A stretch of DNA of 34,711 bases. Source: Planctomycetota bacterium. GTDB taxonomy: Bacteria > Planctomycetota > Planctomycetia > Pirellulales > Pirellulaceae. Made by a program: the position numbers and the translations under genes. Below are positions 1 through 34,711 of this stretch, piece after piece. A model generated the notes under the pieces. The model ran no database searches and was not told the origin of the DNA. It saw only the letters and a list, made by a program, of their open reading frames with translations. Location of the stretch: positions 1-34,711 of the forward strand of contig JAQBZB010000065.1 of NCBI GenBank assembly GCA_027622275.1, written 5' to 3'. Each line of letters opens with the position of its first letter. Position 1 is the first letter of the stretch.

Positions 1-1245
<1,245 letters not shown>

Positions 1246-1397
1246 AAAACCCAATCACCAGAGCTGTTTGCAGTGCTTCTAAGTGAGCGTTGAAGCACAA
1301 GTCTAGTTGATCGGTTGATAACAGAAAAGCGGCCACCGAGGTCGGTGTTACTACCATCGGTGTCTTGATGACTTTCTGATCCGGCGACGACTAAGCG

Positions 1398-1514
1398 CCG
1401 TTCGAGGAATTAGTGAGCGGAATGGCGCTAGCCACCGGTTCTTCGTGCGCCGTGAAACACCGGCGGCTAGCGCCGTGCCGCTCACCTGAATTCGGACAGG
1501 TATTTCTCGAACGG
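1398..1514. repeat. Large palindromic repeat (family 3)
   Basis: An outer pair CCGTTCGAG (1398-1406) and CTCGAACGG (1506-1514) encloses an inner imperfect inverted repeat: GTGAGCGGAATGGCGCTAGCC (1413-1433) against GGCTAGCGCCGTGCCGCTCAC (1465-1485). The two arms differ at a few bases, giving a hairpin of over 25 bp with an 18-20 nt loop. It is non-coding and looks like a miniature dispersed repeat rather than a gene terminator. Confidence 0.6.
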
Positions 1515-1761
1515 TTCTAACAGGTAAGTTACATCTCCCGTGACCGCAAACGAAAGTTCATCAGCTGTGGATAGGACGCCTGTCCGCGATATCGCTCGCG
1601 GTCGAAAGCGGCGCTTTCACTAAAACCTGGACGATCGCCTTGCCAGACCGTCGACAGGCAATCAGCAGCCTCGGAAAGCCATCGTACAAAAGCGTTCACG
1701 CCGTCGGCGGGCCATATCAGTCAACTCCCAACACGCCAAGGACTTCGGTGCGTTGGTTTGC

Positions 1762-1790
1762 TTGACATCCCGCCGGGCGCGCATTACCAT
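1762..1790 (+). promoter_or_regulatory. Possible sigma70-type promoter upstream of the ExbB/ExbD operon
   Basis: TTGACA at 1762-1767, a 17-bp spacer, then TACCAT at 1785-1790 (4 of 6 bases of the -10 consensus). It precedes the first operon gene by about 300 bp, with repeat family 1 between. The perfect -35 and ideal spacing are seen; function is inferred. Confidence 0.3.
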
Positions 1791-1803
1791 CAAACGGCTC
1801 CTA

Positions 1804-1952
1804 AGAAAATGATGATCAACAACTTCCCGATTTGAGTTTCGCGCGGGGCGAGGCTCCTGCCGAGCCATCCGGGGAAAGGCTCTGCGGGAGCCTCGCCCTC
1901 CCAAATCGCCCTCCCAAATCGCCGTCCAGGAATTAGTTTGTCCACAGTTTCT
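1804..1952 (+). repeat. Dispersed palindromic element, family 1, copy A (complete)
   Basis: The left flank (1804-1841) matches the flank of the copy at 34631-34668 at 37 of 38 bases. The core is a hairpin: GGCGAGGCTCCTGCCGAGCC, about 11 bases, then GGCTCTGCGGGAGCCTCGCC. The right flank (1921-1952) is the reverse complement of the flank beside the copy at 16641. A 13-bp direct repeat (GCCCTCCCAAATC, two copies) sits at the right edge of the core. No coding capacity. Confidence 0.8.
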
Positions 1953-1985
1953 CAGGGCGGCATGATCCGTTCGTGATGATGCACA

Positions 1986-2027
1986 CCGTCTTGGAAGAAC
2001 CGTCTTGGAACAACTGTCTCGGAACAA
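1986..2027 (+). repeat. Three imperfect 14-bp tandem repeats
   Basis: Units CCGTCTTGGAAGAA, CCGTCTTGGAACAA and CTGTCTCGGAACAA follow one another directly about 70 bp upstream of the first gene of the ExbB/ExbD operon. This could be an operator array or slipped-strand duplication; no factor can be named. Confidence 0.5.
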
Positions 2028-2096
2028 CCCTCGCCGAGTTTTCTCGCAACGGGTGGACATGCACCTGCCAATCCATCAACGCAAGAGGTACGACCA

Positions 2097-2990
2097 ATGA
2101 CTACCGTACCGAAGCCGATTCATCGGCCCGATACGTCTTCGATGCATGTCTCGCGATTCGATCAGGTCGCGAGCCTCGTCGTGGCCCTGCTGATCATGGT
2201 TGGTGTCACCGTACTCGGAATGTTCATCATTTGGTTGACGGCAAGGTTGGTCTTTGTGCCGCGCAGCGTGCCCGTCAGGCTGGTGGAAAATGTGCCAGGC
2301 CGCGGCGACCATGCCGAGGGCTTCGAGCGCGACCTCGAAGCACCCGGCATGGAAGAGATGCCGGAATTGGCCGAACCGCAACTCGAAGCGGCGATGGAGG
2401 CCATGACGGAGGCTGTGTCAAGTGTTGCCGCCGCGATGGATTCGGTTGCCATGCCGTCGGACGCCACCAGCAAAGGCGAAGGAGGCATGGGAGACAATCG
2501 TCCACCTGGACCGTTGGGTGATGGTGACGACATCATTCCCCGTTGGGAGCGATGGGAAATCCGTTTCGAGTCGTCCAGCGAAGCCGCGTATGCCAGACAG
2601 CTCGATGCGTTCAAAATCGAGTTGGGTGCGGCGGGCGGCGGCAAGAAGAACGTGGACTATGCCCGCAACCTCACCAAGGGCAAGCCAGACACCTACAGCG
2701 GACCTGGCGACAAAGAACAACGTTTGTATATGACCTGGCGCGGTGGCAATTTGCAGAGATTCGATCAGAACTTGCTTCGCAAGGCGGGGGTCAACACCGC
2801 GAACCGTTTGCTGATGCAGTTCTATCCGGAAAAGCTCGAAGACGAATTGGCTTGGATTGAGATGGAGTACGCTACGAAACAGAAAAAGACCGTCCAAGAA
2901 TTCCTCAAAACCGTCTTCGAACTCAAGCCGAAGGGGAACACTTGGGAGTTCTTCGTCGCCGAGATGCGATTTCGTCCCAAGCCGAAGTAA
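2097..2990 (+). CDS. Membrane-anchored periplasmic protein at the TonB position of an ExbB/ExbD operon
   Basis: A 297-residue protein with a short basic cytoplasmic start, one strong membrane segment (about residues 24-47, SLVVALLIMVGVTVLGMFII) and a soluble region. Residues about 75-150 are acidic and Ala/Met/Gly/Pro-rich, like a flexible linker. The C-terminal region (from IIPRWERWEIRF) is a compact domain I do not recognise. Topology and position directly before ExbB and two ExbDs suggest the TonB/TolA-like arm that transmits proton-motive force, but no TonB C-terminal motif is visible. The ATG at 2097 is preceded by AAGAGG about 10 nt upstream. First gene of the plus-strand operon. Confidence 0.65.
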   Translation: MTTVPKPIHRPDTSSMHVSRFDQVASLVVALLIMVGVTVLGMFIIWLTARLVFVPRSVPVRLVENVPGRGDHAEGFERDLEAPGMEEMPELAEPQLEAAMEAMTEAVSSVAAAMDSVAMPSDATSKGEGGMGDNRPPGPLGDGDDIIPRWERWEIRFESSSEAAYARQLDAFKIELGAAGGGKKNVDYARNLTKGKPDTYSGPGDKEQRLYMTWRGGNLQRFDQNLLRKAGVNTANRLLMQFYPEKLEDELAWIEMEYATKQKKTVQEFLKTVFELKPKGNTWEFFVAEMRFRPKPK

Positions 2991-3052
2991 GAGGTTGCAC
3001 CCTTGGTTATCGTCAGCTTCTGAGATCCTACTTTTAGGTTGAGAAATCACGC

Positions 3053-3703
3053 ATGGATTTGAACATTTATATGCTGGTGGGGTACGTCATTTATGCCGCG
3101 CTCTTGTTGATCGCGCTGTGGGGCGGCTTCTGCTGTGTCATGGTGTGGCGCCGCGTGGCTCAGAAGCGGTTCAAGAATGAAGCCGCTCAGGACGATTTCC
3201 TCGACGAGTTGGAAGTCCCGCTCGCGAAAGCCGATTTCGAAGACGCTGCGGCGTTGTGCGACGGAGACCTGCGGGCGGTTCCGCAACTGGCTCATCTTGC
3301 GGTCTTGAATCGTGGAATCGGTTTCGCCAAGGTGCGGCAGTTGGTCGAAGACCGCTTCCAACGCGACGTCCTGGCGGAACTCGAACATCAAATGACGTGG
3401 GTTCACACGGTCATCAAGAGCGCTCCGATGGTCGGATTGTTCGGCACGGTGACCGGTATGATGGGGGCGTTCGAGACGCTGGCCACGTCGGAGAACGTCG
3501 AGCCGGCCGAGTTGGCGGCTAACATCAGCGTCGCTTTGATCACCACCGCCTGCGGTTTGGCGATCGCGATTCCGCTGATCGTCGCCGTGGCTGCCGTCAA
3601 CATCCGCATCAAAAAGATGGAAGAGTTGGCGATCGCCGGACTCAATCGTTTCATCGAAGTGATGCAGGTGGCGATGGCCAAAGAGGGCGCTCGGCGGAGG
3701 TAA
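3053..3703 (+). CDS. exbB: ExbB/TolQ/MotA-family proton channel protein
   Basis: A 216-residue inner-membrane protein forming, with ExbD, a proton-driven motor that energises an envelope partner. Three membrane segments are seen: about residues 7-30, 115-140 ([20 protein letters not shown], the family signature) and 155-182 ([20 protein letters not shown]). Between TM1 and TM2 lies the usual cytoplasmic helical region. The gene starts 62 bp after the TonB-position gene and ends 6 bp before ExbD, so co-transcription is very likely. Length and signature fit the family; the energised partner is unknown. Confidence 0.9.
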
Positions 3704-3709
3704 TGAAGC

Positions 3710-4216
3710 ATGGCTGAAGACGCTCTTCCAGAAGAGTTTGCCGCTCCGCCACATTCCGGGACGATGAAGCCCCGGCGTGCGCTGGAGGATACGGAGATGG
3801 ACATCACGCCGATGATCGACATCACGTTTCTGCTGCTGATCTTCTTTATCGTGGCCTCCAAGATGGACGAGGCCGCCAACGTCCCGCTGCCTCCGGCGAA
3901 GACGGGCAAAGCGATTCTCGTGAAGCAATGCGTGATCATCACCGTTGGTCCTGGAGACACGGACGATACGGCGAAGGTCTACGCCGGTGACGGCGATGCG
4001 CCGGAAAACTTGGTTGATTCGAGCGACGTCGACGCCTTGGAGAAAGCGCTGCAAGACTATGTCGAGGAACAAGTCAGCTCAGATCCACACAAGACAATGG
4101 TGTTGATCAAAGGAGGGAAGGGAGTGAAGTACAAACACGTCTATATGGTGGGGAAGTCCGCTGCGCGGGTGGCCGCGATCACACAAATGAATTGGGCCGT
4201 GATGGAGGTGAATTGA
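3710..4216 (+). CDS. exbD: ExbD/TolR-family protein (first copy)
   Basis: A 168-residue single-span protein. The family signature DTEMDITPMIDITFLLLIFF carries the Asp essential for proton passage in ExbD/TolR (the D of MID), followed by a periplasmic domain in which a dimerising beta region with paired Asp/Lys-rich segments is expected. The N-terminal cytoplasmic tail is about 27 residues, typical. Starts 6 bp after ExbB. A second ExbD follows at once, so the complex may contain an ExbD heterodimer, as inferred for duplicated ExbD pairs elsewhere. Confidence 0.9.
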   Translation: MAEDALPEEFAAPPHSGTMKPRRALEDTEMDITPMIDITFLLLIFFIVASKMDEAANVPLPPAKTGKAILVKQCVIITVGPGDTDDTAKVYAGDGDAPENLVDSSDVDALEKALQDYVEEQVSSDPHKTMVLIKGGKGVKYKHVYMVGKSAARVAAITQMNWAVMEVN

Positions 4217-4218
4217 CC

Positions 4219-4971
4219 ATGCCAATCTCGTTCCACTGTCCCTCCTGTAACGCATCGCGTACGGCCCACGAGGTGCTGGCCGGTCGAAAGGTCCGTTGCC
4301 CAAGCTGCGACGCACTTGTCGATGTGCCGGCGGAAACAACCGACTACGACGACGCCACGGCGACGGTCGCGATCGCGCCGATCGAAGATGACGGGAGTCG
4401 AACCGTCATGTTGGAAGCGATCGAAGTCACGGAGATCGTCGAGCCGCCGCCCGTCGTATCGGGCGGAACGATGCCCGTTGCTAGTGCCGATCTGCCACCG
4501 GTGGAAGACGAGGCGCCTCGCGGCATTAAGAGCAAGGGGAAGATCGAAGATACCGAGATGGACATGACGCCGATGGTCGACGTCACGTTCTTGCTGCTGA
4601 TCTTCTTCATGGTGACGGCCGCTTTCACGCTGCAAAAGTCGATGGAGGTGCCGTTACCAAAGGACGACGAAGCCAGCATGGAGGTCGTCGACCCGGAAGA
4701 GGACGACAGCGACCGGGTGACCGTCCTCGTGGACGCATTCAACACGTACCACGTCACCACGGAGGAGTGGGAAGAAGAAGCTCCGAGTGTGCAGGATCTG
4801 CTGCGGTTCTTGCGGCGGGCACACGACGGAGACAGTACCGGGAAAATCCCGAGTAAATTGCTGGTCGAAGCGAACGGCGAAGCGTCCTACGAAAAGGTCG
4901 TCGCGGTTCTGGATGCGGGCAGCGAGACCGGGTTCGAAGAGGTTCTCCTAGCTAACGCCGAAGACGAATGA
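4219..4971 (+). CDS. Zinc-ribbon domain fused to ExbD/TolR (second copy)
   Basis: A 250-residue protein. Residues 1-45 form a small zinc ribbon with CPSC...CPSC (FHCPSCNASRTAHEV, then VRCPSCDAL). An acidic, Pro-rich cytoplasmic linker of about 70 residues follows, then an ExbD core with DTEMDMTPMVDVTFLLLIFF, retaining the pore Asp, and a periplasmic domain. I chose ATG 4219 over an in-frame ATG at 4192 because GGAGGT lies 9 nt before it and it begins directly at the zinc ribbon; 4192 would overlap the previous gene. The fused cytoplasmic metal-binding or interaction module is unusual for ExbD. Confidence 0.88.
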   Translation: MPISFHCPSCNASRTAHEVLAGRKVRCPSCDALVDVPAETTDYDDATATVAIAPIEDDGSRTVMLEAIEVTEIVEPPPVVSGGTMPVASADLPPVEDEAPRGIKSKGKIEDTEMDMTPMVDVTFLLLIFFMVTAAFTLQKSMEVPLPKDDEASMEVVDPEEDDSDRVTVLVDAFNTYHVTTEEWEEEAPSVQDLLRFLRRAHDGDSTGKIPSKLLVEANGEASYEKVVAVLDAGSETGFEEVLLANAEDE

Positions 4972-5025
4972 CCAACGACGCCGAACAACAACCGCCGAAC
5001 GCCGCTGGGCGAGGAACGATTTGAT

Positions 5026-8000
5026 ATGTCCGCGAAGAAGTTTGTTCAATTGCTGGAAGCCAGCGGAGCGCTTGATCCCTCGACGCTCCGCGAGGTACGC
5101 CGTCAGGTCTCCGAGAAAAAGGTCAGCGCCGCGACGATCGCCAAGGCATTAGTCGAAAAGGGCAAGCTGACAAAGTTCCAGGCGACGAAACTTGTCGGCG
5201 AGGCGACGGCGGCGGACACCGGGCCAAGCAACGACGATGAGAGCGGTTTTCTACTGGCCGAGGACGTTCCAGCGGATGACGAAGTCGTCCTGCTCGAAGA
5301 AGCTGCGGCCGACGAACCCGAAGAAGTTGTGGGTTTGACCCCAGTCGAGGACGCCGGCGCGGCACTCACCCCGGTCGGTGGCGCTCCGCCAAGCATCGGG
5401 GGCGGACTCGAACCTTTGGACAGCGGCGGCCTGGAATCGCTCGACGCCTTTGACGGCTCGGGTGGCCTGGATTCACTCGACCCGTTCGCGCAACCGACGC
5501 AGGCCGTGCCGGCTGCTGGTGAGGATGGCTCCGGCAAAAAGAAAAGACGCGAAAAGAAGAACCAGCAGGACTGGGGCGGCAAGCTGATGATCGGCGGGGG
5601 TGGGTTCCTGTTGTTCTTGATCCTGGCCGGCACTTTGCTTTACATCACCATCAACAAGAAGGGACCAGTTGAGCTTTTCAATGAAGCGGAAGAAGCCTAC
5701 CGCGGCGAATCGTATTCTGACGCGATGGCGAAGTTCGAGCGGTTCGTGAAGAATTATTCCAGCGACGACAATGCTGACGACGCCCAGGTGCGGATTGTCC
5801 TCTGTCGAATTCGGATCGTGATCGGCGACCCGCAAAAGGCGTACGACAAGGCGATCGAGCTGCTCCCGACCGTCCAAGACTTGGAAGCTTTCTCGACGGC
5901 GCGTGACGAATTGGCGACGCTCTTGCCGACGATTCCCGAAGGCTTCATCAAGAAGGCCAAGCAAGCGGCTGACACCGATGCCATGGAAGAGATGATTGGC
6001 AAAGCCGAGAAGGCGATGGCTGATCTCGTCAACAAACCTGAATACATCCCGGCCTCGAAGCGTCCCGCGGAACGACTCAAACGGATTGTCGAAGACATCA
6101 AGATCGTTCGACGAGCGATCTCGCAAGAACGCGATCTGGCGACGGCGATCGCCCAAATCAAAGAACATGCCGCCGCCAGCAAGACGGAGGAAGCTTATCA
6201 AGTCTACGAAGAACTCTTGGAAGAGTATCCCGGCGTGGTGGACGACGAGGGTCTGCAATCGTCAGTCTTGGAGATCACCGCAAAACTAGCGAACTTGGTG
6301 AAACCCCAAGAAGAAGCGGTCGCAGCTTTGACGGAGGACGTCAAGCCCGTGACGGAGTATCGCGTGATCCTGGCCAGTCGCTCGACCGACGCAGGCCAGG
6401 GCGTTCCGCGATTGAACGGTCAAGTTGTCGCGCTGTTGGCGGCCGGAGCGGTCTACGGATTGGATGCGGGAACGGGCGGAGTCCTCTGGCAACGATACGT
6501 GGGACATGTGACGAAGCACCATCCTCAACCTTTGAGCGCCCAAGCCGACGCCGACATTCTCATCACCGATGCCCATCGCAGCGAATTAGTCCGCGTCAAA
6601 GCGTCGGGAGAACCGGTTTGGCGGCTTGCCATCGGCGAGAATTTCGCGGCACCGAGCATCGCGGGCGATCAGATCTATGTGACGACGCATTCGGGCAACA
6701 TCTTGCAAGTCGATGCCGCCAGCGGAAACAGCGCTCGCCGCGTCGCCATTCCGCAACTCCTGGAAGGTTCCGCGGGCGTCGCTCAAATCCACCCGTATCT
6801 GATCCAACTCGGCGACCACTCGAATCTGTACGTGATTTCCCGCGAGTCGCTTGCCTGTCAGGAAGTCATTTACATTGGCCACAAAGCGGGAACCATCGTG
6901 ACACCGCCGCTGATAATTCAAGACCACGTCTTGATCGCCGAAAACGCTGGCCGCGATTACTGTAAGCTGCACATCTTCAAGATCACTCCCGGCGATGGCC
7001 CACTGCTGCGACGTCCGCAAGCCCCTATTCGGCTGACCGGCAATGTGATCGTCCCGATGATACTCGATGGACGGCGGCCTTTGGTCGTCACGGATTTGGG
7101 TGAAGTCAACGTGTTCAATATCGACTTTAACGCCGCCGCCGACACCGTCACGACAGCCACGGCGGCCCTGCCGGCGTCGCGGGCGGCACCTTTGTTAAGC
7201 TACCCGGTTCTCGAAGGCAAGACACTGGTGCTAGCCGATGACAAACTCGTCAAATACGAGTTACAGATTAGCTTGAAGCAAATCACGCAGCGGTCGGTTA
7301 CCAGCCGCGGTGATACATGTATTGCGCCGCCTCGCTTGTACGGCGACATCTTGATTGTCACGCGACGCAAGGCGGGTTCGGTTGGGGCGACCGTCTCCGC
7401 GCTGCAAGTTGACAACTTGCGAAAGGCGGAGTGGGAAACACAAATCGGCATTCCCATCAGTCGTGCCGAGGCCGATGGAACGGGCAAGCAACTCGACGTC
7501 ATCTCCGCGGCGGGCGCACGGTATGTGGTCGATGGCAAGGTCCTGCAAGCCGGCGTCAGCAACGAGCCAGCCGTTACCGCGACCACCACCGGCGGTGCGC
7601 TCTCCTTCACGGATCAAGTCCAGTTCGCGAGCGGAAAGGTGGCGTTCTTTAATCCGGCCAACAACGCAAAGGCTTTGATCTACACACCGGGCACGGGCTC
7701 TGGAGGTTTGCAGATCGTTGACCTCAAGTTGGCTGGCGCAAAGGTCACCTGTGTTCCGGTGGCGTTTCAAGACGGCTTGTTGGCTCCACTCAATAATGGA
7801 TCGGTCTTGCTCGCCAACACAGCGACCGGCGACAACCTCGTGTTGCCATTTCAGCCGGAACTTGCGCCAGGCGAAGATGTGATTTGGCAGCGTCCCGCGG
7901 TGCTCGGCGAGGAATTCGTGATCGTGGACGATCGAAAGAACATCTACCGCATCGGAATCAAACAGCAGCCGAAACCGTTCCTTGCTCCGATCGCAAGCGG

Positions 8001-8517
8001 CAAGCTGGAGTTCGATATTGATTCGGACCTGGCCGCGGCGGGCGATACCATCTACGGAGTCGTTCGTAATACGGGCGGCGACGTGATTGTGGCGCTAAAC
8101 GCTGGTGACTTGCAACGCAACAAGGAATTCGCGCTCACGGGCCGCGTCGTGTGGGGGCCGGTCCAAGTTGGCAACGCGGTGCTCTGTCTTTCGAGCCAAG
8201 AAGGTTTGCTGTGCTTGGAAGCTGGAGCCAATCAGCGCTGGGCAAACAGTGCCGGATGCGGTGGTCAGCCGGCGGGCGTGCCTTTGGAAGTGGCTGGCGA
8301 CTTTGTGATTGCGGTACGCGAAGGTTCCGTGGTGAGGATTGCCGGTGCCAACGGCCAACAAGTTGCCGAGGTAACGATCGGCGAACCGCTCGGTGCCAGT
8401 CCCGTCGCCTTCGGGTCACGCTTACTGCTGCCGGGCAGCGACGGAGCACTTCACGTCATTCCCATGCCCAACGCCCCCATGCCCAACGCCCCCATGCCCA
8501 ACGCCGAGGGGCAGTGA
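5026..8517 (+). CDS. Large membrane protein: N-terminal kinase-associated-type domain, TM, TPR region, PQQ-type beta-propeller
   Basis: A 1163-residue protein. Residues about 1-60 form a helical domain ending IAKALVEKGKLTKFQATKLV, strongly resembling the N-terminus of the Ser/Thr kinase at 12708-14093 (LANKLVETSVITRYQADQML). Then come an acidic region and a Gly/Leu/Asp-rich region, a basic KKKRREKK stop-transfer flank, one membrane span (about 187-208), a TPR-like helical region (ELFNEAEEAYRGESYSDAMAKFERF) and a C-terminal PQQ-type beta-propeller of about 700 residues with repeated GDQIYVTT/G.VYGLDAGTG.. blades. The last residues are three PMPNA repeats encoded by a perfect 15-bp tandem repeat. 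Probably a periplasm-facing scaffold of the ExbB/ExbD machine. Its TGA is 1 bp before the next start. Confidence 0.8.
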   Translation: MSAKKFVQLLEASGALDPSTLREVRRQVSEKKVSAATIAKALVEKGKLTKFQATKLVGEATAADTGPSNDDESGFLLAEDVPADDEVVLLEEAAADEPEEVVGLTPVEDAGAALTPVGGAPPSIGGGLEPLDSGGLESLDAFDGSGGLDSLDPFAQPTQAVPAAGEDGSGKKKRREKKNQQDWGGKLMIGGGGFLLFLILAGTLLYITINKKGPVELFNEAEEAYRGESYSDAMAKFERFVKNYSSDDNADDAQVRIVLCRIRIVIGDPQKAYDKAIELLPTVQDLEAFSTARDELATLLPTIPEGFIKKAKQAADTDAMEEMIGKAEKAMADLVNKPEYIPASKRPAERLKRIVEDIKIVRRAISQERDLATAIAQIKEHAAASKTEEAYQVYEELLEEYPGVVDDEGLQSSVLEITAKLANLVKPQEEAVAALTEDVKPVTEYRVILASRSTDAGQGVPRLNGQVVALLAAGAVYGLDAGTGGVLWQRYVGHVTKHHPQPLSAQADADILITDAHRSELVRVKASGEPVWRLAIGENFAAPSIAGDQIYVTTHSGNILQVDAASGNSARRVAIPQLLEGSAGVAQIHPYLIQLGDHSNLYVISRESLACQEVIYIGHKAGTIVTPPLIIQDHVLIAENAGRDYCKLHIFKITPGDGPLLRRPQAPIRLTGNVIVPMILDGRRPLVVTDLGEVNVFNIDFNAAADTVTTATAALPASRAAPLLSYPVLEGKTLVLADDKLVKYELQISLKQITQRSVTSRGDTCIAPPRLYGDILIVTRRKAGSVGATVSALQVDNLRKAEWETQIGIPISRAEADGTGKQLDVISAAGARYVVDGKVLQAGVSNEPAVTATTTGGALSFTDQVQFASGKVAFFNPANNAKALIYTPGTGSGGLQIVDLKLAGAKVTCVPVAFQDGLLAPLNNGSVLLANTATGDNLVLPFQPELAPGEDVIWQRPAVLGEEFVIVDDRKNIYRIGIKQQPKPFLAPIASGKLEFDIDSDLAAAGDTIYGVVRNTGGDVIVALNAGDLQRNKEFALTGRVVWGPVQVGNAVLCLSSQEGLLCLEAGANQRWANSAGCGGQPAGVPLEVAGDFVIAVREGSVVRIAGANGQQVAEVTIGEPLGASPVAFGSRLLLPGSDGALHVIPMPNAPMPNAPMPNAEGQ
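8461..8505 (+). repeat. Three perfect 15-bp tandem repeats at the end of the PQQ gene
   Basis: CCCATGCCCAACGCC is repeated three times without mismatch, encoding (PMPNA)3 at the very C-terminus. Perfect identity suggests recent slippage or insertion of a low-complexity repeat that left the frame intact. Confidence 0.9.
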
Positions 8518-8518
8518 A

Positions 8519-10978
8519 TTGAACACCACGTCGCAAAACAAGGGGGTCGCCACGCTGCGGAGCCGCCGAACTCGCTGGTCAACGGCGTTGCGGGTCGCCT
8601 TGGTCGCTGTCATCGCGATGGCCGGTGCCTCGAACATGGCTCAGGAAGAAGCGCCAGCGGTGCCCGCGATAGCCTACGTCGACGAGAAAACTCCGCTCTT
8701 GGAACGCGATCCGTTCGACTTGATCGTGCTGGACAAAGAGAACAAGGATTTCAAGGCCGAGGTGCAAACAATCACCACCTTGCCGCGGCCGCGAGCGGTG
8801 GTGGTATCCGAACAGAAGGGCAAGCTGCAATTTCGATTCTTATACGACGACGCGCTCTTGTACGAAGTCGAATGGATTCACCTCGTGAAGGTCGAGTTCT
8901 TCGAAAGAATGCTGTTCCAAGAAGCGAAGCGGTTGGTCGAGAAGGCAAGCACACTCGACCCTCAGACCCAGTTCGTGGAGGTCGAAGGGTTGTTGGACGA
9001 AGCGTATCGCTACTACACGCGAATGAAGGCCGAGTTTCCGACGTACCCAGGCTTGGAAGCCGCGATTGACTATTTTCTCTTTCAGGACGCTGGCACGCTT
9101 TATAAGGGTGGACGCTATGCGGAATCGCTGTCGGTCATGGAGCAGCTCTATCAGCGGAACCCCACTTACAACAGTGGTAGGCTCAAGGACGCCATGGGGA
9201 AGCTGGTCACCGAGATCGTTGCCGACTATGTGAGCCGGCAAGACTTTCGTTCGGCTCGAATTGTCTTGGATCGATTGGAGGAGAAGTACGGCAACGATCA
9301 GCCCACGACAATTAAACAATGGCGGGATCAGCTCAACCTGTTGGCTGGCGAAAAACTTACCGCCGCCAAGAAACATCTGGAAGTCAAGGAGTATCGTGAG
9401 TCGATTGGCGCGATACGGCAGGCGCTGGATATCTCGCCCAATGTTCCCGGTGGCAAGGCGCTCGAAGCTGAGTTGGCGAAGACGTATCCACAGATCATCG
9501 TGGGCGTGACGCAGCCCGCGTTGACGTACGATTCCGGTCGGCTCGACAACTGGGCAGCGCGTCGCACGGGTCATCTTGTGCATCGCACTTTGATCGAGTT
9601 CCTCGGTCCCGGTAGCGAGGGCGGCGAATACGAGTTTCCGGGCGGTTTGATCGAGCGGAGCCCCGATGGCCGGACGATGACGTTTCGGATGAAGCAATTC
9701 ACGGCAGGCGACAACTCGCCAATCACGAGCGGATACGATCTTTCGCGACGCTTGCTCGACTTGGCGAATCCGAAGTCACCTGAATATCGCGAAGCTTGGG
9801 GAGGTCTCGTCACTGGGGTGACCGTTGAAAATGTTTTGAAAGTCGATGTCACGCTGCGCCGTTCGCATGTCCGTCCGCAAGCCTTGTTGCGGGTGCCAAT
9901 GGTTGTTTCGATACAGCAAGACGGGAAGGAAGCCTTGGAAGGAACGGGATCGTTCCGTGTCGACATTCAAGGGGACAGCGAAACGCGGTTTATGCTGAAG
10001 GACTTTACGCCTGGGTCGCGGCTCGCCGAGTTGATTGAGCGGAAGTTCGATGATGCCCAGTCCGCGCTGAATGCACTTCGCCGAGGGCAGATCGACGTCA
10101 TCGATCGCCTGTTCCCCTCCGACGCCGCCCGCTTGAAGGATCAGCTGGGACGCGACAGTGATCTTGTGTTGCAACAATACAAGCTTCCGACCGTCCATTT
10201 GCTCGTGCCGAAATCCGACCACCCGTTTCTCGCCAACGCAAACTTCCGCCGGGCGTTGGTGTGGGGGATCGATCGCCAACGCATTCTCCGCGAGGAACTC
10301 CTCGGCGGAAACGACATCCCCGGCTGCCGAGTTATTAGCGGTCCCTTCCCCGCCGGCATCGATCAGACGGATCCGTTGGGTTACGCCTACGATCACACGT
10401 TGCTGCCTCGCGTGTGGCGTCCGCGATTGGCGAAAGTGTTGACATTCATTGCCGAGAACGAGTTGACGACCAAAGCTGAAAAGCTTGGGGAAGAACCGCC
10501 CAAGCTCACGCCGTTGCTGATCGCCCATCCGGCCACGGAGTCGGCTCGCATCGCTTGTCAGGCCATCATGATGCATCTGAGCATCATTGGGATTGAGGTC
10601 AAGGTAAAAGAATTGCTCCCCGGCCAGTCCACGGATCCGGCTGACGAATGCGATCTGCTATACACCGAGATCGCGATTTGGGAGCCGGTCGTCGACGCGC
10701 GGAAGTTGCTCGGTGTGAATGGTATTGCCGCAGCGACCAGCCCCTACATCGGCCAAGCACTGAGGCGGCTGGATGCGACCGAGAACTGGGGGGACGTTCA
10801 CGACCAGCTTGTCGCTCTGCATCACGCCGCGTACAACGAAGTCCCGGTCATTCCGCTGTGGCAGACGGTCGATTCTTTCGTCTACAACAAGCGCGTGCGA
10901 AACATCGGCGATCAACCGGTCTGGCTCTACCAAAATGTTGATCAGTGGCGGATCGGAGAACAAGCGGCACAGCCGTAG
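8519..10978 (+). CDS. Family-5 extracellular solute-binding protein with N-terminal TPR-like region (orphan SBP)
   Basis: An 819-residue secreted protein. A signal peptide (about residues 20-42, VALVAVIAMAGASNMAQ) precedes a helical, TPR-like region (about 100-330). Then comes an oligopeptide/nickel-type periplasmic binding domain (SBP_bac_5: LVHRTLIEF, MTFRMKQ.., INALRRGQIDVIDR-like and FRRALVWGIDRQRI segments). The start is TTG 8519: it follows the upstream TGA by 1 bp, GAGGGG lies about 8 nt before it, and only this start gives a signal peptide at the front. A longer frame from 8393 would run across the tandem repeats. No ABC permease or ATPase is nearby, so the ligand may be handed to the ExbB/ExbD machine. 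Confidence 0.82.
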   Translation: MNTTSQNKGVATLRSRRTRWSTALRVALVAVIAMAGASNMAQEEAPAVPAIAYVDEKTPLLERDPFDLIVLDKENKDFKAEVQTITTLPRPRAVVVSEQKGKLQFRFLYDDALLYEVEWIHLVKVEFFERMLFQEAKRLVEKASTLDPQTQFVEVEGLLDEAYRYYTRMKAEFPTYPGLEAAIDYFLFQDAGTLYKGGRYAESLSVMEQLYQRNPTYNSGRLKDAMGKLVTEIVADYVSRQDFRSARIVLDRLEEKYGNDQPTTIKQWRDQLNLLAGEKLTAAKKHLEVKEYRESIGAIRQALDISPNVPGGKALEAELAKTYPQIIVGVTQPALTYDSGRLDNWAARRTGHLVHRTLIEFLGPGSEGGEYEFPGGLIERSPDGRTMTFRMKQFTAGDNSPITSGYDLSRRLLDLANPKSPEYREAWGGLVTGVTVENVLKVDVTLRRSHVRPQALLRVPMVVSIQQDGKEALEGTGSFRVDIQGDSETRFMLKDFTPGSRLAELIERKFDDAQSALNALRRGQIDVIDRLFPSDAARLKDQLGRDSDLVLQQYKLPTVHLLVPKSDHPFLANANFRRALVWGIDRQRILREELLGGNDIPGCRVISGPFPAGIDQTDPLGYAYDHTLLPRVWRPRLAKVLTFIAENELTTKAEKLGEEPPKLTPLLIAHPATESARIACQAIMMHLSIIGIEVKVKELLPGQSTDPADECDLLYTEIAIWEPVVDARKLLGVNGIAAATSPYIGQALRRLDATENWGDVHDQLVALHHAAYNEVPVIPLWQTVDSFVYNKRVRNIGDQPVWLYQNVDQWRIGEQAAQP

Positions 10979-10985
10979 TTGACTT

Positions 10986-12626
10986 ATGATGCGACATCTT
11001 GATTCACAACTTGAACGAACCTCGACGGCATGGCGTTACGTCGTCTGCGCTTCGTTCGCGATGATGGCGACAGGTCTGCTGCGTCCGGCGGAACTGCTGG
11101 CGCAGGAACAAGCCTGGGAGTTCTCGCCCTACCAAGTACAGATTTGGTTGGCGACGGAGACGGCGGGCGAGTTGGACCAACAAGTTCGGCAATCGTTGGC
11201 ATTCACGTTGTCGCGGCGTATCAAGGCGTTGATCGGCGCACCGTGGGATACCGAGATCATCGAGGCTCCCGCGGATTTACGTTCCACCATGTTGATCGAC
11301 ACCGAGCTGGTCACGCCCGAGGAACTGAGCAACGTGGCAGCCGAATCGTTGGTGAAGGATAAGATCATTCTGCTCACGGTTCACGTCAATCCTCGCGAGT
11401 TCATTGTCGAAGCAAGAGAGCTTGACTGCCGCACTCGTCTGTTCGGCACTCGCGTCCGCCGCGTTGTTCGGCAACCGGACCTCTTGGCAGTCACCTGTTT
11501 TGAGGCGGTCGCCGATTCGTTTCGCGCCGTCACTCGACTCGAAGAAGGAGCCCCGAAATCAGCAATCGTTCGCATTCGCGCTGGCGGTTTGGTGCTCGAC
11601 CAATCCTCGCCCTGTTACGTGGGAGCGGACGATGTTTTGTTCCCCATCCAACGCAATAACGATCGAGCGGGGCAGCCGTCCAAGATTGTCCCCATCGAGT
11701 GGACCTACTTGCAGGTCCAAACTCCTGACGAATCAAACCCCTACTTAATGACTTGCCGGGTCTGGTCCGGCAAGCCGAATCCGGTCACGGGAAGGCTCAC
11801 CGCCCGCAAGGAACGATACGCCTTGAAGGTCAAGCCGATGGCCGAGACAACGACGTTGCGCGTGTTGAGTCGAGCCGTGAAGAGAGATGACGAGCCCTAC
11901 CCGATCCCGGGGCTGGAAGTCTACGCCAAGGCTCCCGAACCCGATCCGCCCGCGGAACCCGAGCCTGAACCACCCACCGACGCGCCGGCTCCGAGCGAAA
12001 GCGCGGCCGCCGGAGCCGAGCCTGCCGCTTCGACCCCTGCGCCGCAAGAGCAGCCCGCTGCTGCCGCGAAGCCCACTACGCCGAAGGTGATCGGAGACCC
12101 CGCGGAACTGCTCGGTCGGACGGATTGGAACGGGACGTTAGAAATTGGCAAATCCGAAACACTGCTCAGAATTGTCTATCTGAAGAACGGGGCACAGCTG
12201 TTGGCGAGACTGCCGATGGTGCCGGGCTTGGAACCGGTCCTGATCGCCAGCGTGCCCGATGATGCTCCGCGCCTGCAAGCCGAGGGCTTTATCAAAGGAC
12301 TGCAAGGACTACTGATGGACCTCGAAGCCCAACGCCAGATCCTCAAGACTCGGTTTCTGATGCGGATCGAAGAAGGGAAGTTAGACGAAGCACAAGCGCT
12401 TTTGGAAGACATCAAACAATTGCAAACGCGCGATATTCTTGTCAGCCAACTCGACAGGCAACAAAACCAACAGCTCGAATCACCTTTCAAATCGGTCCAG
12501 TCTCTGATCGATGTGCAATTGTACGGCAAGATGCGCGAGACGCTGGGCAAGTACTTGTTACCGAGCATGGTCAACGAATTGACCAACATCCTGAACGATG
12601 CGCGCCGGAAGCAACCGGCCAAGTAG
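10986..12626 (+). CDS. Secreted protein of unknown function, last gene of the ExbB/ExbD operon
   Basis: A 546-residue protein. An N-terminal signal peptide is visible (WRYVVCASFAMMATGLL...LLAQEQ). An N-terminal globular domain (about 40-310) contains no motif I recognise. A Pro/Glu/Ala-rich linker (about 315-380, PEPEPPTDAPAPSES...) follows, then a C-terminal domain ending in long helices (LEAQRQILKTRFLMRIEEGK). It begins 7 bp after the solute-binding protein. The domain-linker-coil design suggests an envelope-spanning or structural partner of the upstream motor. Function is not assigned. Confidence 0.7.
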   Translation: MMRHLDSQLERTSTAWRYVVCASFAMMATGLLRPAELLAQEQAWEFSPYQVQIWLATETAGELDQQVRQSLAFTLSRRIKALIGAPWDTEIIEAPADLRSTMLIDTELVTPEELSNVAAESLVKDKIILLTVHVNPREFIVEARELDCRTRLFGTRVRRVVRQPDLLAVTCFEAVADSFRAVTRLEEGAPKSAIVRIRAGGLVLDQSSPCYVGADDVLFPIQRNNDRAGQPSKIVPIEWTYLQVQTPDESNPYLMTCRVWSGKPNPVTGRLTARKERYALKVKPMAETTTLRVLSRAVKRDDEPYPIPGLEVYAKAPEPDPPAEPEPEPPTDAPAPSESAAAGAEPAASTPAPQEQPAAAAKPTTPKVIGDPAELLGRTDWNGTLEIGKSETLLRIVYLKNGAQLLARLPMVPGLEPVLIASVPDDAPRLQAEGFIKGLQGLLMDLEAQRQILKTRFLMRIEEGKLDEAQALLEDIKQLQTRDILVSQLDRQQNQQLESPFKSVQSLIDVQLYGKMRETLGKYLLPSMVNELTNILNDARRKQPAK

Positions 12627-12705
12627 GTCACTTCCGCCGGAAGTGACCTCCCAGACAGTTCGGCATTCGCCCATGTGCCAAGGTCACGCTCGGCGAGCGT
12701 GACCT
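12625..12705. terminator. Two palindromes between convergent genes; likely bidirectional terminator
   Basis: AGGTCACTTCCG/CGGAAGTGACCT (12625-12649) and AGGTCACGCTCG/CGAGCGTGACCT (12681-12705) are perfect 12-bp inverted repeats with a one-base centre. They share the ends AGGTCAC...GTGACCT and lie exactly between the ends of the operon and of the kinase gene. No T-runs follow, so they may also be copies of a small palindromic repeat family. Confidence 0.5.
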
Positions 12706-12707
12706 AC

Positions 12708-14093
12708 TTAAAACAGCTTCGCCAGAATGAACCCGATCCCCACGCCGACCGTTCCCACGACGACAGCGACGACGGTGATGACGGCGAGTTGGTTTTGACG
12801 TCCGTGCCGTGGCAGCTGAACGAGAGGCAGAGGCGGCGGCAGCGGTCCGGACGAACGGCGTGTCGGCAGTTGTCTCGTCTCTTGGTTCGCCGTGCCGCCG
12901 GACACCGTCCCTTGCGACCACTGGCTCCCACTCTCTTGCCGGCTCGAATCGGACTCTTCCGAATCAACTCGCGACGCGTCGGTGTCTTGCGCGGACTCTT
13001 CCGTGCCGGTTGGCAACGGCGGCGGAGTCCACGGTGACTTCGTCAGCGGTGCCGGGCTGACTCCGACTTCCGTGGCCCAAGGCTCCAGTCTTGCGGCAAC
13101 TTCCGCGGCGGAAGGGATCCGCGACGCGGGGTCTTTCTCCATCATGTCCGCGATGACTTCGACAAACTCTTCCGTGACGTCAGGATTGAATCGCTTCGGA
13201 TGCCAGGGTGTTTCGGCGAGATGGCGTTGCGCCTTGCTGTTCGGAGTGCCGCCTGGGAACGGCACCTTGCCGGTAATTGCATAGTACAGGGTGCAACCCA
13301 GCGAATAGACATCGCTGACGTTGCTGACCTCATGCGGGTTGCGGATCTGCTCTGGCGAGAGGTAATCCGCCGTGCCCACAATCTTGCCCGCGCGCGGATC
13401 GTCGTCGCCTTCGTTCATGAAACCCGCGAGTCCCAGGTCAGACACCTTGGCGACTCCTTCCGGCGTCACCAGGATGTTGCCAGGTTTCACATCGCGATGA
13501 ATGAGGTTGCTTTCATGGGCATATTGGAGCCCGCGGGCCGCTTGCATGATCACGCTGGCGGCTTGTTGCATGGTCAGCGGCCCATCCGATCGAATCAGCC
13601 GCCGCAAGTCCGTTCCCGGCACGAACTCGGTCACCAGATAATGGACGCTGCCATCCTGGCCAGCATCATACGCGCGAACCAGGTTCGGATGATCCAGCTT
13701 GGCCTGTGTCCGTATTTCGCGAGTGAAATTGGCGATTGCTTCGGGAGTCGATTTGTGAACGGGCAGAATCTTGACGGCGGATTCGCGTCCCATGACGTTG
13801 TGAACGGCCTTGAAGACCTGCCCCATGCCTCCTTGGCCGATGAAGTCCGTGACGAGATACGGCCCTAGATTCAGCTTGTTCCGACCGGTCAACATTTGGT
13901 CCGCTTGATAGCGCGTGATCACGCTGGTTTCGACCAGCTTGTTCGCCAAGTTCTCGTCGGACAGCTCGCCTTCGCTGCCAATCTCCGGAGCATCCAGCCG
14001 CAGCAGCTTCTCGGCAACGTCGAGCTGCGATTGCGCGACGAGGCCGCTCAATAATGCGGCGTTGCGGAAGACTGAACGCGTTTTGTTTGGCAC
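12708..14093 (-). CDS. Hanks-type serine/threonine protein kinase with C-terminal membrane anchor
   Basis: A 461-residue kinase that phosphorylates Ser/Thr of unknown partners. Residues 1-70 hold the same helical domain type as the PQQ protein of the neighbouring operon (SDENLANKLVETSVITRYQADQML). Kinase landmarks: Gly loop IGQGGMGQVF (85-94), catalytic Lys in SAVKIL (about 108), HRDVKPGN (199-206), DLG in place of DFG (219-221) and SPE in place of APE (246-248). All catalytic residues are kept, so it should be active. A Pro/Ser-rich linker follows, then one membrane span at the C-terminus (about 434-459). No extracellular sensor domain is present. It converges on the ExbB/ExbD operon. Confidence 0.93.
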   Translation of the reverse strand: MPNKTRSVFRNAALLSGLVAQSQLDVAEKLLRLDAPEIGSEGELSDENLANKLVETSVITRYQADQMLTGRNKLNLGPYLVTDFIGQGGMGQVFKAVHNVMGRESAVKILPVHKSTPEAIANFTREIRTQAKLDHPNLVRAYDAGQDGSVHYLVTEFVPGTDLRRLIRSDGPLTMQQAASVIMQAARGLQYAHESNLIHRDVKPGNILVTPEGVAKVSDLGLAGFMNEGDDDPRAGKIVGTADYLSPEQIRNPHEVSNVSDVYSLGCTLYYAITGKVPFPGGTPNSKAQRHLAETPWHPKRFNPDVTEEFVEVIADMMEKDPASRIPSAAEVAARLEPWATEVGVSPAPLTKSPWTPPPLPTGTEESAQDTDASRVDSEESDSSRQESGSQWSQGTVSGGTANQETRQLPTRRSSGPLPPPLPLVQLPRHGRQNQLAVITVVAVVVGTVGVGIGFILAKLF

Positions 14094-14337
14094 GACTTCG
14101 TCCTGAGAGAGGCACCGGACCGGACAGGAAAGGTGCGAACGGTAGTTATACGATAACGCGTAACCGTCGCCCGCGCCAAGTTACTGGCAAGACGACTACA
14201 AATTTCATTGTAGTTCAGGCCTCGAGTAATCGGGGTTATTGAGGAAAAGTAGGGCAACCGCAGCCATTTCCCGATTGCCGCAAGCCTGATGAGACGCCTG
14301 AGGCGTTGTTCGCCGTAGCACTGCGTGAACGGTAGTT
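14094..14337. other. Intergenic: kinase upstream region
   Basis: This stretch lies upstream of the kinase start. I see no convincing gene. It contains one short palindrome (ACGCCTGAGGCGT near 14293) and probably the kinase promoter, which I cannot place with confidence. Confidence 0.4.
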
Positions 14338-14436
14338 AGAAACTTTGAAAAAACTAATTCCCGGAGGGCGAATTGGGAGGGCGAGGCTCCCGCCGAGCCT
14401 TTCCCCGGATGGCTCGGCAGGAGCCCCGCCCTCCCG
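14338..14436 (-). repeat. Dispersed palindromic element, family 1, copy B
   Basis: Reverse orientation relative to copy A. The flank AGAAACTTTGAAAAAACTAA resembles the right flank of copy A and of copy C. The core is GGGAGGGCGAGGCTCCCGCC...GGAGCCCCGCCCTCCC (14375-14435), a near-perfect hairpin. Confidence 0.8.
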
Positions 14437-14485
14437 GTGGTGAACTGCGTTCTACTAAATTCGACGTACGCACTTGGTGCCATCA

Positions 14486-14680
14486 TCATTGCGATAGCAA
14501 CCACACCAAGAAGGCGATTAGTGCCGCGAACGTGGCGATTGCGATCAGCAGTTGTACGACCATCGGCGTAACGCTGCGCCGCACCGAACTAATGACGGCA
14601 CCGCAATGCGGACAGACGTGCGGCATCGGGCGAGGCAACTCGCCGCCGCACTCACAGATAATTCGCGGGACTCGTTTCAT
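14486..14680 (-). CDS. Small zinc-ribbon membrane protein
   Basis: A 64-residue protein: ICECGGELPRPMPHVCPHCG gives a C-x-C ... C-x-x-C zinc ribbon, followed by one C-terminal membrane span (MVVQLLIAIATFAALIAFLVWL). ATG 14680 lies 10 bp beyond the stop of the isomerase-like gene, so it is probably translated from the same transcript. A longer frame from TTG 14710 would overlap that gene and is less likely. Function unknown. Confidence 0.6.
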   Translation of the reverse strand: MKRVPRIICECGGELPRPMPHVCPHCGAVISSVRRSVTPMVVQLLIAIATFAALIAFLVWLLSQ

Positions 14681-14690
14681 CCGTCCGGCT

Positions 14691-15656
14691 TTACGCGAAG
14701 GCGGCGTCAACAGCCGCTCGCATCTTGGACAGCCCGGTTTTCGCGACTTCCACCGGATCTTGCTTCCAGTACTCGCGATTGAATAGCTCTAAAGACAACA
14801 TGCAATGACAGCCCGTCGAACGCAGCGTCCGCAAGATGTCGCCGAGCGGCGCGACGCCATCGCCCGGATAAACACGGTCCGCATCGCCGATCGTCTCGCG
14901 CGGCGGGTCGGCGGGATAGTCGTTCATGTGAAAGACTTGGATGGAAGGACCGTGAATCAAACCGAGGCCGGTAAACTCGGAACCCCCTTTGTAGATGTGA
15001 TAGACATCCGGCAAGACGCAGGCGGATCGGTGTCCGCTCTCGACCGCCACGAACATCAACTCGCCAAGCCGGCTCATCGACTTCGAGAAGCCCCATAGCT
15101 CCAGCTCCGGTGTGATTCCGATGTCGTCACCGATCTCCAAGAGTTTGTGGTATCGCTCGGCGACCGCGAAGAGATTCAAATCCGTCTGATTCGTCGCGCC
15201 GACCGGTGGAGCCGCGAGACGCTTCCCGCCGATTTCGAGGAGCAGGTCCATGTCACGTTTGGCTGTTTCAAGACCCTCGGCTCGCTGCGCGTCATCGTCG
15301 ACGATCCAACTGGCGAACCCGATCGCGCTTTCAACGGTCAGGCCAGCGTCTTCGATCCGCTTTCGAAGATCCTTCATACTCCCGCCGCTCTCCTGGTATT
15401 GATGTACCTCACGCACCCACGGCTCGATCGCGTCGTAGCCTGCCTGCGCGGCAATATCAACCTGCTCCGTGATCGGTCGCGGCGTGCCGCCCTTGCCGTC
15501 GAACTCTCGGATCGTACTCATATTCAGGCAGAAGCCGAATCCGGGAGCATCGCGATCGGCGGCGGGTGCGGGTTGAGCGGTTGTGGTAAGGAGCGAAGCG
15601 GCGAGACCGGCACCGCCAGCGGCAATGAGCTGGCGTCGATCCAATGAGACAGGCAT
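14691..15656 (-). CDS. Tat-exported sugar phosphate isomerase/epimerase-like TIM-barrel protein
   Basis: A 321-residue protein of the xylose-isomerase-like TIM-barrel family. It begins with a twin-arginine signal (SLDRRQLIAAGGAGLAASLL) and an Ala-rich cleavage region. The barrel carries family landmarks: YDAIEPWVRE, ITPELELWG, DVYHIYKGG, IQVFHMNDYP and MLSLELFN, which supply the metal-binding Glu/Asp/His residues seen in this fold. Such Tat-exported members are common in planctomycetes and act on sugars outside the cytoplasm; the substrate cannot be read from sequence. The stop is 10 bp before the start of the small zinc-ribbon protein. Confidence 0.85.
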   Translation of the reverse strand: MPVSLDRRQLIAAGGAGLAASLLTTTAQPAPAADRDAPGFGFCLNMSTIREFDGKGGTPRPITEQVDIAAQAGYDAIEPWVREVHQYQESGGSMKDLRKRIEDAGLTVESAIGFASWIVDDDAQRAEGLETAKRDMDLLLEIGGKRLAAPPVGATNQTDLNLFAVAERYHKLLEIGDDIGITPELELWGFSKSMSRLGELMFVAVESGHRSACVLPDVYHIYKGGSEFTGLGLIHGPSIQVFHMNDYPADPPRETIGDADRVYPGDGVAPLGDILRTLRSTGCHCMLSLELFNREYWKQDPVEVAKTGLSKMRAAVDAAFA

Positions 15657-15794
15657 GATGGGTTCCTGACGGGGGTTGCGTGAATCGAGTTTGGCAGCAC
15701 GATAACATCCTAGTGCGTGCTCATTCGTGCCGAGGCAGACGCGTCCATTGTAATTGGAGCGATCGCGAATCAGAACAACCCAGGAACGAACGAA

Positions 15795-16490
15795 TCAAGG
15801 TTCGCGACTAACGAGCTTGTCATCGGTTCGCGGGGCCTTCAGAGCGGCCAAGCGCCGCGTGGCGAGTTGCTTTTGTTCGTCACTGCCCCGACGAGCCAGC
15901 ACGCTGTAGCAACATCGGGCCGCGCCGAAACTGCCCGCCGCTTCCGCAAACTCGGCCCGTTGAAGGTACGACGCCATATCTGCTTCGTGCTGGGCCGTTG
16001 CATTCACGAGCCGGCTGTCCACATCCGAAGCGGCAGCTCGGTTGGCAACCCTCGGGCGGGAAGTGGATGACTCTGGTCTTCGGGCCACAAATTCAGAGAG
16101 AAACGCCGCGCGACGGTTGGTTTCACTCGCGGTCCCACGCACGCCGCGTCGGGCAGCCGCTTCAGACAGCAGCATCTGATCCATCTCGGCGTGATCGATG
16201 ATCGTCGCCGTAGCATAAGCGTGTGACGAGGACACGCTCGATCCAATGCCGCGATTCGTGAACAGTCGATTCAAACCGGGAACCTGGCTCAGCCCCGGCA
16301 CACCACGCGAACTGCTGCTCCAAGTTCCTCGTGTCACACCACCCAAGTAAGCAGCCCCGCCATCCGGGACCGAAACGGTCGTATTCACCGAGAAGACGTG
16401 ATACGTGGGCAATTGCACGACTTGTGCTTCCGCCAAGCACGCGCCGGATACGCATCCCAGCGAGACGAGCAAGAGAACTTGTTTGTTCAT
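15795..16490 (-). CDS. Secreted protein with a secretin-like signature
   Basis: A 231-residue protein with a clear signal peptide (MNKQVLLLVSLGCVSGACLAEA). Residues about 25-80 contain VNTTVSVPDGGAAYLGGV and then VPGLSQVPGLNRLFTNRGIG, which closely follow the GspD/PilQ secretin signature (VPDGGTxxLGG, then VPxLxxIPxLxxLF). The N-terminal secretin domains and most of the beta-barrel are absent. The C-terminal half is Ala/Arg-rich with a helical TPR-like end. It is either a secretin fragment in decay or a secreted protein that borrowed the gate motif. No secretion genes adjoin it. Confidence 0.65.
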   Translation of the reverse strand: MNKQVLLLVSLGCVSGACLAEAQVVQLPTYHVFSVNTTVSVPDGGAAYLGGVTRGTWSSSSRGVPGLSQVPGLNRLFTNRGIGSSVSSSHAYATATIIDHAEMDQMLLSEAAARRGVRGTASETNRRAAFLSEFVARRPESSTSRPRVANRAAASDVDSRLVNATAQHEADMASYLQRAEFAEAAGSFGAARCCYSVLARRGSDEQKQLATRRLAALKAPRTDDKLVSREP

Positions 16491-16640
16491 TGAAGTGACT
16501 CCGACGGGCGGCTGTCCATGATCGCGTCATTGTAGCGGAACTGTGCGGAATCATTCAATCGAAAGCAGGCGAAGTTGTGGAACTAGGTGTCGATTAAGGC
16601 AATTAACAAGTTCTTCACACTTTCTTCACAATCCCCGCTT
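16491..16640. other. Intergenic region between divergent genes, left part
   Basis: No gene seen. It precedes family 1 copy C and probably carries the promoter of the secretin-like protein gene on the minus strand. No strong -35/-10 pair could be chosen. Confidence 0.3.
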
Positions 16641-16718
16641 AGAAACTGTGGACAAACTAACTCTTGGACGGCGATTTGGGAGGGCGAGGCTCCCGCCGAG
16701 CCTTTCCCCGTATGGCTC
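16641..16718 (-). repeat. Dispersed palindromic element, family 1, copy C (truncated)
   Basis: The flank AGAAACTGTGGACAAACTAA is the reverse complement of the right flank of copy A. One complete arm of the core follows (GGGAGGGCGAGGCTCCCGCC), then TTTCCCCGTATGGCTC, after which the second arm is lost. A broken copy of the element. Confidence 0.8.
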
Positions 16719-16865
16719 CGTTTCTCCGTTCACACCTTTGTGCTAGCGAAGTGTAGGCAGGAAATTGCGGACTCGTTATACTGCCTCAACTTTGTCGTGG
16801 CTCGTTCGCCATGAACGCGTCACGTCGGAACGGACTCGAACAACATCTTTATCGTGGAGGGAACC

Positions 16866-17138
16866 ATGACCCGCATTCCTCTTAGCTCCGCCGATGAACA
16901 ATCCCGCAGCCAACAAACTCGCCTCGAAATGAGCACCGCCGAGATCGGCCTCTCCGTCCGGACGACGAACTGTCTCGAAGAACGTGGCATCTTTACCGTG
17001 CAAGATCTGCTGAATTGCACGCGCGAAGATCTGCTCAGCATCTCGAACTTTGGCGAGAAGACGCTCGACGAGGTTTTCGCTGCCTTGGAAAGTGTTGGCT
17101 TCTACCGCCCTGACCACCAGAAGATGAACCCGAAATAA
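16866..17138 (+). CDS. Stand-alone RNA polymerase alpha C-terminal-domain protein
   Basis: A 90-residue protein that is essentially the alpha-CTD of RNA polymerase without the N-terminal assembly domain. LSVRTTNCLEERGIFTVQDL and SISNFGEKTLDEVFAALES align with E. coli RpoA. The residues that contact UP-element DNA are kept: R265 and N268 (VRTTNCL) and G296 and K298 (NFGEK), while K297 is Glu. ATG 16866 follows GGAGGG at 16856-16861; a GTG at 16854 would overlap that ribosome site. It may bind A/T-rich promoter DNA or sigma/activators as a free regulator or competitor. Its function is inferred from homology only. Confidence 0.85.
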   Translation: MTRIPLSSADEQSRSQQTRLEMSTAEIGLSVRTTNCLEERGIFTVQDLLNCTREDLLSISNFGEKTLDEVFAALESVGFYRPDHQKMNPK

Positions 17139-17220
17139 CGTCCGCGTTCAGTCCAGTCCGATACGATCGATGGCACGCGCCAGCCAACTAGTGTTCGCCG
17201 TGTCGCTGTTGGCAATTGGG

Positions 17221-17389
17221 CGGGATTATTCATCAGCCGCTTGGCGATAGCTAGCGGTTCTCGTGAACTTTGCTCGTGAACTTTGAGAGAACCGCACGCT
17301 ATCGCGTGGCGGCTGATTTGCACGGTGTTTTGTGCTAGATAGCCGTCACTCGTTTTACAAATGCAGCTTCATGAATACTCCGTGCTAAG
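17221..17389 (+). repeat. Dispersed palindromic element, family 2, copy 1
   Basis: Ends GGGATTATTCAT and the reverse complement ATGAATACTC act as terminal inverted repeats. Inside is a long hairpin built from CAGCCGCTTGGCGATAGC and GCTATCGCGTGGCGGCTG. A 12-bp duplication (CTCGTGAACTTT, twice) marks the loop. The other copy lies inverted at 31774-31955. Confidence 0.75.
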
Positions 17390-17512
17390 GGCCTTCGGCT
17401 CGCCAGGAACCTCGCCCTCACAACTGTGCCGCAAGAACTGCACAGATTGAAAAACTGAACCGCCCTGAGCTTTGGTGGTCGCCCCGTTGAGTCTCACGAC
17501 CGGTGACTCCCG

Positions 17513-18874
17513 TCACTTGGCGAGTTCCAGGCAGATCAGCTTTCCGCCTGACGACCCGTTGTCGCGGAAATAGAACTTACCACTGGATAGCGCGGGGAGC
17601 GATCGGGTGACGTTCGTGCTGATCTCAGCGGAGGCGAGTTCGCGGTAGGAGTCCGAATTGACTTCGGCGAGTCGCAATTTTCCTTCCACGTCAAGTAGCA
17701 CGAGTTGGTCGCCGACGAGAATCGTGTGCGCGACGCCGAAGCCCGGGACGGTCCATTTCACTTTGCCGGTCTTCGCTTCGAAGCAGCGCAGCACGCCGTT
17801 CCGATAGTCTTCGCGGCCGTGCGTTCCATACAGAAAGCCGTCGCGATAAACGCACGTCGAGTATTGGCTCGACATGACGTTGTCGTTCGCCCAGAGTTCC
17901 TTCACACCGTCGCCGTTGATCTGCGACAGATTGGCTCCGACTCCGTAGCTGGAGGAAACGAACAGGTAGTCGTCGAACACCAGCGGCGTGGCACCGTTGA
18001 CGGTCGTTCCGGGTCGGCCAAAGGGGAAGCGGAAACGCACCTTGCCGTTGCTGGGATCGATCGAGACGGCATTCAATCGTGTGACAAACACGGCATGCGT
18101 CTGCCCGCCGACCATCGCCAGAGTGGGAGACGAGTAGCTCGCCGCTTCGTCGGTCGCCTGCCACGCGGTCTGGCCCGTGTCGAGGTCAAAAGCCACGAAT
18201 CCCGCACCGCTTCCGCCGACGTTCACGATCAGTTTCCCTGCCGCCACGATGGGCGTGCTCCCCGCGCCGAAGTAACCTTCGTCGCCGCCGAAATCGCGGT
18301 ACGCTTCACGAGTCCAACGCTTTGCGCCATCGCTCAGGCTGACGCAGTGCAAATCACCCGCCGCTCCGAAGACGTAGACGCGATCGCCGTGGATCAAGGG
18401 AACGCAGCGCGGCCCGAAATCTGGATTGACCGTGCCGACATAGGTCGCCGGGAAGTCCGTCTTCCAAACCGATTTGCCCGTTGCGGCGTCCAGTGCTTCC
18501 ACGCGTTCGGCATCACGATCGCGATGAAACACGATGACTCGATTGCCAACGACCGCCGGCCCGGCAAAGCCTTGACCGACCGGGTAGCTCCACACTTGTT
18601 TCGGTCCCGATGCCGGCCACTTCGGAATGACGGGTTCGTCCTGCGCCTGACCGCTGCGAGACGGCCCAAGAATCTGAGGCCAATCGCCCGCTGAGCATTC
18701 TGATGAGGGAGCCAAGAGCAAGGCCAGGGAGAACAGAACCGGCGCAGCGGCGATGAGCCTTGTACGATGGCCTTCCAAGGCCGTCGAATCCGGCAGATCG
18801 ACGGCCTTGGAAGGCCATCGTACGACGTTGAATGAGCGTTCTGTGCTTCGTCGATCGAATCGAGCGGATGTCAT
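17513..18874 (-). CDS. Secreted PQQ-type beta-propeller repeat protein
   Basis: A 453-residue protein with a signal region (RLIAAAPVLFSLALLLAPSSECSA) followed at once by GDWPQILGPSRSGQ, the usual mature start of planctomycete PQQ-like (outer-membrane assembly BamB-like) proteins. Repeated blades carry ALDAATGKSVWKTDFP, SDGAKRWTREAY and FEAKTGKVKWTVPG. It is predicted to act in the periplasm; whether it binds PQQ is unknown. The start is uncertain: ATG 18874 places a 62-bp palindrome inside the coding region before the hydrophobic core, while a TTG within the palindrome would give a shorter n-region. A frame open to 18964 exists, but the extra residues look non-coding. Confidence 0.82.
   Translation of the reverse strand: MTSARFDRRSTERSFNVVRWPSKAVDLPDSTALEGHRTRLIAAAPVLFSLALLLAPSSECSAGDWPQILGPSRSGQAQDEPVIPKWPASGPKQVWSYPVGQGFAGPAVVGNRVIVFHRDRDAERVEALDAATGKSVWKTDFPATYVGTVNPDFGPRCVPLIHGDRVYVFGAAGDLHCVSLSDGAKRWTREAYRDFGGDEGYFGAGSTPIVAAGKLIVNVGGSGAGFVAFDLDTGQTAWQATDEAASYSSPTLAMVGGQTHAVFVTRLNAVSIDPSNGKVRFRFPFGRPGTTVNGATPLVFDDYLFVSSSYGVGANLSQINGDGVKELWANDNVMSSQYSTCVYRDGFLYGTHGREDYRNGVLRCFEAKTGKVKWTVPGFGVAHTILVGDQLVLLDVEGKLRLAEVNSDSYRELASAEISTNVTRSLPALSSGKFYFRDNGSSGGKLICLELAK
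18762..18823. repeat. Perfect 26-bp inverted repeat in the 5' end of the PQQ gene
   Basis: GTACGATGGCCTTCCAAGGC... (18762-18787) is perfectly repeated in inverse at 18798-18823, around a 10-base spacer. It covers the region between the upstream ATG and the signal-peptide core of the minus-strand gene and could hide its ribosome site in a hairpin. Confidence 0.9.
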
Positions 18875-19012
18875 GACAGGTTGCCTGGGTGGTGCGGGGG
18901 AAAACAGGTGGGCAAGGCCCCTACATTTCCCTGCGATTGGAGTACAATACCGCCCAAGCGTCAAGCTTGTCGTCTCACATCGCAGCCCTCTGTCGTATCA
19001 GCAGAAGTATTC

Positions 19013-20068
19013 GTGGCTCGTACATTCCGGCTTTGGCAGAAGAAACGCGGCGGTCGCCGAACAGGCTCCCAGCTGGCTGGGAGTGTGGGCGAAGCGGTCT
19101 TCTTTGGGATTCTGTTTCTTTTGGGTGCGCTTTCGTTGACGGCGGTGATTACGTCCCAGGTGATGAATCCGACACCTGATATCTATCAGCCTGGATTCGG
19201 TTTCTGGCTGATGGTGCTGGTGATGGCTTCCTTCGCTCTGATCGGAGGCATCGGCATTGTTCGGACTACGGTGCATGCCGGTACCTCCGCCGAACGCCGC
19301 TCGGCACTGGTGAAGCATGCCGCTGGAATGGACCTCATCAGCGAAGCGATGCCGACGTCGCTCGAGTTTCCGAATGTTCCGCGCGATGCCTACCTGACAA
19401 ACAGCCCCGGGGTCAAGCTGAAGTACCGTTTGCCGACCGAACAGGCTCCCATGTGGCGTCTTGGTCTTACGGCCTTGATCTTTCTGATGTCGACGGGAGT
19501 GGCGTCGGTGCTGATTGTGATTGTTGTCAAACAACACCTGGCCGGAACGCCGGATTGGTTCTTGACACTGTTTGCGGCACCCTTGATCGTCGCCAACCTG
19601 TGGGCGGTTCGCCATTTCTTCAGCGAACTCCGGAAACAGACCCGCTTTGGACCGACGTGCATTGAGATCAGCGATCACCCCTTGCGTCCGAGCAGTGAGT
19701 GTGAGATTTTTGTATCCCAGGCGGGCCGGTTGTCACTAACTTCGTTGGTGCTCTCGCTCCTATGCGAGGAAGAAGCGACGTACTCGCAAGGGACGGATAT
19801 CCGCACCGAAACGAAAGTTGTGTCACGGCAGGAAGTTCTTCGCGAGGAGTCGACCCGCATCGAAGATGGAACCCCGCTTGAATGTCATGGCACCCTACGC
19901 GTTCCAAGCCACGCCATGCATTCGATGCAATCGGGGCACAACGCCATCCGATGGAAGCTGGTGATCGAAGGAAAATCGGAGCGATCCGGCACCATGAAAC
20001 GGAGTTTTCCTGTTATCGTCTATCCCACCTCGCAACAGCACGCGAATGATGCCCATCACGGAAGATAG
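19013..20068 (+). CDS. Membrane protein with C-terminal arrestin-fold-like domain
   Basis: A 351-residue protein from GTG 19013. Four membrane segments are visible in two pairs: about 25-50 and 60-85 (FGFWLMVLVMASFALIGGIG), and about 150-175 (LTALIFLMSTGVASVLIVIV) and 185-205. Between the pairs lies a domain with LEFPNVPRDAYLTNSPGVKLKY. The C-terminal 130 residues resemble an arrestin-like beta-sandwich: a Leu-rich strand, CHGTLRVPSH, then HNAIRWKLVIEGK and FPVIVYP. The frame continues upstream to 18881 but those residues look non-coding. The gene overlaps the next by 23 bp. The arrestin similarity is my inference from pattern, not a search. Confidence 0.65.
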   Translation: MARTFRLWQKKRGGRRTGSQLAGSVGEAVFFGILFLLGALSLTAVITSQVMNPTPDIYQPGFGFWLMVLVMASFALIGGIGIVRTTVHAGTSAERRSALVKHAAGMDLISEAMPTSLEFPNVPRDAYLTNSPGVKLKYRLPTEQAPMWRLGLTALIFLMSTGVASVLIVIVVKQHLAGTPDWFLTLFAAPLIVANLWAVRHFFSELRKQTRFGPTCIEISDHPLRPSSECEIFVSQAGRLSLTSLVLSLLCEEEATYSQGTDIRTETKVVSRQEVLREESTRIEDGTPLECHGTLRVPSHAMHSMQSGHNAIRWKLVIEGKSERSGTMKRSFPVIVYPTSQQHANDAHHGR

Positions 20069-20537
20069 CCCAAGCGCCGGTCTCGCGACTTTCTCGAGAT
20101 CGCGTTTCAGCGGAACCTGGAAACCCGTTGGAAGTCTCATGGAACCGTTGCTCAGCCTACAGATCATCGAGCCGCGCCAGGTTTACCAGCCCGGAGACGA
20201 GTTGGCGTATGAGTGCCAGATCGATGCGGTCGAGGCCAACGAGATTCAGGCCGTGGAAACGTCCGTCCTGTGGTACACGGAAGGCAAGGGGGACGAAGAT
20301 CTCGGCGTCCATTATTTCAACCGTCGCGTCCCCAGCGATTGCGAGAACGGTGACCTCCGCCCCATGCACCGCTTCTCGACGTTCTTGCCCAACAGCCCGC
20401 TCAGTTACGCGGGCAAGATCGTCAAGGTCCGGTGGTGCGCGCGAGTGCGATTGTTCCTGAAGAAGGGCAAAGAACTCTATTTTGAACAGCCCTTCACGCT
20501 CGGCGCGGTCACGACCACGCGGGACGATCCATCGTGA
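20046..20537 (+). CDS. Arrestin-fold-like cytoplasmic protein
   Basis: A 163-residue soluble protein. The region LSLQIIEPRQVYQPGDELAY and the later HRFSTFLPNSPLSYAGKIVK plus VRWCARVRLFL give the arrestin/Vps26-like pattern (PGD turn, LP..P.SY.G, V.W.V). It is much shorter than eukaryotic arrestins, about one beta-sandwich. Starts at 20046/20049 overlap the upstream gene. ATG 20139 with GGAAG 8 nt upstream is a credible alternative that begins right at the domain. Its end overlaps the next gene by GTGA. Likely partner of the flanking membrane protein and ATPase. Confidence 0.62.
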   Translation: MMPITEDSPSAGLATFSRSRFSGTWKPVGSLMEPLLSLQIIEPRQVYQPGDELAYECQIDAVEANEIQAVETSVLWYTEGKGDEDLGVHYFNRRVPSDCENGDLRPMHRFSTFLPNSPLSYAGKIVKVRWCARVRLFLKKGKELYFEQPFTLGAVTTTRDDPS

Positions 20538-21145
20538 ACGGCAACTGTCGGCAGTTGTTTCCCGATCAGAATCCTTTCTCGACAGCTGCCGTCAAACCCG
20601 GCGCGATCGAGTTTCGTTTTTGCGGCGACAGCAACGCGTCGAGCCTCGTGACGACGCTGCAGAGGAATCGTTGGCACGGCGAAATCGTCGGGCCACACGG
20701 TTCGGGCAAGTCGACGTTGCTCCAGACGCTGCTTCCAGTGATCGAGGCCGCTGGTCGTGTGGTCCGCTATTACGTTGCCAAGCCGAACGAATCACAACTC
20801 CCCATTCCCGCGAACGAGCAAGCAACTTGGACCGCTTCAACGCAGGTTGTCGTCGAAGGCTACGAGCTGTTAACTCGACGCCAGCAAAAAATGTTTGACC
20901 GGGCGTGTCGCGAGAAGCAAGCCGGCTTGCTCGTCACTTGCCACAAGCCGCAAGGTTTGCCACCGCTGTTTCACACTTCTATCACCATCGAATTGGCAAT
21001 CTCGCTGGTGGAGCTGCTGCTGCCCGCGGCGTGCGATTTCATCACGCCCATCGATGTACGTGACAGCTTCTCTCGGCATGGCCAAAACCTCCGCGAATTG
21101 CTGTTCGAGATGTACGACCTGTACGAGCAGCGCCGCCCCCAATAA
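20534..21145 (+). CDS. P-loop ATPase, third gene of the arrestin-like cassette
   Basis: A 203-residue protein with a strong Walker A motif GPHGSGKST (about residues 53-61). A Walker-B-like strand TQVVVEGYELL follows, with Glu where Asp is usual, then LLVTCHKPQGLPPLF, a sensor-like strand. No ABC signature (LSGGQ) is present, so it is not a transport ATPase of the standard kind. GTG 20534 overlaps the previous TGA (GTGA), which implies translational coupling. The cassette of two arrestin-like proteins and an ATPase may regulate membrane protein sorting or assembly; function unknown. Confidence 0.72.
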   Translation: MNGNCRQLFPDQNPFSTAAVKPGAIEFRFCGDSNASSLVTTLQRNRWHGEIVGPHGSGKSTLLQTLLPVIEAAGRVVRYYVAKPNESQLPIPANEQATWTASTQVVVEGYELLTRRQQKMFDRACREKQAGLLVTCHKPQGLPPLFHTSITIELAISLVELLLPAACDFITPIDVRDSFSRHGQNLRELLFEMYDLYEQRRPQ

Positions 21146-21283
21146 TCGCTGCGGCCGTTGTGAATTCGTCCCTCCCGCCCCGTAACCGTAATCTAAGTTT
21201 GAGCAGAGGGTCTGTTCGAACGCAGGGATTCGTGCCTCGTTCGATCAGGCGAAAGAACTGTCCAAAAGCGACTTCGCGAATTC

Positions 21284-21344
21284 GGGAGGGCGAAGCTCCC
21301 GCTGAGCCATACGGCGAAAGGCTCGGCGGGAGCCTCGCCCTCCC
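21284..21344. repeat. Dispersed palindromic element, family 1, copy D (core)
   Basis: GGGAGGGCGAAGCTCCCGCT, GAGCCATACGGCGAAAGGCTC, then GCGGGAGCCTCGCCCTCCC form the same hairpin as the other family 1 copies. The flanks are diverged. It fills most of the spacer between the ATPase and the next gene. Confidence 0.8.
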
Positions 21345-21411
21345 TGGAAACGGGAAACCGTCATTGGACACGCCCTAAGAATCGTCACAACCGGGAATAC
21401 CGGAGCGGAAG

Positions 21412-22317
21412 ATGGATCCAAAACAGATGTTTCCAAAACACGGCGTCAGGTGGCTTGCCACACTTGCCCTCGCCGCAACAACGCTACTGATCGACGCTGA
21501 TACGGCGCGAGCCGACGCCTGGAGTTGGTTGAATGGTTGCAGTTGCAGTAATCAACCACCTGCAACAGGCTGGGTCGAAGCCCAACCTGTCTCGTGCTTG
21601 ACTCGTCCATTCTGGATGCGGCCGACGCCTCCCTACAATTCGTCATGGGCGCGCGTTCCGGTAACGAATTATCGACCTTTGATCGCGAATGATCCTCTTT
21701 CGGGAGTTAGCGTCACGTCGCTGCAGCCGTGTCACACGTACGAATGGCAGATGCGACGCACGGCGGGCTGCTCGCTGTGGCAAGACTTGGTCGATTGGTG
21801 GCGGTCGCGTCACTGTTGCATCGGTGCGCCGTTGCCGTCACCCGCCATATCGGCTTGCACTCCCGCGAGCGAATGGGTTGTCGGATCTGCCGAACCCGAA
21901 GCGTCGCCGTACTACGCGCCCTCGACCAACTCGCGAGTAGTTCCCGTCCCTCCGAATCTGTCACCATCGCCTCCGGCTCCGGCAGATCGTCGCCCGCAAC
22001 TTGATCCAGTGCAGCCGCGAACCAGTGGCGACGGATCCGCCTCGCGGTTGTCGCCTCTCGACACGGAGATATTCGTCCGAACTTTCGTCGATTCGGACAC
22101 GTCACTCGAACTCGTGCCACCGCAAGTCAATTCTGGTGTGCCAGATACGAATGCGGATATCAGCGACGACCTCGAACACGTGCCACGGCCGCTCGACGCC
22201 AAGCCCGACGAGACGACGGCATCGTTGCGTGAGGCGTCGCCCGAGTTGATTCCCGTTGGCTGGTCGATCCCGACCAACGACATTTGGGACGACACGGGCT
22301 GGCGCTCCGAACAGTAG
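21412..22317 (+). CDS. Secreted Cys- and Pro-rich protein of unknown function
   Basis: A 301-residue protein with a signal peptide ending near DTARADA. The first 150 mature residues are rich in Cys and Trp (WSWLNGCSCSNQPP, CHTYEWQMRRTAGCSLWQDL, RHCCIG) and so are probably disulfide-bonded. The C-terminal half is Pro/Ser/Asp-rich and likely disordered. ATG 21412 follows GCGGAAG about 6 nt upstream. Planctomycete-type secreted protein; no family recognised. Confidence 0.68.
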   Translation: MDPKQMFPKHGVRWLATLALAATTLLIDADTARADAWSWLNGCSCSNQPPATGWVEAQPVSCLTRPFWMRPTPPYNSSWARVPVTNYRPLIANDPLSGVSVTSLQPCHTYEWQMRRTAGCSLWQDLVDWWRSRHCCIGAPLPSPAISACTPASEWVVGSAEPEASPYYAPSTNSRVVPVPPNLSPSPPAPADRRPQLDPVQPRTSGDGSASRLSPLDTEIFVRTFVDSDTSLELVPPQVNSGVPDTNADISDDLEHVPRPLDAKPDETTASLREASPELIPVGWSIPTNDIWDDTGWRSEQ

Positions 22318-22429
22318 CATCGCTTGGCTGATGATCCGCCTCGACACTCTGGTCGGGCGACGGCGCTTGCGATAGACTCAGCGGTCCAGACCAACGACCG
22401 CCCTTGGCTCCTCTCGGAAGGTGAAAACC

Positions 22430-23914
22430 GTGCGAAATCACTTGCTTGCACTGCTGCTTGGCCTCGTTGTGTTCTCGCTTACGAATTCCGCGGGTGCCGA
22501 GGAACTCGCGGGTACTCGTCCCAACATCATCCTGGTGATGACGGACGATCAAGGGATGGGCGATCTGTCGTGCATGGGGAACGAGGTCTTGAAGACGCCG
22601 CACCTCGACAGGTTTTATGCGATATCGACGCGCTTCATCGAGTTTCACGTCAGCCCTACGTGTGCTCCGACCCGCTCGGCGATGATGAGCGGGCGGCACG
22701 AGTTTCGTAACGGCGTCACGCATACGATCAAGGAACGCGAGCGGATGGCGCTCAGCACGACGACCTTCCCGCAACTGCTGCAACAGGTCGGCTATCAGAC
22801 GGGCATCTTCGGCAAATGGCACCTCGGCGACGAAGACGAATATCAACCCTACAACCGCGGCTTCAGCGAGGTCTTCATTCACGGTGCCGGTGGGATCGGC
22901 CAGTCGTACGAAGGAAGTTGCGCCGATTTCCCTCCGAATCTCACCAACAAGTATTTCGATATCGTGGCGCTGCACAACGACACGATTAAGCAGACGAAGG
23001 GTTTCTGTACTGACGTCTTTTTCCAAGCCGCTCTGGGCTGGATCAAGCAACAACTGGCGGCCGAACAACCGTTCTTCGCCTACCTCCCGACGAACGCGCC
23101 GCACGGTCCGATGATCGCTCCCGAAAAGTACAGGAAGCGATTTCTCGACCTTGGCTACGACGAAGACACGGCCGGACGATATGGGATGATCGAGAACATC
23201 GACGACAACTTTGGGCGGTTGGTCCAGAAACTCGACGAGTGGAAGGCCTGGGACAACACGCTCGTGATCTTCATGACCGACAACGGCCAAGCCGGTTCTC
23301 GCGCGAAGCTGAACGGCAAACCGGTTCGGCTGCACACCGCCGGGTTTAAGACAGGAAAGGGCTCGCCGTACGAAGGCGGAACGCACGTGCCCGCGTTTTG
23401 GCGTTGGAAGGGTCGGCTGGGAGAAGGCGTCGACGTCCCGGCGCTGACTGCACACATCGACCTCTTCAAAACATTCTGCCAACTCGCCGGTGCCGAGATC
23501 CCGAGCGACATCCAAAAGATCGCTGGCCGCTCGCTGCTGCCCTTGCTAGAGAAGCCGGACGCCCGGTGGAAAGATCGCGAACTGTTCGTGCATGTAGGAC
23601 GCTGGGAGAAAGGTGCCGACCCCAACGATAGCAAGTTCAAGAACTGCGCCGTGCGAACCACCCGCTGGAGATTTGTCAACAACAAGGAACTGTACGATAT
23701 TTCCGCCGATCCGTACGAAGCGACAGACGTGTCGGCCGACCATCCCGAAGTCATCGCGAAGCTTCGCAAAACCTACGATGCGTGGTGGGCCGAGACCGTT
23801 CCTTTGATGGTCAACGAGGACGCTCCCTACGCTCCGCATCAGCCTCAAGCCGTCCGCTACGAGAAACAGCTGGCCGAACGCGGCATCCCCGCTTGGACGC
23901 CGCCAAAGCTTTAA
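22430..23914 (+). CDS. Secreted sulfatase (arylsulfatase family)
   Basis: A 494-residue enzyme that hydrolyses sulfate esters after conversion of an active-site Cys to formylglycine. A signal peptide (HLLALLLGLVVFSLTNSAGA) is followed by PNIILVMTDDQGMGDL (metal site), CAPTR with the modified Cys at about residue 78, and the IFGKWHLGD and FMTDNGQ motifs. All core residues are present. I prefer GTG 22430 over GTG 22421 because GGAAGG lies 8 nt before it. The SUMF-like protein at 29109 is exported and lacks one of the classical Cys pair, so it is probably not its activator. Confidence 0.93.
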   Translation: MRNHLLALLLGLVVFSLTNSAGAEELAGTRPNIILVMTDDQGMGDLSCMGNEVLKTPHLDRFYAISTRFIEFHVSPTCAPTRSAMMSGRHEFRNGVTHTIKERERMALSTTTFPQLLQQVGYQTGIFGKWHLGDEDEYQPYNRGFSEVFIHGAGGIGQSYEGSCADFPPNLTNKYFDIVALHNDTIKQTKGFCTDVFFQAALGWIKQQLAAEQPFFAYLPTNAPHGPMIAPEKYRKRFLDLGYDEDTAGRYGMIENIDDNFGRLVQKLDEWKAWDNTLVIFMTDNGQAGSRAKLNGKPVRLHTAGFKTGKGSPYEGGTHVPAFWRWKGRLGEGVDVPALTAHIDLFKTFCQLAGAEIPSDIQKIAGRSLLPLLEKPDARWKDRELFVHVGRWEKGADPNDSKFKNCAVRTTRWRFVNNKELYDISADPYEATDVSADHPEVIAKLRKTYDAWWAETVPLMVNEDAPYAPHQPQAVRYEKQLAERGIPAWTPPKL

Positions 23915-24069
23915 TGGTCGGGTGAAGCATTCCGGTTGCATTTCGCAATTTCGGTCCACGAGACCAGCCCACAAGCAACGATCGATCGTCACGCCGTCGA
24001 CGAGCGATTCCTCCAGCGCGGGAGCTATACCTTGCACGGTGCCGGATGAGACAAAAAGATGATGCAGCC

Positions 24070-24270
24070 CTACCGATCTTTTGGGGTACGCCGGGCGGCG
24101 AGGGCGCGACGTACAGCTCGCAGGCGAGCGCGACGTTTGATATCGCTCGGCTTTTCGTAGAATTGCCGACTTCGCATTTCTTTCTTTAAGCCACTCCGTT
24201 CCACGAGCTTGCGGAAGCGGCGGACTGCCTCTTGAATCGATTCGCGGTCGCGAACATGCATGACAACCAT
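24070..24270 (-). CDS. rpsU: 30S ribosomal protein S21
   Basis: A 66-residue basic protein matching bS21: [20 protein letters not shown] and [20 protein letters not shown]. It sits on the small subunit platform near the anti-Shine-Dalgarno region and aids initiation. GAGGAG lies 5-6 nt before the ATG, the strongest ribosome site in the window. It is monocistronic, and divergent from the radical SAM gene. Confidence 0.95.
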
Positions 24271-24653
24271 TAGTTCTCCTCAGGCATAGGTCGGGGACGA
24301 TTCACTCACACTAGACGAAAATGCCGTCAACGGATAGGACGGTTCGTCGGCACTACGGTTCGTCGGCACCACCGCCCCGGTCCCGAATGGCCTGGACTTA
24401 AGCGGTTTGTGCTGTAATTCTTATTTCGTTCCTAACATCGCAGGAAGAGGGGGGTGACTTGCGTCGTGGATGACGGCGGGTGACAATTTCATCGGTCGAG
24501 AGCGGCTTGGGATGCGGTCGCCAAACCGTCGGCTGGCAACGGATCCCTGCAATGTTATCGGAAAAGACGCTGTCACGTTTCAGCGTTAAGTGATTTAGAG
24601 TTAGAATATCAGTCGACAAGTGATAGACAGGGTTTCCACATCAGGACCACGTC
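24271..24653. other. Intergenic region between divergent rpsU and radical SAM genes
   Basis: No gene seen. It should hold promoters in both directions. Two 16-bp tandem copies of ACGGTTCGTCGGCAC(T/C) occur at 24339-24370. A possible -10 (TAGAAT, 24602-24607) lies about 45 bp before the radical SAM start, with only a weak -35. Confidence 0.4.
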
Positions 24654-26123
24654 ATGAAGTTACAGTCACCGGGTTCCGTGCTTCTCATATCCTGCTACGA
24701 GCTGGGCCATCAGCCGCTCGGCATTGCCTTGCCGATTGGATTTCTCCGGCGGGCGGGATTCGAACCGGACGCGATGGACATTGCCGTCGAGGACTTCGAC
24801 GCCGCGAAAGCTGCCCAGGCTGACTTCGTTGGAATTTGCGTTCCCATGCACACGGCCCTGCGATTGGGAGTCCGCGTCGCCCAGCGGGTTCGCGAACTCA
24901 ATCCTGACTGCCACATTTGTTTTTATGGTATCTATGCGTCATTGAATTCCGAATACCTGCTGGATCATGGTGCCGATTCGTGTATTGGCGGTGAATACGA
25001 ACAGCCCTTGGTTGCTTTAGTCGAGTCGATCGCAGCGGGCACGACCGGCGACGTCGAAGGCGTGGCTCGGCGCGGCAAAGCCGCGTTGCCGGTATTGCAG
25101 AAGCTCTCGTTCGCGATTCCGGAGCGGAACGCGCTCCCTTCGCTCGACAAGTACGCGCACCTCGAACACGAAGGCAGTTCTCGAACGGCCGGTTATGTCG
25201 AAGCCAGTCGCGGCTGCTTGCATCTGTGTACGCACTGTCCGATTCCACCGGTGTATGGCGGGCGCTTCTTCATCGTGCCGCAGGAAGTTGTCTTGGAAGA
25301 CATCCGCCGACAAGTCCAGGCTGGCGCGACACACATCTCGTTCGGAGATCCGGATTTCCTGAACGGCCCCAAGCATTCGCTGCGCATCGTGCGGGCGATG
25401 CACGACGAGTTCCCGTCGCTGACCTACGACTTTACCGCCAAGGTCGAACATCTGCTGAACCGCGGCGAGGATATGCCCGAGTTCGCAGCAGCCGGCTGCT
25501 TGTTCATCATCACGGCGGTCGAATCATTGAGCGATCGGGTACTCACGATTCTCGACAAGCAACACACGCGCGAAGACGTCGTCAACGCCATCAAGTATGT
25601 CCGCGACGCCGGCATCGCGCCGCGTCCGACCTGGGTGACCTTCACGCCCTGGACCACGCTCGAAGACTTCTTGGAAGTGCTGGAGTTTATCGAAGAGAAC
25701 GGGATGATCGACAACATTGATCCCGTGCAATACTCGGTCCGCCTGCTGATTCCTCCCGGCTCTTGGCTGGCCGATCACGAGGAGACACTGCCGCATCGCG
25801 GGCCGTTGGATGAAGCGGCGTTCACCTACCGCTGGACCCATCCCGATCCGCGCATGGATCAACTGCAAAAAGATGTGGCACGGCTGGTCGAGCAGGATGC
25901 CCAAGCGGAAGAGGATACAGCCGCGACTTTTTATCGCATCAAGGACTTGGCCTACGGCAGGCAGCCTGTCGAACTGGCCTGTTCGCTGCCAGCGGATCGC
26001 CAGCGGGCTCCGCGGATGTCCGAATCGTGGTTCTGCTGAGCGGAGCCGACCGAGGGTCAGTTAGACCCTCTTAACAAGCTCGCTGGCGCTGCGGTGGGAC
26101 GCGACTCGCAAACGGGATTCTAA
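24654..26123 (+). CDS. B12-binding-type radical SAM selenoprotein with C-U-A-E-P tail (TGA at 26037 read as Sec)
   Basis: A 489-residue protein if TGA 26037-26039 is Sec (residue 462); conventional calling stops at 461. The N-terminal 130 residues look like a cobalamin-binding Rossmann domain. The radical SAM cluster motif is GCLHLCTHC (Cys 188, 192, 195). The tail reads WFC-U-AEP, matching what I know as the CUAEP/CCAEP-tail radical SAM (seleno)protein family. After it come 24 more residues and TAA, immediately before the next ATG (26124). A SECIS-like hairpin lies at 26052-26070. It probably catalyses a radical modification, substrate unknown, and heads the selenoprotein array with the DUF169 gene. 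Confidence 0.9.
26043..26081 (+). promoter_or_regulatory. Candidate bacterial SECIS of the radical SAM gene
   Basis: GAGGGTC (26052-26058), loop AGTTA, GACCCTC (26064-26070): a perfect 7-bp stem whose pentaloop has G at position 2. The loop starts 20 nt after the TGA. An outer pair GAGC/GCTC (26043-26046, 26078-26081) extends it past an internal loop. This fits the spacing and loop rule of bacterial SECIS models. Confidence 0.7.
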
Positions 26124-26813
26124 ATGAACACGGCTACCGCGATCGAAGATTTACTCGGCTTACAGCGCCGCCCCGTCGCCGTCAAATTCCAGGACGCCGC
26201 GCCGGAAGGCATCTCGCGGATCGACCAGTCCGCCGTCTCAGGCTGTACCTACTGGAAACTCGCTGCCGAGGGCCGCACGTTTTACACCGAAGCGTCCGAC
26301 CATTTCGGCTGCCCGATCGGTGCCCATACCCACGGCATCGACTTGCCCGAAGCGACCGCCAAGGAATTGGAAGGCATGGTCGGCACGATGGTCGAGCTGC
26401 AATACATTGCGATGGAGGAAGTGCCGGGCATTCCGCAGCTCGCCGAGGAATTCGGCGTGGCCATTTACGCACCGCTCGCCGAGGCGACGTTCGAGCCCGA
26501 TGCGATTCTCGTTTCCGGTAACGCCAAACAAATGATGCTGCTCGCCGAGTCGGCCCACGCGGCGGGCGTTTCGAGCGACACTTCGATGGTCGGCCGGCCG
26601 ACTTGCGCCGCGATTCCCGCCGTCATGCAATCGGGAACAACGGCGACGAATCTGGGCTGCATCGGCAATCGCGTCTACACCGGGCTCGCGGACGATGAAC
26701 TGTACTTCATCATCGCCGGGCCGCGGCTGGGTGATATCGTCGAAAAGCTGACGACCATTTTGAATGCCAACAACGCGTTAGAAGCGTTCCACCAGGGACG
26801 CATGACCAACTAG
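26124..26813 (+). CDS. DUF169-family protein
   Basis: A 229-residue cytoplasmic protein of the DUF169 family: LGLQRRPVAVKF at the start, SGCTYWKLAAEGRTFYTEAS, HFGCPIGAHTHGI, the central PLAEATFEPDAILVSGN and a C-terminal GRPTCAAIPAV...NLGCIGNR. Several conserved Cys could bind metal or a cofactor; members often accompany B12/radical enzymes and formate or methyl metabolism, but no reaction is established here. ATG 26124 abuts the TAA of the radical SAM gene without a gap, which supports reading that gene through its TGA. No TGA interrupts it. Confidence 0.82.
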   Translation: MNTATAIEDLLGLQRRPVAVKFQDAAPEGISRIDQSAVSGCTYWKLAAEGRTFYTEASDHFGCPIGAHTHGIDLPEATAKELEGMVGTMVELQYIAMEEVPGIPQLAEEFGVAIYAPLAEATFEPDAILVSGNAKQMMLLAESAHAAGVSSDTSMVGRPTCAAIPAVMQSGTTATNLGCIGNRVYTGLADDELYFIIAGPRLGDIVEKLTTILNANNALEAFHQGRMTN

Positions 26814-26830
26814 TTTATGAGGTGTGATCT

Positions 26831-27421
26831 ATGAAAATGCGACTCGGTCTTGCCGTCGCGGCGGTCTCGCTGCTGTTTGCGTCATCCGCCAATGCCCAAG
26901 TGGTCGGCGGAATCATGACGGTCTCCGGTGCGGAGATGCACTGATGAGCAGGTGTGGCGTGTGACGCCACTGCACGTCTGTATGACGTGGACGAAGATTC
27001 GGTGGTCTTTGTGAAGCTTCAAAAGACGGAGAAGTACGATCTAGGCACGGTGACATTTCGCGCCCGCAAGGACAAACTGATCGACCTCGACCAACTGCAC
27101 GAAAGTATCTGGGCGACCAGACTGTCGAGCGGCACACGCAGCGGCTTGGTCAGTCTCGAAGTTACGGTGATCGGCGAAGTCGTCGCCGCGGAAGACAAAA
27201 CGGTCCTGAAAGTGTCGGGTTCGGACAAAGAGTTTGTTCTCGGCAAACATTCCGACGAGCAACACGCGGCTGCTTTCGCCAAGTTGCAGTCGAGTGCCGG
27301 TAAATCGGTGAAGCTGACCGGCATCATCGACGACTACGTGGGGCGGTGGCCGAACGTGCTGAAGACGCAACCGACCACTCCGCGGCGTGTCTTGGTGACC
27401 GGTGTTGAACTTGCCGAATGA
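26831..27421 (+). CDS. Secreted selenoprotein with a Sec-Sec pair (TGA TGA at 26942-26947)
   Basis: A protein of 196 residues if both TGAs are Sec. A signal peptide (LGLAVAAVSLLFASSANA) leads into VSGAEMH-U-U-AGVACDATARL. The two TGAs sit where a Cys-Cys metal motif is expected before an Ala-rich helix, as in HMA-like folds. The first 37 codons alone would make only a signal peptide plus 15 residues, and the downstream 155-codon frame alone would lack any start site; the two are exactly in frame. A second beta-rich domain (about 90-195) follows. ATG 26831 has GAGGTG 8 nt upstream. The hairpin at 26948-26973 could serve both TGAs. Confidence 0.8.
26948..26973 (+). promoter_or_regulatory. Candidate SECIS of the Sec-Sec gene
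   Basis: GTGGCGT (26954-26960), loop GTG, ACGCCAC (26964-26970), extended by GCA/TGC with a bulge of GGT on the 5' side. The bulge includes a U, as in the E. coli fdhF element. The loop lies 13 and 16 nt after the two TGAs, short but near the accepted range. Confidence 0.6.
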
Positions 27422-27452
27422 CTGTTGAAGACAACAATGGCGGAACCTATTG

Positions 27453-27824
27453 ATGATTGAACCTCACGCTAATCACCCAGAGCATCCCGACACGTTGCCG
27501 GAGACCGGTTGTGAAGCAGCACCTGCGAGAGCCGGCGGCGGAAAGACGATGACGGTGTTCGGCGCGTTGTTCGGCGCTGCCGCAGCCGTCCCTACGTGAA
27601 CCACCGCTGGCTTTCTTGCCCTGTTCGGGTTAGCAGGGGGTTCAGCAGTTTCGATCGCGGGTTGGATGTCGCCCATCCTGATTGGAGTGACCATCGCTGC
27701 CGTGGGAAGATCCCATTACGTGCTGTACGTTCTCAAACGCGGCAATCTGGCTTCGATCGTCATCACGTGGCTGGTGACCTTGTTCGTCATCGGGTTCTGG
27801 TCGTGGCATTGGCTGGCAAAGTAG
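27453..27824 (+). CDS. Small membrane selenoprotein, MerC/MerT-like (TGA at 27597)
   Basis: A 123-residue protein if TGA 27597-27599 is Sec (residue 49). A hydrophilic start of about 30 residues is followed by three to four membrane segments: MTVFGALFGAAAAVPT-U-TTAGFLALFGLAGG, WMSPILIGVTIAAVG and IVITWLVTLFVIGFW, with YVLYVLKRGN between. Sec stands where small mercury transporters of the MerC/MerT/MerF type place Cys next to Pro in the first span. The gene lies 31 bp after the previous stop and 9 bp before the decarboxylase-like gene. Its SECIS candidate is weaker than others. Confidence 0.75.
27606..27646 (+). promoter_or_regulatory. Possible SECIS of the small membrane selenoprotein gene
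   Basis: CCCTG (27619-27623) pairs with CAGGG (27634-27638) around a 10-nt loop, with an outer GCTG/CAGC pair. The loop starts 25 nt after the TGA. The stem is short and the loop begins TT, so it does not meet the usual G rule. Confidence 0.35.
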
Positions 27825-27833
27825 ACTTCTCTG

Positions 27834-29102
27834 ATGAACAACTCCTTTGAGAACCGCGAGCGTCCGGACGAAGCGACGGTGTTTGCGCTGCGCGAGATCG
27901 TCCGTCGCCACGGCACGCCGGCCTACGCCTTTGACGTGCGGCGATTAGTTGCTCAAGTGGAAAAGCTGCGCAGCTATCTGCCGCCCGAGGTGGAACTTCT
28001 CTACTCGTTGAAGGCCAACGCCTCACTCGGAATCTGCGACGTGCTGGCGGACTGCGGCATCGGTGCCGACGTTGCTTCGGCCGGCGAATTCGCGACCGCT
28101 CTCGAAGCGGGCTTCCCCGCCAACCGCATCTTCGTTGCTGGACCATTCAAGTTGCCGGAGACGATCGCCCGGTTGCACAACACGCCGGAAGCGATCGTTT
28201 CGATCGATTCGCCGAGCGAACTCCAGCGTCTGTCCGACGTGCATGCTCCCAATTCCGCCGTACTTCGTCTGCGGCCCGATTTTGGTTCTTGCGCGGTTGT
28301 ACCCGCCGGCAGCGAATCTCGGTTTGGCTTCACTTGTGACGACTTGCAACGTTGCCGCGACTTTCTGCCGTCGTGCAATGTCGACGTGATCGGCTTTCAC
28401 GTGTTTGCCGGGTCGCAGGTGTTGGACGCGGACAAATTGAACGAACATCTCCGCCGCGCGTTGGACTTGTCGCTGCGAGCCGCGGAAACACTGGCCATCG
28501 AGCCAACCTATATCAACCTCGGCGGAGGCTTTGGAATTCCTTACGCGGCTGATGGCGAAGAGCTTGATCTCGCTCGCGTCGGCGATGAACTAGCCAGTTT
28601 GGTCGCGCGCGCGGCACCCGCGCGGATCGTGCTAGAACTCGGTCGTTACTTCGTCGCCGAAGCCGGCTGGTATTTGACCTCGGTCGTCGGACACCAGACG
28701 TTTCAAGGACGTCCGGCGGTGATCGTCGATGGAGGCGTTCACCAGCGGGCCGACATGTGCGGGCTTCATTTGCGAAAGAAGCAGTGCCCGCCGTTGGTCC
28801 TCAATGCCGATTCCTCAACGCTCACTCCGACCGACGTGCTGGGATGCCTCAGCCTGCCCGACGATGTGATGTTGGAAGCCAGTCCGCTGCCGAAGTTGTC
28901 GTCCGGCGACATCCTGGCGTTCGGCAACGCGGGAGCTTACGGCATGTGGTCGTCGCCGGCGATCTTTCATGGCAGCCCCTTGCCCGCCGAAGCCGCCTTC
29001 GACGGAGCGGAGATTCACTTGATGCGCGAGCGCAAGCCGGCACAGAGCATCCTGGAAGATCAACTTCACGTCGTTACAAAGACTGCACCCGCACCCGCGT
29101 AG
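27834..29102 (+). CDS. Fold-type III PLP enzyme, diaminopimelate/ornithine decarboxylase-like
   Basis: A 422-residue protein of the Orn/DAP/Arg decarboxylase group 2. PLP-binding Lys is in LLYSLKANAS (about residue 62). GFHVFAGSQ, YINLGGGFGIPY and LELGRYFV (for EPGR) form the phosphate and barrel motifs, and FGNAGAYG the C-terminal motif. The Cys that acts from the partner subunit (CES or C-T-P-x-D-V-L) is replaced by Leu (STLTPTDVLG, codon CTC). So it may have altered reaction specificity or bind PLP without decarboxylating. It lies inside the selenoprotein array, 9 bp downstream of one and 6 bp before the SUMF-like gene. Confidence 0.85.
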   Translation: MNNSFENRERPDEATVFALREIVRRHGTPAYAFDVRRLVAQVEKLRSYLPPEVELLYSLKANASLGICDVLADCGIGADVASAGEFATALEAGFPANRIFVAGPFKLPETIARLHNTPEAIVSIDSPSELQRLSDVHAPNSAVLRLRPDFGSCAVVPAGSESRFGFTCDDLQRCRDFLPSCNVDVIGFHVFAGSQVLDADKLNEHLRRALDLSLRAAETLAIEPTYINLGGGFGIPYAADGEELDLARVGDELASLVARAAPARIVLELGRYFVAEAGWYLTSVVGHQTFQGRPAVIVDGGVHQRADMCGLHLRKKQCPPLVLNADSSTLTPTDVLGCLSLPDDVMLEASPLPKLSSGDILAFGNAGAYGMWSSPAIFHGSPLPAEAAFDGAEIHLMRERKPAQSILEDQLHVVTKTAPAPA

Positions 29103-29108
29103 GCAACC

Positions 29109-29996
29109 ATGAATCGTCAACGAACCGCCGCACTAATACTGATCGTCGTCCTCGCCGGATCGCGCCTCGCGCGTTCCGATCAGCCCGAGGTCAGCACGAA
29201 CCCGGTGATCACCAACTCGGTAGGCCTGAAGCTGGCGCACATTCCCGCCGGGACGTTCGTCATGGGATCGCCCCGTAGCGAAGCCGAACGGGATGACAAG
29301 GAAGAACGCCATGAGGTGACCATCACGAAGCCATTCTATCTCGGCGTGTACGAAGTGACTCAGGCGGAATACGTCAAGGTGATGCGAGGGACGGGATTGC
29401 CGGACGATCGTTCGACGTTTAAGGGGGACAATCTCCCCGCCGAGAACGTGGAATGGAGAGTGACCCAGATATTCTGCGAGCAGCTGTCGGCGCGGCCCGA
29501 GGAAGTCGCCGCGAAACGCAAGTATCGCCTGCCGACCGAAGCCGAATGGGAATACGCTTGCCGAGCTGGTTCATCAACCGCGTTTCACTTTGGCGATTCG
29601 TTGTCGTCGGATCAGGCGAACTTCAATGGTGAGTTTCCGGCGGGGGACGGCGAACAGGGAAAGTACCTGCGGACGACAGTGGCGGTTGGTTCCTATCCGC
29701 CGAACGCGTTTGGCTTGTATGACATGCATGGCAATGTCGCCGAGTGGTGTGCGGATTGGTACGACCCCGAGTACTATTTGAATAGCCCCGAGGAAGATCC
29801 GCTCGGCCCGCCGTTTGGCATTGTCGACACGAAGTTCACTAACAACGGCAATGAAAACTTCTTTGTCGTGATTCGTGGCGGCTGTTGGGTAGATGAAGGA
29901 AGAGGCTGCCGTGCCGCTTATCGATATCGTGCCATGCCGAATACACAATACCGCTTGATCGGCTTCCGAGTCGCATGCGGCGTGGAAGGGGAATGA
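29109..29996 (+). CDS. Exported SUMF/formylglycine-enzyme-fold protein
   Basis: A 295-residue protein with a signal peptide (ALILIVVLAGSRLARS). The SUMF fold is clear: HIPAGTFVMGSP, KPFYLGVYEVTQAEYVKVM, YRLPTEAEWEYACRAG, FGLYDMHGNVAEWCADWYD and VIRGGCWVDEGRGCRAAYR. Aligning with human FGE, the second active-site Cys is kept (the C of GRGC), the first is Asp, and an additional Cys replaces Ser after GG. It therefore may not be a formylglycine enzyme in the strict sense. Its TGA overlaps the ATG of the next selenoprotein gene (ATGA), implying co-translation. Confidence 0.85.
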   Translation: MNRQRTAALILIVVLAGSRLARSDQPEVSTNPVITNSVGLKLAHIPAGTFVMGSPRSEAERDDKEERHEVTITKPFYLGVYEVTQAEYVKVMRGTGLPDDRSTFKGDNLPAENVEWRVTQIFCEQLSARPEEVAAKRKYRLPTEAEWEYACRAGSSTAFHFGDSLSSDQANFNGEFPAGDGEQGKYLRTTVAVGSYPPNAFGLYDMHGNVAEWCADWYDPEYYLNSPEEDPLGPPFGIVDTKFTNNGNENFFVVIRGGCWVDEGRGCRAAYRYRAMPNTQYRLIGFRVACGVEGE

Positions 29997-30385
29997 CCTT
30001 GGTGATGATTCAGCGAGTCAAAATGATCGGCGTCGCGGCCTTGTTGCTGGCTGGCTGTAACGCATCGGTGCCAACGACCGTTGCTCCGTCGAAAGCTCAG
30101 CCGGAACCATCCAGCCCGACGGACGTTACGCTGTATCTGGCGGGAATGAACGAGAGCATGCAGATCTTGTGAGGCGACTGACCGAATAAGGTCAAACAGG
30201 CTCTGTTAGAGCTTGACGGTGTCCAGTCGGTCGAAGACGAGTGGGAACGGGAACTGGAAGCGGAGGAAGACCTCGATCTGTTGTTTATCACGTACAATTC
30301 GAAGCGGATCACGCTTGAACAGCTGACAGCCGCAATCGCCGAGCACGGATTCGAAGCACAAGTCCGAGATGAAGCGAACGAGTAA
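29993..30385 (+). CDS. HMA-like lipoprotein selenoprotein with U-G-D-U in place of CxxC (TGA at 30170 and 30179)
   Basis: A 130-residue protein if both TGAs are Sec (residues 60 and 63). The lipobox LLLAGC at residues 16-21 anchors it to a membrane from the periplasmic side. The domain reads MQIL-U-GD-U-PNKVKQALLELDGVQSV...LFITYNSKRITLEQLTAAIAEHGF, a complete heavy-metal-associated (MerP/CopZ-type) beta-alpha-beta fold. Both Sec replace exactly the two metal-binding Cys. It ends at TAA 30383. ATG 29993 overlaps the upstream TGA, with GGAAGGGG before it. A strong hairpin follows within the coding region. Confidence 0.85.
30191..30217 (+). promoter_or_regulatory. Candidate SECIS of the U-G-D-U lipoprotein gene
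   Basis: GTCAA (30191-30195), a 4-base bulge, GCTCT, loop GTT, AGAGC, TTGAC (30213-30217). The two perfect 5-bp helices pair around a 5'-side bulge, and the loop begins with G. The loop starts 24 nt after the second TGA and 33 nt after the first, both within the accepted range, so a single hairpin could serve both. Confidence 0.65.
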
Positions 30386-30441
30386 GTAGTGTGGGACGCC
30401 GGGCCCCGGCGTCATTCGGTAGTTAAAGACTAGGTTGCCTC

Positions 30442-31179
30442 ATGTCCAACGAACCCATTCCCAACGTAACTCCGGCCGCCGATTGCTGAGCATCGACGAC
30501 CGCCGCGTCGCCGTGTGCGACGCAACAACGACCGCTCGACGAGAACGTCTCGTCCGGCCGCAGCGAACGCTTCGCCAGCTTCGGGGCGCTGCTGTCGGCC
30601 TTTATCGCCTCGAGCTGATGTTGGCTGCCGCCCTTGTTGATTTTAGGCGGCGTCTCCGGTGCGGGGATGACGGCAGTGATGCAAGAGTACCGGCCGATCT
30701 TCATGGTCGTGACGTTCGCATTTTTGGGACTCGCGTTCTACTTGACCTATCGCCCGCGACGTACTCCGGCGACAGCAGCTGACAACAGCGGCCAGTCGGC
30801 GACAATTACCGCCAGCCCCCGTTCAAACATCATGACCTTCAACAGGGTTCTGCTGTGGGGAGTGACCGTCGTCGCGGTCGTCTTCTTATTCTTTCCACAA
30901 GCCTTCACGAGTTTCGACACGGCCAACGACGAGTTCACCGCCGACATGGATCGGACAGTGATCACGATCGAAGGCATGACGTGACACACGTGAGCGCCGA
31001 AGGCCGAAGCGGCCCTCAGATCAGCACCGGGTGTGCTGGCAGTCAAAGTGGACTTCGCAACGAAACAAGCCACGATCGGCACCAAAGTCGGCAGCGCCTT
31101 GCCGTCCGAAGAAATCCTCGCCGCCCTAAAGTCGATCGGATACCGCGGCAAAATCGTCGACTCGCCCCCGGTCAGATGA
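30442..31179 (+). CDS. MerT-MerP-like fusion selenoprotein (TGA at 30487, 30616, 30982, 30991)
   Basis: A 245-residue protein if four TGAs are Sec (residues 16, 59, 181, 184). A short N-terminal part reads ADC-U-A. A MerT-like part has FGALLSAFIASS-U-CWLPPLLILGG in the first span (Cys-Cys in MerT), two more spans (FMVVTFAFLGLAFYL, VLLWGVTVVAVVFLFF), then a MerP-like HMA domain VITIEGMT-U-HT-U-APKAEAALRSAPGVLAVKV...LAALKSIGYRG. In MerT/MerP these Cys pick up Hg(II) and pass it across the inner membrane; Sec binds Hg more tightly. The final TGA at 31177 follows the domain end and is taken as the real stop. No merR or merA is in the window. Confidence 0.85.
30505..30523 (+). promoter_or_regulatory. 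Candidate SECIS for the first TGA of the MerT-MerP-like gene
   Basis: GCGTCGC, loop CGTGT, GCGACGC: a perfect 7-bp stem, G at loop position 2, loop starting 23 nt after TGA 30487-30489. It meets the stem, loop and spacing expectations of bacterial SECIS. Confidence 0.6.
30627..30651 (+). promoter_or_regulatory. Possible SECIS for the second TGA (S-S-U-C)
   Basis: GCCGCC (30627-30632) pairs perfectly with GGCGGC (30646-30651) around a 13-nt loop starting 15 nt after TGA 30616-30618. The loop is long and begins CT, so this is the weaker candidate. Confidence 0.35.
31002..31014 (+). promoter_or_regulatory. Candidate SECIS for the U-H-T-U pair
   Basis: GGCCG, loop AAG, CGGCC: a perfect 5-bp stem. 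Opening the last pair gives loop GAAGC starting with G. The loop lies 13 nt after TGA 30991 and about 22 nt after TGA 30982. Confidence 0.45.
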
Positions 31180-31306
31180 TGTTGTTGGGGAAACTGTCGT
31201 CGTGCTGAGAACGTCGATAGTTTTCTGACTTGGCAGTGTGCGACCGTCCCGGCACGGTTACATTGGTACGCAGACGATTTCAGATGCAGCTTCTCGAATC
31301 AGTGCA

Positions 31307-31753
31307 ATGCGAAAAATGAATCAGAAAGAACGAATACCAGTTCCCGCGTGGTACTGGGTGATCCCTGTTCTGGCGCTGCTGTGGAATTTGATGGGATGTG
31401 CCGTCTTTCTCACGGAGGTTTTCGCACAGGAGGCGATGATGGAGTCCATGACCGAGGAACAGAAGGAATGGGCTCGCGCGATTCCTCGCTGGATCTACTT
31501 TGTCTACGCAGTCGCCGTGAGCACCGGCGTGGCGGGAAGCATTGGTCTGTTCATGCGGAAGACGTGGTCCGTTCCGTTGTTCGCTATTTGCGTTGTCGCC
31601 GTGATCGTCCAAATGGTTTACACCATCTTGATCGCCGGTGGCTTACAGGCCATGGGACCATCCGGCTTAGTGATGCCAGTGTTGGTCATCGTCTTCGCGA
31701 GTGCTCTGCTTTGGTTCTCGTGGTTTGCCAAAGGCAAGAGCTGGCTGGCCTAA
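31307..31753 (+). CDS. Four-span membrane protein of unknown function
   Basis: A 148-residue protein with four hydrophobic segments: WYWVIPVLALLWNLMGCAVF, WIYFVYAVAVSTGVAGSIGLF, SVPLFAICVVAVIVQMVYTI and GLVMPVLVIVFASALLWFSW. Between TM1 and TM2 is a Met/Glu-rich loop (QEAMMESMTEEQKEWARAIP). Similar proteins are usually annotated as hypothetical. No ribosome site decides between ATG 31307 and ATG 31316; upstream in-frame codons look non-coding. It follows the MerT-MerP-like gene by 127 bp in the same direction. Confidence 0.7.
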   Translation: MRKMNQKERIPVPAWYWVIPVLALLWNLMGCAVFLTEVFAQEAMMESMTEEQKEWARAIPRWIYFVYAVAVSTGVAGSIGLFMRKTWSVPLFAICVVAVIVQMVYTILIAGGLQAMGPSGLVMPVLVIVFASALLWFSWFAKGKSWLA

Positions 31754-31773
31754 ACTTCGACACACCGTTGAGA

Positions 31774-31955
31774 GTTAGCCCGGATTATTCATGAACCGGT
31801 CGGCATTCTTTGGAACATGCGTTTGTAAAAGGAGTTGCGGCCACCTTGCCCAATTCGCCGCGCAATTCAGCCGCCACGCGATAGCGTGCGGTTCTCTCGA
31901 AGTTCACGAAAACCGCAGGCTATCGCCAAGCGGCTGACGAATAATCCGGGTTAGC
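31774..31955 (-). repeat. Dispersed palindromic element, family 2, copy 2
   Basis: 182 bp with terminal inverted repeats GTTAGCCCGGATTATTCAT and its near-complement ATAATCCGGGTTAGC. The inner hairpin uses CAGCCGCCACGCGATAGCG and CTATCGCCAAGCGGCTG. It is inverted relative to copy 1 at 17221. It separates the selenoprotein array from the convergent TlpA gene and may end transcription from both sides. Confidence 0.8.
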
Positions 31956-32059
31956 GAACCAGTGTGTGTGTCAACAACTCGTGGCGCGTTAGACACGCCG
32001 CAAAAAAAAGCGTCCGTCTTCAAACACGCGCGGCGCGAAAGTCGCCGCGTACCCATCGG

Positions 32060-33148
32060 TTACCTCTTTTCCAACTCAGCGAGCAAGCGACCGATGGCGG
32101 CGTCGACTTCTTCGGGCGGGAGGTTCTTGTAGCGGATGACGCCATTCGCATCCAGAATGTGGATCGCGGGGCGTTCTTGGATTTGCCAGGTGGTGTGAAT
32201 CGGGCCTTCGACGTTGCCTTCGTCCCACCAGCTGCGCCAGGTGATCTGCTCGTCGACCATCGTCTGCTTGAGGGCTTCGCGATCTTCGTCGCTGTTGACG
32301 CCAAGGAGAACGAAGGGCTTGTCGGCTAACTGTTTCACGAGCGACCGCTCGTGCGGGTAGAGTTCCCGGCAGGGGCCTCACCAATGGCCCCAAAAGCACA
32401 ACATCACCACCTTGCCACGATAGTCGCTCAGCTTCATCGGCTTGCCAAAAACGTCTTCGCCTTCGATCTCGGGAGCAACCCGGCCGACCGATAGATGACG
32501 GATGGCAAACAACGCCCGTTCGGCGACCTTGCCCAGCGTGGTGTCTTGAGCGGTTACATCTGGGAAGGACTTCAACATCGTCTCGTAAGCTTGCTCGCGC
32601 AGCTTCGCGAGTTCGTCAGGCTTCAGCGACGCCAGATGCTTTCCATAATCCTTGCCGTAGTACTGCACTACGCGGGGTGCCAAGTCGGGCGCCGCCCGCA
32701 ATTGGTCGACGACGATTGCTTCGCTATCCAGCAGCAGCGCGAGATAGTAGCAGGCTTGAGCTTTCACATCGTCGTGAGGACCCTTGTCTAACAGCGCGCG
32801 GAGCAGCTTCTCTGCGGCCAGCGAACGGGAGCGGGCAATGTCTCCACATGCCGACCCAAGTTTCTCGCTGTCGACATGATTGGCTGTCAACAGCTCCAAT
32901 GCCTTTGTCGTTTCGGAGCGGCCACGGACGTTTTCGACGATCCAGAGCAGCGCGTCGGCTGCGGCCGGGTCTTTCGGATGCTCCTCCGCCAAGGCGAGAA
33001 ACCGTTTGGCAAACACGGTCGCGCCGCCTTCTTGCTCGTATTGATCGACCAGCACCTTGAACTGTTTGGAGGCTGGCGACGGCGAGTCCTCGGCGTGTGC
33101 CGGGTAGGTCGCGGCAAGTGTGACGAGGAAAAGGAAAACTACTCGCAT
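32060..33148 (-). CDS. TlpA-type thioredoxin-fold selenoprotein with W-U-G-P-C active site (TGA at 32380-32378)
   Basis: A 362-residue exported protein if the TGA is Sec (residue 257). Signal peptide MRVVFLFLVTLAATYPAHA; a helical, repeat-like region (about 25-225); then a TlpA/AhpC-like domain: RVAPEIEGEDVFGKPMKLSDYRGKVVMLCFWGHW-U-GPCRELYPHERSL, and later QERPAIHILDANGVIRY with cis-Pro. Sec takes the place of the attacking Cys of WCGPC. ATG 33148 has AGGAAG about 8 nt upstream and lies 19 bp after the peroxidase stop, so the two are one operon. Conventional calling would give a protein cut at the active site. Confidence 0.9.
32336..32353 (-). promoter_or_regulatory. Candidate SECIS of the W-U-G-P-C gene
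   Basis: On the coding strand CACGAGC, loop GGTC, GCTCGTG: a perfect 7-bp stem starting 24 nt after the TGA, with the loop 32 nt after it. The GGUC loop is the same as in the well-studied E. coli fdhF element. Confidence 0.75.
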
Positions 33149-33167
33149 GATGACATTCTTCCTTTCA

Positions 33168-34388
33168 TCAATCGGCACGTTGTACAAATGGATCGGAGAA
33201 ACGAGGGTCGGCCAGCAGTGATTCGTCTGTCAAGGTTTTCAAAAACGCGACAAGTGCTGACTTCTGCGTCGGAGTCAAACGAAACCCGGATGTGCTCGTG
33301 GCGTCGATGGGCTCTTCGTTGAAGGCCAATTCCAAGTTTACGTGCGGATGAACGCCATCGCTGTAATGCTCGACGACTCGTTCCAACGTCTTGAATCGTC
33401 CATCGTGCATATAGGGCGCGGTCAGGGCCACGTTGCGCAACGACGAGGCTTTGAACTTGCCGTCGTTGCTGGGTGTGAAGGGATCGTTCGGCGGCAGGCC
33501 GCGCGCTCCCAAGCCTTGATCGACGTAATACAAGTCGAGTCCGGTGTTGAATGACTTCGGCATGCTGAACGTTGGCGGGACGTGGCAGTGCGCGCAGCCG
33601 ATTTCGCCGACTCCATCCACACCGTTGATGAACAGCGACTTGCCGAGGTTCTCTTTGGCGGTAAAGTCCTTGAAGTCCGCCGAGTAGTCATCGCCGCCGG
33701 TCGCCGCGGCGGCGCGGTCGAAGCGCGAGTCGAACGAGACCATCGATCGCATGAACTGCGCGACCGCCTTCGAGATTCCATCGCACGTGACTTTTCGCGA
33801 AGCGAACGCCGCTTCGAATAGCGGTGGATAGTAAGGCAGCTGTTGCAGCTTGTTCTCCAACGCCGGCAACTCCATCCCCATCTCGACTTTGTCTTGAATC
33901 GGCATCAGGACCTGCGCTTCGAGCGTGGGGGCTCGCTCGTCCCAGAAGAAGCCCGGATGCGCTCCGCGTAGTACTGTATAACGCAGATTCACCAGGCTCA
34001 TGGCGTTGCGGTTGGTGTAGCCGTATTCAAAACCTCGGCTGAACTGGCGCGGGTCCGCGAACGCCTGCTCTTGCAGATGGCATGACGCACAGGCGATCGT
34101 GTCGTTCTTGGAGAGCTGCCGATCGTAGAACAGCACTCTGCCCAACGACGCACCGGCGTCCGTGATGGGATTGTCCACCGGCGTGTTGTCCATGCTTTGC
34201 AGCGCCGACACATCGATATGACTCGGCAGTTTATCGATGGCGTAGCGATAGGGCTTCGACGGCAGCAGCGGCACGTCGCTGCGCCCGGCTGTCTCACGGA
34301 GCACGATCGGTTCGTCGGATCTCACGTCTCTGCATACGAGCGACGTCAGCAGCAACATACCGATGGCCAGAGTTCTTCCGCCGGACAT
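33168..34388 (-). CDS. Di-haem cytochrome c peroxidase / MauG-family protein
   Basis: A 406-residue exported protein. A signal peptide (LAIGMLLLTSLVCRDVRS) precedes two c-type haem sites, CASCH (about residue 100) and CAHCH (about 265), with family segments GRVLFYDRQLSKNDTIAC, GFFWDERAPTLEAQVLMPI, FFINGVDG-like, YMHDGRFKTLERVVEHY and LVAFLKTLTDE. Peroxidases of this kind reduce H2O2 with electrons from cytochrome c; MauG-type members oxidise protein side chains. It lies upstream of, and in an operon with, the W-U-G-P-C thioredoxin, which could maintain its haem cysteines or act in the same redox chain. Confidence 0.92.
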   Translation of the reverse strand: MSGGRTLAIGMLLLTSLVCRDVRSDEPIVLRETAGRSDVPLLPSKPYRYAIDKLPSHIDVSALQSMDNTPVDNPITDAGASLGRVLFYDRQLSKNDTIACASCHLQEQAFADPRQFSRGFEYGYTNRNAMSLVNLRYTVLRGAHPGFFWDERAPTLEAQVLMPIQDKVEMGMELPALENKLQQLPYYPPLFEAAFASRKVTCDGISKAVAQFMRSMVSFDSRFDRAAAATGGDDYSADFKDFTAKENLGKSLFINGVDGVGEIGCAHCHVPPTFSMPKSFNTGLDLYYVDQGLGARGLPPNDPFTPSNDGKFKASSLRNVALTAPYMHDGRFKTLERVVEHYSDGVHPHVNLELAFNEEPIDATSTSGFRLTPTQKSALVAFLKTLTDESLLADPRFSDPFVQRAD

Positions 34389-34630
34389 GGTTCCGAAGCC
34401 TCCAATACAACAAGTCGATCAGGCAACTGTGATTGTACCAGAATGCTCCCCGTCCAATGGAACGAACCGCGGCGGCGATGGGCGACTTCCGGCATCCTAA
34501 ATCATCGCCAAACCTTAGCCACCGCCCATCCGCCGTGGAGGCAACGCTCACGATTCAATCAGCATGGCAGAGGTGCGAAGCAAACGTGAGCACTACCGCA
34601 CTTCCGCAGTCATGCCCCATTTTCGCCCAA
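34389..34630. other. Intergenic region upstream of the peroxidase operon
   Basis: No convincing gene. Short frames here lack ribosome sites and family motifs. The promoter of the minus-strand peroxidase operon should be here but cannot be placed. Confidence 0.35.
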
Positions 34631-34711
34631 AGAAAGTGATGATCAACAACTTCCCGATTTGAGTTTCGGGAGGGCGAGGCTCCTGCCGAGCCATACGGGG
34701 AAAGGCTCGGC
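34631..34711 (+). repeat. Dispersed palindromic element, family 1, copy E (cut by window end)
   Basis: The 38-bp flank (34631-34668) is identical to that of copy A except one base. The core then starts (GGGAGGGCGAGGCTCCTGCC, GAGCCATACGGGGAAAGGCTC) and runs off the window. Confidence 0.85.

Follow-up and report, generated by a model that had tools for sequence, protein, structure and literature searches.

Selenocysteine (Sec) is usually regarded as a redox residue. Haft and Gwadz (2023) reportedly described the neighbourhoods of Sao selenoproteins, a selenoprotein cluster inferred to handle organometals or metalloids. For the radical SAM (rSAM) enzyme ArsL it has been proposed, in the accessible part of one report (PMC8552651), that a SAM-derived 3-amino-3-carboxypropyl group is attached to As(III). 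A 2026 inventory, in the sections available (PMC13188914), includes Sec-containing MerT and UxxU metal-binding proteins, and the vast majority of its 119 families are given there with one Sec, a small subset with two or three. Selenoproteins of the rSAM, MerT and UxxU types are already catalogued. The original prediction considered a cluster that includes such proteins to be undescribed. This does not apply to the rSAM selenoprotein itself, which is an already curated NCBIfam family, but it stands for the unit as a whole: the literature searched, in which the work of Haft and colleagues is covered only in part, contains no description of the unit, of its UU HMA/OB-like protein, of the four-Sec MerTP fusion or of the UU and UxxU redoxins found in a related island (L075).

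Organisation of the gene cluster

The window, by which we mean the whole stretch of 34,711 nucleotides analysed (contig JAQBZB010000065.1, assembly GCA_027622275.1), contains a tight planctomycete cluster of eight genes, five of which apparently use Sec (Table 1). Along this operon the genes are separated by 0-56 nt or overlap by 4 nt; the start chosen for gene G (29993) overlaps the SUMF stop codon (ATGA). All eleven in-frame TGA codons that had been predicted were found and placed in six genes between 24654 and 33148, each gene being complete only if they are read through. No in-frame TGA occurs in the DUF169, PLP and SUMF genes. Judged from sequence, the cluster is a selenoprotein operon, because the genome has the Sec machinery, the TGAs are conserved, the rSAM hairpin covaries and relatives carry Cys at the gene H sites. 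The UGAs are predicted to be decoded as Sec by the cell's own SelA, SelB, SelD and tRNA-Sec, and the putative Sec sites are metal-gripping or redox positions wherever the protein family is clear.

Two loci share most of the cluster. L068 belongs to a related, independent MAG, has a 91% identical rSAM and keeps the seven-gene order rSAM-C-D-PLP-SUMF-G-H, so that the gene order looked for in another planctomycete was found apart from DUF169. In L075, from a more distant planctomycete, most of these genes recur, rearranged. The PLP and SUMF genes are both retained in L068 and L075. The DUF169 gene is also present on the rSAM loci L061, L073 and L075; it was not found on the L068 contig, and a plasmid collection gave no match. 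The PLP enzyme matches TIGR03099 and LysA, both below cut-off.

Table 1. Coordinates of the island genes, the rSAM Sec codon and the hairpins in the window
Feature	Position	Strand	Remarks
rSAM selenoprotein of 489 aa with CUAEP tail, its single Sec at codon 462	24654..26123	+	NF040546, PF04055, PF02310
rSAM Sec UGA, WFC-U-AEP	26037..26039	+	12 of the 14 loci have U, the other 2 have C
rSAM SECIS-like hairpin, apical loop AGUUA	26052..26070	+	Covarying stem
DUF169 protein	26124..26813	+	PF02596, 113.9 bits
Gene C, predicted HMA-like and OB-like domains, adjacent Sec pair MHUUAG at 26942-26947	26831..27421	+	TGAs at 26942 and 26945, adjacent; TGATGA also present in L068 and L075
Gene D, short MerT-like membrane protein, one Sec VPTUTTAG at 27597	27453..27824	+	TGA kept in L068 and L075
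PLP-dependent decarboxylase-like enzyme, without TGA	27834..29102	+	PF02784, 137.8 bits
FGE/SUMF-like protein, TGA stop	29109..29996	+	PF03781, 156.6 bits; signal peptide judged by eye
Gene G, HMA-domain protein, two Sec UGDU at 30170 and 30179	29993..30385	+	Both TGAs also present in L068 and L075
Hairpin after the gene G Sec codons, loop GUU	30197..30214	+	Same hairpin in L068
Gene H, MerTP-like fusion (MerT and HMA), four Sec at 30487, 30616, 30982 and 30991	30442..31179	+	PF02411, 49.2 bits; PF00403, 50 bits; end taken as TGA
TlpA-like protein with thioredoxin fold, single Sec (HWUGPC) at 32378-32380	32060..33148	-	AhpC-TSA, 62.6 bits; convergent to the operon

Conservation of the in-frame TGA codons

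L068 has a TGA at 10/10 sites in the five shared Sec genes, as against 1029 identical codons among the 1868 others compared, and L075 at 6/6 sites, as against 365 of 1384. Multiplying the per-gene codon identities, the probability of such TGA conservation is about 1.5e-3 for L068 and about 7e-5 for L075. Downstream of the TGAs, dN/dS between the window and L068 is 0.15-0.25 in genes C, D, G and H and 0.51 across the 27-codon rSAM tail. The rSAM frames for the tail comparison were collected from an all-against-all six-frame comparison that otherwise returned mostly shadow frames, and the scan of genome contigs by short peptide patterns from one protein reaches close relatives only.

The five operon genes were compared with homologues, all of which carry TGA or Cys at the sites in question; true stops, named beforehand as evidence against selenoproteins, were found in none. 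The TlpA-like gene, without a tblastn match on the 15 loci searched, was matched to family models only. Interchange of TGA and Cys, as predicted, is seen in the rSAM and in gene H. That the TGAs fall at Cys positions is borne out by Cys in homologues at five of the eleven sites (one in the rSAM, four in gene H). No Cys-type homologue was seen for genes C (two sites) and D (one), and the sites of gene G (two) and of the TlpA-like gene (one) are located only inside matched HMA and thioredoxin-type domains, at what we take to be the CxxC motif position. Similarly, the frame continues with correct domain sequence past the TGA in the rSAM, G, H and TlpA-like genes, and this part of the prediction does not extend to genes C and D, which have no Pfam match.

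Translation by the standard code breaks these genes up, as would be expected if the TGAs were ordinary stops in pseudogenes or sequencing errors. We rejected this highly improbable reading: independent MAGs carry the same TGAs, purifying selection acts after them, and Cys interchange, SECIS covariation and the full Sec machinery all speak against it. Sequencing error is very unlikely because an independent MAG has the same codons. Read-through in six neighbouring genes could also reflect a general recoding of TGA in the organism, for example to Trp or Cys. This was likewise rejected as having next to no probability, since genes C and H apparently terminate at a TGA beyond which the protein similarity to L068 ceases, and since the genome has a dedicated Sec machinery.

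Selenocysteine machinery

A search for the selA, selB, selC and selD functions gave the complete set in the organism's own genome, all over cut-off: SelA (568 bits), SelB (344), SelD (276) and a tRNA-Sec (67 bits) with the anticodon UCA. In the other genomes with a U-type rSAM, SelA is over cut-off in 9 of 11, with G061 and G395 below it, where assembly gaps are possible. For the C-type rSAM loci, SelA is over cut-off in the genome of L074 and not in that of L073. Thermomicrobium roseum DSM 5159, a named culture, has U at the same tail site; the annotation closes its CUAEP gene precisely at this UGA, and a SECIS-like hairpin follows. SelA is absent from its plasmid record, which comprises the plasmid only. 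SelA co-occurrence was set aside as weak support for Sec in CUAEP genomes because 68 of the 99 genomes sampled from the phylum have SelA anyway.

SECIS-like hairpins

A SECIS-like hairpin just downstream of the UGA, as expected of bacterial selenoproteins, was found for the rSAM. All 13 Sec-type members examined have it, with covarying pairs, and neither Cys-type member does; these two, L073 and the partial L074, were kept out of the Sec-type alignment and used as contrast. In this contrast a loop of 4 or 5 nt was taken per sequence by best pairing, and the covariation statistics refer to one fixed register. In the alignment, 86.8% of the cells are paired, 12 cells are changed on both sides and the covariation score is 0.352, values which no shuffle reached (0/500 each). 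Two of the five measures are not above the shuffles, namely pairs with two-sided change (385/500) and further pair types (500/500).

The prediction that hairpins follow the TGAs holds to different degrees. The rSAM hairpin is very strong, and those of C, D, G, H1 and the TlpA-like gene, the last of low energy, are fair. At H2 and H3 the signal is weak, with no clear hairpin, and H4 has a low energy without a GU-loop hairpin. A motif scan recovers the gene G hairpin in L075 with an altered stem, where the free fold of the stretch differs. The L075 copies of the C and D hairpins are poor, 0.21 and 0.13 of the background being as good. Rfam gave nothing over gathering in L068, L075, L061 and L062 and none in the window at 24300-33400, where three matches had E 0.6-3.1.

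Metal-binding candidates

Gene C is probably exported, its N-terminus being judged by eye. Its AF2 model, built from 3 sequences, is of low confidence (pLDDT 68) and had no solved match at E 0.001 in Foldseek; a profile search against the PDB gave only weak matches (best E 0.015). The MerT match of gene D is weak, with 20.6 bits against a cut-off of 130. Gene G has an HMA domain (28.4 bits against 24.8) and a lipoprotein-like N-terminus by eye. In gene H both PF02411 and PF00403 are over gathering, and the NCBIfam MerTP model gives 87.4 against a cut-off of 180. All four TGAs of gene H are retained in L068, and all four are Cys in the Cys-type relatives.

Relatives of gene H were found in 18 other genomes out of 392, the copy of G056 having an internal TAG. 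Nine loci were aligned, and four were fetched with wider context. In all four the Cys relatives adjoin MerR-family regulators, and in L091 an HMA gene of CopZ/MerP type and an over-cut-off MerA follow. Of the original prediction, a Sec-based thiophilic-metal or redox system, the thiophilic-metal part gains support from these regulators and this one MerA; the metal and the chemistry are putative. Mercury is not singled out, because the regulators score below the MerR cut-off, a zinc-responsive model describes two of the four slightly better, and the L092 locus has a heavy-metal P-type ATPase.

Proposed pathway

With a probability of about one half, we propose that the island forms a Sec-based line for capture, import and conversion of a thiophilic metal(loid), with ArsL-like rSAM chemistry. 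The ion would be bound by the products of gene C (UU) and gene G (UxxU), which are probably located outside the inner membrane, and brought in by the MerT-like proteins D and H. The cytosolic rSAM could then grip it by the vicinal Cys-Sec tail and, by analogy to ArsL, attach a SAM-derived group. The resulting amino-acid compound might then be a substrate of the PLP enzyme, and the selenols may be kept reduced by the thioredoxin-like protein. Candidate substrates are Hg, As, Sb, Se, Te or other elements.

The same genes could instead confer metal tolerance through Sec, with no new bond chemistry involved. The Mer-like and thioredoxin-like selenoproteins would then serve only for binding, transport and reduction around a soft metal, and the rSAM and PLP enzymes would belong to an unrelated natural-product or cofactor pathway on the same transcript. 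Several observations point this way. Mer-like genes of the window type accompany the rSAM in just 3 of the 14 loci searched (the window, L068 and L075), which span 6.5-20 kb, so that distant genes would be missed; import and the rSAM may be linked only locally. Of the 18 other genomes with gene H relatives, G020 alone exceeds the CUAEP cut-off as well, and MerA is below cut-off in all three island genomes (best 378-388 against 454 bits). However, the order kept in L068 and the recurrence of most genes in L075 argue for one function of the cluster, and we consider tolerance alone possible but rather unlikely.

Still less probable is a periplasmic thiol/selenol redox or oxidative-stress system in place of metal handling. 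The TlpA-like WUGPC protein in the window and the UU and UxxU redoxins within the L075 island would fit it, but matched HMA or MerT domains hold 5 of the 11 Sec sites (two in G, three in H), and the Cys relatives of H stand in metal-regulated, once mer-type, loci.

Sec recurs at metal-ligand positions along this apparent transport-to-enzyme route; one protein carries four Sec and another an adjacent Sec-Sec pair. A more far-reaching version, which we put forward only tentatively, is a Se-dependent pathway in which a soft metal(loid) is imported by Sec-containing Mer-like proteins and built into a carbon-metal(loid) compound of amino-acid type by a Sec-tailed, ArsL-related rSAM. This would be organometal chemistry beyond arsinothricin, with a selenolate handle at every step. 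If the rSAM does perform ArsL-like chemistry on a Sec-held metal(loid), a new class of organometal natural products would open up, and it could be tested directly why cells bear the cost of Sec for binding metals.

Comparison with known systems

The rSAM belongs fully to NF040546, the CUAEP/CCAEP-tail radical SAM (seleno)proteins (691.1 bits, cut-off 500), as a member with the C-U-AEP tail; the family is known here by name only, and the texts searched describe neither a function for it nor the SECIS covariation nor the Sec-rich Mer-like neighbourhood. The AF2 model (pLDDT 87) has AprD4, OxsB, MgmA and TsrM as nearest solved folds. To ArsL (NF040542), the rSAM protein of arsinothricin biosynthesis, the protein is homologous over about 81% of the query, with 337.7 bits, which is below the cut-off of 450. 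Identity to ArsL/RCCLKC proteins is 34.5-38.5% in the nine such matches listed, and in the two inspected a vicinal CC likewise stands close to the C-terminus. In contrast to these, the island rSAM is without RCCLKC, has about 40 more residues before the vicinal pair and carries Sec in the tail (WFCUAEP). In L061, L062 and L064 the rSAM is followed, at a distance of one to three genes, by an ATP-grasp gene of amino-acid-ligase type, and an ATP-grasp gene is likewise near an ArsL-like gene in Priestia. No arsenic gene was detected among the 18 annotated T. roseum features or in a Pfam scan that covered 20 of 61 collected neighbour ORFs (further ones from L068, L071 and L073 lie outside it). In the ten window proteins scanned, the ArsL match was the sole hit to an ars family.

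The island can be compared with mer operons through the MerT and HMA domains of H, the HMA domain of G and the weak MerT match of D. It differs in that ligand Cys are replaced by Sec (four in H) and that a MerR- or MerA-type gene is missing from the island; no MerA was found among the ten window proteins scanned. With the Sao neighbourhoods it has in common a selenoprotein cluster for which organometal or metalloid handling is inferred; the same ten proteins gave no match to SaoB/C/L/P/T/X at E 0.1. The idea of Sec at metal-binding positions is shared with two NCBIfam families, NF045683 (MerT/CopZ fusion-like heavy metal transport selenoprotein), for which the island scores 57.6 against 375, and NF041115 (UxxU metal-binding (seleno)protein), with island scores of 29.7 and 37.9 against 95.

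Selenocysteine decoding in the gene island

The window corresponds to contig C261, one of 555 in a 9.78-Mb assembly whose completeness is estimated at 96.2%. Eight co-directional genes, separated by 0 to 56 nt or overlapping by 4 nt, are arranged in the order radical SAM enzyme (rSAM), DUF169, gene C, gene D, PLP decarboxylase-like, FGE/SUMF-like, gene G and gene H. The eleven in-frame TGAs in six genes that had been predicted originally were all recovered, in five of the eight operon genes and in the TlpA-like gene. With a probability above 0.97, as judged from sequence, these codons specify selenocysteine (Sec, U), since five lines of evidence argue for it: Sec machinery, retention of TGA, constraint on the sequence behind it, TGA/Cys interchange and a hairpin.

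Positions of features in the window and in compared loci
Feature	Position	Source	Remark
Eight-gene operon	24654-31179	Window	Co-directional
DUF169 gene	26124-26813	Window	
Small membrane-protein gene	near 31316-31753	Window	
Long inverted repeat	31867-31937	Window	Arms about 35 bases; 3' of small membrane-protein gene
TlpA-like gene	33148-32060	Window	Convergent to operon
SelD	G000:C340:23790-24704	L059, own genome	Inside 770-aa open frame; model has 311 positions
Redoxin/HEAT-repeat genes	12179-14116; 14229 onward	L075	UU and UxxU motifs encoded with in-frame TGA
Second gene D-like copy	17230-17523	L075	Adjacent TGAs (PWUUVL)
CUAEP rSAM	8953-10389	L077, Thermomicrobium roseum megaplasmid NC_011961.1	Annotated CDS stops exactly at Sec UGA
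Gene H relative, Cys-type	4405-5940	L090, other planctomycete	Long fusion; CopZ-type iron-sulphur domain N-terminal; MerR-family regulator adjoining
Gene H relative, Cys-type	4711-6252	L091, other planctomycete	As L090

The Sec machinery was found complete in the own genome, with SelA (567.8 bits, cut-off 267.9), SelB (344.2, cut-off 242.25), SelD (276.5, cut-off 125) and a tRNA-Sec with anticodon UCA (67 bits, cut-off 47). The long SelD frame may be a fusion. The gene order rSAM-C-D-PLP-SUMF-G-H, which was to be sought in other planctomycetes, is retained in the Planctomycetota MAG locus L068, whose rSAM is the closest found in named records (91% identity); on this similarity the window is assigned to a planctomycete. 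There, TGA occupies 10 of 10 testable sites, with 55% identity among the other compared codons; in the groundwater planctomycete MAG locus L075 it occupies 6 of 6, at a codon identity of 26%. Between the window and L068, the sequence 3' of the first TGA evolves as protein in genes C, D, G and H (dN/dS 0.15, 0.17, 0.24 and 0.25, respectively), and the rSAM tail of 27 codons is looser (0.51).

Interchange of TGA and Cys was observed for rSAM and gene H; no Cys-type homologue was seen for genes C or D. In the rSAM tail, 12 of the 14 loci have U at this residue; the other two, from a Nitrospira and a Polyangiaceae MAG, have C. Three Sec sites of gene H are Cys in all nine aligned Cys-type loci, and the N-terminal site in the eight that reach it. 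For gene G and the TlpA-like gene, the Cys positions are taken from domain matches.

SECIS-like hairpins

The predicted hairpins behind the TGAs are strongly supported for rSAM, with thinner evidence for the other genes. The rSAM hairpin starts 12 nt 3' of the UGA and has an AGUU-type apical loop, whose GU presumably resembles that of the E. coli fdhF SECIS. We aligned 13 Sec-type members (Planctomycetota, Poribacteria, Nitrospinota, KSB1, an unclassified ODZ bacterium and T. roseum) on a fixed 7-pair stem, in which 86.8% of the cells are paired and 12 show both-sided changes. Pairing, both-sided changes and covariation score were each reached by none of 500 shuffles; two of the five measures showed no excess over shuffles. 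Pairing drops if the partner strand is slid along. When a loop of 4 or 5 nt was permitted per sequence, 11 of the 13 form 6/6 pairs and two form 5/6, whereas two Cys-type genes form 1/6 and 2/6 and have the loop AATT, not AGTT.

By folding energy, six of the eleven sites (rSAM, C twice, D, the fourth of gene H, TlpA) rank among the lowest 7% in a set of 1168 in-gene windows. Against 2824 in-frame windows, a GU-loop motif scan ranked rSAM, both C sites, D, the second G site and the first H site within the top 3%; no such hairpin was found at the other three H sites or the first G site. With a spacing of 9 nt, the two TGAs of gene G may be served by a single hairpin. Among relatives, C, D and G of L068 are likewise in the top 3%, as is G of L075; the first H site of L068 (0.06) and C (0.21) and D (0.13) of L075 are outside it. 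Rfam spoke neither for nor against SECIS hairpins; at the inverted repeat of the window, miRNA models matched at chance level only, owing to its hairpin shape.

Mer-like selenoproteins

Gene C has no Pfam match and was found in the own genome only among 392 of the phylum, and also in L068 and L075. Its best predicted model (pLDDT 68; five models span 42-68) has a beta-alpha-beta-beta-alpha start followed by an OB-like barrel, without a solved-structure match at E 0.001. The Sec pair opens the first helix, a placement which we take to be that of HMA domains. Gene D matches MerT weakly (20.6 versus 130 bits), and gene G has an HMA domain with UGDU. Gene H joins MerT and HMA domains and has four Sec, the first N-terminal to the matched MerT domain. 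Its relatives in 18 other genomes of the 392 have no in-frame TGA within the match, and one has a TAG. A MerR-family regulator adjoins the relative in each of the four loci for which the surroundings were included (TIGR02051, 105-112 bits against a cut-off of 151; a zinc-responsive model is slightly better in two). In L091 an HMA gene follows, above the CopZ_AFE_1862 cut-off and below that of MerP, and MerA exceeds its cut-off (500 versus 454 bits); another locus (L092) has a heavy-metal P-type ATPase. None of the three island genomes has MerA over the cut-off.

The radical SAM enzyme and its neighbours

The rSAM, with B12-binding and radical SAM domains, is a member of NF040546 (691 versus 500 bits), the CUAEP/CCAEP-tail family. 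Its predicted model is confident (pLDDT 87), and the nearest solved folds are AprD4, OxsB, MgmA and TsrM. Within the phylum, six of the 392 genomes sampled, among them the own one, exceed the family cut-off, and each of the six has one TGA. A pattern-based scan of 84,980 species, one genome each and covering close relatives only, gave eight loci in MAGs, from Planctomycetota (two), Poribacteria, Nitrospinota, KSB1, Nitrospira, Polyangiaceae and 'bacterium ODZ_NOB7a'. In T. roseum, a named culture, tail and SECIS-like hairpin extend past the annotated CDS end, and the annotation seems to be truncated.

The partner genes differ among loci. Mer-like Sec genes were found together with the rSAM only in the window, L068 and L075 (3 of 14 loci searched); the two multi-Sec redoxins that L075 adds are unusual, inside a related island. 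DUF169 is present in the window, L061, L073 and L075. It possibly goes with selenium; a possible second hint is that a DUF169 gene is listed in the YedE-section table of PMC5322559, which treats genes of selenium metabolism. Among the gathered ORFs, of which 20 of 61 were scanned for domains, NifU or Fe-S_biosyn (HesB-type) genes near the rSAM in L061, L064, L069 and L070 hint that the enzyme needs a cluster or sulphur. In this set, amino-acid-ligase-type ATP-grasp genes occur in L061, L062 and L064, and the ligases of L061 and L062 are 51% identical.

Proposed function and comparison with known systems

Sec decoding (by comparison), operon layout and protein families are established here; the function is proposed. 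Genes C and G would capture a soft ion outside, D and H would import it, the Cys-Sec tail would present it to rSAM for an ArsL-like transfer, and the PLP enzyme would carry out later steps; we give this whole chain about an even chance. Mercury is the best-known cargo of Mer proteins, and only by this analogy might it be the ion.

ArsL (NF040542), of arsinothricin biosynthesis, is the next best NCBIfam family for rSAM (338 bits), and its tail, FKRCCLKC, invites comparison with SWFCUAEP. ArsL is proposed to make an As-C bond using the aminocarboxypropyl group that SAM provides (PMC8552651). An amino-acid product would agree with the neighbouring ligase genes. On a Priestia plasmid, too, an ArsL-like gene is accompanied by an ATP-grasp gene, distantly similar (29% over 227 columns), and by an arsenic transporter, ArsR-family regulators and an arsinothricin acetyltransferase.

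The CUAEP rSAM is already catalogued in NCBIfam. MerT-type and UxxU metal-binding selenoproteins are listed in Table 1 of PMC13188914, which is without NF040546, NF045683 or the UU motif. Sec genes and selenoproteins of planctomycetes are reported in PMC4807772; PMC9312934 is other literature on selenoproteins. No paper with 'CUAEP' or 'RCCLKC' was found, and the papers listed for selenoprotein, MerT, MerP and planctomycetes gave no evident match. Two papers of Haft, those likeliest to bear on it, lie outside this comparison; the operon as a unit is likely, if not certainly, new.
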